64,000 nt of DNA from Deltaproteobacteria bacterium (GTDB lineage: Bacteria; Desulfobacterota; Syntrophia; Syntrophales; UBA5619): positions 66,476-130,475 of the forward strand of contig JAJFTY010000054.1 of NCBI GenBank assembly GCA_021372695.1. The letters are read 5' to 3'. Each line of letters opens with the position of its first letter. Positions within the stretch are counted from its first letter, which is position 1. A model generated the notes under the pieces. The model saw only the letters and a program-made list of their open reading frames with translations, ran no database searches and was not told the origin of the DNA. Made by a program: the position numbers and the translations under genes. Shown in pieces: positions 1 through 64,000 of the stretch.

Positions 1-55
1 GCAATAGCCGGTCGGCAGGGCGACTCTTCGATGACCGGGCGATGGAAGACAGGAT

Positions 56-517
56 ATGGCTGGCGTAACGTACGGAAGCAGAGGCGGGCGCGTGGTGGTC
101 CGGAAGGTCCCGGAAAAGACCGGACCGACCAGAACAGCCGAGGAGGTTGTCCGGGAGATCAAGGCGGCACAGAGCTCTGCGGGAGAGGAGTATCGGGAGA
201 GGTCGCTTGCCCTGCACGGTCTCGTCTGCGGCCGCTGCGGCCGCGACTTCGACGCTGAGCACCGCCATCTGCTGACGGTGCATCACAAGGACGGAAATCA
301 TCACAACAACCCGGCCGACGGAAGCAACTGGGAAAACCTTTGCGCTTACTGCCACGAGGATGTGCACAGCCGGGAACTCCTCGGGGATTACCTGGGAGGA
401 AAATCCGCGTCACGGGAGGCCGCCGTGGTCTATAGGGACGAGGCTGCGGCGGGGGGGATGGGCGCTCTCGCGGAGAAGTTGCAGAAAGCCATGGAGAAGA
501 AGAAATCCGCAAAATGA
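56..517 (+). CDS. YajD-family HNH nuclease-like protein
   Basis: A 153-residue protein resembling E. coli YajD, a small HNH-endonuclease-fold protein of unclear cellular role. Visible: a zinc-knuckle pair CGRC (about residues 58-61), the HNH core LTVHHKDGNHHNNP (about 73-86), then NLCAYCHEDVHS (about 93-104), which supplies the second Cys pair and last His. The C-terminus is charged (EKKKSAK). The N-terminal ~35 residues are longer than in YajD. The ATG used has a poor ribosome-binding site, so a downstream GTG start near position 90 is possible. Family membership is solid; function (DNA nicking or repair?) is not known. Confidence 0.85.
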   Translation: MAGVTYGSRGGRVVVRKVPEKTGPTRTAEEVVREIKAAQSSAGEEYRERSLALHGLVCGRCGRDFDAEHRHLLTVHHKDGNHHNNPADGSNWENLCAYCHEDVHSRELLGDYLGGKSASREAAVVYRDEAAAGGMGALAEKLQKAMEKKKSAK

Positions 518-556
518 CCGGCGGGAAACGTCCTTTTCAATGTCCATTATTTGCCG

Positions 557-588
557 CACAATTTGATTGACCCGTCAATCAAATTGTG
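557..588. promoter_or_regulatory. 32-bp palindrome upstream of acetoacetyl-CoA synthetase
   Basis: CACAATTTGATTGAC (557-571), two bases, then its exact reverse complement GTCAATCAAATTGTG (574-588). The 15-bp arms are perfect and AT-rich, and no T-run follows, so a terminator is unlikely. It lies about 130 bp before the acetoacetyl-CoA synthetase start and just after the YajD-like gene. Size and symmetry fit an operator for a dimeric (TetR-like) regulator; this is inference. Confidence 0.5.
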
Positions 589-716
589 GTTAGAAACCGC
601 ATTCACTTTTTAATCCGTATACATCACGCCGAATCTCTCTTGTAGCCGGTTTGCGGGCAGCCTGATCCCGCAATGGCGGGGAGATGTATCATTCATTCAA
701 AAAAGGAGGGACTGGA

Positions 717-2672
717 ATGGGGAAGCTGCTGTGGAAGCCTTCGGAGGAGCGCGTCAGAAACAGCAACATGTACTGCTTCATGTCTTTCGTCAACAAGCGG
801 CACCAGCAGGCCTTCACGGATTATGAAGGTCTCTATGCCTGGTCGGTGAGCCACATCTCCGAATTCTGGACCGATGTCTGGGATTTCGTCGGGATCAAGG
901 CATCAAAGGGCTATGACCGGGTTGTGGACGATGAACGCAAAATGCCGGGGGCCGAATGGTTTCCCGGCGCCCGGCTGAACTTCGCGGAAAACCTGCTGCG
1001 CTTCCGGGACGACTCCGTGGCCTTGATCTTCAAGGGCGAGGATCATCCGACAGTCAAGCTGACCTATGCGGAGCTCTACGACGAGGTGGCGAGGCTGGCC
1101 AAGAGTTTGAAGGCCTGTGGTGTGGTTGCCGGCGACCGCGTCGCCGGATTCCTGCCGAACATGCCCCAGGCCGTGACGGCGATGCTCGCCGCAACCAGCC
1201 TGGGGGCGGTCTGGTCCTCCTGCTCCCCGGATTTCGGAATCAAGGGGGTGCTGGATCGTTTCGGCCAGATCAGACCGAAAGTCCTCTTCGTGGCCAACGG
1301 ATATTTCTTCAAGGGGAAGAGCCTCGACTCGATCTCCCGCGTGGCCGAGATTCTGAAGGATCTCCCATCAATCGAGAAGGTTGTCGTCATCCCGTATACC
1401 GAAAGCAATCCCGATATCAGCTCCCTGCGCAACGCGGTCCATTACGGATCGTTTCTGGCTGCTGAAAGCGGCCTGCACATCGATTTCGAGCAGCTTCCCT
1501 TCAGCCATCCGCTTTACATCATGTTCACTTCGGGGACGACCGGCCTCCCCAAGTGCATGGTTCAGAGCGCCGGGGGGATCCTGATCCACCACCTCAAGGA
1601 ACTGGTCCTCCACACGGACCTTACACGCAACGACACGATTTTCTACTTCACCTCCTGCGGGTGGATGATGTGGAACTGGCTCGTCAGTTCGCTGGCCGTG
1701 GGGGCGAAACTTCTCCTGTTCGACGGGAACCCCTTTCATCCGCATCCGGGCGCTCTGTGGCGTACCGCCCAGGACGAGGGGATCACGATCTTCGGCACCA
1801 GCGCCGGGTACATTGCTGCGCTGATGAACGAGGGGGTGCGTCCGGGCAGGGAGTACAACCTTTCCGCCTTGAGGACCCTTCTCTCGACGGGCTCGCCGCT
1901 GTCCGAAGAGGGGTTCGAGTTCATCTACCGGGAGGTGAAGGCGGATCTTCAGCTGGCCTCCATTTCCGGCGGTTCGGACATCAACGGCTGCTTTGCGCTG
2001 GGCAATCCGATGGGGCCGGTCTATTCCGGGGAGCTTCAATGCCGGGGGCTTGCCATGAAAGTCGAAGCCTTCGACGAGAGCGGAAAGCCGGTTATCAACC
2101 AGCAGGGCGAACTCGTCTGTACGGCGCCGTCCCCCTCCATGCCCATCTATTTTTGGGACGACCCGGGGAACAAGAAATATCTGGCCGCCTATTTCGAGGT
2201 CTATCCGAACATATGGCGGCACGGCGACTACATCCTCATCAACGAACGGGGCGGCGTGGTGATTTACGGCCGGTCGGACGCCACGCTGAATCCCGGAGGC
2301 GTGCGGATCGGCACGGCGGAGATCTACCGTCAGGTCGAGAACATCGAGGGAATTGCCGACAGCATCGTCGTCGGTCAGAACTGGAAGAACGATGTCCGCG
2401 TCATCCTCTTCGTGAAGATGGCGCCCGGGAAGGAGCTGACCGATGAGCTCCGCGACCGGATCCGCAAGACGATCCGGACGAATGCGTCCCCGCGTCACGT
2501 TCCGGCCAAGATTATCGCCGTGCCGGACATTCCCTATACGCTGAACATGAAGAAGGTCGAACTCTCGGTCAAGAAGGTCATCGAGGGACAGGTGGTTCAG
2601 AACCGGGACGCCCTGAAGAATCCGGAAGCCCTGGACTACTACGCAGGCATCCGGGAATTGCATGAGGATTGA
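717..2672 (+). CDS. aacS: Acetoacetyl-CoA synthetase (acetoacetate-CoA ligase)
   Basis: A 651-residue adenylate-forming enzyme that activates acetoacetate (or a related short acid) to its CoA thioester with ATP. Features: N-terminal ACAS-type segment with PGAEWFPGARLNFAENLL, the AMP-binding P-loop FTSGTTGLPK (about residue 273), the GWMMWNW motif typical of acetoacetyl-CoA synthetases, and a C-terminal domain ending PYTLNMKKVE. The usual acyl-CoA synthetase motif there is T-x-SGK; SG is replaced by NM but the lysine remains. Start chosen at 717 because AAGGAGGG sits 7-13 bases upstream; an upstream in-frame ATG at 684 lacks one. Length matches the family. It could feed ketone-body or butyrate-type carbon into the thiolase pathway found elsewhere in the window. 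Confidence 0.88.
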   Translation: MGKLLWKPSEERVRNSNMYCFMSFVNKRHQQAFTDYEGLYAWSVSHISEFWTDVWDFVGIKASKGYDRVVDDERKMPGAEWFPGARLNFAENLLRFRDDSVALIFKGEDHPTVKLTYAELYDEVARLAKSLKACGVVAGDRVAGFLPNMPQAVTAMLAATSLGAVWSSCSPDFGIKGVLDRFGQIRPKVLFVANGYFFKGKSLDSISRVAEILKDLPSIEKVVVIPYTESNPDISSLRNAVHYGSFLAAESGLHIDFEQLPFSHPLYIMFTSGTTGLPKCMVQSAGGILIHHLKELVLHTDLTRNDTIFYFTSCGWMMWNWLVSSLAVGAKLLLFDGNPFHPHPGALWRTAQDEGITIFGTSAGYIAALMNEGVRPGREYNLSALRTLLSTGSPLSEEGFEFIYREVKADLQLASISGGSDINGCFALGNPMGPVYSGELQCRGLAMKVEAFDESGKPVINQQGELVCTAPSPSMPIYFWDDPGNKKYLAAYFEVYPNIWRHGDYILINERGGVVIYGRSDATLNPGGVRIGTAEIYRQVENIEGIADSIVVGQNWKNDVRVILFVKMAPGKELTDELRDRIRKTIRTNASPRHVPAKIIAVPDIPYTLNMKKVELSVKKVIEGQVVQNRDALKNPEALDYYAGIRELHED

Positions 2673-2681
2673 TGGATCTTA

Positions 2682-2705
2682 CCGGGGCGGCCCGAGCCGC
2701 CCCGG
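2682..2705. terminator. GC-rich hairpin between convergent genes
   Basis: CCGGGGCGGC (2682-2691), loop CCGA, GCCGCCCCGG (2696-2705): a perfect 10-bp stem with a tetraloop just after the acetoacetyl-CoA synthetase stop and before the 3' end of the minus-strand operon. No good T-run follows on either strand, so it may stabilise the two 3' ends rather than terminate efficiently. Confidence 0.5.
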
Positions 2706-2744
2706 ATTCATCCAGCCTCATGACTGCCCGGAATGGCGAACCGC

Positions 2745-2945
2745 CTATTTGAGGATCAGGGTGAGGTTATCCTGCTCTTTCACGACCTTGTCGCCTACCG
2801 AGGTGCCGCAATAGACGCAGCTATAGTCGTATTTGTCCCCGTTTGAAAGGACCAGCAGGAGTCGCTTCCGCACCGGCACGGCACGCCGGCATTTCGGGCA
2901 GAAGAGCTCCGTGGCGTCAAAATCTCTGTACTGTTCTTTCTTCAT
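2745..2945 (-). CDS. Small zinc-ribbon protein
   Basis: A 66-residue soluble protein with two Cys pairs, FCPKC (residues about 15-19) and SCVYC (about 42-46), spaced like a rubredoxin-type zinc ribbon. The C-terminal tail is charged and hydrophobic (KEQDNLTLILK). It is the last gene of the queD-folE2-nadE operon, 12 bp after the nadE stop. I do not recognise a named family. The Cys spacing supports metal binding; a role in RNA or protein interaction is only a guess. Confidence 0.6.
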   Translation of the reverse strand: MKKEQYRDFDATELFCPKCRRAVPVRKRLLLVLSNGDKYDYSCVYCGTSVGDKVVKEQDNLTLILK

Positions 2946-2957
2946 CGTTCACATCCT

Positions 2958-5027
2958 TCACTCATCCCGCTCCGGAATTTTCTTTGCATCCTCGAGCCAG
3001 ACGGCAGCCTCGCTGTCGCTCGGCGCCCGGTAATCGCCCCGCGGTGACAGGGAGCCGCCCGAACCGACCTTGGGGCCGTTGGGGATGCAGGAGCGTTTGA
3101 ACTGGCTGGTCTGGAAGAACCGGTAGAGGTATACCTCGAGCCAGTGGCGAATTTCTTTGATCGTATAGTCATTCCTCTTCGGCTCGGGGATATCCGGCCA
3201 ATGACCCAGGGTCCGGTCGCGCCAGGCGCAATAGGCCATGAAGGCGATTTTGGTCGGGAGATAACCGAAGCGGGTTGTGTAGAAGATGTTGAAATCCTGA
3301 AGTTCGTAAGGCCCGACAACCTCCTCCGTCTTCTGGCAGGGCAGGGTCTCCACATCGCCCGGGATCAGCTCGGGGCTGATCTCGGTCTCCAGGATGTCCA
3401 GGAGGGTCGCCGAAACCTCGGGAGAGAACTGCACGGACCGGGCAACCCAGCGGATCAGATGCTGGATCAGAGTCTTGGGGACGCTGGCGTTCACATTGTA
3501 ATGGGACATGTGGTCGCCTACGCCATAGGTGCACCAGCCGAGGGCGAGTTCGCTCAAGTCGCCCGTGCCGACCACCAGTGCGTTTCTCCAGTTGGCGATG
3601 CGGAACAGGTGCGAAGTCCTCTCTCCGGCCTGAATGTTTTCGAAGGTCCTGTCGTAGACCGTTTTGCCCTCGGCAAAGGGGTGGCCGATGTCCGTGAGCA
3701 TCTGCATGCAGCTCGGCTTGATGTCGATCTCGTTGACCTCCGCCCCGAGCGCCTCCATGAGGCGGAGGGCATTGCGGTGGGTCTTCTCGGATGTCGCAAA
3801 GCCGGGCATTGTATAGGCCAGTACATGGGAGCGGGGCAGCGTGAGCATGTCCATGGTCCGGGCGGCGACGATCAGGGCGTGCGTGGAATCGAGGCCCCCG
3901 GAGACGCCGATGACGATCTTGTCGATCCTTGCAGATTGCAGCCGCTGGGCAAGCCCCTGAACCTGGATGCTGTAGGCCTCGTAGCAGCGCTGATCCCTCT
4001 TGGCCGGGTCCGCGGGGATGTAAGGGAAGCGGGCGTACTCCCGATCCAGGAGGAGTCGGCCCCCGATCGGGTCCAGATTCATCTCTATCCTGCGGAACTT
4101 GAGGAGCGCCTCTCTGTGGTTCAGCGCATTGCAGCCGAAAGTCGTCTGCCGCATCCGGTCCTGGGCAAGGCGGTCGAGGTCGAGATCGGCAAAGGTGATC
4201 TGAGACCGGTTCGCAAATCTTTCCGACTCGGCAAGGAGGTTGCCGTTTTCACAGATCATGGCGTGGCCGTCCCACGCAAGATCCGTCGTCGATTCCCCGG
4301 GGCCGGCAGCGGCGTAGAGATAGGCTGCGATGCAGCGGGCGGACTGGTTGGCTGCCAGACTCTGCCGGTATTCCGACTTTCCGATCGTAACATTGGAGGC
4401 GGAAAGGTTTCCGATGACCGTTGCCCCGGCCATGGACGCGAAGCAGGAAGGAGGAACGGGGACCCACACATCTTCGCAAATCTCCAGAAAGAAGCAAAAA
4501 TGGCGGATATTGCCGACCTCGAACAGGAGGTCCGCACCGAAGGGGATATCCTGCTGACCGCAGAGACGGATGGTTCTCGAAAGCACCTCCCCGGAAGGGC
4601 TGAACTGACGGCCCTCGTAAAATTCCCGATAATTGGGGAGATAGGATTTTACGGCGATTCCCGCGATGTGGCCGCGATAGAGAACGACGCCGCAGTTGAA
4701 CAGCCGGGAATCGACGCGCAGGGGGGCGCCGACCGCGAGGATCAGGTTGAGCGATTCCGTTTCACGAGCGATGCGCTCTATGGCGCGGACAACCCCCTGG
4801 AGAAGGGCCTCCTGCTGGAAGAGGTCGTCGTTCGAGTAAGCCGACAGCCCCAGTTCCGGGAAGAGAGCGAAGACGGCCTTCTTTTCGGCGGCTTCACGGG
4901 CGAGGCGGATAGTCTCTTCGGCGTTGAATGCGGTGTCGGCCACCCTGACCGTGGGGGTGCAGACGGCGGCGCGGATGAATCCGTGTCGGTAGAGACTAAA
5001 AAAAGAATCTTTTCCTTCGTTTCCCAT
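2958..5027 (-). CDS. nadE: Glutamine-dependent NAD+ synthetase
   Basis: A 689-residue two-domain enzyme converting deamido-NAD to NAD with ATP and glutamine. The N-terminal nitrilase-fold glutaminase carries the Glu-Lys-Cys triad: LFPELG (E58), a [13 protein letters not shown] lysine, and [10 protein letters not shown] with the nucleophile Cys. The C-terminal synthetase has the PP-loop [11 protein letters not shown] (about 370) and [14 protein letters not shown]. Length matches the long bacterial/mycobacterial form (~680). Start set at 5027 because GGAGAAGGA lies just upstream within the end of folE2; a more distal in-frame ATG at 5048 would overlap folE2. Only 2 bp separate it from the folE2 stop, so the genes are translationally coupled. 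Confidence 0.92.
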
Positions 5028-5029
5028 GG

Positions 5030-5797
5030 CTATTCCTTCTCCACGCAAGCGTAGGCGCTGTGGTTGTGGATGCTCTCAAAATTTTCGGCCTCCACCCGGT
5101 ACCAGACGAAGTTCGGATCCTTCCCGAGCCCTTCCGCCACATTCCGGACCACGTCTTCGACGAACATCGGATGGTCGTAGCCCCGCTCCGTGACATATTT
5201 TTCATCGACGCGCTTCAGAAGCGAGTAGACCTCGCCGCTGGCGGACTGTTCGATCAACCGGATGACCTCCTCGATCCAGAAGAATTTCCGGAACCGGACC
5301 ATGGCCGTGACGATGCTTCGCTGGTTGTGGGCGCCGGCCCGGCTGATCTCCCGGGAACAGGGGCAGACGGTCGTGACCGGGACCTCCATGCCGACGATAA
5401 AATCCATCCCCTTGCTGTCGCTCGTGCCCAGAAACCGGCAACGGTACTCCATCAGGCTCTTCGCGCCCGATTTTGGCGCAGCCTTTTCGATGAAGTAGGG
5501 AAACTCGATTTCGATATGCGCCGATTCCGCATGCAGCTTCGCGCGGATCTTATCCAGGATGCTCTGGAAGGTCCGGATGTTCACCTGCTCCCTGATTTCG
5601 TTGAGGACCTCGACGAAGCGGCTCATGTGCGTCCCCTTGAATTGATGGAGCAGGCTGACGTACATGTTGATCGTGGCATTGACCGCCTGCGTCCCATGGG
5701 CGCGGTCGAGGACGACGATCGGGTACTTGAGCCCCTTGACCCCGACCTTCTGGATATTGATGTTGCGCTCGTCTTTCTGGTTCTGGATGTCGATCAT
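5030..5797 (-). CDS. folE2: GTP cyclohydrolase I type IB (FolE2)
   Basis: A 255-residue member of the COG1469 GTP cyclohydrolase family, making dihydroneopterin triphosphate for folate and queuosine. Evidence: [13 protein letters not shown] with the conserved metal-ligand Cys, GAHNQRS, and the C-terminal [17 protein letters not shown]. The longer reading frame opens upstream inside queD, but MIDIQNQ at 5797 is chosen because its ATG overlaps the queD stop by 4 bp (ATGA), the usual sign of translational coupling. Pairing with queD fits because QueD consumes the FolE2 product. Confidence 0.92.
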
Positions 5798-6162
5798 CGG
5801 CTGTAGGAGACTCGGGCGCTCTCCGATTCCCAGACGGTCACGCGGGTCAAGGGGACCTTGGCCTTCCCCGCCTTTGCGTCGATGCACTCGTAGAGGTAGC
5901 GCGCAATGCGTTCGGAAGAGGGGTTGACGCCCTTGAAGGATTCGAGTTCGTTCAGATATTTGTGGTCAAGTCCGTCGAGGACCTCGTCCGTCCAGCGCTT
6001 CAGGAGCCGGAAATCGATCAAAAGATCGTCCTCGTTGAGCGCCTCGGCAGCGGCCGACACCTCGACGATGAAGTTGTGCCCATGGAGCTCCTCGCACTTG
6101 CCGCCGATCTCCCGGAGCAGATGCGCAGCCGAAAAGGATTTCCGGATCGTGACTTCGTACAT
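5794..6162 (-). CDS. queD: 6-carboxy-5,6,7,8-tetrahydropterin synthase (QueD/PTPS family)
   Basis: A 122-residue T-fold enzyme of the PTPS family. Zinc-binding and catalytic motifs: FSAAHLL (first His) and CEELHGHNF, where the C-x3-HGH spacing is that of QueD, with the nucleophilic Cys. The C-terminal VTVWES holds the pterin-anchoring Glu. The start at 6162 follows an excellent AAGGAGGATCCC ribosome site. Likely role: the second step of queuosine/7-deazaguanine synthesis. First gene of queD-folE2-nadE-zinc ribbon. Confidence 0.9.
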   Translation of the reverse strand: MYEVTIRKSFSAAHLLREIGGKCEELHGHNFIVEVSAAAEALNEDDLLIDFRLLKRWTDEVLDGLDHKYLNELESFKGVNPSSERIARYLYECIDAKAGKAKVPLTRVTVWESESARVSYSR

Positions 6163-6189
6163 GGGATCCTCCTTTGCCATCCGGGCCAG

Positions 6190-6198
6190 ACTATACCA
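6190..6198 (-). promoter_or_regulatory. Extended -10 promoter for the queD operon
   Basis: On the minus strand the sequence reads TGGTATAGT, an extended -10 element (TGn followed by TATAGT, 5 of 6 matches). A weak -35 (TTATGC) lies 17 bases further upstream. Transcription would begin about 20 bases before the queD ATG, leaving a leader too short for a riboswitch. Confidence 0.5.
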
Positions 6199-6285
6199 CA
6201 AACGATCCCGATGCATAAACGGTAAAATGATCGCGGTCCCGCCACTGGAAAATACACCCGTGCCGCTTTCCCCTGCTCGATCCAG

Positions 6286-8220
6286 TCAGTTCGCCGGGAA
6301 GTGAGGCTGTCCGCCCGGAATCGGCTGCGCCTCATTTATTTCGCCAGGAAGATGAAGGCGGTAGAGTTCAAAGGTCCCCTCCGTCCTGATGACGTGCAGG
6401 TAGCGATTCCGGAAGTCACGAAAGAGGTTCTTCTGCTCTGCCGAAAGGGGGCTGGGGTCGCCGAGGAGAAAGACCGCGTCATAGAGGAGATGGGTGAAAC
6501 CCATGGCCGCCAGACGGTTGCGCACGCCCTCCACGGTGGCTTCATCACGCAGGATTTTCTGCAGGGAATGGGCCTCGAACATGGAATCCGAATAGCAGTC
6601 GCGCTCGCAGAGGAAGGTGTAATTCTTCATATAGATGAGAAATACCCGCGCATCTGGCGGCAGAGTCCGGTTGACGAAAAGATACATGGGGTAGTGCGGC
6701 AGGACGCGGGAGAGAAATGCATCCCGCGATTCAATCCCCGCGGCAACCCGCATGGGGCTGATCTTTATGAAATCCCGGAAGATATGATAACCATTGAAGG
6801 CGAGGCTCGCGGTGATGATGCAGAGCAGAAGGGCAAAGATCCCCCGGCGGCTCCGGTAACGGGTCAAGATCACCCCGGTGATCAGGGCAAGCAGGGGGAA
6901 AAGGGGGATCAGGTAGCGGATCTGCTGGGCGGAGGAGGCCCAGAAGAGGAAGGAGAGAAACAGATAGATCAGCATCATCCGGACGGGCAGTTCCAACCGG
7001 CGAAGTCCCGCAAGGAAGGGAAGGGTCATAAGAAAGATCGGTCCGAGGATCCCGTCGAACTGCGGGTTGTCCATCTTCGCACGAAGGCTCACGTTCCAGG
7101 GAATGAGGAGGTAGTCCAAGAGGGATCTTCCCATGCCCAGGTTCTGGACGAAAAGATCATAGAGGCGCGCCTGATCGGCATCCCAGCCCCGGCCTCCGAA
7201 GATTCCGTAGAGGAAGGGGTGGAAAGGGTTTCCCGTGGTCATCCAGTTTTTGATATAGAAAGGGCAGCCGGCGATGAGAGCGGCGGCGGCAAAGAGCAGC
7301 AGGAGACGCAGGGTGCGAGGAGCCTCCTCCCTGCGGTGTAGGGCGATCCAAAGGATGCCGAGACCGCAGAGCGGCGTCAGCAGAAGGGCCGTGTATTTGC
7401 AGGCAGCGGCCGATCCGGCGAAAATGCCGCTGAGGATCAGCCAGGCCGTTGTCCCTTGCTCGGACCAGCGGAAGAACGAGTAGGTCGCCGCAAGCGTGAA
7501 AAAGGCGACGAAGAAGTCACTATAGGCTACGTGCGAAACGGCAAAGACCGAAGGGATCGAGAGGAAAATCAGCAGGCTCAAGAAGGGGAACGCATGCTCC
7601 TTGAGCAGAAAGCGGGCAAAGAGGGCCGTTCCGAGGAGGAGGCCGCAGAGAACGGCAAAATTCATCGCTTTGGCCAGGAGGTCGTTTTGAAGGAATAGCG
7701 CGAGGAGGTAGTGCATTTCCGCCAGCAAGGGGTAGTCGGCAAAAATGTTTCCCGGGATGGAATAGAAGCCTTGATGGAGGAGGTAGAGCTTCGGAACGGC
7801 GAGATGGTAGATCAGCGCATCTTTGCCCGCCTCCGGCGTCAGAACGAGAAGAAGGGCGGCAAAAAGCAGGATGCCCAGGAGAACCTTCGCCGCCCGCTCC
7901 CAGGGGGAGGCAGAAGATTCAGCCGGTGCTGTCGGGAAGCCCTGAAGGGAGCGACACCAACCGGCGATGGAGAGGATCGTCAGCACGATCAGCAGAATCC
8001 AGATGCGGAGGGAGTCCAGTGAACGTGTGGCGCCCAGAATGAAAACGGCATAGCCCGAAATCGTCAGGCCGATGCCCGAGGCAAGGAAAGTTCCCTCACT
8101 TCGGGATGCGAAGCGGATGGATGTCGCACTCAGGCAGAGTCGGCCGATTCCCGCCTGAATCGCACACCACCCGGCCAGCCAGAAGATCATCGCCCCATGC
8201 TGCAAAAGTGTCTTTTCCAT
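6286..8220 (-). CDS. GT-C-fold membrane glycosyltransferase (ArnT/GT39-like)
   Basis: A 644-residue polytopic membrane protein with about a dozen hydrophobic segments and a soluble C-terminal tail (from about residue 500). An acidic residue in the first large periplasmic loop (KDALIYHLAVPK, about 134-145) followed by DYPLLAEMHYLLAL is the pattern of ArnT/PMT-like GT-C enzymes, which transfer sugars from polyprenyl-phosphate donors. It is transcribed divergently from the pilin gene, with about 390 bp between them, so it may belong to the same glycosylation system. Acceptor and sugar unknown. Confidence 0.7.
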   Translation of the reverse strand: MEKTLLQHGAMIFWLAGWCAIQAGIGRLCLSATSIRFASRSEGTFLASGIGLTISGYAVFILGATRSLDSLRIWILLIVLTILSIAGWCRSLQGFPTAPAESSASPWERAAKVLLGILLFAALLLVLTPEAGKDALIYHLAVPKLYLLHQGFYSIPGNIFADYPLLAEMHYLLALFLQNDLLAKAMNFAVLCGLLLGTALFARFLLKEHAFPFLSLLIFLSIPSVFAVSHVAYSDFFVAFFTLAATYSFFRWSEQGTTAWLILSGIFAGSAAACKYTALLLTPLCGLGILWIALHRREEAPRTLRLLLLFAAAALIAGCPFYIKNWMTTGNPFHPFLYGIFGGRGWDADQARLYDLFVQNLGMGRSLLDYLLIPWNVSLRAKMDNPQFDGILGPIFLMTLPFLAGLRRLELPVRMMLIYLFLSFLFWASSAQQIRYLIPLFPLLALITGVILTRYRSRRGIFALLLCIITASLAFNGYHIFRDFIKISPMRVAAGIESRDAFLSRVLPHYPMYLFVNRTLPPDARVFLIYMKNYTFLCERDCYSDSMFEAHSLQKILRDEATVEGVRNRLAAMGFTHLLYDAVFLLGDPSPLSAEQKNLFRDFRNRYLHVIRTEGTFELYRLHLPGEINEAQPIPGGQPHFPAN

Positions 8221-8610
8221 CGGCGTTCCTAGTATCGAGTGAACGCGAGTTCTGTAACATGGAGGCCGGGAAGCGTAAAGTGAAATCGGCCGGCATGGGA
8301 AAATGCCGACATGAGTCGTGAAAATGACAGGAAAAGGGCGAGAGAAGGGAGGAGCAAGAAAACCCGGTCCATCCGGTCAATTTTTGTAAGTTCATGAAAG
8401 AATGACGTTATCGTCAAAAGACAGGCGCCCAAAAAGACGCGGCACGAGGAATGGTACGATCCTTGCTCATATGGTGCCAAAACCGAGGAATAGGGGATGC
8501 AACTGAAAAGGAGGTGGTTGGAAAAACAAATAGGGCCATATTTCGATCAATCAGGGAATCATAAAATACCGACAAACATTAAACGGAAAAAAATAAAAGG
8601 AGAAAAAGAC
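8221..8610. other. Divergent intergenic region: GT-C gene / pilin
   Basis: 390 bp with no convincing gene. It contains the sigma-54-type pilin promoter (8452-8467). About 40 bp upstream of it is a short inverted repeat TGACG-TTAT-CGTCA (8403-8416), well placed to be an enhancer-binding site. The pilin leader would be about 130 nt. A small hairpin CGGCAT-GGGAAA-ATGCCG lies near 8292-8310. Confidence 0.6.
8452..8467 (+). promoter_or_regulatory. Sigma-54-type promoter of the pilin gene
   Basis: TGGTAC-GATCC-TTGCT matches the sigma-54 consensus TGGCAC-N5-TTGCW with one mismatch. The invariant GG (8453-8454) and GC (8465-8466) have the required 10-base spacing. Start of transcription would be near 8478. 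PilS/PilR with sigma-54 control of pilA is well established in Pseudomonas, Geobacter and relatives. Confidence 0.75.
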
Positions 8611-8979
8611 ATGATGAAAGCATTCAGGAAGGGGAACAAAAAGGGCTTCACACTGATCGAACTCATGATCGTCATCGCCATCATTGGCATCCTGGCGGCA
8701 ATCGCCATCCCGCAGTTCACGGCCTACAAGCAGAGGGGTTACAACGCCGCAGCTAAGTCGGACGCGAAGAACGCCTACACGGCAGCACAGGCCTATTTCT
8801 CCGACTACCCTGCGGAGACCATCGCCAACATCGGCAACCTGAACGGCTTTGTGGCCACTAATAGCGTGACCACGACGGCAGCCGGAAATCAAGCCGGCCT
8901 TGCGATAACTTCTACACACACCGCCTCAAACCCGGCCGTTGTTTTTTCGGTGACCTCAACAGGTACGATTACGCCTTAG
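8611..8979 (+). CDS. pilA: Type IV major pilin (PilA)
   Basis: A 122-residue prepilin with a 12-residue basic leader ending KKG, then the classic N-methylated start FTLIELMIVIAIIG with the conserved Glu5. Prepilin peptidase would cut before this Phe, leaving a 110-residue mature pilin. It has no cysteine, so no C-terminal disulfide loop. The last 40 residues are about 40% Ser/Thr (16 of 40), which is unusual and suggests an O-glycosylated surface. Ten of 110 mature residues are aromatic, with the longest aromatic-free gap about 31. Start at 8611 (ATGATG) has AAAAGGAGAAAAAG upstream; a longer frame from 8497 is not used. Neighbours are glycosyltransferase genes. Confidence 0.93.
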   Translation: MMKAFRKGNKKGFTLIELMIVIAIIGILAAIAIPQFTAYKQRGYNAAAKSDAKNAYTAAQAYFSDYPAETIANIGNLNGFVATNSVTTTAAGNQAGLAITSTHTASNPAVVFSVTSTGTITP

Positions 8980-9000
8980 AAGGGCCTAAAGATGTTTCCG

Positions 9001-9029
9001 AAGGGCGGGGGCGACCTCGCCCTTTTTTT
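9001..9029 (+). terminator. Rho-independent terminator after pilA
   Basis: AAGGGCG (9001-9007) pairs with CGCCCTT (9018-9024), followed by seven T (9023-9029). It lies 21 bp after the pilin stop, so pilA is probably mostly monocistronic, with the downstream glycosylation genes expressed separately or by read-through. Confidence 0.8.
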
Positions 9030-9035
9030 GACCTG

Positions 9036-9054
9036 ACCGGATAAATTATCCGGT
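9036..9054. repeat. 19-bp perfect inverted repeat after the pilA terminator
   Basis: ACCGGATAA-A-TTATCCGGT: two 9-bp perfect arms around one base, 7 bp beyond the pilA terminator and 190 bp before the next gene. It could be an operator for the downstream glycosylation operon or a second hairpin. No other copy was noticed in the window. The rest of 9055-9243 shows no clear element. Confidence 0.4.
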
Positions 9055-9243
9055 AGCAACAACGGGTGCTTCGCTCTACGTTCAGCGAACGGGGCGTGGT
9101 GGAAGCGGTGCCAAGCACGTAAGCCGGGCTTTCTAAGAGTCTCATTCGGTCGTTCAGGTCAGGTTTCATAATCACGAAGATATCCGCAGCTACCCGCGTG
9201 GTGTGGTTATCCGTGGCGGGTTGAAACAGTGGAATAAACCGCA

Positions 9244-10872
9244 TTGAACGGAAGAATTCGTCAGATCATCATCTGTCTCCTTCTATCCGCTGCCGTCCTG
9301 ACTGTCTACTGGCCGGTTACGGACTATGATTTCATCGCTTTGGATGATAACCTCTACGTCGTTGAAAATGAGCATATTCGAAAAGGCTTCACTTGGCCAG
9401 GCGTCAGCTGGGCCATGACCACGTTCGACGCGACGAACTGGCACCCCTTGACCTGGCTTTCACTTATGGCGGATTACGAGTTGTACGGTCTGAATGCTGC
9501 CGGTTTCCACGCCACAAGCCTCTTTCTGCACATCCTAAACACAATATTTCTCTTCCTTCTTCTGCGACGGATGACCGGCAAGAACGGAAGATGTGCCGTC
9601 GTGGCGACCCTTTTCGCTGTCCACCCGCTCAACATTGAATCCGTGGTCTGGATTGCAGAGAGGAAGAATCTTCTCAGCACCCTCTTCTTTCTCCTGACGA
9701 TCATGGCCTATGTGCGTTATACGGAAAGACCTCAATGGGTGCGGTACTGGCCAGTGCTCCTATCCTTTGTTCTCGGCCTGCTGGCGAAACCGATGCTGGT
9801 GACACTGCCGCTTGTGCTTTTCCTTCTCGATTACTGGCCGCTGCGGCGCCTTTCTTTGTCCGATCTAGATCAAGCGGCGGGTATGCCTATTCGTGCAAAG
9901 CGAAGGAAACAGGCGATGCGCCTGTTGCTTGAAAAGGCACCACTTTTCGTCTTATCACTCGTTTCCGCATGGATCACCTTCTATGCGGCCAAGGCAGGCG
10001 GTGCGGTAAAGGCAGTTTCCGTTTTTCCACTCACCGGTCGAATCGAAAATGCCCTCATTTCCTATGCTATGTATGTGCTCAAGGCGTTCTGGCCGACTGA
10101 CTTGGCCATCTTCTATCCCTATCCAGCATCTCGCCCTTTCTGGCAGGTTGCGTCGTCCATCCTCTTTGTTGCAGCTGTGACCAGTCTCGTCTGTCTGAAG
10201 GGGCGGACGTACCGTTATTTGATCACCGGCTGGTTGTGGTATGTCATTACTCTTTTTCCGGTCATCGGAATCGTTCAAGTGGGCTTCCAGTCCATGGCCA
10301 ACCGGTACGCCTACATATCGCTGATCGGAATATTCGTCATTGCCATCTGGGGGGTACCCGATCTCCTGAGAGGATTCTCCTGTCGCCGTTATCTTCCGGC
10401 AGTTTGGGCTGCAGTGATTCTCGTCTTAGCCTCTTTTACACAGGCGGCGCTTCCGGACTGGAAAAATAGCGAACTGGCTTTCAGAAAAGCACTGAAGGCC
10501 ACGAAAAATAATCACATTGCCGAAATGGGGATGGGAAATGTGCGGCTTGGGCAGGGAGACCTGCTGGCAGCGCGGTCCCATTATCAGGAATCGCTACGGA
10601 TCAAGCCGGATTATTCCGCGGCAATGCTTAATCTGGGCATCGTTTATATGAAGCAGGGTCTCTTCGAAGATGCCATTTCCCAGTACCGCAAGGCACTGGA
10701 GATAAGCCCGGCGGATGCGAAACTCCTGAATAATCTCGGCGCGGCCCTGGCCTGCCAAGGAAGGCACGAAGAGGCGGTTATCCGATTTCGGGAAGCCCTC
10801 GCACACAGTCCCGGTTACCAGGATGCCAAGGATAACTTGGCTAAGTCAATGATGGAATTAAATAAAAAATGA
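9244..10872 (+). CDS. TMTC-like membrane glycosyltransferase with TPR tail (copy 1)
   Basis: A 542-residue protein: about ten transmembrane segments (residues 1-395), then three tetratricopeptide repeats (about 410-530). The N-terminal loop holds an acidic pair (LDDN, D34-D35) and NWHPLTWLS; later come AVHPLNIESVVWIAERKN and LAKPMLVTLPL. This is the architecture of the TMTC family, whose animal members are O-mannosyltransferases using dolichol-phosphate-mannose. The start appears to be TTG at 9244 with only a weak ribosome site, so the N-terminus is uncertain. It overlaps the next gene by 4 bp. Likely role: sugar transfer to exported protein, plausibly the adjacent pilin (inference). Confidence 0.75.
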   Translation: MNGRIRQIIICLLLSAAVLTVYWPVTDYDFIALDDNLYVVENEHIRKGFTWPGVSWAMTTFDATNWHPLTWLSLMADYELYGLNAAGFHATSLFLHILNTIFLFLLLRRMTGKNGRCAVVATLFAVHPLNIESVVWIAERKNLLSTLFFLLTIMAYVRYTERPQWVRYWPVLLSFVLGLLAKPMLVTLPLVLFLLDYWPLRRLSLSDLDQAAGMPIRAKRRKQAMRLLLEKAPLFVLSLVSAWITFYAAKAGGAVKAVSVFPLTGRIENALISYAMYVLKAFWPTDLAIFYPYPASRPFWQVASSILFVAAVTSLVCLKGRTYRYLITGWLWYVITLFPVIGIVQVGFQSMANRYAYISLIGIFVIAIWGVPDLLRGFSCRRYLPAVWAAVILVLASFTQAALPDWKNSELAFRKALKATKNNHIAEMGMGNVRLGQGDLLAARSHYQESLRIKPDYSAAMLNLGIVYMKQGLFEDAISQYRKALEISPADAKLLNNLGAALACQGRHEEAVIRFREALAHSPGYQDAKDNLAKSMMELNKK

Positions 10873-12539
10873 GTGACGAGCCGCAGCTCAGAAAAAAGAT
10901 ACTATCTTCAGGACAGAGAATTGCGATCCTGTCTTCATATGCAATCCCGGTTTTCTTGTTGTGGATCTTATATTATCCCGTTTTAGGAAACTGGTGGTTA
11001 TTTGATGATCCCTGTCATTTGTTCTATATTTCGCAAAATGGAATATATCCGGCCTTCTTTGAACCTGCGAGAAGTTTTTCGCCCATTAATTTCACGCCTT
11101 GGGAACCGCTGTCTTTGGGGATTGACTATTTGGCGTTCGGTTTTAATCCTCGTCCTTTTTATTGGCATCAGATGCTGAGCCTATCGATGCTCTTTCTGTG
11201 CGCCAATGTGGTTCTGATTCGGTTTCTGTCACCCCTCGTTACCGCGCTGAGTTTGTCTTTATTTGTGGCTTCTGTGCCTCTCTGTGACGCTGCCAATCAT
11301 CTGATGACCCGTCATTACATAGAGGGGCTCCTCTTTGCGTTGGTTTCGGTATATCTTTTCCTGAAAGCGGAGGAAAAGGATGATAAAAACTTTCTCTATG
11401 GAAGTGCTTTTTTTTATTTCTTGGCTTGCCTGGCGAAAGAGGTTTATGTGCCTTTAATCGTTATCATGACGGTCTTGACCCAGGCAAGGAAGAAGTCACG
11501 CCTGAAGTCTCTCTATCCATTTCTGGTGGTTGTCGTTGGCTATGCTCTCTGGCGATTCTATATGCTTAATTCTTCAGGTATGCTATCCGGTTATCCCCAC
11601 ATACCGGTCAGAGGGGAAGATATATTATATCTCCCGCTGTCTATCATCAGGGTAATGGGATGGGACACTATATGGCAGTGGATGCTGTCCGGTCTACTGT
11701 TTATGGCATTCATTCTTCGGATGTTCAGGAATAACTGGCGCGACAATGCTCTTATCATAATAATTGCAGGTAGTGTGATCATGCCGATACTGCCCGTTGC
11801 CAGCACTCTTTATTCAAGATATCTATTTCTTCTTTCCTTTGTCTTCTTTGTTGGAATTGGATTCGGTGTTCAATACTTCTGTGACGCACCCTTTTTCAGG
11901 ACTCCCAAGACCATGATGATTGCCGGTATTGCAGTTGCATTCGTGATCGTCAGTGCTTTTCACGTCCAGAAGAACATACGTGGGTGGCAGGCCTATGGAA
12001 AAGAAATAAGTGCAGAGGGGAAATTCCTCCTGTACAATGACAACCCCAATAACCTCCTCTTGACCTCACATGGTCATTGCTACTGGGCATTTTCAGCCTT
12101 GAGAAAAACGGTTCTGGGGTTGCCGCAAGGTCCGAGCTTCTGCGTACGGGATTGTACCTGTACCTATCTTCATCCCGGAAAAAAAGTATTGATTAACGTG
12201 AATGGTGAATTGGTGACGAAACGCGGCGTGATGGAGGAGAAATCCCCCGAGGCCTGCGGAGAAAGACGAGAATTGAAAATTGACTTTTATTATACAAACG
12301 GTAAGCTGCAATGGCGGTTTGATCCTTACCGGAAAGGGAAATATTTCCTTTTTTTAAAAGGTTGGGATTCTGGGTTTATTCAAGTGAAAAGGGAGGGGGA
12401 CATGAATCTGAGTTTTGATCTGGAAAATGACTATATCCTTGTCAAATACGAGTCCTATGAGGGATGGCAAACCTATTCCCCGGTTCTCAAACTCAATAGG
12501 GTTTCTTCTCATAATGGCGCAGTGAGTTGGCGGAGGTGA
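10869..12539 (+). CDS. Polytopic membrane protein, GT-C-like, AT-rich
   Basis: A 556-residue protein with about ten transmembrane segments up to residue 375 and a ~170-residue soluble C-terminus with a Cys-rich patch (SFCVRDCTCTY). The N-terminal loop carries an acidic pair in LFDDPCHLFY (D46-D47) followed by INFTPWEPLSLGIDYLAFG, matching the position of the DD and NWHPLTW motifs of the TMTC-like neighbours, so I regard it as a divergent GT-C enzyme without TPRs. Its ATG overlaps the previous stop (ATGA). Base composition is visibly more AT-rich than the flanks, suggesting transfer. Not assigned to a named family. Confidence 0.6.
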   Translation: MSDEPQLRKKILSSGQRIAILSSYAIPVFLLWILYYPVLGNWWLFDDPCHLFYISQNGIYPAFFEPARSFSPINFTPWEPLSLGIDYLAFGFNPRPFYWHQMLSLSMLFLCANVVLIRFLSPLVTALSLSLFVASVPLCDAANHLMTRHYIEGLLFALVSVYLFLKAEEKDDKNFLYGSAFFYFLACLAKEVYVPLIVIMTVLTQARKKSRLKSLYPFLVVVVGYALWRFYMLNSSGMLSGYPHIPVRGEDILYLPLSIIRVMGWDTIWQWMLSGLLFMAFILRMFRNNWRDNALIIIIAGSVIMPILPVASTLYSRYLFLLSFVFFVGIGFGVQYFCDAPFFRTPKTMMIAGIAVAFVIVSAFHVQKNIRGWQAYGKEISAEGKFLLYNDNPNNLLLTSHGHCYWAFSALRKTVLGLPQGPSFCVRDCTCTYLHPGKKVLINVNGELVTKRGVMEEKSPEACGERRELKIDFYYTNGKLQWRFDPYRKGKYFLFLKGWDSGFIQVKREGDMNLSFDLENDYILVKYESYEGWQTYSPVLKLNRVSSHNGAVSWRR

Positions 12540-12584
12540 AATCGCCTCCGTACGGTGTTTAATTGACGGAAGGCCAGAGATCAT

Positions 12585-13538
12585 ATGATTAGAATCTCCA
12601 TTGTGATACCGGCTTGCAATGAAGCCCTTACGCTGCCCGTATTGATAAAAGAGGTAGACGAGAACCTGTCACCGTCGGGGATAGGTTATGAGATTATCAT
12701 CGTTGATGATGGGTCTGAAGATGACACCTGGAATGTCCTCAAGTCGTGTTTTCGTGAGAACCAACAGATCAGATGTATCCGCTTTACCAGAAATTTTGGC
12801 AAGGAGGCTGCCATCTATGCGGGTTTAAAAATGTCACTGGGAGCGGCTTCTGTGGTTATGGATGCTGACTTGCAGCATCCTCCCGAGCTACTGGCTGAAA
12901 TGATCAGCATATGGGAGCGTACGGGAGTCCTCATGGTCGAGGCAGTCAAAGAAAAAAGGCAAGCAGAATCAAGCCTGAGAGCCATAGGATCCTCTGTGTT
13001 TTATCGTTTGTTTTTCAAAATTGCCGGTTTGAATCTCCGAAATTCCAGTGATTATAAATTGCTAGATAGAAAATTGATTGAGCAATATCTGAACCTGCAT
13101 GAGAACATCCGCTTCTTCCGTGGCTTGATGAAATGGTTTGGTTATTCCTCCGCTGTTGTTTATTATTCACCGTCGGATCGTTGGGGCGATCGAAAGAAAT
13201 CGCGATGGACGATACATGGTCTTTTTGAATTGGCGCGAAACTCCTTGATATCCTTTTCGGTAATACCATTGAGGTTCGTCACCTGGCTTGGGTTTGCGAC
13301 CTTCCTCGTGAGTTTGGTGCTGGGTCTCCAAACCTTGTGGACGAAAATAAGTGGATCGGCCGTAGAGGGTTTTACAACGGTAATCCTCGTGACGCTGGGA
13401 ATAGGCAGCGTCATCATGATGAGCCTGGGGCTCATTGGTGAATACATTGCCCGTATATATGAAGAAGTCAAGCATCGCCCCATGTATATTATTGAAGCAT
13501 TGTTAGAAAGAAATGAAGGGGTGGGAGTGCAGAGGTGA
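12585..13538 (+). CDS. GT2 polyprenyl-phosphate sugar synthase with C-terminal membrane anchor
   Basis: A 317-residue family-2 glycosyltransferase of the DPM1/ArnC/GtrB type. It has a GT-A domain with VIPACNEA, IVDDGSEDD (D41-D42) and VMDADLQHPPE (DxD and the typical QHPPE), then two C-terminal transmembrane helices (about 225-250 and 265-290). The end, GLIGEYIARIYEEVKHRP, is diagnostic of the membrane-anchored subgroup. It would load a sugar from a nucleotide donor onto undecaprenyl phosphate for use by the GT-C proteins around it. Overlaps the next gene by GTGA. Moderately AT-rich like its upstream neighbour. Confidence 0.85.
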   Translation: MIRISIVIPACNEALTLPVLIKEVDENLSPSGIGYEIIIVDDGSEDDTWNVLKSCFRENQQIRCIRFTRNFGKEAAIYAGLKMSLGAASVVMDADLQHPPELLAEMISIWERTGVLMVEAVKEKRQAESSLRAIGSSVFYRLFFKIAGLNLRNSSDYKLLDRKLIEQYLNLHENIRFFRGLMKWFGYSSAVVYYSPSDRWGDRKKSRWTIHGLFELARNSLISFSVIPLRFVTWLGFATFLVSLVLGLQTLWTKISGSAVEGFTTVILVTLGIGSVIMMSLGLIGEYIARIYEEVKHRPMYIIEALLERNEGVGVQR

Positions 13539-15520
13539 GCAAGGGCCACTGGGCGGGCGTGGCAGCGGACTTCATGAGTCAGCGCGCCCGGCTGATTAAC
13601 TTTATTATCGTAATCCTTGTAATCCTTGCCCTCTCGGCTGTGGCGCTCCTCCTCCGGGCAGATCCTGGATTCAATCTGCTCGTAAACGAAAGCGGAGCGG
13701 AATGGATACGGTTTCCAAAACCGTTCCGCTTGGCGATCCATTGGTCGGAAAATGTGTCCGTAAGTTTCCGTTGCAGTCTCGACGTTCGGGAGACCCCTGA
13801 AAAAGCTGTCCTGACTTTCCATGCCCTGAAAAAAGCAGTTGTTTACCTGGACGGGCAGCTGATTTTCCGCACATCGGAAGATCTGGCGCGATGGAAAGAA
13901 CCTCATCATCTGGACATGGTCCCATGGCTTAAGACAGGCAAACACGCACTACGGATCGACGTGTCAAATTTGAATGGCCATCCGGCGCTCCTGGCGTACT
14001 GTAAGTCCTTGGGTCTTTTCAGCAGCGCGTCTTGGGAGGCAAGCAACGATGGTCAAGAATGGACGCCGGCACTTCCTGTGGACCAGATATCACCCCTATC
14101 GATTTCGAGACAATTTCCCCGGTCCGATCAGGCCATCCGATCGCTATTCCCTCTTTTTCTTTCGGTTTTTTCCCTCTCTTTCTTCTTGAGTCTCCGATCA
14201 GATAGCCATCTATCGGCTTTTCCATTCAGCAAAGTAACGCTCTCTGCCAGTGCCGTCCGCTGGCTGCTGCTGGCCGGTTGGCTGGTCATGGCCGTCAACA
14301 ATTTCTGGAAACTTCCGCTGGAGATGGGGATGGACGCCAAAGGACATCTTCAGTATATTCAATTCCTGTTCGAAAATGGACGTATCCCTCTGGCCACGGA
14401 AGGATGGCAGATGTTCCAGCCGCCTCTCTATTACCTCCTGGCGTCCGCCGGTTACCAATCTTTCCTCTCTCTTTTCAGCGTGGAAACCGTTATCCGCATA
14501 CTAAAACTCCTGTCGTTTCTGTGCGGGATGGTCCAAATCGAGATCTGCTACCGTGCGCTTAGGTATGCATATCCGGGGAAGAAATCACTACAGGTGATCG
14601 GGACCCTTCTGGGTGGACTGTTTCCCATGAACCTCTATATGTCCCAATCCTTGGGAAATGAGCCCCTGGTCGGTTGTCTAACCGCCCTACTCAGTCTGCT
14701 TGCCTATCGGGTTTTTTCGGGAGTAGGGGGGGTGACTCGGGAAACGGCAATCCTTATGGGTTTGACACTTGGGCTAGCCTTGCTGACCAAGGTCACAGGC
14801 TTTTTAAGTGTTCCGCTGCTCCTTTTCTTTGTCTCCGCCCATATTCTTCAGAAGACCGACTCTCCGAGCAAAGGTATCAGCTCCGTGGGACGTTTTGTGG
14901 GCACATTCATTGGCATCGCCCTGACCGTTGCAGGATGGTATTACCTGAAGAATTGGATTGAGATGGGCAGATATTTCATCGGCGGATGGGATGCCGCTCG
15001 GGAGATCGTCTGGTGGCAGGATCCGGGCTACAGAACCCTAGGGCAATGTTACACTTTCGGTGAATCTATCTTTCATCCGTTCTTTTCCTCAATCTTCGGA
15101 TTCTGGGACGCCATTTATTCTTCTTTCTGGGCGGACGGCTATCTGAGCGCATACAATCGCCCTCCCTGGAACTACGGATTCATGCTGAGCGGCGTCTTGC
15201 TGTCCCTTTTGCCCTCGACGGCCATTCTGATCGGTTTCATCGTGGCTTGGCGCGAAAGACGCGAGCCAATTCGTAGAATCCTGCGATTTTCTGCATGCAG
15301 TGCAGTCGTCTATCTCGTGGCCATTTTCTATATGTTCCTTTCCGTTCCCATTCTAAGTTCCGCCAAGGCGACCTACGCACTTGGGCTGATCCCATGTTTC
15401 GCCCTCATGGGCACTGCCGGATTTGAGGTCCTGTCCAGGCAGCGGTTTGTCAGGGCTGCCACGTACGGCCTTTTCGCTTGCTGGGCTCTCGGCTCATATG
15501 TGTCCTATTTTGCGATATGA
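13535..15520 (+). CDS. GT-C membrane glycosyltransferase with N-terminal beta-sandwich domain
   Basis: A 661-residue protein: one N-terminal transmembrane helix (about 20-40), a ~150-residue soluble domain rich in beta-strand pattern (VSFRCSLDVRE, VVYLDGQLIF, HALRIDVSN; resembles a jelly-roll carbohydrate-binding fold), then a polytopic membrane region from about 205 with MGMDAKGHLQYIQFLFENG, the acidic first loop typical of GT39/ArnT-like enzymes. The start is GTG overlapping the GT2 stop. Probably an accessory or second sugar transferase of the same pathway. Acceptor unknown. Confidence 0.68.
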   Translation: MSKGHWAGVAADFMSQRARLINFIIVILVILALSAVALLLRADPGFNLLVNESGAEWIRFPKPFRLAIHWSENVSVSFRCSLDVRETPEKAVLTFHALKKAVVYLDGQLIFRTSEDLARWKEPHHLDMVPWLKTGKHALRIDVSNLNGHPALLAYCKSLGLFSSASWEASNDGQEWTPALPVDQISPLSISRQFPRSDQAIRSLFPLFLSVFSLSFFLSLRSDSHLSAFPFSKVTLSASAVRWLLLAGWLVMAVNNFWKLPLEMGMDAKGHLQYIQFLFENGRIPLATEGWQMFQPPLYYLLASAGYQSFLSLFSVETVIRILKLLSFLCGMVQIEICYRALRYAYPGKKSLQVIGTLLGGLFPMNLYMSQSLGNEPLVGCLTALLSLLAYRVFSGVGGVTRETAILMGLTLGLALLTKVTGFLSVPLLLFFVSAHILQKTDSPSKGISSVGRFVGTFIGIALTVAGWYYLKNWIEMGRYFIGGWDAAREIVWWQDPGYRTLGQCYTFGESIFHPFFSSIFGFWDAIYSSFWADGYLSAYNRPPWNYGFMLSGVLLSLLPSTAILIGFIVAWRERREPIRRILRFSACSAVVYLVAIFYMFLSVPILSSAKATYALGLIPCFALMGTAGFEVLSRQRFVRAATYGLFACWALGSYVSYFAI

Positions 15521-15673
15521 GAATCGGATCGAAGGTGTGAGGAGATGAAGGATCATCGGGAGCCTTTGACCTTTCAGGATGGTCACAAGATGAAGCTGGG
15601 CTGTACAAAGACAATTTTGGAATAAAAATGCTCTGAGACAGATCCCCGAGCAAAAAGGATTTTTGGAAAGGCG

Positions 15674-17380
15674 ATGATGATCCATCGTATCGCATCCAAA
15701 TATGCTAGGGAGATTCGGGTTGCTCTGATGTTGAGTGCCCTGATTCTGGTGTGCTACCAGCCGATAAGCGACTGTGGCTTTGTCAACTATGATGATACGC
15801 TTTATGTGACGGATAATGTGCAGGTTCAGGCGGGCCTGACCCTCGACGGGCTGATCTGGGCCTTCCGGGATATGAAAAGCAGCAGCAACTGGCACCCGGT
15901 CACCTGGATTTCCCACATGGTGGATTGGCAGTTGTTCCGAGAGAATGCGGGCGGGCACCATTGGACGAACGTCATCTTTCATCTCCTCAACACGATCCTG
16001 CTCTTCTTGCTGCTTCGCCTCATGACCGGAGCCACCGCGCGAAGCGCCTGTGTTGCCGCTCTTTTCGCGGTCCACCCGCTCAACGTGGAATCGGTTGCCT
16101 GGGTGGCGGAGCGGAAGAACGTCCTCAGCATGTTCTTTGGGCTTTTGACGCTTTTGCTCTACGTCTTCTATACTCGGAAGACTGGATGGAGGAGCTATCT
16201 GCCGGTAATGATTTCCTATGCGCTGGGGTTGATGGCCAAGCCGATGCTGGTTACGCTCCCCTTTGTCATGATCCTGCTTGACTTCTGGCCGCTCAGACGG
16301 ACTCCGGTCCAAGTGCTGAGGAGGGGACTGACCGGGCCCGCGAAGGGGGGTTTGTGGGCCCCTGGCCCGCCGGTGGCGTTTTCCGGGCTGCTTCGGGAAA
16401 AGATCCCCCTTTTCATGATGGCAGCGGGTTCCGTCGTAATGACGCTTCTGGCGGCGCGGCAGGGCGGTGCCCTGACGTCGTCGGGTTTTCCGCTGACCCT
16501 CCGGCTCGCCAACGGCCTGCATGCCTATGCGGTCTACCTAGGGAAGTTCTTCTGGCCCGTCGACCTGGCCGTTTTCTACCCTTATCCGGTGAACCTGGCC
16601 CCCTGGCAGACAGTCTTGTCGGGTGCGCTCATCGCGTCCTTGACGGTCCTGGTCCTGAAGCAGGCACGGTCACGCCCCTATCTGGTCGTCGGTTGGTTAT
16701 GGTTTTTGGGAACCCTGATTCCCGTGATCGGCCTCGTTCAGGTGGGGCTTCAGGCCATGGCCGACCGCTACGCCTACCTTCCCCTGATCGGTTTGTTCAT
16801 CATGGCGGTTTGGGGCGCGGCTGATTTTTCCAGCCGCTCGACCCGTTGGAGAGTTCTCATCATGGCTGCTCTTCCGCTGCTGCTCCTGGCCGGAGGAATT
16901 TTGACTCACAACCAACTCCGGTTCTGGGAGAGCAGTCGTACCCTGTTTTCGCATGTCCTCTCGGTGACCGAACGGAACGATATCGCCCACAGCAACCTGG
17001 CCCGGGCTCTTTTCCAGGAGGGGGATTGGGAAGGGGCGGTGTCCCACTACCGGGAAGCAATCCGAATCAATCCGAATTACCCGAATCACTATAACAATCT
17101 CGGTACGGTTCTCGTTCATCAGGGAAAGCCGGAAGAAGCGATCGTCCAGTACGGAAAGAGCCTGGCCCTCAACCCGCGGCATACCGGGGCGCTTTTCAAC
17201 ATGGGGCTGGCGATGGAGTCGATGAAGAACTTGCCGGAAGCTGATTCCTTCTACGCGCGCGTTCTCCGCGAGGACCCGGACCATCGTGATGCACTCGGGC
17301 GAAGAGCGATGCTCGCGATGCAAGCGGGCAACCAACGCGAAGCAGCCATGCAAAAAACACTTGATCGGACAAGACATTAA
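15674..17380 (+). CDS. TMTC-like membrane glycosyltransferase with TPR tail (copy 2)
   Basis: A 568-residue paralogue of the protein at 9244-10872: same acidic pair (NYDDTLYV, D40-D41), NWHPVTWIS, AVHPLNVESVAWVAERKN and MAKPMLVTLPF, about ten transmembrane segments, then three TPRs (about 430-545). A GC-rich central loop (about 216-236) differs between the copies. The two copies flank the AT-rich genes, as if an older pair had been split by insertion. It is separated by 153 bp from the upstream GT-C gene and followed closely by a second GT2 gene. Likely uses a polyprenyl-linked sugar to modify exported protein (inference). Confidence 0.75.
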   Translation: MMIHRIASKYAREIRVALMLSALILVCYQPISDCGFVNYDDTLYVTDNVQVQAGLTLDGLIWAFRDMKSSSNWHPVTWISHMVDWQLFRENAGGHHWTNVIFHLLNTILLFLLLRLMTGATARSACVAALFAVHPLNVESVAWVAERKNVLSMFFGLLTLLLYVFYTRKTGWRSYLPVMISYALGLMAKPMLVTLPFVMILLDFWPLRRTPVQVLRRGLTGPAKGGLWAPGPPVAFSGLLREKIPLFMMAAGSVVMTLLAARQGGALTSSGFPLTLRLANGLHAYAVYLGKFFWPVDLAVFYPYPVNLAPWQTVLSGALIASLTVLVLKQARSRPYLVVGWLWFLGTLIPVIGLVQVGLQAMADRYAYLPLIGLFIMAVWGAADFSSRSTRWRVLIMAALPLLLLAGGILTHNQLRFWESSRTLFSHVLSVTERNDIAHSNLARALFQEGDWEGAVSHYREAIRINPNYPNHYNNLGTVLVHQGKPEEAIVQYGKSLALNPRHTGALFNMGLAMESMKNLPEADSFYARVLREDPDHRDALGRRAMLAMQAGNQREAAMQKTLDRTRH

Positions 17381-17395
17381 GGATATCAAACGCCC

Positions 17396-18148
17396 ATGTT
17401 CAAGAATCGTAAAATCGTCGTCGTCATGCCGGCCTACAATGCCGCCAAAACCCTGCGGCGAACCTATGACGAGGTCATGGAACAGGAGATCGTGGATCAG
17501 GTCATTCTCGTAGACGATGCCAGCCATGATGAGACCTCGGCCATTGCCCGCAGCCTGCCCAACACCCGGGTCTTCGTCCATGAAAGGAACAAGGGTTACG
17601 GCGGCAACCAGAAAACCTGCTACCGGATGGCCCTGGAGGCCGGGGCGGATATCGTGATCATGGTCCATCCGGACTACCAGTACACCCCCAAACTGATTCC
17701 CGTCATGGCGGCCATGATCGGCAACGATCTGTACCCCTGTGTCCTCGGATCCAGGATTCTGGGCGGGTATGCACTCAAGGGCGGGATGCCGCTCTGGAAA
17801 TACCTTGCCAATCGTCTTCTCACGCTGGCTGAAAACATCCTGATCGGTGCCAAGCTTTCTGAATACCACACCGGTTACCGGGCTTTCTCACGGAGACTGC
17901 TGCAAGATCTTTCCCTGGACGGCAATTCCGACGACTACCTCTTTGACAACCAGATGCTGGCCCAGATCATCTGGAAGGGTTACACGATTGCCGAGGTGAG
18001 TTGCCCCACGAAATACTTTGCCGAGGCCTCTTCAATCAACCTCAGACGCAGTATCCGGTACGGTCTGGGCTGCCTCTGGACGGCGATGAACTTCCGTTTG
18101 GCCAGAATGGAAATCGTCCGTTCCAGACTGTTTCCGGTGATCCCGTGA
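17396..18148 (+). CDS. GT2 glycosyltransferase, DPM1-like, soluble form
   Basis: A 250-residue GT-A protein with VVVMPAYNAAKTL, ILVDDASHD (D40-D41), NKGYGGNQKTCYRMAL and VHPDYQYTP at the DxD position, then GGMPLWKYLANR and YHTGYRAFSRR, typical of dolichol-phosphate-mannose-synthase-like bacterial enzymes. It has no C-terminal membrane anchor, unlike the copy at 12585. It probably makes a polyprenyl-phosphate sugar for the TMTC-like protein immediately upstream. It overlaps the methyltransferase start by GTGA. Confidence 0.85.
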   Translation: MFKNRKIVVVMPAYNAAKTLRRTYDEVMEQEIVDQVILVDDASHDETSAIARSLPNTRVFVHERNKGYGGNQKTCYRMALEAGADIVIMVHPDYQYTPKLIPVMAAMIGNDLYPCVLGSRILGGYALKGGMPLWKYLANRLLTLAENILIGAKLSEYHTGYRAFSRRLLQDLSLDGNSDDYLFDNQMLAQIIWKGYTIAEVSCPTKYFAEASSINLRRSIRYGLGCLWTAMNFRLARMEIVRSRLFPVIP

Positions 18149-18924
18149 ATCCCAAAAACAGCAATCGATTCGAGGATTTTTTCGCGGACGATGCCTATGT
18201 ATCGCTGAAGAACCATCTCTACAACTATCTCCTCCGGCGTCGTGCCGTGCGGAAACAGTTGGAAAAGGGACAGGACGGGCTCGTTCTGGAGGTCGGAAGC
18301 GGTCTCTCGCCCATGGCCGAGGCTTCTGACCGTATCGTCTATTCCGAAATCTCATTTCCGGCACTCCGCACGCTCAAAAGAAGGGAGGCGGCGGGTCATT
18401 ACGTGGTGGCCGACGCGGGATCCCTCCCGTTCAAGTCAGGCTCCTTTTCGCAGGTGATCTGTTCCGAAGTCCTGGAACATCTTCCGGACGACCGGCAGGC
18501 GCTCAAGCAGATCCGGTCGGTCCTGAAACCGGGGGGAGCGCTTATCCTGACTTTCCCGCACCGCCGCTCCTATTTTGCGGGTGACGATCGGTTCGTGAGC
18601 CATTTCCGCCGTTACGACCTTGGTGATATGATAACGAATCTCGCTGCTGCGGGGCTGGAGGCCGCGGGGACTCAGAAAGTCCTCGGACCCCTGGAAAAGA
18701 TCACCATGCTATCGATCATCTCGTTGGTCCCGTTTTTCGAGCGTTTGCGGAAGATGAAATTGGCGCGCAAACACAAGCAGGGTGCCCTGTCGGAATCTCT
18801 CGTCCTGCTATTCGGCTGGGTCAATCGTCTCTATTGTTTGCCCGTTTGGCTCGATGCCCGTCTCGCACCCCAATGCCTTTCCTCGGTCCTTCTGATTCAG
18901 GCATTCAAGAGAAATGACCGGTGA
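18145..18924 (+). CDS. SAM-dependent methyltransferase (class I)
   Basis: A 259-residue Rossmann-type methyltransferase: LVLEVGSGLSPM (motif I), VVADAGSLPFKSGSF and VICSEVLEHLPDD (motifs III-IV), followed by LKPGGALILTFPH. Residues after about 190 are hydrophobic and basic, suggesting membrane association. The frame continues upstream but the GTG at 18145 overlaps the GT2 stop, so translation is coupled. Last gene of the glycosylation cluster; it may methylate a sugar or lipid-linked intermediate (inference). Confidence 0.75.
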   Translation: MNPKNSNRFEDFFADDAYVSLKNHLYNYLLRRRAVRKQLEKGQDGLVLEVGSGLSPMAEASDRIVYSEISFPALRTLKRREAAGHYVVADAGSLPFKSGSFSQVICSEVLEHLPDDRQALKQIRSVLKPGGALILTFPHRRSYFAGDDRFVSHFRRYDLGDMITNLAAAGLEAAGTQKVLGPLEKITMLSIISLVPFFERLRKMKLARKHKQGALSESLVLLFGWVNRLYCLPVWLDARLAPQCLSSVLLIQAFKRNDR

Positions 18925-19095
18925 GGGCCCGTCCACCCTTCGTCATTCGCGTATCCTGGCCGACCGGCAATGAATCTATGGCATTGAGATGTCAAAACCC
19001 CTTAAGAATCAATCACTACGTCGGCAGCAAATTATTTCGTTCCACTCTATGATTTCCCTTGACAGCAGAAAAATAATGCGATAGGGGTAGTGCCG

Positions 19096-19118
19096 TGACC
19101 AACGGTCATATATTGACC
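19096..19118. promoter_or_regulatory. Possible TetR operator with three TGACC half-sites
   Basis: TGACC-AAC-GGTCA-TATAT-TGACC: three alternating half-sites giving two overlapping inverted repeats, about 190 bp before the TetR start. The symmetry suits binding of one or two repressor dimers and possible autoregulation. I did not find the full motif before the downstream acyl-CoA dehydrogenase gene. Confidence 0.4.
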
Positions 19119-19224
19119 AGAGTTCATAATCTGATCGCGGGTCACTCATCGACGTTGGGGTCGCCGGGGTTGTGACCCGTACGAATTGTTCGCTGTCCCC
19201 TACCTTATCGCCTTACGGTTGGTT

Positions 19225-19266
19225 TTTCGGATTCACTGGAAATCCGAAAGACGCCTGTGCGCAGGC
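19225..19266. repeat. Double-palindrome extragenic repeat
   Basis: TTTCGGATT (19225-19233) with AATCCGAAA (19241-19249), then GCCTG-TGCG-CAGGC (19253-19266), ending CATGACG. The layout recalls the dispersed CGTCATTCCCGCG-type repeats common between bacterial genes. Only one copy was noticed here. Confidence 0.4.
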
Positions 19267-19307
19267 ATGACGCGCAGGGCGGATCAATTATCAGAGGTAT
19301 TCAAATC

Positions 19308-19952
19308 TTGGGACTGGAAGAGAGACGGAAAAGGGAACGCGAGAATCGGAAGAGCGCCATCCTGAAGGCGGCCCGGAAGCTTTTTTTCGAAAAGGGCTTC
19401 AAGACCGTCACGGTCGAGAGTATCGCCCGGAAGGCGGAACTGAGCAAAGGGTCGATTTACCTCTATTACAACAGCAAGGAAGAGATCTATACGCAGATCC
19501 TTCTGAGCGACATCGAAAAGTTTCACAACCGTATCTCCGACAGTCTCCAGACGCCCTCCAGCGCTGCCGAGGCCCTCGCCAAGCTTGCACAAATCTACGT
19601 GGATTTCTTTTTGAACGATCGGGAGTTGTTTAGAATTCTGATGACGTTCATGCTTCATACCACCGACATGAACCTGCCCGAGGACCTCAATAGCCACATC
19701 ATCAAGACCACCAACAAAACCATCAATATCATCGAACAGGTTTTCAAATACGGCATCGAACGGGGCGAATTCCCGCCGACGCTCAATCTGCGCCTCAATC
19801 GGAACGCCATCTGGGGGATGCTCAACGGAATCATATCGCTCCACCTCTTCACCGGCGTTGAAGCCAAGCGGGCAGAGACGATTCACAGCACCATCAAGGC
19901 TGGCCTTGAAATCTACATTCGCGGTATCCTGACTCCTCTCCCGGTGCGGTGA
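19308..19952 (+). CDS. TetR-family transcriptional regulator
   Basis: A 214-residue repressor: N-terminal HTH (about residues 12-58, with FKTVTVESIARKAELSKGSIYLYYNSKEE) and an all-helical ligand domain. TTG at 19308 is preferred, with AGAGGT about 7 bases upstream; the longer frame begins inside the repeat element. It lies directly before the acyl-CoA dehydrogenase/hydroxyacyl-CoA dehydrogenase/thiolase genes on the same strand, as TetR-type FadR does functionally in Bacillus, so acyl-CoA is a plausible inducer (inference). Confidence 0.85.
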   Translation: MGLEERRKRERENRKSAILKAARKLFFEKGFKTVTVESIARKAELSKGSIYLYYNSKEEIYTQILLSDIEKFHNRISDSLQTPSSAAEALAKLAQIYVDFFLNDRELFRILMTFMLHTTDMNLPEDLNSHIIKTTNKTINIIEQVFKYGIERGEFPPTLNLRLNRNAIWGMLNGIISLHLFTGVEAKRAETIHSTIKAGLEIYIRGILTPLPVR

Positions 19953-20136
19953 GGTACCGCGCAAAAGTTGCCACAGCACATTCCATGTTACGCGGCCCTC
20001 TCATACAGCGCTTCAGTGAGACCGCGATCGGATCGTTGGTTCTGTAACGGATGACCGGGACGGCACGGCAACGGACAGGACAGTCCTATGGCTCTTAATC
20101 TGTTTGCACGCAAAAAAAGGAAAGGGGGTTCAATGT

Positions 20137-21996
20137 ATGAGCAATTTGTTGGTGAATCAGAGAGATCAGGAGTTCCTTCTTTTTGAACAACTGGGGATCG
20201 AAAAGTTGTTCCAGACGGAAACGTTCAAGGATTTTTCCAAGGAGGACACCTTGATGATGCTCAAGGAGGCCGAGAAGATGGCCCTCAACGAGATCCTTCC
20301 GACCTATGCCGTGGGCGATAAGGAGGGGTGCACGTTGAAGGACGGAAAGGTCTCGGTTCCGAAAGCTTATCACGCGCCGTACAAGAAGTATGTCGAGGCA
20401 GGCTGGCTTTGCCCGATACAGCCTCCCGATGTCGGCGGTCAGGGCATGCCGGTCACCATGGCCACCGCCGCGCTGGAGCACTGCTATGCGGCCAATTTTG
20501 CGTTTCTGATGTACCCCGGCTTGACCCACGGGGCTGCCACCCTCATCCAGCATTTCGGAACGGAGGAACAGAAGAACACCTACATGTACAAGATGTATGC
20601 CGGTCAGTGGACGGGAACGATGTGTCTCACCGAACCGGGAGCGGGGAGCGATGTCGGGGCGCTGAAGACGACGGCAAAGAGGCTTCCCGACGGAACCTTC
20701 AGCATCACCGGGACGAAATGCTTCATCTCCTGCGGCGATCACGATCTGGCCGAGAACATCATCCACCCGGTCCTGGCACGGATCGAAGGGGACCCGCCGG
20801 GCACGGGCGGGATTTCCATCTTCATCGTTCCCAAATATCGGGTAAAGCCGGACGGCACCGTCGGGGAGTTGAACGACGTCCATACCGGGAACATCGAGCA
20901 CAAAATGGGGATCAAGGGTTCGGCCACCTGTACGCTGAATTTCGGGGATGAGGGCAAGTGTGTAGGTGAACTCCTCGGCAAGGAACGCGAGGGGATGAAG
21001 GTGATGTTCCTGATGATGAACGAGGCGCGGCTCGAAGTCGGCATGCAGGGACTTGGCCATGCCTCTGCCGCACTCGAACACGCGATCAGCTACGCCAAGG
21101 AGAGGATCCAGAGCGTGCCGGTCTGGGAGATGAAGAATCCCGATGCCAAGGCGGTTCCGATCATCCAGCATCCCGACGTCCGGAGGGACCTGCTCTGGAT
21201 GAAGGCCCATGTGGAAGGGATCCGGGCGCTGAACTATTTTGCGGCCTACGCGATGGACATGGCTAAGTCTTTCCCGGCGGAAAGGGATAAATGGCAGGGG
21301 TTCGTTGAGCTACTGACGCCGGTATGCAAGGCCTACTCCTCGGACAAGGCCATGGAGGTCTGTTCCAAGGCGATCGATGTCTACGGCGGTTACGGGTATT
21401 GCCAGGAGTATCCGGTCGAGCAGTACATGCGCGACTGCAAGATTGCCTGCCTCTACGAAGGAACGAACGGGATTCAGGCCCTCGACCTGGTCGGACGCAA
21501 ACTCGGCCAGAAAAAAGGCATGAACGTCATGAACATGTTCGGCGAGATCGCGGCAACCGTGGCCAAGGCCAAGGGCATCGATGAACTGAAGCCCTATGCG
21601 GCGCGGCTCGAAGAGGCCTATAACGCCCTGGTCGACATGACCATGACGCTGGCCCAACTCGGCAAGAGTTCAAGCTTCCTCGTTCCCATCCTCAACGCCT
21701 CCCCCTACCTGGACATTCTCGGGGATCTGCTGGTCGGACATTTCCTCCTTCAGTCGGCAGCGCTCTGTACCGAGAAACTGAACGCGATCTATCAGGAGAA
21801 GGGGGCCGAGGAGTCCAAGGGCAAAAAGCGGGCGCTCATTCACGAGAATGCGGATGTCGCCTACTACACGGGCAAGATCGCCGCTGCGAAGTTCTTCGCG
21901 GTGGAGGTCCTCTGCACCCTGAAGGCGCGATGCGAGGCGATCAAATCGGAAGAGAAGATCCCCATCGAGATGGCGGACGAGTCCTTTACCTGTTAG
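20137..21996 (+). CDS. fadE: Acyl-CoA dehydrogenase (long, ~600-residue class, FadE-like)
   Basis: A 619-residue flavoprotein doing the first step of beta-oxidation and passing electrons to ETF. Motifs: MCLTEPGAGSDVGALKTTA (FAD/substrate region), GKCVGELLGKEREGM, and LYEGTNGIQALDLVGR, with E441 at the position of the catalytic base. A C-terminal extension of about 150 residues marks the long FadE/AcdA class with a dehydrogenase C-terminal domain. ATG at 20137 has AAAGGAAAGGGGG upstream. Followed by a fused hydratase/dehydrogenase and a thiolase, the same gene kinds as Bacillus fadN-fadA-fadE. Chain-length preference cannot be read from sequence. Confidence 0.88.
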   Translation: MSNLLVNQRDQEFLLFEQLGIEKLFQTETFKDFSKEDTLMMLKEAEKMALNEILPTYAVGDKEGCTLKDGKVSVPKAYHAPYKKYVEAGWLCPIQPPDVGGQGMPVTMATAALEHCYAANFAFLMYPGLTHGAATLIQHFGTEEQKNTYMYKMYAGQWTGTMCLTEPGAGSDVGALKTTAKRLPDGTFSITGTKCFISCGDHDLAENIIHPVLARIEGDPPGTGGISIFIVPKYRVKPDGTVGELNDVHTGNIEHKMGIKGSATCTLNFGDEGKCVGELLGKEREGMKVMFLMMNEARLEVGMQGLGHASAALEHAISYAKERIQSVPVWEMKNPDAKAVPIIQHPDVRRDLLWMKAHVEGIRALNYFAAYAMDMAKSFPAERDKWQGFVELLTPVCKAYSSDKAMEVCSKAIDVYGGYGYCQEYPVEQYMRDCKIACLYEGTNGIQALDLVGRKLGQKKGMNVMNMFGEIAATVAKAKGIDELKPYAARLEEAYNALVDMTMTLAQLGKSSSFLVPILNASPYLDILGDLLVGHFLLQSAALCTEKLNAIYQEKGAEESKGKKRALIHENADVAYYTGKIAAAKFFAVEVLCTLKARCEAIKSEEKIPIEMADESFTC

Positions 21997-22098
21997 CGGA
22001 CCTGGAGCGTTCAAAGGCCTAAGGGTGTGACGGGCGCCGATTGGATCTGCGGACATAAATCGGGCGCCCGCTCACAGACCAACAAGAGGAGGAAAATC

Positions 22099-24519
22099 AT
22101 GGCATACGAAATCAAGAAAGCGGCCGTTCTGGGAGCGGGGGTCATGGGAGCCACCATTGCCGCCCATCTGACCAATGCTGGGATCGAATGTGTCCTTCTG
22201 GATATCATTCCTTTTGAACTGACGGAGGCCGACAAGGCGCAGGGACTGACGGAAAAGAGTCCTGTGTGGCGGAACCGGTTTGCGGCGAACGGACTGGCCG
22301 GTGTCCTGAAATCGAAGCCGGCCGGATTCTTCACCAAGAAGAACGCCTCCATGATCAAGGTCGGCAATCTCGAGGACAATCTGGGTTGGCTGGCTGACAC
22401 CGACTGGGTCATCGAGGTCGTCATCGAGAACCTGAAGATCAAACAGGAACTCTTCGCCAAGGTGGAGAAGGTCGTCGGGGCGAATTGCATCGTGACCACG
22501 AACACATCCGGGATCCCGATCAAGGACATTACCGCGAAACTCGGGGCGAAGTTCAAGGAGCGGTTTCTGGGGACCCACTTCTTCAATCCGCCCCGCTACA
22601 TGAAGCTGCTGGAAATCATCCCCGGACAGGAGACGAAGCCGGATGTCGTCGCCTTCATGACCCGGTTCTGCGAGCAGGTTCTGGGGAAGGGGGTCGTCAT
22701 CTGCAAGGACGTGCCCAATTTCATCGGCAACCGGATCGGCACCTTCGATATCTCGAACGCCGTTCGGCTCACCGTCGAGAAGAACCTGCGGATCGACGAG
22801 GCGGACGCCATCATCGGCAAGGCGCTGGGCCGGCCGGGCAGCTCCATCTTCGGGACCCTCGACCTGGTCGGCCTCGACACGGGCCACCACGTCATGACGA
22901 ACCTCTATAACGCGGTTCCCGACGATGAGATGCGGGAGATGTTCGTGCCGAGCGAATTCATGAACAAGATGATGGAGCTCAAGTGGCTCGGCAACAAGAC
23001 CAAGCAGGGGTTCTACAAGAAGACGAAGGACGCTAAGGGCAAAAAGTCCAAGCTCATGCTCGACTACCATACGATGGAGTATGTGCCGGCCAACAAGCCG
23101 AAATTCGCCTCCGTCTCCGATGCCAAGAAGAAGAGCGATGAGGGGGCCGCTGCGACGATCAAGGTGATGTTCAACGGGACGGACATCGCGGGCGAGGTCA
23201 CCCGCGAGTACCTCTGCAACAACTTCATCTATGCGGCGAACCGCGTTCCCGAGATCTGCGACACGATCGTCGGCATCGACAATGCCATGAAGTGGGGCTA
23301 CAACCATCAACTCGGGCCCTTCGAAACCTGGGATGCGGTCGGCGTCCGCGAGGCCGTCGAGGTGATGAAGAAACTGAAGAAGAAGGTCCCCAAGAAGATC
23401 GAAGAGATGCTGAAGAAGGGGTTCGAGAGATTCTATGAGCGAAAAGAAGACGGCCTCTACTTCTTCGACTTTGAAACCAAGGGATACCTGAAGCTGGAAG
23501 CGAATCCCCGGATCATTCTGCTGCCGGAGCTCAAAGCGCAGAACAAGCTCATCAAGAAGAACCTAAGCGCATCGCTCGTCGACATCGGCGACGGCGTGGC
23601 CTGCCTGGAATTCCACACGAAGATGAACGCCGTCGACGACGGGATGATCGAGATGATTTTCGCCTCGTGCGACATCGTCGAAAAAGATTTCGTCGGGATG
23701 GTCGTGGGAAATCACGCGGCGAACTTCTCGGCCGGCGCGAATATCTTCAAGGTCCTGCTTTGCATCCAGAAGGGGGACTGGGACGTCATCGAGAAACTCT
23801 CGGCAGATTTCCAGAACGCCAACATGCGGATGAAGTACCTCTCCAAACCGGTGGTAAGCGCCCCGGCCGGGCTGGCCCTGGGCGGGGGCTGTGAAATGGC
23901 CATGCATGCGGCCAAGTGCCAGCCCTGCGGAGAGACCTACATCGGTCTGGTTGAGGTCGGCGTCGGGGTCATCCCGGGCGGCGGGGGCTGCAAGGAGCTG
24001 ATGGTCCGGATGACGGAAGGCATTCCCGACGGCGTGATCGACGCCGGCATGAACCTGCAGCAGGTCTACAGCAAGGCCTTCGAGAACATCGCCATGGCCA
24101 AGGTGGCCACGAGTGCCGTCGAGGGGATGGAACTCGGGTACATCCGCAAGACGGAGAACGTCAGCCTCGGGCGCGATCAACAGCTATGGGACGCCAAGCA
24201 GGTCGTTCTGGGACTCTCGAAATTCTACAGGAAACCGCGCCCGGTCCTGATCCCAGTCATGGGCGAGAACTTCCGCGGCATGGCCGATGCCATTCTCTAC
24301 AACATGAAGCATGGGAACTTCGCATCGGACTACGACGTTCATGTTTCCCGGAAGCTGGCCCATATCCTCTCCGGCGGCGACTGCGCGGAGGGGACCCTCG
24401 TCACGGAAGAGGAGATCCTCGCCCTGGAAAGGGAGGCCTTCCTGAGCCTCTGCGGAGAGAAGAAGACGCAGGACAGGATCATGCACATGCTCAATACCGG
24501 CAAACCATTGCGCAACTAA
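22099..24519 (+). CDS. fadN: 3-hydroxyacyl-CoA dehydrogenase / enoyl-CoA hydratase fusion (FadN type)
   Basis: An 806-residue bifunctional enzyme. The N-terminal NAD-binding domain begins LGAGVMGATIAAHLTNAG (from residue 11), with THFFNPPRYMKLLEI and KDVPNFIGNRIG as the hydroxyacyl-CoA dehydrogenase signatures. The enoyl-CoA hydratase (crotonase) domain occupies about 480-720 with FSAGANIF and APAGLALGGGCEMAMHA. This domain order (dehydrogenase first) is that of FadN, the reverse of E. coli FadB. ATG at 22099 follows AAGAGGAGGAAAATC. It sits between the acyl-CoA dehydrogenase and thiolase, completing a beta-oxidation set. Confidence 0.9.
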   Translation: MAYEIKKAAVLGAGVMGATIAAHLTNAGIECVLLDIIPFELTEADKAQGLTEKSPVWRNRFAANGLAGVLKSKPAGFFTKKNASMIKVGNLEDNLGWLADTDWVIEVVIENLKIKQELFAKVEKVVGANCIVTTNTSGIPIKDITAKLGAKFKERFLGTHFFNPPRYMKLLEIIPGQETKPDVVAFMTRFCEQVLGKGVVICKDVPNFIGNRIGTFDISNAVRLTVEKNLRIDEADAIIGKALGRPGSSIFGTLDLVGLDTGHHVMTNLYNAVPDDEMREMFVPSEFMNKMMELKWLGNKTKQGFYKKTKDAKGKKSKLMLDYHTMEYVPANKPKFASVSDAKKKSDEGAAATIKVMFNGTDIAGEVTREYLCNNFIYAANRVPEICDTIVGIDNAMKWGYNHQLGPFETWDAVGVREAVEVMKKLKKKVPKKIEEMLKKGFERFYERKEDGLYFFDFETKGYLKLEANPRIILLPELKAQNKLIKKNLSASLVDIGDGVACLEFHTKMNAVDDGMIEMIFASCDIVEKDFVGMVVGNHAANFSAGANIFKVLLCIQKGDWDVIEKLSADFQNANMRMKYLSKPVVSAPAGLALGGGCEMAMHAAKCQPCGETYIGLVEVGVGVIPGGGGCKELMVRMTEGIPDGVIDAGMNLQQVYSKAFENIAMAKVATSAVEGMELGYIRKTENVSLGRDQQLWDAKQVVLGLSKFYRKPRPVLIPVMGENFRGMADAILYNMKHGNFASDYDVHVSRKLAHILSGGDCAEGTLVTEEEILALEREAFLSLCGEKKTQDRIMHMLNTGKPLRN

Positions 24520-24603
24520 ACAGGGACGGAGGGGCTGGGCCGATTTGGGAGTATATATCCCGGATCGGCCCGGCGCCGATGGCCATCATAAAGGAGGAAT
24601 ACG

Positions 24604-25800
24604 ATGAGCGATGCTGTTATTGTCGAAGCGGTCAGAAGTCCGGGCGGTCGATACAAGCGCGGCGGTCTTGCCTCTACGCGGGGGGACGAGATCGGAATCC
24701 AGGTCATGAAGGGTCTTCTGGCCCGGGTTCCTGCGCTCAAACCCGAGGACGTGGACGACGTGGTCGTCGGCTGCTCCTTCCCGGAGGGTGAGCAGGGGAT
24801 GAACTACGGCCGGGTGATCGCCATGGGCGCCGGTCTGCCGATCTCGACGTCGGGCATGACGGTCAACCGTTTCTGTTCTTCCGGCATTCAGTCGATTGCG
24901 GACGCCACGGCGAAGATTCGGGCGGGCTGGTCCGAGGTGATGATTGCCGGCGGCTGCGAGACCATGTCCCACATCCCGATGGGAGGAGGCATCTTCCGTC
25001 CCCACCCGGACTGGGCATTCGACGGCTCGATGCCGAACGTCTACGTCTCCATGGGCGTGACGGCCGAAAATGTGGCCGCCAATTACAACATTTCCCGGGA
25101 GGACATGGACAAATTCGGGCTCGAAAGCAACCGCAGGGCCTATGAGGCGATCAAGGCGGGCAAATTCAAGGAGGAGATCATCCCGGTCGAGGCCTGCAAG
25201 TACAAGGTCCTCAAGAACGGCAAGCGCGTTCGGGAAAAGGTCGTCTTCGATACCGACGATGGTGTGAGATGGCCGGCCAAACTCGAGGACATGGCCAAAC
25301 TGAAATCGCCCTTCAAGCAGGGCGGTACGGTGACGGCGGCCAACTCTTCGCAGATGACCGACGGCGCCGCTTTCTGCCTGCTGATGACCCCCGAAAAAGC
25401 GAAGGCCATCGGCGTCAAACCGATCGCCAGGCTGGCCTACTATGCCGTTGCGGGCTGCAAGGCGGAAGAGATGGGGGTCGGCCCGGCCTATGCCATCCCC
25501 AAGGTGCTTAAAATGGCCGGGCTCGCGACAAAGGATATCGATGTCTACGAGATCAACGAGGCCTTCGCCTCCCAGGCCCTCTATTCCATCAGGGCGATCG
25601 GGATCGAGGACCGTTTGAAGGCGGGCGATATCAACCCCAACGGCGGCGCCATCGCCCTCGGTCATCCCCTGGGATGCACGGGCGCCAAGCTGACCGCACA
25701 GCTCCTCCATGAGCTGAAGAGGCGGAAGGCGAAAAGAGGGATCGTTTCGATGTGCATCGGTGGCGGCATGGGTGCAGCGGGCATCTATGAGATGCTGTAG
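24604..25800 (+). CDS. fadA: Acetyl-CoA acyltransferase (thiolase)
   Basis: A 398-residue thiolase with all catalytic motifs: VNRFCSSGIQ (nucleophile C91), NEAFASQALYS, GGAIALGHPLGCTGAK (His) and CIGGGMGAAG (second Cys). AAAGGAGGAATACG precedes the ATG. It is last in the beta-oxidation operon and is closed by a strong terminator 125 bp downstream. It should cleave 3-ketoacyl-CoA to acetyl-CoA, or run in reverse. Confidence 0.92.
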   Translation: MSDAVIVEAVRSPGGRYKRGGLASTRGDEIGIQVMKGLLARVPALKPEDVDDVVVGCSFPEGEQGMNYGRVIAMGAGLPISTSGMTVNRFCSSGIQSIADATAKIRAGWSEVMIAGGCETMSHIPMGGGIFRPHPDWAFDGSMPNVYVSMGVTAENVAANYNISREDMDKFGLESNRRAYEAIKAGKFKEEIIPVEACKYKVLKNGKRVREKVVFDTDDGVRWPAKLEDMAKLKSPFKQGGTVTAANSSQMTDGAAFCLLMTPEKAKAIGVKPIARLAYYAVAGCKAEEMGVGPAYAIPKVLKMAGLATKDIDVYEINEAFASQALYSIRAIGIEDRLKAGDINPNGGAIALGHPLGCTGAKLTAQLLHELKRRKAKRGIVSMCIGGGMGAAGIYEML

Positions 25801-25925
25801 GAATATGCGGAATCTGACCTCATGTGGAAGCGGAATCTGAATCTCGATCTCTTTTGCTCACGTTCATGCTCACGCTCACGTTGAAGCTGCGCTGACCGCT
25901 GTCCTGCACGCCGTAAGCCGAAGTT

Positions 25926-25965
25926 GGAGAGGCCATGATCGCATGATCATGGCCTCTCCTTTTTT
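25926..25965 (+). terminator. Rho-independent terminator of the beta-oxidation operon
   Basis: GGAGAGGCCATGATC (25926-25940), loop GCAT, GATCATGGCCTCTCC (25945-25959): a perfect 15-bp stem followed by six T (25960-25965). Confidence 0.93.
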
Positions 25966-26036
25966 GTCCTGTCCGTCCTTTACAATGTGAGAATGCCGGT
26001 TTAAGATGCGGCACTATTTCAGATGGAGGCAAACGG

Positions 26037-26840
26037 ATGAGAGTGGGGTTCCTTCAATACATGCCGGTTCTGGGCGATCTCGACCAGAACATCCTGAAAA
26101 TATCGCAACTCGTGCAGACGATTGACGCGGATCTGCTGGTTCTTCCGGAATTGTGCAATACCGGCTACCATTTCGTCTCCAGGCCGGAGGCCGAGGGATT
26201 GGCCGAGGAGGTCCCCCAGGGAAAGACCACGGAGGCGCTCTGCCGACTGGCGAAGATAAAAGGCACCCACATCGTTGCCGGTCTGATCGAAAAATCCGGC
26301 GGCAGGTGTTACAACGCAGCGGTTCTGGTCGGTCCGGCGGGCTACGTAGCAACCTACAGGAAGATCCATCTCTTTTATGAAGAGAACCTCTGGTTTGACC
26401 CGGGGGAAGAGGAGCCTGCCGTCCACGACATCGGCGTCTGCCGGGTGGGTCTCATGATCTGCTTCGACTGGCTTTTTCCGGAAACTGCACGGATCCTGGC
26501 CCTCAAGGGAGCTGACGTGATCTGCCACAGCGCGAACCTCGTGATGCCCTGCTGTCAGGACGCCATGGTCACCCGGTGCCTGGAAAACCGTGTTTTTGCC
26601 GTCACGGCCAACCGGATCGGGACGGAAACGAGGGGAGATAAATCGCTTCATTTCCAGGGGAGAAGCCAGATCACGGCTCCGGACGGGTCGATCCTCTACC
26701 GGGCCGCGGAAGAGACGGAGGAGACCCGCGTGGTCGATATCGATCCGGCCTCGGCACGGAACAAAGGGATCAACCCTTACAATAACCTCTGGAGCAGCAG
26801 AAAGACGGAATGTTACGCGGAGTTGGTCAAACGGCGGTAG
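26037..26840 (+). CDS. Carbon-nitrogen hydrolase (nitrilase superfamily amidase)
   Basis: A 267-residue amidase with the Glu-Lys-Cys triad in LVLPELCNTGY, TYRKIHLFYEE and GLMICFDWLFPE. HSANLVMP and VTANRIGTE complete the fold. The closest named relatives are beta-ureidopropionase/omega-amidase-like enzymes, but the substrate cannot be told. It stands alone after a strong terminator and before the tRNA; the ATG follows ATGGAGGCAAACG. Confidence 0.88.
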   Translation: MRVGFLQYMPVLGDLDQNILKISQLVQTIDADLLVLPELCNTGYHFVSRPEAEGLAEEVPQGKTTEALCRLAKIKGTHIVAGLIEKSGGRCYNAAVLVGPAGYVATYRKIHLFYEENLWFDPGEEEPAVHDIGVCRVGLMICFDWLFPETARILALKGADVICHSANLVMPCCQDAMVTRCLENRVFAVTANRIGTETRGDKSLHFQGRSQITAPDGSILYRAAEETEETRVVDIDPASARNKGINPYNNLWSSRKTECYAELVKRR

Positions 26841-26894
26841 CGGTGATTTTTCACTTGAAAAGGGGAGCTCTTTGGGATATAGGATACCGCGCTT

Positions 26895-26969
26895 GGGCGG
26901 TTAACTCAGCGGGAGAGTGCTACCTTCACACGGTAGAAGTCACTGGTTCAATCCCAGTACCGCCTACCA
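26895..26969 (+). tRNA. tRNA-Val (CAC)
   Basis: A complete 75-nt cloverleaf with encoded CCA. Acceptor GGGCGGT pairs with ACCGCCT, with a G-U pair at position 1-72. Anticodon stem CTACC/GGTAG encloses the loop TTCACAC, giving anticodon CAC (valine, GUG codons). The T-arm is ACTGG-TTCAATC-CCAGT. The D-loop is short. A terminator follows 10 nt later. Confidence 0.95.
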
Positions 26970-26979
26970 TGAATATCAA

Positions 26980-27009
26980 GGGCTTGCGGATCATCTGCAA
27001 GCCCTTTTT
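26980..27009 (+). terminator. Terminator after tRNA-Val
   Basis: GGGCTTGC (26980-26987) pairs with GCAAGCCC (26997-27004), followed by TTTTT (27005-27009). Confidence 0.85.
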
Positions 27010-27056
27010 ACTTCCGGCCTTTTGGGTGCGCCGGCTTGAAGCGAAGAACGATTCTG

Positions 27057-27608
27057 TCAGATTTTGCCGGCCCCCAATCTTTCCTTCAGGATCGATTCGA
27101 CTTTCGCGTATCGCCAGTGCAAAACGTTTGCGTCGAACTCATTGAATTCCCGCTCCATCTTGGCGAGCTCTTCATTTTCGAAGTAATCGAGGACGGGATA
27201 GAAGAATTGTTCATCTTCTTTCTTGATGTGCTGGGAATAGAATTGCGTCAACTCCTTGAGATAGGAGATGATTTCCTGGGAGGTGTCCTCACCTTCGGAT
27301 AATCGCCGGTTTGCCACCATCCATTTGCCGACAATCCCTCGTGAATATTGATGTTCGTCTCTGAGTTCACCCATGATCCTCGCGTGCGCGGGGAGGAGCT
27401 TCTTCTTGGATAGTTCCCGGAAAAGAATGTTTTCTTCCTTTCCGTGATGCGCCTGGTCGGTAAAGGTACGGATGAAATCGATGGAGAGATCCATGGAGAC
27501 GGGATCGATGTTGTTCTTTGCGGTGATCTCCTCAACTTCAACGTTAAACGCAGCAAGGATATTTTCGATGATGCGATGCTCCTGTGAAAGGACACCAACG
27601 AGTCTCAT
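27057..27608 (-). CDS. Hemerythrin HHE-domain protein
   Basis: A 183-residue four-helix protein with iron-ligand motifs: SQEHRIIE (near residue 11), AHHGKEENILF (about 53-63), LRDEHQYS (about 84) and YSQHIKKEDEQFF (about 121-133). These fit a di-iron hemerythrin-like site for sensing or scavenging O2/NO or iron. It is monocistronic on the minus strand. In an anaerobe a role in oxygen or nitrosative stress is likely, but that is inference. Confidence 0.85.
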   Translation of the reverse strand: MRLVGVLSQEHRIIENILAAFNVEVEEITAKNNIDPVSMDLSIDFIRTFTDQAHHGKEENILFRELSKKKLLPAHARIMGELRDEHQYSRGIVGKWMVANRRLSEGEDTSQEIISYLKELTQFYSQHIKKEDEQFFYPVLDYFENEELAKMEREFNEFDANVLHWRYAKVESILKERLGAGKI

Positions 27609-27986
27609 GACACGGCCTCACTTTCATTGTCGGTTGAAGATCCGTCAAGGCGGACTCTTCCCGTGAAGGGATCTGCTTCCCAGACTGAAACTCCCCATGC
27701 GAATGATGCAGCCACTGGCTGCCCTCGAAACATTCTGAAGTTATGATAGTTAGGCTCCGACCATTGTCAAGGGGCGTCGAAAAATGGACGGCCCGAGAGG
27801 CATGACGCCGGATCTGTTTAAGGCGCGGCTTTTTTTCATGAAATGCCTTGACAAATGGAATGACCGCTGGTAGAGCGTGTCCGACGCTTGGATCCGACAA
27901 CGGACTGGGACGGCAGGACCTCGGAAAGATTGATACGTAACGAAGCCTCTCGTCTTTGACGCAGAGGCTTTTTTCATGGGGGAAAA
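27609..27986. other. Intergenic region between the hemerythrin gene and panC
   Basis: 378 bp without a supported gene. A TTGACA (27848-27853) with a weak -10 17 bases later and a terminator hairpin at 27943-27974 would define a short (~90 nt) transcript or a panC leader. Confidence 0.45.
27943..27974 (+). terminator. Terminator-like hairpin in the panC leader
   Basis: AAGCCTC (27943-27949) and GAGGCTT (27964-27970) followed by Ts to 27974, ending 12 bp before the panC ATG. No plus-strand gene precedes it, so it may be an attenuator or the end of a small RNA. Confidence 0.55.
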
Positions 27987-28862
27987 ATGAAGATTATCCG
28001 GTCGGCAGCAGAGATGCAGCAATTGGCGGAAGCGGAACGATGCCGGGGACGGAGAGTCGCACTTGTACCGACCATGGGATATTTCCACGAGGGGCATCTG
28101 GACCTGATGCGGATTGGACGCAGGCGGGCGGACAGCCTCGTGGTCAGTATCTACGTCAATCCAACGCAGTTTTCCCCGGCCGAGGATTTCGAGGTCTACC
28201 CCCGCGATTTCGAACGGGACATCATGCTTGCCGAAGGGGTGGGGGTTGATGTAATCTTTGCCCCGGACAACCGGGAGATGTATCCGGATGGCTACCAGAC
28301 TTATGTCGACGTGCAGGAGGTCACCAGAAACCTCTGCGGCATTTCGCGGCCCGTTTTCTTCAGGGGAGTGACGACGGTGTGCACGAAGCTTTTCCATATC
28401 GTAAAACCCCACGTCACGATTTTCGGGAAGAAGGATTTCCAACAGTATGTCACGATCAAGCGAATGGTCCGGGACTTGAATATGGACATCGAGGTCGTGG
28501 GCATGGATACGACGCGTGAGCCGGATGGGCTCGCGATGAGTTCGCGGAATCTCTACCTGAACCCGGAGGAGAGAGCGTCCGCACGGAGCTTGAGCCACGC
28601 CCTTGTTCTGGCGGGTGAGCTCTATGGCAAAGGAGAACGAAACGCAGATTTGATCCTGGAAAAAGTGCGGGCATTGATTGCAGGATATGCCCGGACGAAG
28701 ATTGATTACGCCAAGATCTGCGATACCGGCACCATGACGGACGTGCCGCGAATCGAGGGTGAATGTGTCTTGGCATTGGCGGTATGGATCGGAAAGACGA
28801 GATTGATCGATAACCACGTCTTCGGCGAAGCCTTGGTCGTCGGTTCGCCGCGCGGCTGTTAG
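27987..28862 (+). CDS. panC: Pantoate-beta-alanine ligase
   Basis: A 291-residue enzyme making pantothenate from pantoate, beta-alanine and ATP. Motifs: VPTMGYFHEGHLDLMR (HIGH-type nucleotide site), YVNPTQFSPAEDFEVYPRD, FGKKDFQQ, and GLAMSSRNLYLNPEER. Length is typical. ATG at 27987 follows GGGGGAAAA. It is not next to panB or panD. Confidence 0.94.
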   Translation: MKIIRSAAEMQQLAEAERCRGRRVALVPTMGYFHEGHLDLMRIGRRRADSLVVSIYVNPTQFSPAEDFEVYPRDFERDIMLAEGVGVDVIFAPDNREMYPDGYQTYVDVQEVTRNLCGISRPVFFRGVTTVCTKLFHIVKPHVTIFGKKDFQQYVTIKRMVRDLNMDIEVVGMDTTREPDGLAMSSRNLYLNPEERASARSLSHALVLAGELYGKGERNADLILEKVRALIAGYARTKIDYAKICDTGTMTDVPRIEGECVLALAVWIGKTRLIDNHVFGEALVVGSPRGC

Positions 28863-28934
28863 CGGTTGTAGCGTACCATCCCCGGTATATTCTGCGCTGG
28901 CGCTGTTCTGCGTCTTGCCTGTACGCCCGCGCGG

Positions 28935-28950
28935 TTTGGCCCGGGCCAAA
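28935..28950. repeat. 16-bp perfect palindrome
   Basis: TTTGGCCCGGGCCAAA is its own reverse complement, in the 162-bp gap between panC and the DUF502 gene. No T-run follows. Function unknown. Confidence 0.4.
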
Positions 28951-29024
28951 AGTAACAATTGAAACGATCTCTTGATTCTGGTATGGATTCGCGCACGCGA
29001 CGCAATCGCGACAAAAGGAAGGGA

Positions 29025-29726
29025 ATGTTCAAAAAGAAATTGAAACGGATTTTTGTGACCGGCCTAGCCGTGGTCATACCGGCGGGGCTCACGCTCTATA
29101 TCCTCTCTTTCATCATCGGTGTGATGGACAGCCTGCTGCAGGTGATTCCGACCCATTATCAGCCGGATCAACTGTTGGGCGTCCATATCCCGGGACTCGG
29201 CGTCATCGTTACCGTGGCGCTCATCTTCATCAGCGGCCTCGTGACGGCGAGCTACTTCGGCAACCGGATGGTTCGGTTTGGAGAAGGTCTCGTCGGAAAG
29301 ATCCCCTTTGTCCGGAGCATCTATCAGGCCATCAAGCGCATTGCCGACAGCCTGTTCATGGACAAGACGCGGAGTTTCAAGAAGGTGGTCCTGGTCGAGT
29401 ATCCCCGCAAGGGAATATACAGCGTGGGCTTTGTTACCGGAACCCCGAATGGCGATATCCAGAAGAAACTGGGCCAGAAGGAGCCCTGCGTCGGTGTCTT
29501 CATGCCGCTTGCGCTGACGCCGACGACCGGTTTTTTTATCATGGTGCCGCGCAGCGAATTGGTCGAAATCAGCATGACGGTGGAAGAGGCATTCACCCTG
29601 ATCATCTCTGCCGGTATTGTAACCCCGTCGGATCGCTCGCCTAACGGGTCGGAAGTCTCCTGTCCCGCTACTCCAGGGTCGCTGCCGGTCCAGGTCGTCG
29701 ACGCCGGAACCATCCGCCAACCATAA
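29025..29726 (+). CDS. DUF502-family inner membrane protein
   Basis: A 233-residue membrane protein with two N-terminal transmembrane helices (about 9-33 and 55-80), the family signature GKIPFVRSIYQAIKRIADSLF, and a soluble C-terminal domain with PTTGFFIMVPRSE. ATG at 29025 follows AAAGGAAGGGA; upstream in-frame starts lack this. The family is widespread but functionally uncharacterised. Sixteen bp before ahcY, so probably co-transcribed. Confidence 0.82.
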   Translation: MFKKKLKRIFVTGLAVVIPAGLTLYILSFIIGVMDSLLQVIPTHYQPDQLLGVHIPGLGVIVTVALIFISGLVTASYFGNRMVRFGEGLVGKIPFVRSIYQAIKRIADSLFMDKTRSFKKVVLVEYPRKGIYSVGFVTGTPNGDIQKKLGQKEPCVGVFMPLALTPTTGFFIMVPRSELVEISMTVEEAFTLIISAGIVTPSDRSPNGSEVSCPATPGSLPVQVVDAGTIRQP

Positions 29727-29741
29727 ATAAGGAGTACAACC

Positions 29742-31166
29742 ATGAAATTCTTGAAAATAGATCCGAAGCTTCCCTTCAAGATTGCCGATCCCTCCCTGGC
29801 TGCCTGGGGAAGGGAGGAGATGCGTCTTTCCGAGAATGAAATGCCGGGACTGATGGCCGTGCGGGAAAAGTACGGCCCGAAGAAGCCGCTCACCGGTCTG
29901 AAGGTCATGGGCAGCCTGCACATGACGATACAGACGGCCATGCTCATCGAGACCCTGAAGGAGATGGGAGCCGATGTCCGCTGGGCGTCATGCAACATCT
30001 TTTCGACGCAGGACCATGCCGCAGCGGCCATCGCCGAGGCGGGCTCGGCGGCGGTGTTTGCCTGGAAGGGTGAATCCCTGGAGGAGTACTGGTGGTGCAC
30101 GGAACAAGCGCTGACCTGGCCTGATGGCACCGGACCCGATCTGATCGTCGACGACGGCGGGGATGCGACACTGATGGTCCATGAAGGGGTGCGCGTCGAA
30201 AATGATCCCTCGCTGCTGAAACAGCCGTGCGACAACAAGGAGTTGAAGATCGTCCGGGAACGGCTGGCGCACCGTCTCAAGACGGCGCCCCACCACTGGC
30301 ACCGGGTGGCGTCCCGCATCCGCGGGGTTTCCGAGGAGACGACGACGGGCGTGCACCGCCTCTACCAGATGGCGCAGTCCGGAGAACTCCTCTTTCCGGC
30401 GATCAATGTGAACGATTCGGTGACCAAGTCCAAATTCGATAATCTGTACGGTTGCCGGGAGTCGCTGGCGGACGGCATCAAGCGGGCCACGGACGTGATG
30501 ATCGCCGGCAAGGCCGTGGTCATCTGCGGTTATGGCGACGTGGGAAAGGGATGTGCGCAGTCGATGCGGGGATTCGGCGCCCGCGTCATCATCGTGGAGA
30601 TCGATCCGATCTGCGCGCTCCAGGCGGCCATGGAGGGGTACGAGGTGGCCACGCTCGACGACGTAATCGCCGAAGGGGATATCTTCATCACGGCGACGGG
30701 CTGCTGCGATGTCATCACCGGAAGGCAGATGGAAAAGATGAAAAATGAGGCGATCGTCTGCAACATCGGCCATTTCGACAGCGAGATCGACATGCATTAC
30801 CTGGAAAATACGCCCGGCTGTGTGCGCCGCACGATCAAGCCCCAGGTTGACAAATGGACGCTTAAATCCGGCCGAAGCATCATCGTCCTGGCCGAGGGAC
30901 GTCTGGTGAACCTCGGCTGCGCGACCGGCCACGCCAGCTTCGTGATGAGCAACAGCTTCACCAATCAGTGCCTCGCACAGCTGGAACTTGCCGCGGGCAA
31001 ACTGAAGCCGGGTGTCTACACCCTTCCCAAGAAACTCGACGAGGAGGTGGCGCGCCTTCACCTGAAGCGCCTGGGCGCGAAGCTGTCGAAGCTCACCAAG
31101 AAACAGGCGGACTATCTCAATGTCCCCGTCGGAGGACCCTTCAAGCCGGACTATTACCGCTATTGA
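29742..31166 (+). CDS. ahcY: Adenosylhomocysteinase
   Basis: A 474-residue NAD-dependent hydrolase splitting S-adenosylhomocysteine to adenosine and homocysteine. Motifs: [29 protein letters not shown], the NAD-binding [29 protein letters not shown], and the C-terminal KPDYYRY whose Lys/Tyr reach the NAD of a neighbouring subunit. Length and insert match the bacterial form. AAGGAGTACAACC precedes the ATG. It recycles the by-product of SAM-dependent methylation. Confidence 0.95.
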
Positions 31167-31221
31167 GTGCAGGAATCGGTGACCGGCGTGCGGCGATTCG
31201 ATCGCCTGTTGCTGTCCGCCA

Positions 31222-32301
31222 TCAGGTCTTGACCCGGGGAATGAGAATGAGGGAAGCGGTGCAGAAGAGGATGTTGGCGAACCATGCGCCGACCAGCGGG
31301 GGAAGGGTGCCGGACCGCCCCAGGGACATGCCGAAGGCGTATACGAGCCAGTAGGAAAAACCGATGACCAGGCCGGCCCCGATCCCCTGGGCCACGCCCC
31401 CGCTCCGTTCAGACCGGAGTGAAAAGGCGATGCCGATCACGGCCAGGATGATGCTGACCAGGGGGAAGGCGATCTTGCCGTGGAGATCGACGACGTATCG
31501 GGCCGCATCGTAGCCTTCCGACTGGAGTTTCTGGATATATCGTTTCAGCTCGACATAGCCCATCACTTCCACATCTTTCTGGACGACCTGAAAATCGGCG
31601 GGCTTTTCCGGAAGGTCGACCACCTGCTGTTTGGCCCGGGTGATCTCCGGGAATCCGCGGTCCGAAAAACGGGTGATGAGGAGATTGCGGAAGAGCCAGT
31701 GCCCATCTTTCCACTCCCCCTTTTCCGCATCCATGCGCATCAGCAGATTCATCTGGCGATCCAGGTAGTGGATCGTGATTCCCTGGAGTGTTCCGGTCTT
31801 CGCATCGAACAGCTTGAAGTTGTAAATGCCCAGCTTTCCCCGGTACCAGATCTGATCCTGTTTGAAAGTTCCCATGGATGGCTGTTTCTGAACGTCGACC
31901 AGACGGATGTATTCGGCTCGTTCGTTCGTATGGGGCGTCACCCATTCGTTCAGCGTAAAAACCAGCAGGGAGGTGAGCGCGGCGATGGCCAGCATCGGGA
32001 CGGCAATCCGGTACAGGCTGATGCCGTTGGCTTTCATGGCCGTGATTTCGCTGTGGCGGGAGAGGGTGCCGCAGGTGATCAGAGAAGCGAGAAGCACGGC
32101 TGCGGGCAGAATCTGGGAAACGACCATCGGAATCCGGAAGAGAAAATAGGAGCCCATCTGCAGCAATGTTGCATGATTGCTGAGAAACATCCGGATCTTT
32201 TCGAAGAAATCGATGATCAGGAAGAGGGAGAGGAAGGAGAGCGTGATGAACAGCATGTTCCTCAGATATTCCCGGATCAGGTAGCGGTCCACGATCTTCA
32301 T
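31222..32301 (-). CDS. lptG: LPS export permease LptG
   Basis: A 359-residue YjgP/YjgQ-family inner membrane protein: three N-terminal helices, a periplasmic beta-jellyroll-like domain (about 130-260), and three C-terminal helices. MKIVDRYLIREYLRNMLFI is the typical LptG start. It pairs with LptF immediately upstream (2 bp apart) to form the LptB2FG lipopolysaccharide extractor. Start 32301 follows GGGGAAAGG; the longer frame overlaps lptF. Confidence 0.9.
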   Translation of the reverse strand: MKIVDRYLIREYLRNMLFITLSFLSLFLIIDFFEKIRMFLSNHATLLQMGSYFLFRIPMVVSQILPAAVLLASLITCGTLSRHSEITAMKANGISLYRIAVPMLAIAALTSLLVFTLNEWVTPHTNERAEYIRLVDVQKQPSMGTFKQDQIWYRGKLGIYNFKLFDAKTGTLQGITIHYLDRQMNLLMRMDAEKGEWKDGHWLFRNLLITRFSDRGFPEITRAKQQVVDLPEKPADFQVVQKDVEVMGYVELKRYIQKLQSEGYDAARYVVDLHGKIAFPLVSIILAVIGIAFSLRSERSGGVAQGIGAGLVIGFSYWLVYAFGMSLGRSGTLPPLVGAWFANILFCTASLILIPRVKT

Positions 32302-32303
32302 GC

Positions 32304-33506
32304 CTATCCTTTCCCCTTTAGCGGAGCGCCTTCTGTCGTGGAGCCCTCGCACAGGGATCGGGTGGAGGTACGTCGAAACCGCTGTCCGAGGGGCGCCTCC
32401 CGGGCGGCCAGGACAAAGAGGGTGAGGCCGGCGGCTGCGAAAATCCAGTTGGGCGTCCAGGTCCCGATGATCGGGGAGAGTCTTCCGGTTTCGACCAGTG
32501 CTTCTCCACTCAAACGAAACAGGTAGTAGACGACGACCAGAAGCAGCCCGATCGTGAAACCGCGCGAGCGGACGGAACGATGGGCACGGATTCCCAGAGG
32601 CATGCCGATGAGAGCAAAGACGAGGCAGGAGACGGGAACGGTCAGCTTCTTGTTCAGTTCGATCGCCAGCTCGCGCAGGGCCTCTTGACCGACGCTGCGG
32701 TTTCTGATGACGGCCGCCAATTCGGACAGACTCATCTCCGTGCTGGACTTCGATTTGACATCGCCCCCCTTGTCTCCGGCGAGAGGCGTAGCGAGATCCA
32801 GCCGGACATCGTAGAAGCGGAAATCCATCTTCCGGTAGCGGTTCAGGCTGGAATCGACCATATGGGTACTGCCGTCTTCCAGCCTGAGCGTGATCGCCAT
32901 TGTGTCGGGGTTCGATAGGAGATAGGCCCGGCGGGCAATGATCGTACTCGGCTCCCGGCCGATCCTGCTGTCCGAGATGAGGACCCCCTCGAGATAATCA
33001 CCGTTCACCGGGATCCTCTCCGCATAGAGAAGAATCCCCTGGAAATCGTCGATGAAGATCTTTTCACGAATCCCGATACTGGCTTTCTGGCGGGCCATTT
33101 CGAAGAGGAGGGCCTTCGAAGCGAGGTTTCCGTAAGGAACGAGGAATACCATCGTCACCAGGGTCATCAGAAAGGCGATCAGCGCCGCACAGGCGACCGG
33201 CAGCGACAACCGATAGAGACTGATGCCGGACATCTTCAGGACGGTCCATTCATTGTCGCCCGAAAGCCTTCCCAGTCCGATCAGGATTGCGATCAGCAGT
33301 GATATGGGAATGGTGAACATCAGGAAGGAGGGCATCAGAAAAAGCATCAGCCGGGCGATCTCCGTGAAGCCGATTCCCTTGTTGATCATCAGATCCATGA
33401 CCTGCAGGATCTTCCCCATGAGGAGCACGAAGGTCAGCACAAAGAGGATCATGCAGAACGGAACGGCGATCTCCTTCAGGATGTATCGGTCGATCAGGCG
33501 GCGCAT
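32304..33506 (-). CDS. lptF: LPS export permease LptF
   Basis: A 400-residue YjgP/YjgQ-family protein starting MRRLIDRYILKEIAVPF, with six transmembrane helices around a periplasmic domain and SGISLYRLSLPV coupling-helix region. Followed directly by lptG. lptA, lptB and lptC are not in the window. Confidence 0.9.
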   Translation of the reverse strand: MRRLIDRYILKEIAVPFCMILFVLTFVLLMGKILQVMDLMINKGIGFTEIARLMLFLMPSFLMFTIPISLLIAILIGLGRLSGDNEWTVLKMSGISLYRLSLPVACAALIAFLMTLVTMVFLVPYGNLASKALLFEMARQKASIGIREKIFIDDFQGILLYAERIPVNGDYLEGVLISDSRIGREPSTIIARRAYLLSNPDTMAITLRLEDGSTHMVDSSLNRYRKMDFRFYDVRLDLATPLAGDKGGDVKSKSSTEMSLSELAAVIRNRSVGQEALRELAIELNKKLTVPVSCLVFALIGMPLGIRAHRSVRSRGFTIGLLLVVVYYLFRLSGEALVETGRLSPIIGTWTPNWIFAAAGLTLFVLAAREAPLGQRFRRTSTRSLCEGSTTEGAPLKGKG

Positions 33507-33530
33507 CTTCCCTATCCGTCTTCCCCGCTC

Positions 33531-34247
33531 CTACATCATCAATTGCAGGGGCTCGATAAAGACCGGATCCTCCTTTTCCATGATTTCGAGGATGTACCCG
33601 TACATTCTTTTCTTCATCTCTCCGAAGATGGGCCGCTTTTTGGTGAAGGTTTTCGCGAAGGCCATGGCCTCCGTCATCAGGGCTGCTTCGTTTTCGCAGG
33701 CCTTCACGATCACATGGCCGGCTTCGAGTTCGGCGGCGCCGGCTCTCTTCCCGCTCAACACCAGTTCCTGGAACTTGTAGCCGGGCATGGCCTTGCGGAC
33801 GATGGCCATCATGCCGGGGAGGAAGGGGATGCTGATGTCGATTTCCGGGAAGCAGAAGAACCCCCTGTCGGCCTTCATGAAGCGGAAGTCACAGGCGCAG
33901 GCCATGATCGTCCCGTCGCCGAAGGCGTGTCCGTTGATGGCGGCGATGATCGGCATCGGGTAGAGGAGGATCCGCCTGAAGATCCGGTTCAGGCCATACA
34001 TGAACTCCCGGATCGCCGGCAGATCGTTCCTGGCCATGGCGTCCATCATCCATGCCAGATCGATCCCCTGCGACCAGTTTTTCGGATCGCTGGAGGTGAC
34101 CACGACCGAAGAAATCCCGGCATCCGCTTCGATTTCATCGAATGCCGTCAATATGGCGCGGATAAAATCGGGATTGTGTCTGTTCTCGCCGTTATTCATC
34201 GTGATGACGCCGACCGTTTCCACCTTTTTCCACTCGACGATGGACAT
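33531..34247 (-). CDS. Enoyl-CoA delta-isomerase-like crotonase
   Basis: A 238-residue crotonase-fold protein most like peroxisomal delta3,delta2-enoyl-CoA isomerases: NWSQGIDLAWM and NGHAFGDGTIMACACDF form the oxyanion hole, and RGFFCFPEIDI carries the Glu at the isomerase base position, while the second hydratase Glu is absent. It would move double bonds of unsaturated acyl-CoAs into place for beta-oxidation. AAGGAGGTCTC precedes the ATG. It is upstream of lptF with 24 bp spacing, possibly co-transcribed though functionally unrelated. Confidence 0.78.
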   Translation of the reverse strand: MSIVEWKKVETVGVITMNNGENRHNPDFIRAILTAFDEIEADAGISSVVVTSSDPKNWSQGIDLAWMMDAMARNDLPAIREFMYGLNRIFRRILLYPMPIIAAINGHAFGDGTIMACACDFRFMKADRGFFCFPEIDISIPFLPGMMAIVRKAMPGYKFQELVLSGKRAGAAELEAGHVIVKACENEAALMTEAMAFAKTFTKKRPIFGEMKKRMYGYILEIMEKEDPVFIEPLQLMM

Positions 34248-34419
34248 TGCAGAGACCTCCTTGGCATGGGATGAAGTGAGAAGGGCACGATCTTGACGTT
34301 GTCAGATTGCACAGATCGCTTTTCCTGTCAAGGAGGTTGCATTCCCATTCCGCACGATGAATCGGACGGCGCCGCTTCCCCGGTCGGTGAGCCCGGCCGG
34401 ACGGCCGGAGATTAAACGT

Positions 34420-34449
34420 TTGACAATCCCGGCGGAACTGTGGAATAAA
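34420..34449 (+). promoter_or_regulatory. Putative sigma-70 promoter of the arn operon
   Basis: TTGACA (34420-34425), 18-base spacer, AATAAA (34444-34449). Predicted start about 40 bp before arnT. The remaining part of the 34248-34494 gap shows no other clear signal, and no PmrA-type direct repeat was recognised. Confidence 0.45.
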
Positions 34450-34494
34450 CACGCGCTAAAACTGTCGGATGATTGAGGTCTCGGGGCAACCGTG

Positions 34495-36162
34495 ATGCAG
34501 GAAAGATCCATCAAAATCGTCGTTCTTTTTCTTCTTCCTCTGCTGCTCTATGTGGTTCCGCTTCCCTTCACTCCGCTCATGGAGCCGGACGAAGGGCGCT
34601 ACAGCGAGATTCCCCGTGAGATGAACATGACCGGCGACTACGTCACGCCAAGGCTCAAGGAGGCGGTCTATTTTGAAAAGCCGCCCCTGGCCTACTGGGT
34701 GACGGCGGTCTTCTTCCGGCTTTTCGGAGAGAACGAGTTTTCCTCCCGGCTTTTTACAGCCCTCTGCGCCTGGGGGTGCATCCTGCTGGTCTATCGCATG
34801 GGGTTCTTCTTCCATGATGCGAGGACCGGCCTCTATTCGGCGGCCGTGCTGACGACCTTCCTGTTCCATGTGGCCATCGGCCGGATCAACATCCTCGACA
34901 TGCCGGTGACCTTTCTCGTCTGTATGGCGATCTGGTCCGGTTTCCGCTATTTCGCTGCTCCGGAAAAGAAGAAGAGATGGATTTACCTTCTCTACCTGTT
35001 CAGCGCGCTCGCATTTCTGGCGAAGGGGCTGATCGGGATCGCCTTCCCATTCGGCGTCATGGTGATCTGGCTGCTCGTTTCCGGTCGCTGGCGGGAGATC
35101 CTGAGGCTTTTTTCACCCGTCGGGATTCTGCTCTTTTCATTGGTTTCGCTCCCTTGGCTCATCCTCGTCCAGCAGGCAAACCCCGATTTCTTCCGGTTCT
35201 TCTTCATTCAGGAGCACCTGCTGCGCTATGCCACCCGGATGCACGACCGCTATCAGCCCTTTTACTTCTATGTTCCCATCCTCCTGGCTGGGACGCTTCC
35301 TTGGTGCGCCTTTCTGCCGGAGGCCATCCGCGGGGTCGCGAGGAAGGAGCCCTGGTTCGGCGGCGATGAAAAGCGATTTCTTTGGACCTGGTTCGGCCTG
35401 ATACTCCTCTTTTTCTCGATCTCTTCCTCCAAACTGATCCCCTACATTGCGCCGGTCTTCCTTCCCGTCGCTCTCCTCTTCGGCCATCTTTTCCGCCGGT
35501 ACGAAGAGCGGCTTAAGACGGGAGAGATGGGGAATTTCGTTCCACTCCGATACCGATGGCCGGGGATCTTCCAGGCCGCACTTTTCATGGCCGTTCCGTT
35601 CGTTCCCCTTTTTCTCCGGGAGAGGGCGGTGGCCTGGGAAAACTGGTGGCCTGGCATCATCGCGCCGTTTCTGATTCAAGGCGTGATGATCTTCCTCCCG
35701 GATCGGATCCGTGTGAAGAGCGGCCGGGGATGGTTCGCCGCGGTCTATCTTCTCTTCGCGATATTTATCCTTTCGCTCACGGTCCCCGTTGCACAATACC
35801 TTGCCCCTTACAAGTCGGCGTATCCGCTGTCGCAGGCGATCCGGCAGCAAGTCCCCGCTGACGCCATGCTGTACCAGTACGGCATGTCGCTCTATGGCAT
35901 CGACTTCTACACCCACCGAAGGACGCCGATCGTCGATGACATCGGAGAGGTCAGGTACGGCAGCGAGCAGCTTCATGCGGCGGAGCGGGAACGGTTCTTT
36001 TTGACCTCCGACGCTTTTTTCCGCCTGGTCCATGCGACGAACGGGATCTACTGTGCGACGGAGAACGATGAAAAGCTGGAGAGATTGAAAAAAGAGATGC
36101 CGGGCCTCCGGGTATTGTGGCATAATGATGCGTATTCGCTGATACAATTGACCAGGTCCTGA
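34495..36162 (+). CDS. arnT: Undecaprenyl-phosphate-Ara4N:lipid A transferase (ArnT)
   Basis: A 555-residue GT-C membrane enzyme transferring 4-amino-4-deoxy-L-arabinose from its lipid carrier to lipid A. EPDEGRYSEIPREM (about 24-37) is the ArnT/PMT acidic loop, followed by YFEKPPLAYW and about twelve transmembrane helices, then a periplasmic tail with YGMSLYGIDFYTHRRTP. It is followed by the complete arnB-C-A-D set, which makes this assignment firm. Start ATG 34495 (a GTG codon precedes it). Confidence 0.9.
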   Translation: MQERSIKIVVLFLLPLLLYVVPLPFTPLMEPDEGRYSEIPREMNMTGDYVTPRLKEAVYFEKPPLAYWVTAVFFRLFGENEFSSRLFTALCAWGCILLVYRMGFFFHDARTGLYSAAVLTTFLFHVAIGRINILDMPVTFLVCMAIWSGFRYFAAPEKKKRWIYLLYLFSALAFLAKGLIGIAFPFGVMVIWLLVSGRWREILRLFSPVGILLFSLVSLPWLILVQQANPDFFRFFFIQEHLLRYATRMHDRYQPFYFYVPILLAGTLPWCAFLPEAIRGVARKEPWFGGDEKRFLWTWFGLILLFFSISSSKLIPYIAPVFLPVALLFGHLFRRYEERLKTGEMGNFVPLRYRWPGIFQAALFMAVPFVPLFLRERAVAWENWWPGIIAPFLIQGVMIFLPDRIRVKSGRGWFAAVYLLFAIFILSLTVPVAQYLAPYKSAYPLSQAIRQQVPADAMLYQYGMSLYGIDFYTHRRTPIVDDIGEVRYGSEQLHAAERERFFLTSDAFFRLVHATNGIYCATENDEKLERLKKEMPGLRVLWHNDAYSLIQLTRS

Positions 36163-36176
36163 GGAAAGGGGTCTTG

Positions 36177-37337
36177 ATGAAGATCAGAGAAGATTTTTTG
36201 CCGCTCAATCGGCCGTCGATCGGCGAGACGGAGATCGCAGGCGTAACCGCCTGCCTGCGATCGCGCTGGATTACGACAGGCCCCCTCTGCAAACGATTCG
36301 AGGAGAGCTTTCAGGAGATGACCGGGGCGCGTCACGCCGTTTCCCTCTCGTCGGCGACGGCGGGGATGCATCTGGTGCTTGCCGCGCTCGACATCGGTTC
36401 GGGGGATGAGGTGATCACGCCCTCGCTCACCTTTGCCTCGACGGTCAATATGATAGCCCTTTGCGGCGCCCGGCCGGTCTTTGCGGATGTTCACTATGAC
36501 ACCCTCAACGTCGATGCTGGCGATGTTGAAGCCAGGATCACTCCCAGGACGAAGGCGATCATCCCCGTCCACTTTGCCGGCGCCCCGGCGGAGATGGACC
36601 TGATCCTGGCGATCGCCGACCGTCATCGTCTGACCGTGATCGAGGATGCCGCCCATGCCGTCGGGACTCGCCAGCGGGGCATCCATGCCGGCGGATTCGG
36701 ACGGATCGCCATCTTCTCGTTCCATCCCCTCAAGAACATTACGACCGGCGAGGGGGGGCTCGTCACCCACAGCGACGATGAACTCGAAAGGAGGCTTCGC
36801 CTTCTAAGGTTTCACGGCATCGAGCGGGATGCCTGGAAGCGGTACGGCAAGGGCGGCAATCCGGAGTATGACATCGAGACGCCGGGGTGGAAGTACAACC
36901 TGACGGATATCCAGGCCGCTCTGGGGATCGCCCAGCTTTCCCGCCTCGATGAATTCAACCGCCGCCGGGCGGAACTTGTCAGGCGGTACCGCGACGGCCT
37001 CGAAGGGGTCCCGGGCCTAGAGCTTCCGGGCGATCCGCCCTATCCCCACGAACATGCCCACCACCTCTTTGTGGTGAAGATCGCGGGCATGGAACGGGAG
37101 AGATTCATGCAGCGCCTCTCCGATTACAACATCGGCTATGGGCTCCATTTCCCGGCGTGCCACCTGCTGGCCTACGTGAGGAACCGTTTCGGGACGGTGA
37201 GTCTGCCGGAGACAGAGCGCGCTGCCGCGAGGATCCTGTCGCTTCCTCTCTTTCCGGATATGACCGACGGGGATGTCGACTACGTCTGCGAAGCGGTCGG
37301 GGAAATCCTCCGCGGCGTTCGGGGAGGTGGGAACTGA
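36177..37337 (+). CDS. arnB: UDP-4-amino-4-deoxy-L-arabinose aminotransferase (ArnB)
   Basis: A 386-residue DegT/DnrJ PLP-dependent aminotransferase converting UDP-L-Ara4O to UDP-L-Ara4N. Motifs: DFLPLNRPSIGETEIAGV, ALDIGSGDEVITPSLTFAST, IEDAAHAVGT, and SFHPLKNITTGEGG with the PLP lysine. GAGGAAAGGGG lies before the ATG. Its TGA overlaps the arnC ATG. Confidence 0.92.
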   Translation: MKIREDFLPLNRPSIGETEIAGVTACLRSRWITTGPLCKRFEESFQEMTGARHAVSLSSATAGMHLVLAALDIGSGDEVITPSLTFASTVNMIALCGARPVFADVHYDTLNVDAGDVEARITPRTKAIIPVHFAGAPAEMDLILAIADRHRLTVIEDAAHAVGTRQRGIHAGGFGRIAIFSFHPLKNITTGEGGLVTHSDDELERRLRLLRFHGIERDAWKRYGKGGNPEYDIETPGWKYNLTDIQAALGIAQLSRLDEFNRRRAELVRRYRDGLEGVPGLELPGDPPYPHEHAHHLFVVKIAGMERERFMQRLSDYNIGYGLHFPACHLLAYVRNRFGTVSLPETERAAARILSLPLFPDMTDGDVDYVCEAVGEILRGVRGGGN

Positions 37338-38320
37338 TGGCAACATTCGCTGCAGGCGGTCTCGGGAGGATGGTTTCGCTCGTGATCCCGGTCTTCAACG
37401 AAGAGAAGAATCTCTCGGCGCTGATGGGCCGCATCCTGCCGGTCATGACCGCCCTGGGGAGACCCTGGGAGGTCATCCTGATCGACGACGGCAGCCGGGA
37501 CGCTTCACTGGAGATGTTGAAGCAATTCGCGGCAGATCCGAACGTCAGGGTCGTTGAACTCACCAGGAATTACGGACAGCACGCGGCCATCATGGCCGGT
37601 TTTTCCATCGTCCGCGGCGGCATCGTGGTCACGCTGGACGCGGATCTGCAGAATCCGCCCGAGGAGATTCCCCGGCTGATTGCCACGATGGAAGAGGGCG
37701 GCTACGACGTGGTCGGCACGATCCGCAAGGGAAGGAAGGATTCCCTCCTGCGAATCATTCCCTCCCGGATCATCAACATGGTGGCACGCAAGATCACCGG
37801 CGTCCGGATGACCGACTGGGGGTGCATGCTCCGGGCCTACCGCCGCCCGGTGGTCAAGCGGATGATTGACTGCCACGAGCATTCCACCTTCATTCCGGCG
37901 CTGGCGACCCATTTCGGAAAACGGGTGACGGAGATCGAGGTCGCCCATGAGGAACGGTATGGGGGCAAATCCAACTATCCGCTGCGGAAACTGATCAACC
38001 TCCAGTTCGATCTGGTGGCATCCTTCTCCGAGCTCCCGATCAAGCTGATCATGTACGGCGGTGTCCTTCTGGCGACACTCGGCGTCTGCTTCGGCGCATT
38101 TCTCGTCATCGCCCGCCTGCTTTACGGTGCCCTCTGGGCGGCACAGGGGGTGTTCACCCTCTTCGCGATCCTTTTCGTCTTTGTGGGGCTCCAGTTTTTC
38201 GCCCTGGGTCTGATCGGCGAGTACATCGGCCGGATCTATCGCGAGGTCCGCAAGCGGCCCGAATACGTGATCGAGCGTATCTACGGGGATCATCCCGATT
38301 CCGCAGGAGGGGCGTCATGA
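37337..38320 (+). CDS. arnC: Undecaprenyl-phosphate Ara4FN transferase (ArnC)
   Basis: A 327-residue GT2 enzyme loading 4-formamido-arabinose onto undecaprenyl phosphate. GT-A motifs: VIPVFNEEKNL, LIDDGSRDAS, LDADLQNPPEEIP; then two C-terminal helices and GLIGEYIGRIYREVRKRPEY. The frame runs further upstream, but ATG 37337 overlaps the arnB stop (TGATG) and is chosen. Confidence 0.92.
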   Translation: MATFAAGGLGRMVSLVIPVFNEEKNLSALMGRILPVMTALGRPWEVILIDDGSRDASLEMLKQFAADPNVRVVELTRNYGQHAAIMAGFSIVRGGIVVTLDADLQNPPEEIPRLIATMEEGGYDVVGTIRKGRKDSLLRIIPSRIINMVARKITGVRMTDWGCMLRAYRRPVVKRMIDCHEHSTFIPALATHFGKRVTEIEVAHEERYGGKSNYPLRKLINLQFDLVASFSELPIKLIMYGGVLLATLGVCFGAFLVIARLLYGALWAAQGVFTLFAILFVFVGLQFFALGLIGEYIGRIYREVRKRPEYVIERIYGDHPDSAGGAS

Positions 38321-39252
38321 GGGTTATCGCCTTGGCTTACCACAACATGGGTCTCGCGGGCCTGAATGCTCTTGAGCGCGCCGGGTACGAGATTGCCATG
38401 ATCCTGTCCCATGAAGATGACCCTGGAGAGAACTGCTGGTTCGGCTCGGTGAGGGAATGGGGAGAGAAGCGGGCGATTCCCGTGGAATGTCCTTCCGATA
38501 TCCGGACGCCGGAATGGCACGAGAGGATTGCGGCCCTCCGGCCCGATATGATCTTTTCCTTCTATTACCGCCAGATGATTCCGGAAGCGATCCTGCGGAT
38601 TCCACCGCAGGGGGCGTACAACCTCCATGGATCGCTGCTCCCGGCCTATCGCGGCCGCTGTCCCGTGAACTGGGTTCTCATCCGGGGCGAGTCGCAGACC
38701 GGCGTCACCCTTCATCACATGGTCCGGAAGGCCGATGCGGGGGACATCGTCGGCCGAGAGGTTGTGCCCATCTCCATCGAGGATACGGCCTTCACCCTGT
38801 ACGGCAAGCTCTGCGACGCGGCCGGGATCCTGCTCGACGAACTCCTGCCGCGGATGAAGTGCGGTCACGCGCCCCGCCTTCCCCAGGATATCTCCCAGGG
38901 CTCCTACTTCGGAGGCCGACGGGCTGAGGACGGCCGCATCGATTGGGGTTGGCCTGCCGAAAGGATCTACAACCTGATCCGGGCGGTTACGGAACCCTAT
39001 CCCGGCGCCTTCTGCGGGTGGGAGAACGGTGAGCGGTTGATGATCTGGTGGGGAACGCCGGAAGAGGAAGGGGAAGGGGAAGGGGAGGCCGCGAAACCGC
39101 CCGGGAGCGTCGATGTCGAGGGCGACCGGGTTTTTGTCCGAACCGGACGGGGAAAGATTCGCCTCTGGGATGTGCAGACCGGATGCGAGAGAATGACCGG
39201 CCGCGAGCTGGTACGCTATTTCAGAAACAGGGAAGGAAAACGGTTATCATGA
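38317..39252 (+). CDS. arnA: UDP-Ara4N formyltransferase (ArnA N-terminal domain as separate gene)
   Basis: A 311-residue formyltransferase equal to the N-terminal half of E. coli ArnA. The catalytic Asn-His-Asp are visible in YNLHGSLLPAYRGRCPVNW and KADAGDIVG. The C-terminal part contains a low-complexity acidic linker EEEGEGEGEA (about residues 249-258) encoded by repeated GGGGAA. It overlaps arnC (ATGA) and the separate decarboxylase gene (ATGA). In enterics these two domains are fused; here they are split. Confidence 0.9.
   Translation: MRVIALAYHNMGLAGLNALERAGYEIAMILSHEDDPGENCWFGSVREWGEKRAIPVECPSDIRTPEWHERIAALRPDMIFSFYYRQMIPEAILRIPPQGAYNLHGSLLPAYRGRCPVNWVLIRGESQTGVTLHHMVRKADAGDIVGREVVPISIEDTAFTLYGKLCDAAGILLDELLPRMKCGHAPRLPQDISQGSYFGGRRAEDGRIDWGWPAERIYNLIRAVTEPYPGAFCGWENGERLMIWWGTPEEEGEGEGEAAKPPGSVDVEGDRVFVRTGRGKIRLWDVQTGCERMTGRELVRYFRNREGKRLS
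39070..39088 (+). repeat. Polypurine GGGGAA repeat (potential G-quadruplex) inside arnA
   Basis: GGGG runs at 39070, 39076 and 39082, and GG at 39087, separated by AA or A on the coding strand. It encodes the Glu/Gly linker of the formyltransferase. Repeats of this kind are prone to slippage. Confidence 0.6.
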
Positions 39253-40292
39253 AGATATTGATCCTGGGGGTGAATGGTTTTATCGGTCACCATCTGACGC
39301 AGAGAATCCTGTGCGAAACGGACTGGTCCGTTTTCGGGATGGACCTCTCCGATGATCGTCTGGGCAAAAGCCTGCAGAATCCGCAGTTTCATTTCATCGA
39401 AGGGGACATAGCGATCAACCGGGAGTGGATCGAATATCATGTCAAGAAGTGCGATGTGATTCTTCCGCTCGTGGCGATCGCGACGCCGAAACTCTACGTC
39501 GAAGATCCAATCAGCGTCTACAACCTCGATTTCGAGATGAATCTCAACGTGATCAAGCAGTGCGTCAAGTATCACAAACGGGTCGTCTTCCCCTCCACGT
39601 CGGAGGTATATGGGGCGTGCCCGGATCCGGAATTCAAGGAGGACGAGAGCTATCTGGTCGTGGGGCCGATCCAGAAGGAGCGCTGGATCTACTCCTGCTG
39701 CAAGCAGCTCCTCGACCGGGTGATCTATGCCTACGGTACCCGGGGGCATCTGGAATTCACGCTTTTCAGGCCTTTCAACTGGGTCGGTCCCCGTCTGGAT
39801 TCGCTCTATACCGCGAAGGAGGGGAGCTCCCGCGTGGTGACGCAGTTCATCGCCGAGCTGCTGATGAAGAGGCCGATCAGCTTGGTGGACGGCGGCAGCC
39901 AGAAGCGCTGCTTCACCTATGTGGATGACGGCATCGCCGCGCTGATTCGCATCCTCGCGAATCGCAATGACGCCTGCAAGAACCAGATCATCAATATCGG
40001 CAACCCGGACAATGAGTGCTCCGTCCGGGAACTGGCCCATATGCTCAAGAGACTCTTCATGGAGCATCCGGACCATCGCCGGGATGACGCCTACTCCGAA
40101 ATCATCGAGGTCCCGGCCGAGGCCTACTATGGGAAGGGGTACCAGGACATCTACACCCGAAAACCGAGCATCGAAAAGGCCCGAACCCTCCTCGGCTGGT
40201 CTCCGGCCATCAATCTGGAGGACTCCCTGAGGATGACGCTGCACTCCTTCCTCGCGGAGAACGAGCCCGCCCTCCGCGAATCGGGCCTGTGA
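39249..40292 (+). CDS. arnA: UDP-glucuronic acid decarboxylase (ArnA C-terminal domain as separate gene)
   Basis: A 347-residue short-chain dehydrogenase-type enzyme equal to the C-terminal half of ArnA, oxidatively decarboxylating UDP-glucuronate to UDP-Ara4O. Motifs: ILGVNGFIGHHLTQRIL (NAD site), VFPSTSEVYGACPDPEF, RWIYSCCKQLLDRVIYAYG (YxxxK replaced by Y-S-C-C-K, as in ArnA) and LFRPFNWVGPRLDSLY. ATG 39249 overlaps the formyltransferase stop. Confidence 0.92.
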   Translation: MKILILGVNGFIGHHLTQRILCETDWSVFGMDLSDDRLGKSLQNPQFHFIEGDIAINREWIEYHVKKCDVILPLVAIATPKLYVEDPISVYNLDFEMNLNVIKQCVKYHKRVVFPSTSEVYGACPDPEFKEDESYLVVGPIQKERWIYSCCKQLLDRVIYAYGTRGHLEFTLFRPFNWVGPRLDSLYTAKEGSSRVVTQFIAELLMKRPISLVDGGSQKRCFTYVDDGIAALIRILANRNDACKNQIINIGNPDNECSVRELAHMLKRLFMEHPDHRRDDAYSEIIEVPAEAYYGKGYQDIYTRKPSIEKARTLLGWSPAINLEDSLRMTLHSFLAENEPALRESGL

Positions 40293-40329
40293 CCGGTTTG
40301 CGGCAGGCGACGGTCCGGAAGAGGGGGGA

Positions 40330-41193
40330 GTGGTGACCAGGATCCTTGGGCTGAAGATCGACGTCGATACCTATCAGGGGATGAAACGGGGCGTCCCCTG
40401 CCTCCTTTCGCTGCTGCGCCAGGAGGGGCTCAAGGCCACTTTCTTTCTCAGCATCGGGCCGGACGCCTCGGGCCGCGCCGTTCTGCAGATGCTGAAAAAC
40501 CCCCGCTTCCTGAAGAAGATGGTGCGGTCGCGTGCGGCCACACTCTATGGTTTCAGGACGGCCCTGTACGGAACACTCCTCCCGTCACCGAAGATCGCGC
40601 TCTCCTTCCCCGGCCTCGTTCGGCAGATCATGACGGAAGGCCATGAGGTGCAGTTTCACGCCTGGGATCACCGGCGCTGGCAGGACGAACTCCTGGAACG
40701 GCCGGAAGCCTGGATCGGAGAGTGGTTCAACCGCGGCATCGATGGGTTCGCAGCGCTGACGGGAAAGAGGCCCACCGCCTTCGGCGCTCCGGCCTGGCTG
40801 ATCGATGACCGTGTTCTCGACCTGGTCCGGGGACGACATTTCGATTATCTCAGCTGCACGAGGGCAAAAGAGCCCTTTATCCACCTGGGAGCGGATCTGG
40901 TCGAGATCCCCTCCGATCTTCCCTGTTTCGAGGAGGTGGGGATCGAGGAGGGTGAACGGAGGATTCTGGATGAGCTCTCTGCGGGAGGCATCCATGTGCT
41001 GCCGGTCCATGCCGAGATGGAGGGCGGGATCGGCGGTGAGGCTTTCCTTCGGCTTCTCCGGGCCGCCGTGAGAGCCCGCTATGAGATCCTCCCGCTCCAG
41101 GCGATCCTCTCTCTTCTGCCGAAAAATCAACTCGCTTCCCGAAAGTTTCGCATGGCGCTCCTGCCGGGTCGCGCCGTTCCCTGTGCCGTTTGA
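40330..41193 (+). CDS. arnD: 4-deoxy-4-formamido-arabinose-phosphoundecaprenol deformylase (ArnD)
   Basis: A 287-residue NodB-type polysaccharide deacetylase. LGLKIDVDTYQGMKRG gives the metal-site Asp pair, and EVQFHAWDHRRWQD the HxxxH metal ligands. FGAPAWLID and VHAEMEGG follow. It removes the formyl group from undecaprenyl-P-Ara4FN before flipping. Two adjacent GTG codons (40330, 40333) follow GAGGGGGGAG; either may start translation. It is the last arn gene; no arnE/arnF flippase follows. Confidence 0.9.
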   Translation: MVTRILGLKIDVDTYQGMKRGVPCLLSLLRQEGLKATFFLSIGPDASGRAVLQMLKNPRFLKKMVRSRAATLYGFRTALYGTLLPSPKIALSFPGLVRQIMTEGHEVQFHAWDHRRWQDELLERPEAWIGEWFNRGIDGFAALTGKRPTAFGAPAWLIDDRVLDLVRGRHFDYLSCTRAKEPFIHLGADLVEIPSDLPCFEEVGIEEGERRILDELSAGGIHVLPVHAEMEGGIGGEAFLRLLRAAVRARYEILPLQAILSLLPKNQLASRKFRMALLPGRAVPCAV

Positions 41194-41311
41194 TCGAGCA
41201 ATACCCGCTGCCTTCGCCGGTCCGATGGTCCGGATCCCACCGTCCGTCCGAAGGCCTCCCTCGTCTAATCCCGGGATATTCCGAGGGATGCAAACAAAAC
41301 GCATATCTTTG

Positions 41312-41340
41312 TTGACCGGGAATGGTAAATCTGATATCAA
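41312..41340 (+). promoter_or_regulatory. Putative sigma-70 promoter of the first ABC operon
   Basis: TTGACC (41312-41317), 17-base spacer, TATCAA (41335-41340); predicted leader about 145 nt. The rest of the 299-bp gap 41194-41492 holds nothing else recognisable. Confidence 0.45.
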
Positions 41341-41492
41341 CGTTCCGCATAGCAAAAGCTTCCGATTTCTCCTTTCAAGAACAGAACCAGGGATGAACAG
41401 ATTGGCTGTAGCGATGTTGCAGTGACCTAGCATCCGGTATTGTATCTCAACAGCGGCTTAAGAACATAAATTTAACCATGGGAGGTTGGCGT

Positions 41493-42500
41493 ATGAAACG
41501 TTCAGGTTTTGTATGTGTTGTTGTGTTCATGGCCATGTGTCTGGCAATCAGCGCATTCGCCGCTGAGAAAGTGACCGTTTATACGTCCCTCGAAACGGAC
41601 GAGACGGTCAAATATCTCGAGGTTGCCAGAAGGGAGTTGCCGGACTTGGATATCAATGTCATCCGTCTTTCCACCGGTGAACTGGGTGCCCGCATGCTGG
41701 CGGAAAAGGACAACCCCCAGGCGGATCTGGTGTGGGGCTGGGCCGTGACCGACATGGAACAGTTCGTCCCGAGGGGCCTTCTGGTGCCCTACAAACCCAA
41801 AGGCGTGGAGAGGCTCGAAAAACGTTTCGTTCATCCCCAGTTCATGTACACCGGCATTGACATGTACATTGCCGCCTTCTGCGTGAACACCAAGGTCATG
41901 CAGGAGAAGAACCTTCCCATGCCCAAGGGGTGGAACGATCTTCTTGATCCCAGATTCAAAGGCCTCGTCACCATGCCCAACCCGGTCGCCTCCGGCACGG
42001 GTTTCCTCCAGATCGCGAGCATCCTCCAGATGTACGGCGCGAAAGAGGGCAAGGAAGACGGCTGGGAATTCCTGAAAAAGCTGGACAAGAATATCGGCCA
42101 GTACATCAAGAGCGGATCGCGTCCGGCCAAGATGACGGCTGCAGGCGAGTTTGCCGTGGGGGCCTCTTTCGAATTCGTGGTGGCCGAATTGATCAAGCAG
42201 GGCTTCCCGGTGAAGTTCGTCTTCCCGATCGAGGGCGCGGGGTATGAAGTGGAGGCCAATGCCCTGATGAAGGGTGCGAAGAATCCCAATGCGGCCAAGA
42301 AGTTCCTGGATTGGGCCATTACGGACAATGCCATGAAAGCCTACTCCGCATTCAAACACGGGGTGACCCTGCCCGGGATCCCCTCCCGCCCGGATCTGCC
42401 GAAACTCTCCGAAATCAAACTCTACCCCATGGATTTTGCATGGCAGGCCAAGAACGCCCCCGACATCAAGAAGAAGTGGGAGACCCTCTTCTCCAAGTAG
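41493..42500 (+). CDS. ABC transporter substrate-binding protein, Fe3+/2-aminoethylphosphonate type (system 1)
   Basis: A 335-residue periplasmic binding protein with a signal peptide (MKRSGFVCVVVFMAMCLAIS, then AFAA cleavage). It belongs to the FbpA/PhnS-like cluster: KVTVYTSLETDET, LAEKDNPQADLVWG, LPMPKGWNDLLDPRFKG, MPNPVASGTGFLQI, QYIKSGSRPAKM. Such proteins are often labelled 2-aminoethylphosphonate-binding, but no phnW, phnX or other phosphonatase gene is in the window, so the ligand is open. Start 41493 follows GGGAGGTTGGCGT. A strong hairpin separates it from the ATPase gene. Confidence 0.8.
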   Translation: MKRSGFVCVVVFMAMCLAISAFAAEKVTVYTSLETDETVKYLEVARRELPDLDINVIRLSTGELGARMLAEKDNPQADLVWGWAVTDMEQFVPRGLLVPYKPKGVERLEKRFVHPQFMYTGIDMYIAAFCVNTKVMQEKNLPMPKGWNDLLDPRFKGLVTMPNPVASGTGFLQIASILQMYGAKEGKEDGWEFLKKLDKNIGQYIKSGSRPAKMTAAGEFAVGASFEFVVAELIKQGFPVKFVFPIEGAGYEVEANALMKGAKNPNAAKKFLDWAITDNAMKAYSAFKHGVTLPGIPSRPDLPKLSEIKLYPMDFAWQAKNAPDIKKKWETLFSK

Positions 42501-42507
42501 CATGAAA

Positions 42508-42554
42508 TGCCGGTCATCCTGCTGTAGTCAGGATGACCGGCACGAACTTTTTTT
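42508..42554 (+). terminator. Intra-operon terminator/attenuator after binding-protein gene 1
   Basis: TGCCGGTCATCCTG (42508-42521), loop CTGTAGT, CAGGATGACCGGCA (42529-42542): a perfect 14-bp stem, then ACGAAC and seven T (42548-42554). Its place between the binding protein and the ATPase suggests partial termination, giving more binding protein than membrane components. Confidence 0.8.
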
Positions 42555-42601
42555 ACCCCTGGTTCTGTATAGAACTCTCAACATCTATGCGAGGATAGAC
42601 G

Positions 42602-43687
42602 ATGGCCAGAGATCTCAAACTGGAAAATCTCACCAAGCACTACGGGAATCTCACAGCCGTGGATCATGTGAACCTGGAGATCAAGGAGGGGGAGTTCATC
42701 TGCTTTCTGGGACCCAGCGGTTGCGGAAAAACCACGATCCTCAGGATGATCACCGGATTCGAGACGGTCACCTCGGGGAGCGTGATTTTCAACGATCGCG
42801 TGATCAACGATCTCATCCCCAAGAAGCGTGAATTCGGGATTGTGTTCCAGTCCTACGCGCTTTTCCCGAACATGACCGTGGAGGAGAACATCGCCTTCGG
42901 CCTGAAGATGCGGAAGATGCCGAAGAAGTTCGTCGCGGAACGGGTGGACAAGATGCTCGAACTGATCGGCCTCTCCGACTGGCGCAGACTCTATCCGGCC
43001 CAACTCTCCGGAGGGCAGCAGCAGCGCGTCGCCCTGGTCAGGGCTCTGGCCCCGGATCCCCAGGTCCTGCTCCTTGACGAGCCCCTGAGCGCCCTTGATG
43101 CGAAAATCAGGCTCCGCCTGCGGGCGGAGATCAAGCGCCTGCAGCAGGAGTTGAAAAAGACGATGATCCATGTGACCCACGACCAGGAAGAGGCGCTCTC
43201 CATTGCCGACCGCGTCGTCGTCATGGAGAAGGGTGAATTCCGTCAGGTCGGACGGCCGATCGACATCTACAAGAATCCGAGCTGCAACTTCGTGGCGGAC
43301 TTCGTGGGGACCTCCAACTTCTTCGAAGGCCGCCGCAACGCCGATGTCGTCGATATCGGCTGCCGGAAGATCCGGGTGACCCGCAACGGCAACGGTGCGC
43401 AAGAGAGGGTCACGCTGGCCATCCGTCCGGAGAATGTCGAGGTTTTCAAGCAGGATTCCGCCCCCGAGGTGCCCGAACCGATGAACCTCCTGACCGGCCG
43501 CATCGCGGTCGTGGTCTTCCAGGGGGCGGCCGTCCGGCTTCTCATCCAGGCGGGGCAGGAGGAGATCATCTCCGACATCATCGAAAAGGAGTTCGAGCAG
43601 CGCGGACTGAAGCAGGGGGATCAGGTCTATGTCTACTGTTCGCCCGAATCCTACCTGGTGTTTCCCGAAGGAGGGGGAAAGCAATGA
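42602..43687 (+). CDS. ABC transporter ATP-binding protein (system 1)
   Basis: A 361-residue PotA/FbpC-type ATPase: Walker A GPSGCGKTT, Q-loop FQSYALFP, signature LSGGQQQRVALVRAL, Walker B VLLLDEPLSALD, H-loop VTHDQEEAL, and a C-terminal TOBE domain (about 240-355). It overlaps the permease by ATGA. An inverted repeat GTTCT-GTAT-AGAAC lies about 30 bp upstream of its start. Confidence 0.92.
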   Translation: MARDLKLENLTKHYGNLTAVDHVNLEIKEGEFICFLGPSGCGKTTILRMITGFETVTSGSVIFNDRVINDLIPKKREFGIVFQSYALFPNMTVEENIAFGLKMRKMPKKFVAERVDKMLELIGLSDWRRLYPAQLSGGQQQRVALVRALAPDPQVLLLDEPLSALDAKIRLRLRAEIKRLQQELKKTMIHVTHDQEEALSIADRVVVMEKGEFRQVGRPIDIYKNPSCNFVADFVGTSNFFEGRRNADVVDIGCRKIRVTRNGNGAQERVTLAIRPENVEVFKQDSAPEVPEPMNLLTGRIAVVVFQGAAVRLLIQAGQEEIISDIIEKEFEQRGLKQGDQVYVYCSPESYLVFPEGGGKQ

Positions 43688-45432
43688 GCCCTGTCGTTCC
43701 TTCCGGAAAGGGAATATCCGGCTGGTTCACGGCCGACAACCTCTTCACCTGGGTGATCATGGTCATCCTGATGGTGATCCTGACCGTCTTTCTGCTCTAT
43801 CCGGTGGTGGACATCTGCCGGCTCAGCTTCATCAAGGACGGGGCTTTGACCCTGAGTAACTATACCGACTATTTTTCCGATCCCAGGATCTTCCGCTCCT
43901 TCTACAACAGCATGTATGTCTCTCTGGTGACGATGGTCGTCACGACGGTGCTGGCTTTTCTGTTTGCCTACGGTCTGACGCGCACGACCATGCCCGGGAA
44001 GGGGTTTTTCTACACGGTCTCCACGCTTCCCCTGATCGCGCCGACGATCATCCAGGCCCTGGCGCTGATCCTGCTTTTCGGTCGCAACGGCGTGATTACG
44101 CGCTACATGCTCGACACGAGCTGGAACATCTACGGTGCCACGGGCATCATCGTGGGAGAGGTCCTCTACTGTTTCCCCAACGCCCTCTTCATCCTCTATA
44201 CGACCCTGTCCGCGGTCGACACGCGGCTGGACGAGGCCGCCCAGAGCCTGGGCGCCTCGGCCATGAAGACCTTCTTCAAGGTGACCCTCCCCTCGGCCAA
44301 ATACGGCATCGCCAGCGCCGCGGCGCTTTGTTTCAACCTGACCATCACCGACTTCGGCATCCCTGTGGTGATCGGAGGGGACTATTCGGTTCTGGCGACG
44401 GAAATCGTCAACAAGGTCTTCGGCATGCAGCGGTTCGATCTGGGAGCGACGATCAGCGTGATTCTCCTGATCCCCTCCATCTCGGCTTTTGCGATCAACT
44501 ACTACCTGACCCGGAAGAGCTATGCGATGATCAGCGGCCAGGCCCGCCCGTTCATCCAGCCTTCCCGGCCGCTCAAGAAATGGGGCTTCACCATCTACTC
44601 GGCGCTCATCTGCGCCAGCATCCTGCTGGTGTTTGTTACGGTCTTTCTGGGATCCTTCGTCCGGACTTGGCCTTACGATTTCTCCCTCACCCTCAAGCAT
44701 TTCGACTTTCCGTCGCTCGGGGCGAGCGTGCCCATCTGGACCGCGTTCTGGAACAGCGTCCTGGAGCCGGGGCCGGTGCGGGAAATGATCGCCATCAAAT
44801 ACGCCCCCATCTGGACCAGCCTTCTGGTCTCCCTGGTGGTGGCCGTGATCGGGGCCTCGATCACGCTCGTGGCTTCATACATCATCGAAAAGAAGAAGCC
44901 CAAAGGTGAACAGCTTCTCTACGCCCTCTCCGTTCTGCCGGCGGCCATTCCCGGCGTGGTGCTCGGTCTGGGATACGTCCTGGCCTTCAACAAACCCTAC
45001 TTTCTGATCTACGGAACCATCTGGATCATCATCATCAACGTCGTCATCGCCAACTTTACGCTGGGGGTGCTCTCCGGGACCGCGAATCTCAAACAGATCG
45101 ACAAATCAGTCGAGGAGGCCGCGGTCAGCCTGGGTGCGGGTCCCGTAACGACGTTCACGAAGATCGTCTTTCCGCTCTCCAAGGTGGCCTTCTTCTCGAC
45201 GACCACCTTCTACTTCATGCGCTCGATGACCACGATCAGCGCAGTTCTGTTCCTGGTATCGGCGCAAATCAAACTGGCCGCCATCGAGATCATCTTTCTC
45301 GACGTAGACGGCCGCACGGCGAGTGCCAACGCCATGTGTACCGTGGTCGTGCTGATCGTCGCCCTGTTTCTGATCGTCATGCGGATTACGACGGGCACTT
45401 CGGGCCTTTCCGGGATGAGTGCGACGAAATGA
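43684..45432 (+). CDS. ABC transporter permease, fused two-domain (system 1)
   Basis: A 582-residue membrane protein with about twelve helices and two permease domains, each with an EAA motif: LDEAAQSLGASAMKTFFKVTLP (near 184) and VEEAAVSLGAGPVTTFTKIVFP (near 478). This single-chain double permease is typical of the PhnU/FbpB-like subclass that pairs with PhnS-type binding proteins. Last structural gene before the regulator. Confidence 0.9.
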   Translation: MSPVVPSGKGISGWFTADNLFTWVIMVILMVILTVFLLYPVVDICRLSFIKDGALTLSNYTDYFSDPRIFRSFYNSMYVSLVTMVVTTVLAFLFAYGLTRTTMPGKGFFYTVSTLPLIAPTIIQALALILLFGRNGVITRYMLDTSWNIYGATGIIVGEVLYCFPNALFILYTTLSAVDTRLDEAAQSLGASAMKTFFKVTLPSAKYGIASAAALCFNLTITDFGIPVVIGGDYSVLATEIVNKVFGMQRFDLGATISVILLIPSISAFAINYYLTRKSYAMISGQARPFIQPSRPLKKWGFTIYSALICASILLVFVTVFLGSFVRTWPYDFSLTLKHFDFPSLGASVPIWTAFWNSVLEPGPVREMIAIKYAPIWTSLLVSLVVAVIGASITLVASYIIEKKKPKGEQLLYALSVLPAAIPGVVLGLGYVLAFNKPYFLIYGTIWIIIINVVIANFTLGVLSGTANLKQIDKSVEEAAVSLGAGPVTTFTKIVFPLSKVAFFSTTTFYFMRSMTTISAVLFLVSAQIKLAAIEIIFLDVDGRTASANAMCTVVVLIVALFLIVMRITTGTSGLSGMSATK

Positions 45433-45448
45433 CGGGGGGCATGAGAAC

Positions 45449-46219
45449 ATGAATGTCATCGATCCGAACAATCCCATTCCCAAATACCTGCAGATCAGCG
45501 CCTGGATCAGGGAACTGATCCAGTCGGGGAGATACGAGAAGGGGGCCTCGCTGCCTTCGGAGGTGGAGCTGGCAAGGATCTGTCAGGTGAATCGCAATAC
45601 GCTCCGGCAGGCCATTTCGGAGCTGAGTACGGCGGGGGTGCTGCGGCGGGAAAAGGGACGGGGGACTTTCGTCTGCGCAGAGACCCCCCTGGCGATCACG
45701 CACAAGCTCAAGAGCATTTCCAGCTTCAGCGCCGATCTGCACGAACTGGGGATCAGAGAGAAGACCCGGATCGTCAAGAAGGGCCAGGAAGAGGCGAAGG
45801 AGCAGGTGGCCAAGAAGCTGATCCTGGGACCGAACGCTAAGGTGGTCGCCATCCGCCGACTGCGCACGGGTAACGATGTGCCCTTCATTTACGAGGAGAG
45901 TTTTCTCCCCGCAACGAAATTTTCGGAGATTCTGAAGATGGACCTGACCGGCTCCATGTATCAGATCATCGACGAATGTTTCAACGTCACCCTGGCCCGG
46001 TCCGACCAGACCATTCGTGCGATCAATCTCAAGGGCCGCATCGCCTCATACTTGGGTCTTCCCGAGAACTCGGCAGCCTTCTTCATGGAGAGCCTGACCT
46101 TCGACGAGAACAATATCCCCGTGGAACTGCTCCATTCTTATTACCGGGGTGACAAGTACGTCTTTGAAGTTGAGCTGGGGCGCTACCATATTGAGGAAGA
46201 CAAGGTTCATCACGATTAG
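45449..46219 (+). CDS. GntR/HutC-family (UTRA domain) regulator
   Basis: A 256-residue regulator: winged HTH (about 8-75, with LPSEVELARICQVNRNTLRQAISELSTAGVLRREKGRGTFV) and a C-terminal UTRA ligand domain (about 95-245). Start 45449 is preferred over an upstream ATG at 45419 that overlaps the permease end. Sitting between the transporter and the enzyme genes, it likely controls both. A perfect TGTATATACA palindrome in the downstream gap is a good candidate operator. Confidence 0.88.
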   Translation: MNVIDPNNPIPKYLQISAWIRELIQSGRYEKGASLPSEVELARICQVNRNTLRQAISELSTAGVLRREKGRGTFVCAETPLAITHKLKSISSFSADLHELGIREKTRIVKKGQEEAKEQVAKKLILGPNAKVVAIRRLRTGNDVPFIYEESFLPATKFSEILKMDLTGSMYQIIDECFNVTLARSDQTIRAINLKGRIASYLGLPENSAAFFMESLTFDENNIPVELLHSYYRGDKYVFEVELGRYHIEEDKVHHD

Positions 46220-46220
46220 G

Positions 46221-46251
46221 TTGCGTTTCCGGTGGACATCCTGTATATACA
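46221..46251 (+). promoter_or_regulatory. Promoter with GntR operator before the transaldolase-like gene
   Basis: TTGCGT (46221-46226), 17-base spacer, TATATA (46244-46249). The -10 lies inside the perfect palindrome TGTATATACA (46242-46251), typical of HutC-type GntR operators. A wider inverted repeat TCCTGTA/TACAGGA also spans 46239-46269. Binding would block the -10. Confidence 0.55.
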
Positions 46252-46292
46252 TCTAAACAATGTACAGGAATCCAGTTTGACAAGGAGGAATA

Positions 46293-47495
46293 ATGAATAA
46301 GGTTAATATGTTGGAGAAACTGGTCGCGGTCAGCCCCGGCATGGAAATTTGGTGGGATTCCTCGCCGGTCATCTTCGAAAACTGGTGCCGGAAGTTGCTC
46401 GTCAAAACCCCGGAGGAAGGCGAGCAGGAGGTGCTCCAGTGCCAATTTGCGAGGATGTACGACGGGAAGAATCCTGACGCCTGGCTCTTCCGCGGCGTAA
46501 CGACCAATCCCTCCCTCTCCCTCCAGGCGATCAAGGATAACGAGCCCTACTGGAAGGGTGTGGTGAAGGGAATGATCGAGGAGAATCCGGGAATCGACAA
46601 GGAGTCCCTCTTCTGGCTCCTCTACAAGGAGATCATCCGGCGTGGCTCGACGATGTTCCTCCCACTCTTCGAGAAGAGCGGCCACAAGGAGGGGTACCTT
46701 TCCGGACAGGTGGACCCGCGCAAGTGCTACGACCGGGACGTCATGCTCAAACAGGCCTACGATCTGGCTTCCATCAATCCCAACGTCATGATCAAGGTCC
46801 CGGGCACCAAGGAGGGGTACGAGGTGATCGAAATCCTCACGGCCCAGGGGATCGCCACGAACAACACCCTGACGTTTGTGCTATCGCAGCTCATGGACTG
46901 CGCCAAGTCCGTGCAGCGGGGGCTGGAGAAGGCCAAGGCCAATCACGTGGATCTGACCCGCTGGCGCTCCGTGATCACCCACATGGAGGCGCGCTACGGC
47001 GATCTGGGAGGGCTGCGTGATTTTGCCAAGGAAAAGGGCGTCGAGCTTTCCGAGGGCGAGGTCCGCTGGGCGGAACTGGCGATTTTCAAGAAGGCCTACC
47101 GGCTCATCAAGGAGAGGAAGTACCCGAGCAAGCTCCTCTCCTGTTCGCTCCGGGTGGGGCCGAAGGTGGACGGTACGCTGCGGGTCTGGCACCTTGAGGA
47201 GAAGGCGGGTGCCAACATCGTGGTCACCTGCCCGCCGGGCTTCATCGACGAGGTGATCCATTTCCCCGGCCAGGAGAACATCGTCTTCGAGAAGGGGAGG
47301 ATCGACCGGGAGATCCCGAAGGAAACGCTGGAGAAGTTGCTTCGGATCCCCTATTTCGCGCGGGCCTACGCCGAGGACGGCTATACCCGCGACGAATACA
47401 GGACCCTTCCTCCGCTGATCAAGACAGCGGAACAGTTCAGCAAGGCAACCGACGACATGGTGGCGTTTGTCGGGAAATGTATCGATGAAAAATAG
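46293..47495 (+). CDS. Transaldolase-family protein
   Basis: A 400-residue TIM-barrel protein of the transaldolase family: FRGVTTNPSLSL, YLSGQVDPRKCYD, and NVMIKVPGTKEGYEVIEIL, where K171 (within MIKVPG) is the Schiff-base lysine. NNTLTFVLSQL follows. It is longer and more divergent than housekeeping transaldolases, and no other pentose-phosphate gene is near. GACAAGGAGGAATA precedes the ATG. Its operon context (binding-protein transporter, GntR, aminotransferase) suggests an aldol cleavage or transfer on a specific imported compound, not central metabolism. Substrate unknown. Confidence 0.75.
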   Translation: MNKVNMLEKLVAVSPGMEIWWDSSPVIFENWCRKLLVKTPEEGEQEVLQCQFARMYDGKNPDAWLFRGVTTNPSLSLQAIKDNEPYWKGVVKGMIEENPGIDKESLFWLLYKEIIRRGSTMFLPLFEKSGHKEGYLSGQVDPRKCYDRDVMLKQAYDLASINPNVMIKVPGTKEGYEVIEILTAQGIATNNTLTFVLSQLMDCAKSVQRGLEKAKANHVDLTRWRSVITHMEARYGDLGGLRDFAKEKGVELSEGEVRWAELAIFKKAYRLIKERKYPSKLLSCSLRVGPKVDGTLRVWHLEEKAGANIVVTCPPGFIDEVIHFPGQENIVFEKGRIDREIPKETLEKLLRIPYFARAYAEDGYTRDEYRTLPPLIKTAEQFSKATDDMVAFVGKCIDEK

Positions 47496-47524
47496 GAGGA
47501 CTCACTGAAAGGAGAGGAAAAAGT

Positions 47525-48619
47525 ATGAAACCCCTGAAGGATTGGTTTGTTCCATGGCTTCTGACCGCCCGGGAGTACAACACCGCCATACTCGACAAGG
47601 CCTGGGCGAAGCCCGATTACGGTCGTCTGATGCTCAATGAGAATCCGGTGCCCCCGTCGGACAAGGTGATCAAGGCGGTGACCGATATCCTCTCCAAGGG
47701 GAACCGTTATCCGGACAGCATGCTCCGGCTGCGGACCAAACTGGGAAAGCTCCACAACCTGGGACCGAACAACATCGGCCTGTGCAATGGCTCTTCCGAG
47801 ATCATCGACTGCATGATGCGGATCTTCCTGGAACCCGGAGATGAATTCATCGTTTCCAATCCGACGTTCGGACTCTTCCCCCCGCGGGCGGAACTGGTCG
47901 GCGGGAAGGTGATTTCTGTGCCCCTGCGCAAGGAGGACCTCCAGTACGACACGGATGCCATGCTCAAGGCCATCACCCCCAAAACCAAGCTGATGCTCGT
48001 CATCAACCCCAACAACCCAACAGGCATCTTCATCGACGACAAGGACCTGATCCGTTTCTGCGAGACGGGGATCCCCCTCTGCGTCGACGAGGCCTACCTG
48101 GACTACCACCCCCAGATTCCCTCGAAGGACTTCCTGCTCAAGAAGTATCCGCAGGTGTTCCTCTCCCACACCTTCTCGAAGGCTTACGGGTTTGCCGGCA
48201 TCCGCTTCGGGTATGTGGTCGGTACCGAGGAGATGGTCGCTGCATTCAACCGGATGTTCCTGCCCTGGAACGTGAGCCTGATGGCGATGGCCGCGGCCGA
48301 GGCGATCCTCGACAACCCGGAGGAACTGGCCGCCAAGGTGAAGCACAACAACCGCTGGATGGAGATCTTCACCAAGGAACTGGTCCAGGTGGGATTGAAA
48401 CCTTTCCCGGCCCACGGCAATTACATGCTCATCGACGCCACCATGACCGGCAAAGCCACCGCCCAGATTCTGGCGGCAGCATTGGAGATGGAGCATATCT
48501 TCCTCAAGAGCATCTCTCCGATCCACGGCAAAGACGGTTATTTCCGGGTGACGCCGGGCGTGGACGCAGAAAACGAGCGCTTTATCCGTTTCGTCCACAA
48601 CTACTTCGGGAAACGTTAA
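47525..48619 (+). CDS. HisC-like PLP-dependent aminotransferase
   Basis: A 364-residue fold-type I enzyme resembling histidinol-phosphate aminotransferase: LNENPVPPSDKVI, GNGSSE-like CNGSSEIID, NPNNPTGIF, DEAYLDY and HTFSKAYGFAGIRFGY with the PLP lysine. CobD (threonine-phosphate decarboxylase) has the same fold and cannot be excluded; it would fit a corrinoid theme. No his genes are nearby. Immediately downstream of the transaldolase-like gene (29 bp), so same operon. A hairpin follows the stop. Confidence 0.78.
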   Translation: MKPLKDWFVPWLLTAREYNTAILDKAWAKPDYGRLMLNENPVPPSDKVIKAVTDILSKGNRYPDSMLRLRTKLGKLHNLGPNNIGLCNGSSEIIDCMMRIFLEPGDEFIVSNPTFGLFPPRAELVGGKVISVPLRKEDLQYDTDAMLKAITPKTKLMLVINPNNPTGIFIDDKDLIRFCETGIPLCVDEAYLDYHPQIPSKDFLLKKYPQVFLSHTFSKAYGFAGIRFGYVVGTEEMVAAFNRMFLPWNVSLMAMAAAEAILDNPEELAAKVKHNNRWMEIFTKELVQVGLKPFPAHGNYMLIDATMTGKATAQILAAALEMEHIFLKSISPIHGKDGYFRVTPGVDAENERFIRFVHNYFGKR

Positions 48620-48631
48620 AAACAGGCTCCA

Positions 48632-48663
48632 CCCTGACCTCCCCGTCACGGGGGAGGTCAGGG
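48632..48663. repeat. Strong hairpin between the aminotransferase and ETF genes
   Basis: CCCTGACCTCCCC (48632-48644), loop GTCACG, GGGGAGGTCAGGG (48651-48663): a perfect 13-bp stem 12 bp after the aminotransferase stop. No T-run on the plus strand, so it is more likely an mRNA-stabilising or processing element than a terminator. Confidence 0.6.
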
Positions 48664-48741
48664 CGATTCGGGATTTCCCCGGATGAAGGTGGAGAGAATT
48701 TCGTCTGATACCGGTCCGACAAGAATGCAGGACTCCCTTCC

Positions 48742-49509
48742 GTGAAGATTTACGTATGCATGAAACACGTCCCCGACACGGCTGCCAACATCAGGCCACT
48801 GGGGGGAGTCGAATTCGATGAGTCGGTCAAGTTCATCGTCAATCCCTATGACGAATACGCGATCGAACAGGCACTCCTGATCCGGGAAGTTGAATCCGGG
48901 GCGGAGATCGTCGCGGTGTCGATCGGAAAGGCCGCGGCCGCCTCCACGCTGCGGACCGCCCTCGCGGTGGGCGCCGACCGCGGTATCCTGGTCCAGACGG
49001 ATGCCTATTTTACCGAGCCTGCCGAAACGGCGCGGCTGCTGCACCGGGCCATCTCACTGGACGGCGCTCCGGATCTCATCCTGACCGGCCGCCAGTCGGT
49101 CGACTCGGAGGGGATGCAGACCCCGTACCGGCTGGGCGTTCTCTTCGATATGCCCGTGGCCGTCAACGCGACGGCCTTCGCCATGGCGGAAGGGATGGTC
49201 ACGGTGGAACGGGAGATCGAAGGGGATGTCTGTGAGGTGATCGAGATGCCCCTGCCCTGCATCGTCGGCGCGACCAAGGGTCTCAACCGCCCGCGTTCGG
49301 CCACCCTTCCGGAGATGATGAAGGCCAGGAAAAAGGAGATCCGGGTGATTCCCGCGACGGATTTCGGCCCTGCGCCTGCCATGCCCGGTGTGGAACTGCT
49401 GGAGCTTGAGGCAGTCCCGGACCGTGGTCGCGGGCGCATCCTGAAGGGCCGTCCGGAAGAGATGGTGAAGGCGCTTCTGGATGCCCTCGAGACGTGCCGG
49501 ATGCTGTAG
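48742..49509 (+). CDS. etfB: Electron transfer flavoprotein subunit beta
   Basis: A 255-residue ETF beta: KIYVCMKHVPDTAANIRP start, NPYDEYAIEQAL, GRQSVDSEGMQTPYRLG (the ADP/AMP site and ETF signature) and CIVGATKGLNRPR. GTG start at 48742 with a weak AGGA upstream. Together with etfA it accepts electrons from the adjacent dehydrogenase-like flavoprotein. Confidence 0.9.
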   Translation: MKIYVCMKHVPDTAANIRPLGGVEFDESVKFIVNPYDEYAIEQALLIREVESGAEIVAVSIGKAAAASTLRTALAVGADRGILVQTDAYFTEPAETARLLHRAISLDGAPDLILTGRQSVDSEGMQTPYRLGVLFDMPVAVNATAFAMAEGMVTVEREIEGDVCEVIEMPLPCIVGATKGLNRPRSATLPEMMKARKKEIRVIPATDFGPAPAMPGVELLELEAVPDRGRGRILKGRPEEMVKALLDALETCRML

Positions 49510-49575
49510 CGGCCAGAGAAAGAGCCTCATATAAACAATCGTTTCAGCGGTTCGCGGTCAAGGGAGTCGGGGAAG

Positions 49576-50538
49576 ATGGCGAAAATCGGCGTTCTCATCG
49601 AGACGAGTGGCGGTGAGGTCAAGAAGACCACCCTAGGCATCCTGGCGGCGGCAAGGCAGGAACCGGAGGCGGAGGTGTTTGCGATCCTTCTGGAGCCTTG
49701 CGCGGAGGAGTGTGACGGGGTGCTGCGGCAGTACGGTGCGGATCGGATCGTGCAGATCCAGACGCCGGAGCCGGATATCGCCTCTTTTCCGGAGGGGCAG
49801 GCCGCGCTCTTGGCCTCGGCTGTTGATCATTTCGCACTCGACGCCCTTCTCGGCATCTCCGGTCAGAAGGGAAGGGACCTGCTGGCGCGGGTCGCCGCGC
49901 TTCTGTCGGCGCCCCTGGTCCTCGATTGCCTGCACGTCGATCTCTCCCGGGGGATCGTCCGGAAATCGCATTTCTCCGGCCGGACAACGGCCATTCTCCG
50001 GTTGAACGTACGGCCCTGGATTCTGGGAATTCGGCCCAACGTCTTTCCCGAGCGCATCGATCCCCGGCCAGGGGAGGTCATTGTCCATGAAGCGCCCATT
50101 CCGATCCCGAAAAGGGTGGCCATCCGCCAAATCCGGCGGGGCGATGCCGGAGGCCCGGACGTTTCCGAAGCCGAGATTGTCATCTCCGGAGGGCGGGCCC
50201 TGGGATCGGCGGACAATTTCCGATTGCTGCGGGAGTGCGCCTCCCTCCTCGGCGCGGCGGTCGGAGCTTCCCGGGCGGCAGTGGATGCCGGGTACGCGCC
50301 GCATGCGATGCAGGTCGGTCAGACCGGAAAAACCGTCAGCCCCAGACTCTACATCGCCTGCGGCATCTCTGGGTCCGTCCAGCACTTCGCGGGAATGAAG
50401 ACCTCCAAGGTGGTCGTGGGCGTGAATACCGATCCGGACGCTCCCATTTTCCAGAAATGCGACTACGGCCTTCTCGGCGATCTGTTCGAAGTCGTGCCCG
50501 CGCTGACGAAGGCGCTCGGTTCGAAACAAGCGGGATAA
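49576..50538 (+). CDS. etfA: Electron transfer flavoprotein subunit alpha
   Basis: A 320-residue ETF alpha with the FAD-binding C-terminal domain: VSGGRALG-like VISGGRALGSADNF, VGQTGKTVSPRLYIACGISG, HFAGMKTSKVVVGVNTD and DYGLLGDLFEVVPALTKAL. No N-terminal ferredoxin or bifurcation-type extension is visible. Immediately upstream of the DMGDH-like gene, whose family uses ETF as electron acceptor. Confidence 0.92.
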   Translation: MAKIGVLIETSGGEVKKTTLGILAAARQEPEAEVFAILLEPCAEECDGVLRQYGADRIVQIQTPEPDIASFPEGQAALLASAVDHFALDALLGISGQKGRDLLARVAALLSAPLVLDCLHVDLSRGIVRKSHFSGRTTAILRLNVRPWILGIRPNVFPERIDPRPGEVIVHEAPIPIPKRVAIRQIRRGDAGGPDVSEAEIVISGGRALGSADNFRLLRECASLLGAAVGASRAAVDAGYAPHAMQVGQTGKTVSPRLYIACGISGSVQHFAGMKTSKVVVGVNTDPDAPIFQKCDYGLLGDLFEVVPALTKALGSKQAG

Positions 50539-50682
50539 GACGATTACGGACGGAATAGGGCTTCCTGAAAGCGCATCGGGACCTTCGGCCCGAATTTCCC
50601 GGCCTGCGGAGCGATAACGATGCCTTTGCGATCCGTCGACTCAACCAGGAGGTCTCCTGGAAAAATGCGAAAGGAGTGAATC

Positions 50683-53103
50683 ATGCGTGACAGTGCACGG
50701 GTTGTGATCATCGGCGGAGGCATCGTCGGCTGCAGCATCGCCTATCACCTGACCAGGATGGGGTGGCGGGATGTGCTCATCCTGGAAAAGGGGGAATTGA
50801 CCAGCGGCTCGACCTGGCATGCGGCGGGTCTTGTAGGACAGCTCCGCTCTCACCGGGACGTCACCCGGATGCTTCAGTACAGCGTCAGCCTCTACAAGAC
50901 CCTGGAGGCGGAGACGGGACTGACCACGGGCTGGAAACAGAGCGGATGTCTCCACCTGGCCAGCACCCAGGAGCGGATCCTCGAATTGAAGAAAGGGGCC
51001 ACCACGGCCCGCAGCTTTGGCCTCGATCTTCACATGATCACCCCGGAAGAGGCGCGGAATCTCTGCCCGATTCTCAACATGGACGGGATCATCGGCGCGG
51101 CCTTCATGCCGTCGGACGGCCAGGCGGACCCCAGCGGTCTGACCATGGCCATGGCCAAGGGGGCCTTGAACCGCGGTGCCACGATAGAGCAGAAGACCCT
51201 GGTGACGGGATTCGAGATCCGCCACGACCGCGTCGAGGCCATCCTGACGGACAAGGGCAGGATCCGCTGCGAAACGGTCGTGAACGCCGCCGGCATGTGG
51301 GGCCGCGAGATCGGCCGGATGATGGGCGTCAACATTCCCCTGGTTCCCTTCCAGCACCAGTACCTCGTGACCGAGGCGATCGAGGGGGTACCGCCGAACA
51401 TGCCGACGCTCCGCGACAAGGACAGCCTCCTCTACTACAAGGAGGAGGTGGGGGGGCTCGTCATGGGCGGTTACGAACGCGACGGCATCCCCTGGTCCAT
51501 CCGGGGGATTCCCAAGGGGTTTACCCAGGAGCTTCTGGAGCCCGACTTCGACCATTTCGAGTCCATATCACAGGCGGCCGTGAACCGGACCCCCTGCCTC
51601 GGGACGGCCGGGATCGCACGTCTGGTCAACGGACCGGAGGCCTTTACCCCGGATGGGAACTGCATGCTGGGGCCGGCCCCGGAACTTGCGAACTGCTTCG
51701 TCGCCGTCGGGTTCAATGCATTCGGAATCGCGGCCGGCGGCGGCGCCGGCAGGATGGTAGCCGAATGGATCGTCGAGGGGGAACCGAGCCTCAACATCTG
51801 GCCCCTCGACATCCGCCGTTTCGGCCAGTACCACCGGAGCCTCAACTACAATGTCGAACGGACCAAGGAGATCTACGGCAAGCACTACACCATCTCCTGG
51901 CCCCATGAAGAGCACGATTCGGCAAGGCGGGTAAAACGGTCGCCGCTCTACTGGCTCCTGAAGGAGAAGGGGGCGGTGTACGGGGCCAAGTACGGCTGGG
52001 AGCGGGCCAACTGGTTCGCCCCGGCCGGGGTGGAAGCGAAGGACGTTCCGACCTTCGGGATTCCCAACTGGTTCCAACATGTGGCCGCGGAGCACAAAGC
52101 GGCCCGAGAGGCGGTGGTCCTGATCGACCAGAGCTCGTTCAGCAAGTTCGAGGTTTCGGGAGCGGGGGCCCTGGCGTTCCTCAATCGCGTCGCCGCGGCC
52201 AACCTGGACCGGCCCGTGGGATCGACGGTCTATACCCAACTCTGCAACGAACGGGGCGGGATCGAGGCGGACATCACCATCTCCCGGACGGCGGAGCAGA
52301 CCTTCTTCCTGATCACGGGGACAGCCTTCGGGGTGCACGATTTCCAGTGGCTCAAAAGGCACCTGCCGACGGACGGGTCCGTTCTTCTTCGCGATGTGAC
52401 CTCTGCCTTTGCGATGATCAATGTCTGCGGTCCCAAGTCGCGCGAGCTCCTGCAGCGCCTGACCGAGGATGATTTTTCGAACGAAGCCTTTCCCTTCAGT
52501 CGGTGCCGCCAGGTCGTGATCGGCTACGCGCCGGTGCTGGCACTCCGGGTGACCTACATCGGAGAACTCGGCTACGAACTCTACACGCCGCCGGAGTATG
52601 CCGCCGGCCTCTACGAGGCCCTCTGGGAGGCGGGGCACGATGTGGGCATCCGCAACGCGGGGTATCGGGCCATCGACTCGCTCCGACTGGAGAAGGGCTA
52701 CTGCTACTGGGGCGCCGAGGTGTCGCCCGATTACACCCCTTACGACGCGGGCCTCGGCTTTGCCGTGAGCCTGGACAAGGGGCCTTTCGTGGGGCGTGAT
52801 GCCCTCATGAAGATCAAAAAGGATGGGCCGGCCTGGAAACTCTGCCTCTTCACGCTGGAGGCCGACCGGCCGATGCTTCTCTACGGAGGGGAAACCATCA
52901 CCTGCCGGGGGAACGTCGTGGGCGTCGTTTCCAGCGGCGGCCACGGTCACACTGTGGGAAAGACCATCGCGCTCGGTTACCTGTCTGCTTCCGATGCGAA
53001 GGCGTCCGACGGTTTTGCCGTTGAAGTCTTCGGGGAATCCTTCCCGGCCGTCCGTTGGTCCCGGCCTCCGTACGATCCGGAACGGCGGCGGATTTTCTTG
53101 TAG
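50683..53103 (+). CDS. Dimethylglycine/sarcosine dehydrogenase-like flavoprotein (FAD + GcvT domains)
   Basis: An 806-residue protein of the DMGDH/SARDH family, which oxidatively removes an N-methyl group, passes electrons to ETF, and hands formaldehyde to tetrahydrofolate. N-terminal DAO domain: VVIIGGGIVGCSIAYHL (FAD site) and SGSTWHAAGL, where H46 matches the His that binds FAD covalently in rat DMGDH and sarcosine dehydrogenase. The C-terminal GcvT-type THF-binding region (about 430-800) has GGIEADITISR, YIGELGYELYTPPEY, GLGFAVSLDKGPFVGRDAL. It sits beside etfAB and corrinoid methyltransferases, so its substrate is probably an N-methylated amino acid. Exact substrate open. Confidence 0.85.
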   Translation: MRDSARVVIIGGGIVGCSIAYHLTRMGWRDVLILEKGELTSGSTWHAAGLVGQLRSHRDVTRMLQYSVSLYKTLEAETGLTTGWKQSGCLHLASTQERILELKKGATTARSFGLDLHMITPEEARNLCPILNMDGIIGAAFMPSDGQADPSGLTMAMAKGALNRGATIEQKTLVTGFEIRHDRVEAILTDKGRIRCETVVNAAGMWGREIGRMMGVNIPLVPFQHQYLVTEAIEGVPPNMPTLRDKDSLLYYKEEVGGLVMGGYERDGIPWSIRGIPKGFTQELLEPDFDHFESISQAAVNRTPCLGTAGIARLVNGPEAFTPDGNCMLGPAPELANCFVAVGFNAFGIAAGGGAGRMVAEWIVEGEPSLNIWPLDIRRFGQYHRSLNYNVERTKEIYGKHYTISWPHEEHDSARRVKRSPLYWLLKEKGAVYGAKYGWERANWFAPAGVEAKDVPTFGIPNWFQHVAAEHKAAREAVVLIDQSSFSKFEVSGAGALAFLNRVAAANLDRPVGSTVYTQLCNERGGIEADITISRTAEQTFFLITGTAFGVHDFQWLKRHLPTDGSVLLRDVTSAFAMINVCGPKSRELLQRLTEDDFSNEAFPFSRCRQVVIGYAPVLALRVTYIGELGYELYTPPEYAAGLYEALWEAGHDVGIRNAGYRAIDSLRLEKGYCYWGAEVSPDYTPYDAGLGFAVSLDKGPFVGRDALMKIKKDGPAWKLCLFTLEADRPMLLYGGETITCRGNVVGVVSSGGHGHTVGKTIALGYLSASDAKASDGFAVEVFGESFPAVRWSRPPYDPERRRIFL

Positions 53104-53247
53104 GCCGAATGAACGATTGATGCTAGCATACCGCGCAAAGAGCGCCTGACGCTGGGAGAGAAACGGGCGGAAGCCCGGGGAAACGAAGATGGAAAGGGGG
53201 ATCGTGCCATAGCCTAAACCAGTTTTTCTTGAAGAAGGAGGGAACAT

Positions 53248-54249
53248 ATGACCGGCAAGAGAAGATTCATCGGTTTTGTCCTGCTCGCGGCCCTGCTGTG
53301 CGTGATGATGGCAGCGGCTCCTCTCTGTTGGGCGCAACCGGAGCTGCGCGTCTACACCCACAATGAGACGGCCGAGATGGAAAAATGGGTCCCGGTGGCG
53401 GAAAAGGCGATCGGCATGAAGATCGTCTGGAGTCCCCGCCTGGCGTCGAATGAACTGTGGACCCGTGTCCTGACGGAAAATCCCAACTTCAACGCCGACG
53501 TGATCTGGGGTTTCCTGAACTCCGACGCCCAGGTAGGCGCACAGAGGGGGTTCTTTGTGCCCTACGCGTCGCCGGCATGGGCCGATATCCCGGCAGAATT
53601 CAAGGATCCGGATCATCAGTGGTACGGCTACAACTACTGGTTTTCCGCCATCGCCGTGAACCCGGACCTGCTGAAAAAGAAGAACCTGCCCAAGCCCCAA
53701 TCCTGGGTCGACCTGACCAATCCCGTCTACAAGGGCGAAATCGTGATGCCCGATCCGGCCACCAGCGGCACGGCCTTTATCTTCGTCTCTGCGGTCATGC
53801 AGATTTTCGGCGAGAACAAGGGATGGGAGATCCTCGAGAAGATTCACAAGAACGCCGGACAGTACACCAAATCCGGTTCGGCGCCGGCCCAATCCGTAGC
53901 CCAAGGGGAGTACGCGATCGGGATCAGCTGGGACCAGGCCGTCTATGGCAGGGTCGAGCAGAAATTCCCCATCGAGGGGCTCATCCCCTCGGAAGGCACC
54001 GCGTTTGACCTGGAGTCCGTGGCGATCCTGAAAGGGACCAAGAACCTGGTCGGCGCCAAGAAACTGGTCGATTGGCTCGGTACCAAGGAAGGCCAGACCC
54101 AGATCGGTCTCCTTCGCTCGAAGGTGACACGGCCCGGCGTTCCCGGGAAGGTTCTCGTCGATCCCAAACTGATCAAGTATGACGCGCTCTGGGCCGGGGA
54201 GAACAAGAAGCGGATCATGGGCGAGTGGGCCAAACGTTTCTCCAAATGA
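53248..54249 (+). CDS. ABC transporter substrate-binding protein, Fe3+/polyamine type (system 2)
   Basis: A 333-residue periplasmic binding protein with a signal peptide (cleaved near PLCWA-QPE). Same broad family as system 1 but clearly distinct: ELRVYTHNETAEMEKW, LTENPNFNADVIWG, NLPKPQSWVDLTNPVYKG, MPDPATSGTAFIFV and QYTKSGSAPAQSV. GAAGGAGGGAAC precedes the ATG. Neighbouring N-demethylation genes suggest an organic amine rather than iron. An extended hairpin lies between it and the permease gene. Confidence 0.8.
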   Translation: MTGKRRFIGFVLLAALLCVMMAAAPLCWAQPELRVYTHNETAEMEKWVPVAEKAIGMKIVWSPRLASNELWTRVLTENPNFNADVIWGFLNSDAQVGAQRGFFVPYASPAWADIPAEFKDPDHQWYGYNYWFSAIAVNPDLLKKKNLPKPQSWVDLTNPVYKGEIVMPDPATSGTAFIFVSAVMQIFGENKGWEILEKIHKNAGQYTKSGSAPAQSVAQGEYAIGISWDQAVYGRVEQKFPIEGLIPSEGTAFDLESVAILKGTKNLVGAKKLVDWLGTKEGQTQIGLLRSKVTRPGVPGKVLVDPKLIKYDALWAGENKKRIMGEWAKRFSK

Positions 54250-54261
54250 TCGTTGGGCCCC

Positions 54262-54335
54262 TTTGAAGTCTTCATCCCCCGGCAAGCGGGATATCGTTTC
54301 GACCCGATGCGCGCCCCGGGGATGAAGATTTCAAA
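54262..54335 (+). repeat. Long hairpin between binding-protein gene 2 and its permease
   Basis: TTTGAAGTCTTCATCCCC (54262-54279) pairs along 18 positions with GGGGATGAAGATTTCAAA (54318-54335), with one G-U pair. A smaller CGGG/CCCG hairpin lies in the 38-nt loop. No T-run follows. It may protect the upstream binding-protein mRNA and lower expression of the permease. It also argues that the permease starts downstream (54382), not at the in-frame TTG at 54253. Confidence 0.75.
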
Positions 54336-54381
54336 ATCGGCCAGGTTTCTCTCCCGTCCAAACAGTCGTCGAGGCAACAGG

Positions 54382-56319
54382 ATGCCATTTCCGGGTAGTG
54401 TAGCCCTGAAGCAGCAGGTGGATGACTTTCGCCATCTCTTCCGTCGTCCGGGTCTGCTCTTCGTCACCACTGTCGCGGTGCTGTTGATCTTTCTGTTCAT
54501 CGTTTTGCCGATCGGATCGGTCCTGACCAAGAGCTTCACGGTCAGCTACCCGACGGTGACCATCGCCTATCCGGACGCCGGGGGCGGGGAGGCGGAGAAA
54601 AGGGCCGCCGAGTCCCTCCGCCAGATTCTGCAGGGAATACAGGGCATTGAACAGACCCGGTTCCAAAAAGAGGATGGGACGGCCGTCCATACCGTCCGCT
54701 TCCGCAAGGAATGGGACGATCTCAAGGGTTTCAACGACATCAAGCGGGCGATCAAACGAAACAAGGCTAACCTGGACCCGCTCGTCGCGGGAGCCAAACT
54801 CTCGCTCGGCAAGGAGGCGACGGCGAGCCTCGCCACCTACGGGGATTTCTTCTCCGGCGGGCGGTATTACCGGGCCCTGAAAAACAGCATCGTCGTCGCC
54901 ATCGTCACCACGCTCCTGGTGATCCCGCTCGCCTTCTGCTTTGCCTATCTGGGACTGAAGGGGCCGGGCGTGCTGAAGTTGCCTCTGAGGATGCTCGGGC
55001 TCATTCCGCTGGTCGCACCCCCCTTCATCTTCTCGCTCGCCCTGATCATCATCGGCGGTCGCCACGGAATTCTGACGCAGTTTCTGAACCTGCCCTTCAA
55101 CATCTACGGCTGGCGGGGGGTGATCATCGCCCAGGTGATCACCTTCCTGCCGCTGGGCTACCTGATGATCGAAAACGTTCTGCGCTCCCTGGGCTCCAAC
55201 CTGGAGGAGGCCGCCTATGACATGCGCGCCTCGGATTGGCAGATCCTCTACAAGATCACGATCCCCCTCGCGGCCCCGGGGATTCTGAAGGCCTCGCTCC
55301 TCGTGTTCATCCTTTCGATTGCCGACTTCGGAAATCCGATGCTGATCGGGGGGGATGTCCCTTTCCTCTCCACAGGCGCCTATCTTCTGTGGGTCAGTGA
55401 CAACAACCTGGAGATGGCGGCGGTCTTCTGCGTCTTCCTGGTGCTGCCCAGCATGATCATCTTCGTGGTGAACGAGTATCTCCTCAAGGGGAAGGCCTAC
55501 ACCACGATCGGCGGCAAGCCTCAGCAGACGGAGCGCCGTCCGATCGCCCCGAACATCCTCTACCCGATGCTGGCGCTGGCGGCCCTCGCCTCGGCGGTCA
55601 TCCTGGTAAGCTTCGGTGTCATTTTCTTCGGGGCCTTCACCAAGATCCTGATGGTGGACAACACCTGGACGCTCGACCATTTCCGGAGCCCCAACGGCTT
55701 CCGGACGCTGATCACGAGCCTCAAGTTTTCGCTGGGGGCCGCCATGGTCGCCCCCGCGGTCGGCGTCACGCTCTCCTACATCCTGGTCCGCAAAAGGATC
55801 CCGCTGAAGAAGGTTCTGGAGTCTCTGGCCCTATTGGGTTTTGCCGTTCCCGGGACGGTCATGGGGATCGGCTATATCCTGGCCTTCAACCACCCGCCCC
55901 TGCAACTCACCGGGACCTTCATCATCCTGATCGTCAACGAGGCGTTCCGCAACCTCTCGGTGAGCCTCGAAGCCGGCGTCGGCAAGCTGCATCAGATCGA
56001 CGTGGCCATCGAGGAGGCGGCGGCGGACATGGGCGCGGGCTCTTTCCGGATATTTTTCAAAATCGTTCTGCCCCTGATCAGCTCCGCCTTTGTCGCCGGC
56101 TTCATCTACACATTCATGGTCGGCATGATCGCGGTGAGTGCGGTGATCTTCCTGATCACCCCGGGCAATGACCTAGCGGCGCTGTACATCCTGAACGTCG
56201 CCGAGCAGGGGTATCTGGGGATGGCCTGCGCGATCTCGACGATGCTGATTGCGGTCGTCCTGGCCTGCATGGGTGGCCTGAAGCTTCTGCTCAAATACAC
56301 GAAAACCGAGGTGTTCTGA
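54382..56319 (+). CDS. ABC transporter permease, fused two-domain, with periplasmic insert (system 2)
   Basis: A 645-residue membrane protein with two permease domains; EAA loops at LEEAAYDMRASDWQILYKITIP and IEEAAADMGAGSFRIFFKIVLP. After the first helix (LFVTTVAVLLIFLFIVLPIG) comes a ~110-residue soluble insert before YYRALKNSIVVAIV, which is absent from the system 1 permease and recalls the MalF P2 loop that contacts its binding protein. ATG 54382 has GAGG 7 bases upstream and lies after the hairpin. Next gene is the ATPase. Confidence 0.85.
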   Translation: MPFPGSVALKQQVDDFRHLFRRPGLLFVTTVAVLLIFLFIVLPIGSVLTKSFTVSYPTVTIAYPDAGGGEAEKRAAESLRQILQGIQGIEQTRFQKEDGTAVHTVRFRKEWDDLKGFNDIKRAIKRNKANLDPLVAGAKLSLGKEATASLATYGDFFSGGRYYRALKNSIVVAIVTTLLVIPLAFCFAYLGLKGPGVLKLPLRMLGLIPLVAPPFIFSLALIIIGGRHGILTQFLNLPFNIYGWRGVIIAQVITFLPLGYLMIENVLRSLGSNLEEAAYDMRASDWQILYKITIPLAAPGILKASLLVFILSIADFGNPMLIGGDVPFLSTGAYLLWVSDNNLEMAAVFCVFLVLPSMIIFVVNEYLLKGKAYTTIGGKPQQTERRPIAPNILYPMLALAALASAVILVSFGVIFFGAFTKILMVDNTWTLDHFRSPNGFRTLITSLKFSLGAAMVAPAVGVTLSYILVRKRIPLKKVLESLALLGFAVPGTVMGIGYILAFNHPPLQLTGTFIILIVNEAFRNLSVSLEAGVGKLHQIDVAIEEAAADMGAGSFRIFFKIVLPLISSAFVAGFIYTFMVGMIAVSAVIFLITPGNDLAALYILNVAEQGYLGMACAISTMLIAVVLACMGGLKLLLKYTKTEVF

Positions 56320-56334
56320 AAGGGTAGGGCAAAG

Positions 56335-57471
56335 ATGGGTTTAAACGGCTCCTCCATACTGGAATTGCAGAATATCGTCAAGCGCTTCGGTACGATGACG
56401 GCGGTCAACCATGTCTCCCTGGATCTGGAAAAAGGGAAACTGATCACCTTCCTGGGCCCCAGCGGCTGCGGCAAGACCACCCTGCTTCGCGTGGTCAGCG
56501 GATTTACCGTTCCTGATGAGGGGAGGGTCCTTCTCGACGGGGAGGACATCACGGAGGTCCAGCCCAACGCCCGGGACACGGCCATGGTCTTTCAGAACTA
56601 CGCCCTCTTTCCGCACATGACCGTGGCCGACAATATCGCGTTCGGCCTCAGAATCATGAAGAAACCGAAACGGGAGGTCGCCGACGAGGTCGAACGGCTG
56701 CTTTCGCTGGTCCAGATGGAGGGGCTAGGGGGAAGGCGTCCCCATGAGCTCTCCGGCGGCCAGCAGCAGCGGGTGGCCCTGGCCCGGGCGCTCAGCCTCC
56801 ACCCGAAAATCCTCCTTCTGGACGAGCCGCTCTCGAACCTCGACGCCAACTTGCGCCTGCTGATGCGGGGCGAGATCCGCAAACTCCATCGCCGCCTGGG
56901 CCTCTCCATCATTTTCGTCACCCACGATCAGGAAGAGGCGATGTCGCTTTCGGATCAGCTCGTGGTGATGGATCAGGGGGTGGTGAAACAGATCGGCTCC
57001 CCGACGGAGATCTACGAGACCCCGGTCGACGAATTCGTCGCGCGGTTCATCGGTCACATCAACTTCCTGCCGGGCGAGGTCACGGCAGTCCGGGAGGGCC
57101 GGATCACTTTCCGGACCTGCCACGGCGACTGGTCGGTCGCGCAGCCCTCCTTTCCCGTTGCTCCGGGCGAACGGATGGAGGCGGTGGTGCGCCCCGAATC
57201 GATCGGCATCCGCGCAGCGGACGAGCCGCACGGTGAGGAAGAGACCAACGTCATCGAAGGCCGCGTGGAATTTGCGATGTACATCGGTGCGATCATCCGC
57301 TATACGGTGCTCTGCGGAGAGCAGACGATGTACATCGATGAGACCGATCCCCAGTATACGGGGATCCTGAAGGAGGGGACCCGGGTCCGGCTCTCCTTCA
57401 AAGACCGGATACACATGCTCCGGTTGGGGGCCGCCGTTCCAGGGCCGGAACGGGGAGGGGATCACTCATGA
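56335..57471 (+). CDS. ABC transporter ATP-binding protein (system 2)
   Basis: A 378-residue ATPase with Walker A GPSGCGKTT, FQNYALFP, ELSGGQQQRVALARAL, ILLLDEPLSNLD, VTHDQEEAM and a C-terminal TOBE domain (about 240-360). Its stop overlaps the MttB start (ATGA), so transport and methyl transfer are translationally coupled. This is the best evidence that system 2 imports the methyl donor. Confidence 0.93.
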   Translation: MGLNGSSILELQNIVKRFGTMTAVNHVSLDLEKGKLITFLGPSGCGKTTLLRVVSGFTVPDEGRVLLDGEDITEVQPNARDTAMVFQNYALFPHMTVADNIAFGLRIMKKPKREVADEVERLLSLVQMEGLGGRRPHELSGGQQQRVALARALSLHPKILLLDEPLSNLDANLRLLMRGEIRKLHRRLGLSIIFVTHDQEEAMSLSDQLVVMDQGVVKQIGSPTEIYETPVDEFVARFIGHINFLPGEVTAVREGRITFRTCHGDWSVAQPSFPVAPGERMEAVVRPESIGIRAADEPHGEEETNVIEGRVEFAMYIGAIIRYTVLCGEQTMYIDETDPQYTGILKEGTRVRLSFKDRIHMLRLGAAVPGPERGGDHS

Positions 57472-58928
57472 ACTGGGCGGAATTCCTGACAGCGCAGGAG
57501 GTGGAGCGGGTGCACGAGGCGTCGCTTTCCATCCTGGAAGAGACGGGCATCCTGGTGCGCAATGAAAAGGCGCGCAAGATCTTCGCGCAGGCGGGATGCC
57601 GTGTGGAGGGCGAAACGGGGGTGGTCAAGATCCCCGGGAAGGTGGTCGAAGCATACAGCAAGGCTTTCCCTCACTCCTTCACCTTCCGCGGCCGCGACCC
57701 CCGGTACGACCGCACCATTCCGGAAGAGGGGCCGATCATGATTACCGCAAGCTCCGCACCGGACATCATCGATCCGGAAACGGGCGAACGGCGGAGGGCC
57801 ACTGCCGGGGACATAGCCCGGATTGCGGCGCTTGTCAACGAACTGCCGGGATATGACGTCTTTTCGATCTCGACCCTGGCCGCCGATGCGCCGCCCGGGC
57901 TCGGGAGCGTGGCGCGGTTCTACCCGGCCCTGAAGAACTGCCTGAAACCCGTTCGCAGCAACACGCCGAACATGAGGGAGCTTCAGGAGGTGCTGGAACT
58001 GGGGGCCCTCATCGCGGGCGGCGAAGAGGCGTACCGGGAGAGGCCCCTCATCAACCACCACTACTGTCCCGTGGTCTCTCCCCTCACCATGGATGTGGAG
58101 TCCACGGAAGCGGTGATTCATCTGACCGGGAAGGGGCTGCCGGTCTACGGAACGATCTGTCCCAACGCCGGGATGAGCTCGCCGCTCAGCCTGCTTGCGA
58201 CGCTGGCCCAGGGAAATGCGGAGTTTCTGGCGCTCGCCGTGCTGATGCAGATGATCAAGAGCGGCGCCCCGCTGATCTATGCCGTTCTGGCCACCGTGGC
58301 CGACATGAGGACCGGAAATTACGCCCCCGGTGGGATCGAGACGGCCATGCTTCAGATCGGATTCAGCCAGATGGCCCGCCGCTACCGTGTCCCTTCGGGA
58401 GGGTATATCGGCCTGACGAACGCGCATATGAACGATGCGCAGTCCGGCTATGAAACGGGGATGGGCACCACGGCGGCCCTGCTGGGAGGGGCCGACATGC
58501 TCAACATGGGCGGGCTCCTGGGAAGCCTGATGGTGTTCGACTTTGCCAAGGCGATGATCGATCATGAAATCGCGATGATGCTGAAGCAGCTGCGCAGGGG
58601 CATCCGATTCCAGCCGGACGATCTCTGCCTGGGGCTTATCGGCGAGGTCGGACCGGGCGGCACCTTCATGGATCAGATCCATACGCTGGAGAAGATGCGC
58701 ACGACGGCCTATCTGCCGAAGATTGCGACGCGGGAGATGGGGGAACGCTGGGAACAGGAGGGGCGAGCGGAGATCGGATCCCGCGCCCTGAAAGAGGCAA
58801 AACGGATGTGGGCACCGAAAGGCCCCGCCCTCTTCGGCGCAGAGCTGGACCGGAAGATCCTCTCCCGGTTTCCCGGATTGGGATCGGTCGCGGATTCGGG
58901 GGCACAGGGGCGTCATTTAAAGGGGTGA
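57468..58928 (+). CDS. MttB-superfamily corrinoid-dependent methyltransferase (non-pyrrolysine)
   Basis: A 486-residue TIM-barrel methyltransferase of the trimethylamine methyltransferase (MttB) superfamily: VHEASLSILEETGILV, NTPNMRELQEVLELG, GTICPNAGMSSPLSLLATLAQGNAEFLA, NDAQSGYETGMGTTAALLGGADMLN, and HTLEKMRTTAYLPKI. The frame is open throughout with no in-frame amber, so it is not a pyrrolysine enzyme. By recollection the archaeal Pyl lies in the DA-x-GYE stretch, here with Gln325. Characterised non-Pyl members act on glycine betaine, proline betaine or carnitine. The ATG overlaps the ATPase stop; a matching corrinoid protein follows 5 bp later. Confidence 0.88.
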   Translation: MNWAEFLTAQEVERVHEASLSILEETGILVRNEKARKIFAQAGCRVEGETGVVKIPGKVVEAYSKAFPHSFTFRGRDPRYDRTIPEEGPIMITASSAPDIIDPETGERRRATAGDIARIAALVNELPGYDVFSISTLAADAPPGLGSVARFYPALKNCLKPVRSNTPNMRELQEVLELGALIAGGEEAYRERPLINHHYCPVVSPLTMDVESTEAVIHLTGKGLPVYGTICPNAGMSSPLSLLATLAQGNAEFLALAVLMQMIKSGAPLIYAVLATVADMRTGNYAPGGIETAMLQIGFSQMARRYRVPSGGYIGLTNAHMNDAQSGYETGMGTTAALLGGADMLNMGGLLGSLMVFDFAKAMIDHEIAMMLKQLRRGIRFQPDDLCLGLIGEVGPGGTFMDQIHTLEKMRTTAYLPKIATREMGERWEQEGRAEIGSRALKEAKRMWAPKGPALFGAELDRKILSRFPGLGSVADSGAQGRHLKG

Positions 58929-58933
58929 TTCCA

Positions 58934-59566
58934 ATGGCTGTTCGGGAGATATACGATGCGGTGTTGGCGTTCGACGGGAAGCGGGCCGCCGACAGGGTCC
59001 GGGAGGAACTGGACCGAGGTACCGATGTTCAGACCATCCTGAATGCGGGACTCATCAGCGCCATGGATGAGGTGGGCCGGCGCTTCAGCGAGGGCGACCT
59101 CTTCCTGCCGGAGATGCTCCTCGCCGCGAAGACGATGAAAGCGGGGCTGGAGGTTTTGCGGCCGCGCCTCTCGGCCGCTGCCGGAGAGCTTCTGGGAACC
59201 GTCGTCATCGCCACCGTGAAGGGAGATCTCCACGATATCGGCAAGAACCTGGTGGCCATGATGCTCGAAGGGGCCGGCTTCAAGGTGATCAACCTGGGCG
59301 CCGACGTCGATGCGGACGGTTTCGTCCGGGCCGCTAAGGACAACAAGGCGGACCTCGTCTGCCTGTCGGCCCTGCTGACCACCACCATGCCGGCCATGGC
59401 TGCGACGGTGAAGGCCGTTCGCGCCTCCGGCTGCCCGGCGCGGATCCTGGTGGGCGGCGCGCCGGTCACGCAGGGCTTCGCGGATCAGATCGGCGCCGAT
59501 GGGTATGGCACCGATGCACCCGGAGCGGTGGCCCTGGCCCGAAAACTGATGGCCGAACCGGCTTGA
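58934..59566 (+). CDS. Methyltransferase cognate corrinoid protein 1
   Basis: A 210-residue protein with an N-terminal helical cap (about 1-85) and a B12-binding Rossmann domain: VKGDLHDIGKNLVAMML gives the DxHxxG motif (D98, H100, G103; His is the lower cobalt ligand), then SALLTTTMPAM and VGGAPVTQGFA. It accepts a methyl group from the MttB-like partner encoded just upstream. ATG 58934 follows AAAGGGGTGA; the longer frame overlaps mttB. The acceptor-side methyltransferase is not in the window. Confidence 0.9.
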   Translation: MAVREIYDAVLAFDGKRAADRVREELDRGTDVQTILNAGLISAMDEVGRRFSEGDLFLPEMLLAAKTMKAGLEVLRPRLSAAAGELLGTVVIATVKGDLHDIGKNLVAMMLEGAGFKVINLGADVDADGFVRAAKDNKADLVCLSALLTTTMPAMAATVKAVRASGCPARILVGGAPVTQGFADQIGADGYGTDAPGAVALARKLMAEPA

Positions 59567-59625
59567 TGCAGCGGAATCGTGATGCAGTCCGATCATCTTT
59601 CAAATGAAACGCGGGAGGGCGACCG

Positions 59626-60276
59626 ATGGAGAAGCAGGAGCTGTTGGAGGGGCTGAGAGACGCGATGGTGTCTCTGGAAAAGGAGAAGGTCCTGGACCTG
59701 ACGAAAAGGGCGCTGGAGATGGAGCTGGCGCCGCTGGAGGTGATCGATCAGGGGCTGCTGCCGGGGTTGACGGAGATCGGCAAACAGTTCGAAAACGAAG
59801 AGGTCTTTCTGCCGGAGCTGATGCTATCGGCCATGGTGTTCCAGAACGCGATGGCCATCCTCCAGCCGCGGATCCAGGCCCTGGGGGCGAATGCGCGCAA
59901 ACGGGGAACCGTGGTGATCGGCACCGTCAAGGGGGACATGCACTACATCGGGAAGAACATCGTCAGGCTGATGCTGGAGATCAATGGTTTTGAGGTGCAC
60001 GACCTCGGCGTCGACGTCGATCCTCTGAAATTCGTCCAGAAGGCCCGGGAGGTCCGGGCGGATATCATCGCCCTTTCGGCGCTCCTGACGACAACCCTCG
60101 TTGGCCAGCGGGATGTGATCGAGGCGCTTCGGGGGCTGGGGGTCCGCGACCAGTTCAAGGTGATGGTGGGCGGGGGCGCCGCGACGAAAAAATGGTCCGA
60201 GGAAATCCAGGCGGACGGCTATGCGGAGACGGCCTACGCCGCCGTGGCGATGGCCGGATCGTTCGTGAAGGCCTGA
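59626..60276 (+). CDS. Methyltransferase cognate corrinoid protein 2 (MtmC-like)
   Basis: A 216-residue paralogue of corrinoid protein 1, with cap and B12 domain; VKGDMHYIGKNIVRLML gives D104, H106 and G109, but the usual Asp after the His is Tyr107. SALLTTTLVGQRDV and MVGGGAATKKW follow. Length is near that of archaeal MtmC. It precedes the MtmB-like gene by 16 bp, so that enzyme is its probable partner. Confidence 0.88.
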   Translation: MEKQELLEGLRDAMVSLEKEKVLDLTKRALEMELAPLEVIDQGLLPGLTEIGKQFENEEVFLPELMLSAMVFQNAMAILQPRIQALGANARKRGTVVIGTVKGDMHYIGKNIVRLMLEINGFEVHDLGVDVDPLKFVQKAREVRADIIALSALLTTTLVGQRDVIEALRGLGVRDQFKVMVGGGAATKKWSEEIQADGYAETAYAAVAMAGSFVKA

Positions 60277-60292
60277 GGAACGGGAGGGGAAG

Positions 60293-61672
60293 ATGATTGA
60301 TCTGATCGAAGTATTCGACCGGGCGGATCAGGGTCCGCTGATCTCGGACACCGACTACTACATGGGGCGCTTCGTGCCGAAACTGGCCGAGGTGATCGGC
60401 CGCCACCGGATCACATGGGACAAGAACACCATCGTCAACACCGACGACGACCTGGCCGATCGGGTTTTCCAGGCGGCCATCGATCTGATCGCGGAAGCGG
60501 GGGCCTACTGTTCCGACAGCAGCCGGGTGATGGAATTCAGCCGGGATGAGGTCCTCCGGGCGGTCGAACAGGCCCCGAAGTGCGCCCGGTTCGGCGAGGG
60601 GCGGGAGGCCAAGACCATGTACGGGCGGTCGGTGGACGATCCGTCCCGTCCCTGGATCCACATCGGCGGCGGCATCTACACCACCGACGAACAGATCTAC
60701 CTGGACACGGTGGAGGGGATGGCCGCGATCGGCATCGTGGACTCGCTCAGCGTCCCCTCGATCCTTCACCTGCGGGGAAAGGACGCCCGGGTCCGTTCGC
60801 CGCAGGAGCTTCTCTCCGCAATCAAGACGGTGATCCTGGCGCGGGAGGGGATCAGGCGATCCGGCCGGGCCGGGCTTCCGATCATCAACGGAATTTCCGC
60901 CGCATCGAACGCGGTATCGATGATCGCCGCCGCCGCCCCTCAGTTCGGGCTCCGGACCAGCGACGGTTTCCTGGTCGACTTCCTCTCCGAAATGATCGTC
61001 AACTACGAGGCGCTCCAGAAGGTGGCCTACTTCAGCAGCATCAGCGCCAACATCGGCTCCACCTCGACGCCGCTCTTCGGCGGCTACGCCGGCGGAGCAG
61101 AGGGCGTCGCGGTGCTGGCCACCGCCTACCTGATCATGGGAAACCTTATCTACCGGGGCAGCTACCACTACAACGCGCCGCTGCACCAAAGCCTCCATCT
61201 CTCTTCGACCAAGCCCCTCCTCTGGGCGATCGGGATATCCAACCAGGCCAATGCCCGAAACATGCGCTATCCCACGGTCAACCTCCCCTACCTAGGAGGG
61301 GGAGCGGGGAGCAGGATGTTTCACTACGAGATGGCCGCCTACATGCTGGCCGTGGTGCCGGCGGGCGGAAACATCTTTTCCGGGCATCCCGCCAAGTCGG
61401 TTGAGCCCGATTCCCTGCTGCCTTGGGACCATCAGTTCCACGCCGAAATCGGCCTCGCCGCAGCAAAGTACAGCCGCAGGGAGGCCGAGCCGCTGGCGCA
61501 GCAATTCTACAGGAAGTATGAGGGGATGATCCGGAATCCCGAGCCGGGGTTCAGGTACGCGCAGGTCTATGACCTGAAGACCAAGAAGATCGTCAACGCC
61601 GATTACCTGCGCGTTCAGGATGCGGTGCGGGCGGAGTTTAACGGTTTGGGGTTCGAAGTTTTCCCCTCGTGA
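60293..61672 (+). CDS. MtmB-family methyltransferase without pyrrolysine
   Basis: A 459-residue protein that matches archaeal monomethylamine methyltransferase MtmB (458 residues) along its length: AEAGAYCSDSSRVMEFSRDEV, GEGREAKTMYGRSVDD, SPQELLSAIKT, GRAGLPIING, STPLFGGYAGGAEG and the tail YDLKTKKIVNADYLRVQDAV. Methanosarcina MtmB has pyrrolysine (Pyl202) eight residues into the GRPGMAV-Pyl-G stretch; the matching residue here is I198 (codon ATC, 60884-60886). The frame has no internal amber. It probably demethylates a different N-methyl compound using corrinoid protein 2. Substrate unknown. Confidence 0.82.
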   Translation: MIDLIEVFDRADQGPLISDTDYYMGRFVPKLAEVIGRHRITWDKNTIVNTDDDLADRVFQAAIDLIAEAGAYCSDSSRVMEFSRDEVLRAVEQAPKCARFGEGREAKTMYGRSVDDPSRPWIHIGGGIYTTDEQIYLDTVEGMAAIGIVDSLSVPSILHLRGKDARVRSPQELLSAIKTVILAREGIRRSGRAGLPIINGISAASNAVSMIAAAAPQFGLRTSDGFLVDFLSEMIVNYEALQKVAYFSSISANIGSTSTPLFGGYAGGAEGVAVLATAYLIMGNLIYRGSYHYNAPLHQSLHLSSTKPLLWAIGISNQANARNMRYPTVNLPYLGGGAGSRMFHYEMAAYMLAVVPAGGNIFSGHPAKSVEPDSLLPWDHQFHAEIGLAAAKYSRREAEPLAQQFYRKYEGMIRNPEPGFRYAQVYDLKTKKIVNADYLRVQDAVRAEFNGLGFEVFPS

Positions 61673-61773
61673 TGAACGAGCCCCGGCCCCAATGGGTTGT
61701 TTCATGGGTGTATTGCGCAGACTTCTTCGCCCTGCCATGAGCGCATGAAGACTTGCGAGTTCGTGAGAGGAAT

Positions 61774-62448
61774 ATGGAGATCATCGAAGCAATCTACCGG
61801 AGAAAAAGCATCCGGGGATTCAGATCAGACCCCGTTTCGCGGGATATCGTGGTCAAAATCCTGGACGCAGCCTGCAGGGCGCCGTCGGCCGTGAATACGC
61901 AGCCGTGGGAATTCATCGTTCTGACCGGCGAAGCACTGAACCGGGTGAGGAGGGCCATCGTTGAGAAGGTGAGACAGGGGGAGCCCATCCGCTACGAACA
62001 TGACGTCTCGGTCAACTGGCCGAACGACAGTGTCTACAGGGAGCGTCAGGTGGAGCTCGCCAAGGCACTCTTTCGGCTCATGGAGATCCGTCGTGAAGAT
62101 CGGGTGAAGAGAGCCAAGTGGTATGAACGGGGTTTTCGTTTTTTCGACGCGCCGGTCGGCATCCTGATCCTGACCGACCGTTGCCTGAGCGACGTGGGCC
62201 CCCTCCTGGACCTCGGGGCGGCCATGCAGACGATTTGTCTTGCGGCCGTGAACTTCGGTCTCGGCACCTGCATCGAAGGCCAGGGGGTGGTCTATCCGGA
62301 GGTTCTGAGGGAAATCGCAGGGATTCCGGAAAACAAGAAAATCATCATCGCCATTGCCCTGGGATACCCGGATTGGGATTTTCCGGCCAATGCCATCGAA
62401 ACGAGCCGTGAATCCGTCGAGCACAATACCCGCTGGATCGGATTCTGA
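61774..62448 (+). CDS. Nitroreductase-family FMN oxidoreductase
   Basis: A 224-residue nitroreductase-fold protein: IYRRKSIRGFRSDPVSRDI (FMN contacts), ACRAPSAVNTQPWEFIVL, DLGAAMQTICLAAVNFGLGTC and ALGYPDWDFPANAIE. ATG 61774 follows GAGAGGAAT; the longer frame from 61753 has no site. It lies 101 bp downstream of the MtmB-like gene, same strand. It may reduce a pathway intermediate or be incidental. Confidence 0.85.
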   Translation: MEIIEAIYRRKSIRGFRSDPVSRDIVVKILDAACRAPSAVNTQPWEFIVLTGEALNRVRRAIVEKVRQGEPIRYEHDVSVNWPNDSVYRERQVELAKALFRLMEIRREDRVKRAKWYERGFRFFDAPVGILILTDRCLSDVGPLLDLGAAMQTICLAAVNFGLGTCIEGQGVVYPEVLREIAGIPENKKIIIAIALGYPDWDFPANAIETSRESVEHNTRWIGF

Positions 62449-62548
62449 TGAATGTTCGGAGATATCCGGTTGACACGGGAATCTTCTCCGAATACACTCC
62501 CAGCCCGAACAGAACGATGCTCTATCCACCATAAGGAGAGAATAAGAG

Positions 62549-63280
62549 ATGAGAGAGAACCTGTACGAATATCTGGCCGGCAACGAGTATCCGGGCCGTG
62601 GCATCTGTATCGGAAAAACGCCCGGCGGCAAGAAGGCGATGATTGCCTACTTCATCATGGGTCGCAGTGTGAACAGCCGCAACCGCGTGTTTGACCGCAT
62701 CGAAGGCGGTATCCGCACCATGGCTGCCGACCCTTCGAAGATGACCGACCCGCACCTGATCATTTACAATCCCGTGCTGACCCTGGACGACACCACGATC
62801 GTCACCAACGGCGACCAGACGGACACCATCCGTGATTTCATCGCCCGCAACGTCTGCCCCGGCTATGGTTTTGAGGCTGCGCTCGATACCCGCACTTTTG
62901 AGGATGACGGCCCCAACTGGACGCCCCGCATTTCCGGTGTGGTGGATATGCGCACCGGCGGCTACAAGCTGAGCATCTTGAAGAGCGACAATGGCAATGA
63001 AAAAAGCGTTCAGCGCTTTACCTTCGATTATCCGCAGCCCCTTGCGGGAGAGGGACACTTTATCAGCACCTACAGGTGCAACGGCGCTCCGATTCCCAGC
63101 TTCGTGGGCGAGCCGCTACGCGTGGCCCTGGACGCGGAAGACCCGGGCAAATACGCCGGCAAGCTGTGGGAAGCCCTGAACGGGGATAACAAGGTGAGCC
63201 TTTTCGTGCGCGCCATTGACCTGGCGGCTCATACGCACGAAGACGTCATCATCAACAAATACGAAACCGTCAAGGGATAG
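62549..63280 (+). CDS. IMP cyclohydrolase-like protein (PurO family)
   Basis: A 243-residue protein of the archaeal-type (PurO) IMP cyclohydrolase family: NEYPGRGICIGKTPGGKKAMIAYFIMGRS, NSRNRVF, DPSKMTDPHLIIYNP, TNGDQTDTIRDFI and YETVKG. This family closes FAICAR to IMP, independently of PurH. In bacteria it is mainly seen in Firmicutes, so transfer is plausible. AAGGAGAGAATAAGAG precedes the ATG. No other purine gene is close, and its link to the amine island is unclear. Confidence 0.82.
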   Translation: MRENLYEYLAGNEYPGRGICIGKTPGGKKAMIAYFIMGRSVNSRNRVFDRIEGGIRTMAADPSKMTDPHLIIYNPVLTLDDTTIVTNGDQTDTIRDFIARNVCPGYGFEAALDTRTFEDDGPNWTPRISGVVDMRTGGYKLSILKSDNGNEKSVQRFTFDYPQPLAGEGHFISTYRCNGAPIPSFVGEPLRVALDAEDPGKYAGKLWEALNGDNKVSLFVRAIDLAAHTHEDVIINKYETVKG

Positions 63281-64000
63281 CGACTGCCTCTGCGGCAATG
63301 GCACAGGAATGGGCTCGACCTCCGCGCGGTTCCTTCCGTCGCGGAACCCCGGGGCTGAAAAGGGCGGTGCATTGGTCGCGTACTTGAGGTCCAGACTGAC
63401 GTAGTCCCGGTAGCTGATGTGAATCTTTTGCGGGAATCCCGGGCAATGGAGCTTCACTCCCCCATATTGCCGGCCGTGGCAACGATCTCGATTATCCATG
63501 TCTGGGACGATGCCGGGCGGAGAAACCGAAGAACAGCCCGCAAGCCAGGAGCACAACACATTTCTTCATGACCCCTCTCCTTTCTCCGGAAGAAATGGCC
63601 AAGGTGTATTCGCCCGCCCTGAAAAAGGTAGCTGTTCCCAAGAGACCTTGACACGAGCCGCGGCACCGCGCCGGCCGTCAGTACGGGAGGATCCGGCATG
63701 CCCGTGCAGTGACCGTCAATGTCTCTGATCGGAGGAGAGAAACCGTTGGCCGGACCTTCAGGAAAACCGACCGGAGCTGCTGATTGAACTGAGGCGACCG
63801 TATACCACTTTTCAGCCGGTTTTCCCTCTATTTTTCTGGTTCCGGCGGAATCAAACGTCCGTTTCCGGAAGGATTCTTCGGCGAATGCGGCTAGTTGAGG
63901 AATATCTACAGGCTCAATGGGGATTCCTGGTGCGTGCCTCGCCGGATTGAATGAGCGCATACCTGGCCAGGGGTGGCGTCAACAGCATATTGATCACGGT
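63281..64000. other. Terminal 720 bp without an intact gene
   Basis: No reading frame here has convincing family motifs. The minus strand carries a clear ribosome site and signal peptide at 63492-63569 that soon hits a stop, with protein-like stretches in the two other frames further on (about 63281-63500). The remaining 63570-64000 shows nothing I can support. Confidence 0.5.
63492..63569 (-). pseudogene. Secreted-protein remnant (signal peptide, frameshifted)
   Basis: ATG at 63569 follows AAAGGAGAGGGGTC and encodes MKKCVVLLACGLFFGFSA, a good signal peptide, but the frame stops after 25 codons. Shifted frames just downstream continue with ASSQTWIIEIVATAGN and then KIHISYRDYVSLDLKYA, as if a secreted protein gene had suffered one or two frameshifts. 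It may also be a very short real peptide. Confidence 0.35.

Follow-up and report, generated by a model that had tools for sequence, protein, structure and literature searches.

Among members of the MtmB family that lack pyrrolysine (Pyl), the first with a demonstrated function is MtqB of Methanococcoides (Kashyap et al. 2026, PMC13044021), which demethylates tetramethylammonium and choline and has low activity towards monomethylamine. The quaternary amine donates its methyl group to Co(I), a reaction that MtqB carries out on the MtmB fold without Pyl, and in the accompanying tree of 1,061 MtmBs the remaining non-Pyl members are of unknown function (PMC13044021). A non-Pyl member of the MtmB superfamily, likened here by description, was the protein most induced on dichloromethane in 'Ca. 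Formimonas warabiya' DCMF in a 2022 paper (PMC9768040). In the MttB family, MthB of Eubacterium limosum demethylates phosphocholine made by the choline kinase MthK (PMC12155760). The sole pathway for breakdown of 2-trimethylaminoethylphosphonate (M3AEP) described as of 2023 comprises two iron oxygenases (PMC10590968), and corrinoid demethylation of aminophosphonates is not described in the TmpA/TmpB literature examined (PMC10574752, PMC10590968). We found no published link of MtmB or corrinoid demethylation to phosphonates in open-licence PubMed Central, and no published function for the MtmB branch described below in the literature examined. The preliminary description of this DNA called non-Pyl MtmBs hardly characterised, which is nearly right in that most are without an assigned function, although that of MtqB has been published (PMC13044021). 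The non-Pyl class is thus already known, and the substrate class that we propose for the present branch was not found in print.

The protein considered here is encoded in a 64,000-nucleotide stretch of DNA (the window, meaning the whole stretch analysed), where it lies at the end of the following series of genes:

41478..45432, + strand: ABC importer 2, three genes assigned by Pfam (solute-binding protein 41478-42500, ATPase 42602-43687, permease 43684-45432, all +)
45419..46219, + strand: GntR/UTRA regulator (UTRA and GntR domains)
46293..47495, + strand: transaldolase-family protein (TAL_FSA)
47525..48619, + strand: HisC-like aminotransferase (TIGR01141, 256 bits, cut-off 276.55)
48742..49509, + strand: electron transfer flavoprotein (ETF), second (beta-type) subunit (ETF domain)
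49576..50538, + strand: electron transfer flavoprotein alpha (ETF_alpha)
50683..53103, + strand: dimethylglycine-dehydrogenase-like (DMGDH-like) FAD/folate enzyme (DAO and GCV_T domains)
53248..54249, + strand: ABC importer 1, solute-binding protein (phnS2, 254.7 bits, cut-off 392.75)
54253..56319, + strand: ABC importer 1, permease (BPD_transp_1; PhnU2, 263.1 bits, cut-off 593.25)
56335..57471, + strand: ABC importer 1, ATPase (ABC_tran and TOBE_2 domains)
57468..58928, + strand: MttB-superfamily methyltransferase with Leu at the Pyl position (Pfam MTTB, 277.6 bits)
58934..59566, + strand: corrinoid protein COR1 (B12-binding domains, start codon; 5 bp after the MttB gene)
59626..60276, + strand: corrinoid protein COR2 (B12-binding domains; 16 bp upstream of the MtmB gene)
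60293..61672, + strand: non-Pyl MtmB-family methyltransferase, 459 aa (PF05369 profile)
60884..60886, + strand: ATC codon (Ile198), aligned with Pyl202 of Methanosarcina barkeri MtmB1 (alignment and codon reading)

Assignment of the last gene to the MtmB family is borne out by the PF05369 profile, which scores 216.4 bits against a gathering threshold of 25 and covers model positions 1-449 of 450, and by a predicted fold in which the MtmB-type TIM barrel appears intact; the length and landmark stretches of the family are retained, as had been noted. The protein is 24-25% identical to M. barkeri MtmB1 (1nth/1l2q), which it resembles in family, length, predicted fold and an adjoining corrinoid gene. 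It differs from MtmB1 in its separate branch, in having neighbours other than those of two Pyl loci, and in the Pyl site itself. Where a TAG codon (Pyl) would be expected in frame after the GRPGxG motif, the window gene has ATC, so the Ile previously reported at the Pyl position stands. Among 120 of 191 homologues listed (window included), residue 198 is Ile in 89, Leu in 30 and Arg in one. The window clade, comprising 14 loci with the window included, has L/T/L in all 14 at the positions of E229, E259 and Q333, which we take to be polar residues surrounding Pyl in the MtmB structure, and retains Y335 in all 14; one homologue (P0085) has Ala in place of Thr at the E259 position. In the alignments the Pyl-bearing rows (1nth, L026, L077, L096 and L097) keep EEQY. 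Taken with Ile198, the L/T/L replacements indicate that the whole site is altered and not a single residue, which makes the different substrate or activation chemistry suggested at the outset likely. Monomethylamine is, on these alignments, an unlikely substrate because the Pyl-site residues are replaced and the neighbouring genes do not fit.

In a tree of 72 rows the window protein belongs to a starred group of 35 non-Pyl rows, itself nested within a starred group of 62 non-Pyl rows, and the three Pyl rows are placed elsewhere; branches are long for several of the distant rows. When methanogen non-Pyl MtmBs, including P0207 and, from Methanococcoides methylutens, P0249, were added in a 62-row tree, these clustered with the Pyl members (100/99) and the window clade was placed in the second main part of the tree; the deepest split has weak support (88/79). 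The window protein is 24-29% identical to five such methanogen proteins. Since both trees are unrooted, they establish for the window clade the absence of Pyl alone and not the direction of change. The wording that the protein "has lost" Pyl is therefore not supported: the clade is inside a wholly non-Pyl branch, and the Pyl members form one group elsewhere. A recent loss is likewise not proven, because the clade is surrounded by non-Pyl members. To judge from their positions in the tree, P0147 (Lys), P0154 (Lys), P0165 and P0193, which lack Pyl and are nested among Pyl members, could be better candidates for loss. Seven Pyl-like MtmBs (P0122, P0123, P0124, P0147, P0150, P0154 and P0157) carry Gln, Cys or Lys in place of Pyl and retain most of the EEQY residues; these may be real replacements or readthrough of TAG by the gene caller.

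A general absence of pyl genes, as envisaged in the preliminary description, was not observed: PylS scores above cut-off in 10 of 21 family-carrying genomes (draft assemblies), including all seven Actinomycetota genomes searched. In the Actinomycetota genome G006 a member of the window clade coexists with a Pyl MtmB. No PylS above cut-off was found in three drafts that hold Desulfobacterota relatives of the window protein (G001, G002 and G004). Genome G292 contains PylS together with 12 MtmB-family matches, partly fragments (L134, L140, L073 and L145-L153).

The order regulator, HisC-like aminotransferase, transaldolase, corrinoid protein and MtmB is kept in three genomes of one class of the phylum Desulfobacterota (L084, L171 and L172). 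Because these join the upstream genes directly to COR2-MtmB, the interval 41478-61672 plausibly constitutes one unit, as judged from gene order. COR2 matches TIGR02370 with 208.7 bits, below the cut-off of 215.3. The nearest relative of the window MttB in the PDB is MtgB (9yce, E 1.2e-57), and Leu at the Pyl position is common to both, so the residue at this position does not discriminate between MttB substrates. The DMGDH-like protein matches a solved dimethylglycine dehydrogenase (4p9s) with E 1.4e-173. The ATPase of importer 1 has PhnT2 as its best NCBIfam match (372.2 bits, cut-off 457.7) with PotA a close second (371.5 bits). Its solute-binding protein has 8x1a, 4r72 and the pyridoxal-phosphate binder 6wce as closest PDB relatives; the closest solved relatives of both window solute-binding proteins include 6wce and 4r72, the latter being AfuA, a sugar-phosphate binder. 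The solute-binding protein of importer 2 reaches 325.8 bits with phnS2, and against this 2-aminoethylphosphonate importer model (TIGR03261 phnS2) both window proteins thus score below the cut-off of 392.75. The best NCBIfam match of the regulator is GntR_LSA1692 (145.4 bits, cut-off 275), followed by PhnF (135.2 bits, cut-off 156.8). By profile score, then, the regulator appears closest to a non-phosphonate family, and the importer components appear nearest to PhnS2/T2/U2 but below the cut-offs. Matches of kinases and aminotransferases to guanitoxin-family NCBIfam models were below cut-offs and were judged generic. Using proteins of the relatives as queries, we found no choline kinase, PhnW, PhnX or PbfA (tblastn) and no OpuAC in the window; one MeTr and one RACo query likewise gave no match to an acceptor methyltransferase or corrinoid reactivase there. 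Immediately downstream of MtmB is a nitroreductase-family gene (61753-62448) with a weak BluB-like match (51.6 bits, cut-off 150). It is followed, downstream of the cluster, by an IMP cyclohydrolase-like gene (62549-63280; PF07826, 204.6 bits) whose NCBIfam PurO matches are below cut-off.

The neighbour survey began with 25 loci, to which more were added from further genome searches, some with wider stretches. The resulting table holds 89 distinct MtmB rows with at least 400 aligned residues; six partial copies of L017/L018 were dropped before the marker comparison, which covers 36 broad-branch, 29 distant non-Pyl and two Pyl loci. The groups were drawn by hand from the tree; two loci assigned to the distant set, L083 and L154, sit rather close to the broad branch in the 62-row tree. 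Distances were scored within 10 kb of MtmB. The conserved corrinoid partner sought by the preliminary description is present: a corrinoid gene adjoins MtmB in 13 of the 14 clade loci, and the fourteenth, L166, ends 248 bp away. Members of one MttB subfamily are found in 10/14 loci and choline-kinase-family genes in 7/14 (84 to 5284 bp from MtmB); MtbB occurs in 4/14, and OpuAC, importer 1 and DMGDH in 2/14 each. MttB, COR2 and MtmB are consecutive genes in eight loci (L002, L005-L010 and L012). The kinase matches Pfam Choline_kinase (112.8 bits in L007) and the choline kinase 4r77 (E 1.6e-23), and is hence a putative choline kinase. An OpuAC importer is located <5 kb from MtmB in L003 and L004, and a DMGDH-like gene <2 kb from MtmB is also found in L001 and three closely related Methylomirabilota loci. 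An ordinary methylamine operon was rejected, as the neighbours differ from those of both Pyl MtmB loci counted (L096 and L097), in which MtbB is present and the subfamily MttB, kinase, Phn and importer-1 markers are all absent. MtbB also occurs near the choline-kinase-family and non-Pyl MtmB genes of L007, L008, L010 and L012; in L007 it has one TAG at the end of the first part, past which the frame continues, and in the gene calls of the other three it is split at the same place. The presence of this Pyl enzyme within a choline-type cluster is unexpected.

These arrangements resemble MthB/MthC/MthA/MthK of E. limosum in that a non-Pyl MttB, a corrinoid protein and a choline-kinase-family gene are clustered in relatives of the window; they differ from it in that the main text on that system makes no mention of MtmB (PMC12155760). 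The window itself departs further from the E. limosum system, to whose MthB it is likened by description, since no kinase was found in it and it possesses ABC importers and a DMGDH-like gene. The MttBs near broad-branch MtmBs are 56-69% identical to the window MttB, among 21 rows of >380 residues compared, L085 (29%) and L173 (34%) being left out. Six others are only 27-32% identical, namely those of L096 (near a Pyl MtmB), of L161, L174, L177 and L178 (near distant MtmBs) and the second MttB of L019. The exception within the broad branch is L085, whose 29% identical MttB is several kb away. The 56-69% subfamily occurs both with choline kinase and with PhnW/PbfA/PhnX loci.

The genes of the PhnW/PhnX and PbfA phosphonate pathways are found near sister-clade MtmBs, with PhnW, PhnX or PbfA within 10 kb in L015, L016, L019, L023 and L024 (8 bp to 9.3 kb). 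All eight of the Phn/Pbf genes tested (three PhnW, two PhnX and three PbfA) score above a curated NCBIfam cut-off. Matches to 'PbfA' at 27-38% identity (L080, L081, L082, L085, L090 and L091) were not counted as PbfA; the four tested (L080, L082, L085 and L090) are under the PbfA cut-off or closer to other families. A whole-genome check for PhnW and PhnX, which is independent of the chosen query proteins, covered 30 genomes selected for carrying the family. PhnX-family matches are present in 5/30, above cut-off in two, and both of these copies are 108-130 bp from MtmB; the other three, at 114-115 bits, are below cut-off: in G292 and G312 a broad-branch MtmB is 1.8 and 7 kb away, and in G368 the match is elsewhere in the genome. 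PhnW-family matches occur in 23/30 genomes, seven of them above cut-off; three from Methylomirabilota fall below it at 305-325 bits and the rest are weaker. Of the seven, the three in the L015, L016 and L024 genomes are no more than 10 kb from MtmB and the other four are elsewhere; for scale, a 20-kb neighbourhood is ~0.5% of a 4-Mb genome.

Across the survey, kinase, a Phn gene or importer 1 is found in 17/36 broad-branch and 0/29 distant non-Pyl loci (Fisher p 6e-6), and the MttB subfamily in 14/36 and 0/29 respectively (Fisher p 1e-4), a comparison that is biased toward our proposal, since the markers were searched with broad-branch proteins and neighbouring loci are related by descent. All three marker groups are missing from the other 19/36 broad-branch loci. 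None of the 17 loci combines two of choline kinase, Phn genes and importer 1; this mutual exclusion is suggestive only, as few overlaps are expected by chance. Tandem or near-tandem non-Pyl MtmB pairs are encoded in L013, L015, L016, L019, L023 and L024. In the first four of these a subfamily MttB and a corrinoid gene accompany the pair, with PhnW/PhnX/PbfA within 10 kb except in L013, giving three demethylating enzymes (MttB and two MtmBs); L019 additionally has a partial MtmB and a second, distant MttB. L007, L008, L010 and L012 also have three (MttB, MtmB and MtbB), as does the window (MttB, MtmB and the DMGDH-like enzyme). Three loci in which no MttB was found fall outside this count: L017 encodes three MtmBs, and L023 and L024 encode a pair each. 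Three demethylating enzymes per locus for three methyl groups would suggest stepwise removal.

We consider the chances about even that the window protein is a substrate-side corrinoid methyltransferase (MtxB type) without Pyl, in a cluster for anaerobic demethylation of phosphocholine or M3AEP. From the neighbouring genes we infer the substrate, the order of the steps and the methyl group taken by MtmB. A trimethylammonium compound with a phosphate or phosphonate near the nitrogen would be taken up by the PhnS2-like ABC importers, and the non-Pyl MttB would transfer its first methyl group to Co(I) of a corrinoid protein. The DMGDH-like enzyme, with ETF and folate, would then oxidise one methyl group off the tertiary amine and the non-Pyl MtmB would pass a further one to the shared corrinoid protein COR2, so that methyl removal would proceed without oxygen. 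Phosphocholine and trimethyl-aminoethylphosphonate are close analogues. This substrate class is proposed because a single MttB subfamily spans kinase and phosphonate loci, because the two compounds are analogous and because MthB provides a precedent; the substrate is extrapolated from the relatives, since the window itself gave no match to choline kinase, PhnW, PhnX or PbfA. More tentatively, it is possible that this MtmB branch, a dedicated MttB and a shared corrinoid protein together strip every methyl group from phosphocholine and N-methylated 2-aminoethylphosphonates without O2, so that the amine becomes available to PhnW/PhnX-type cleavage, with tertiary and secondary amines demethylated without Pyl.

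Other explanations draw on part of the same evidence. Glycine betaine would also be compatible with the DMGDH-like enzyme and with the OpuAC importers found in L003 and L004, and one can envisage a route in which MttB is MtgB-like, as its closest solved relative would imply, the DMGDH-like protein is a true dimethylglycine dehydrogenase working with the adjoining ETF, as its E-value against 4p9s would allow, and MtmB acts on sarcosine or another betaine. Such a route is rather unlikely in our estimation, given that choline-kinase-family and phosphonate genes, which are unneeded for betaine, recur near the MttB/MtmB pair and that the window solute-binding proteins are PhnS2-like.

It is less probable still that MtmB takes free choline or tetramethylammonium directly and MttB takes phosphocholine. 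The use of QMA and choline by MtqB, itself a non-Pyl MtmB, would be in keeping with this (PMC13044021), as would the choline-kinase-family neighbours in the clade. MtqB of M. methylutens Q3c shares with the window protein the lack of Pyl and an adjacent corrinoid gene, of MtbC type, and is placed near the Pyl MtmBs (PMC13044021). The methanogen non-Pyl MtmBs that served as its stand-ins, P0249 of M. methylutens included, lie in another part of our tree than the window protein, to which five of them are 24-29% identical, and neither choline kinase nor OpuAC gave a match in the window. We regard as improbable an acceptor-side role (MtxA), in which the MtmB-like protein would pass the corrinoid methyl to folate or a thiol and MttB would be the sole substrate enzyme. 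Decay of the gene, or Pyl introduced after all by recoding elsewhere in the frame, has a negligible chance of being correct: the frame has no internal stop, ATC occupies the site, no internal stops were found in window-clade matches of the searched genomes, and the predicted fold is intact.

Under the preferred reading, a non-Pyl methyltransferase for phosphocholine or M3AEP, the puzzle of how a secondary or tertiary amine could be activated without Pyl would vanish if MtmB, like MtqB for the most part, acted on a quaternary one. The proposal would supply concrete candidate substrates for MtmB-family proteins currently labelled monomethylamine methyltransferases in the sources, and it suggests an anaerobic entry into trimethyl-aminoethylphosphonate. 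The prevailing view is that pyrrolysine exists because simple methylamines require it, and a Pyl-free MtmB branch tied to phosphate or phosphonate amines would be a direct test of its purpose.
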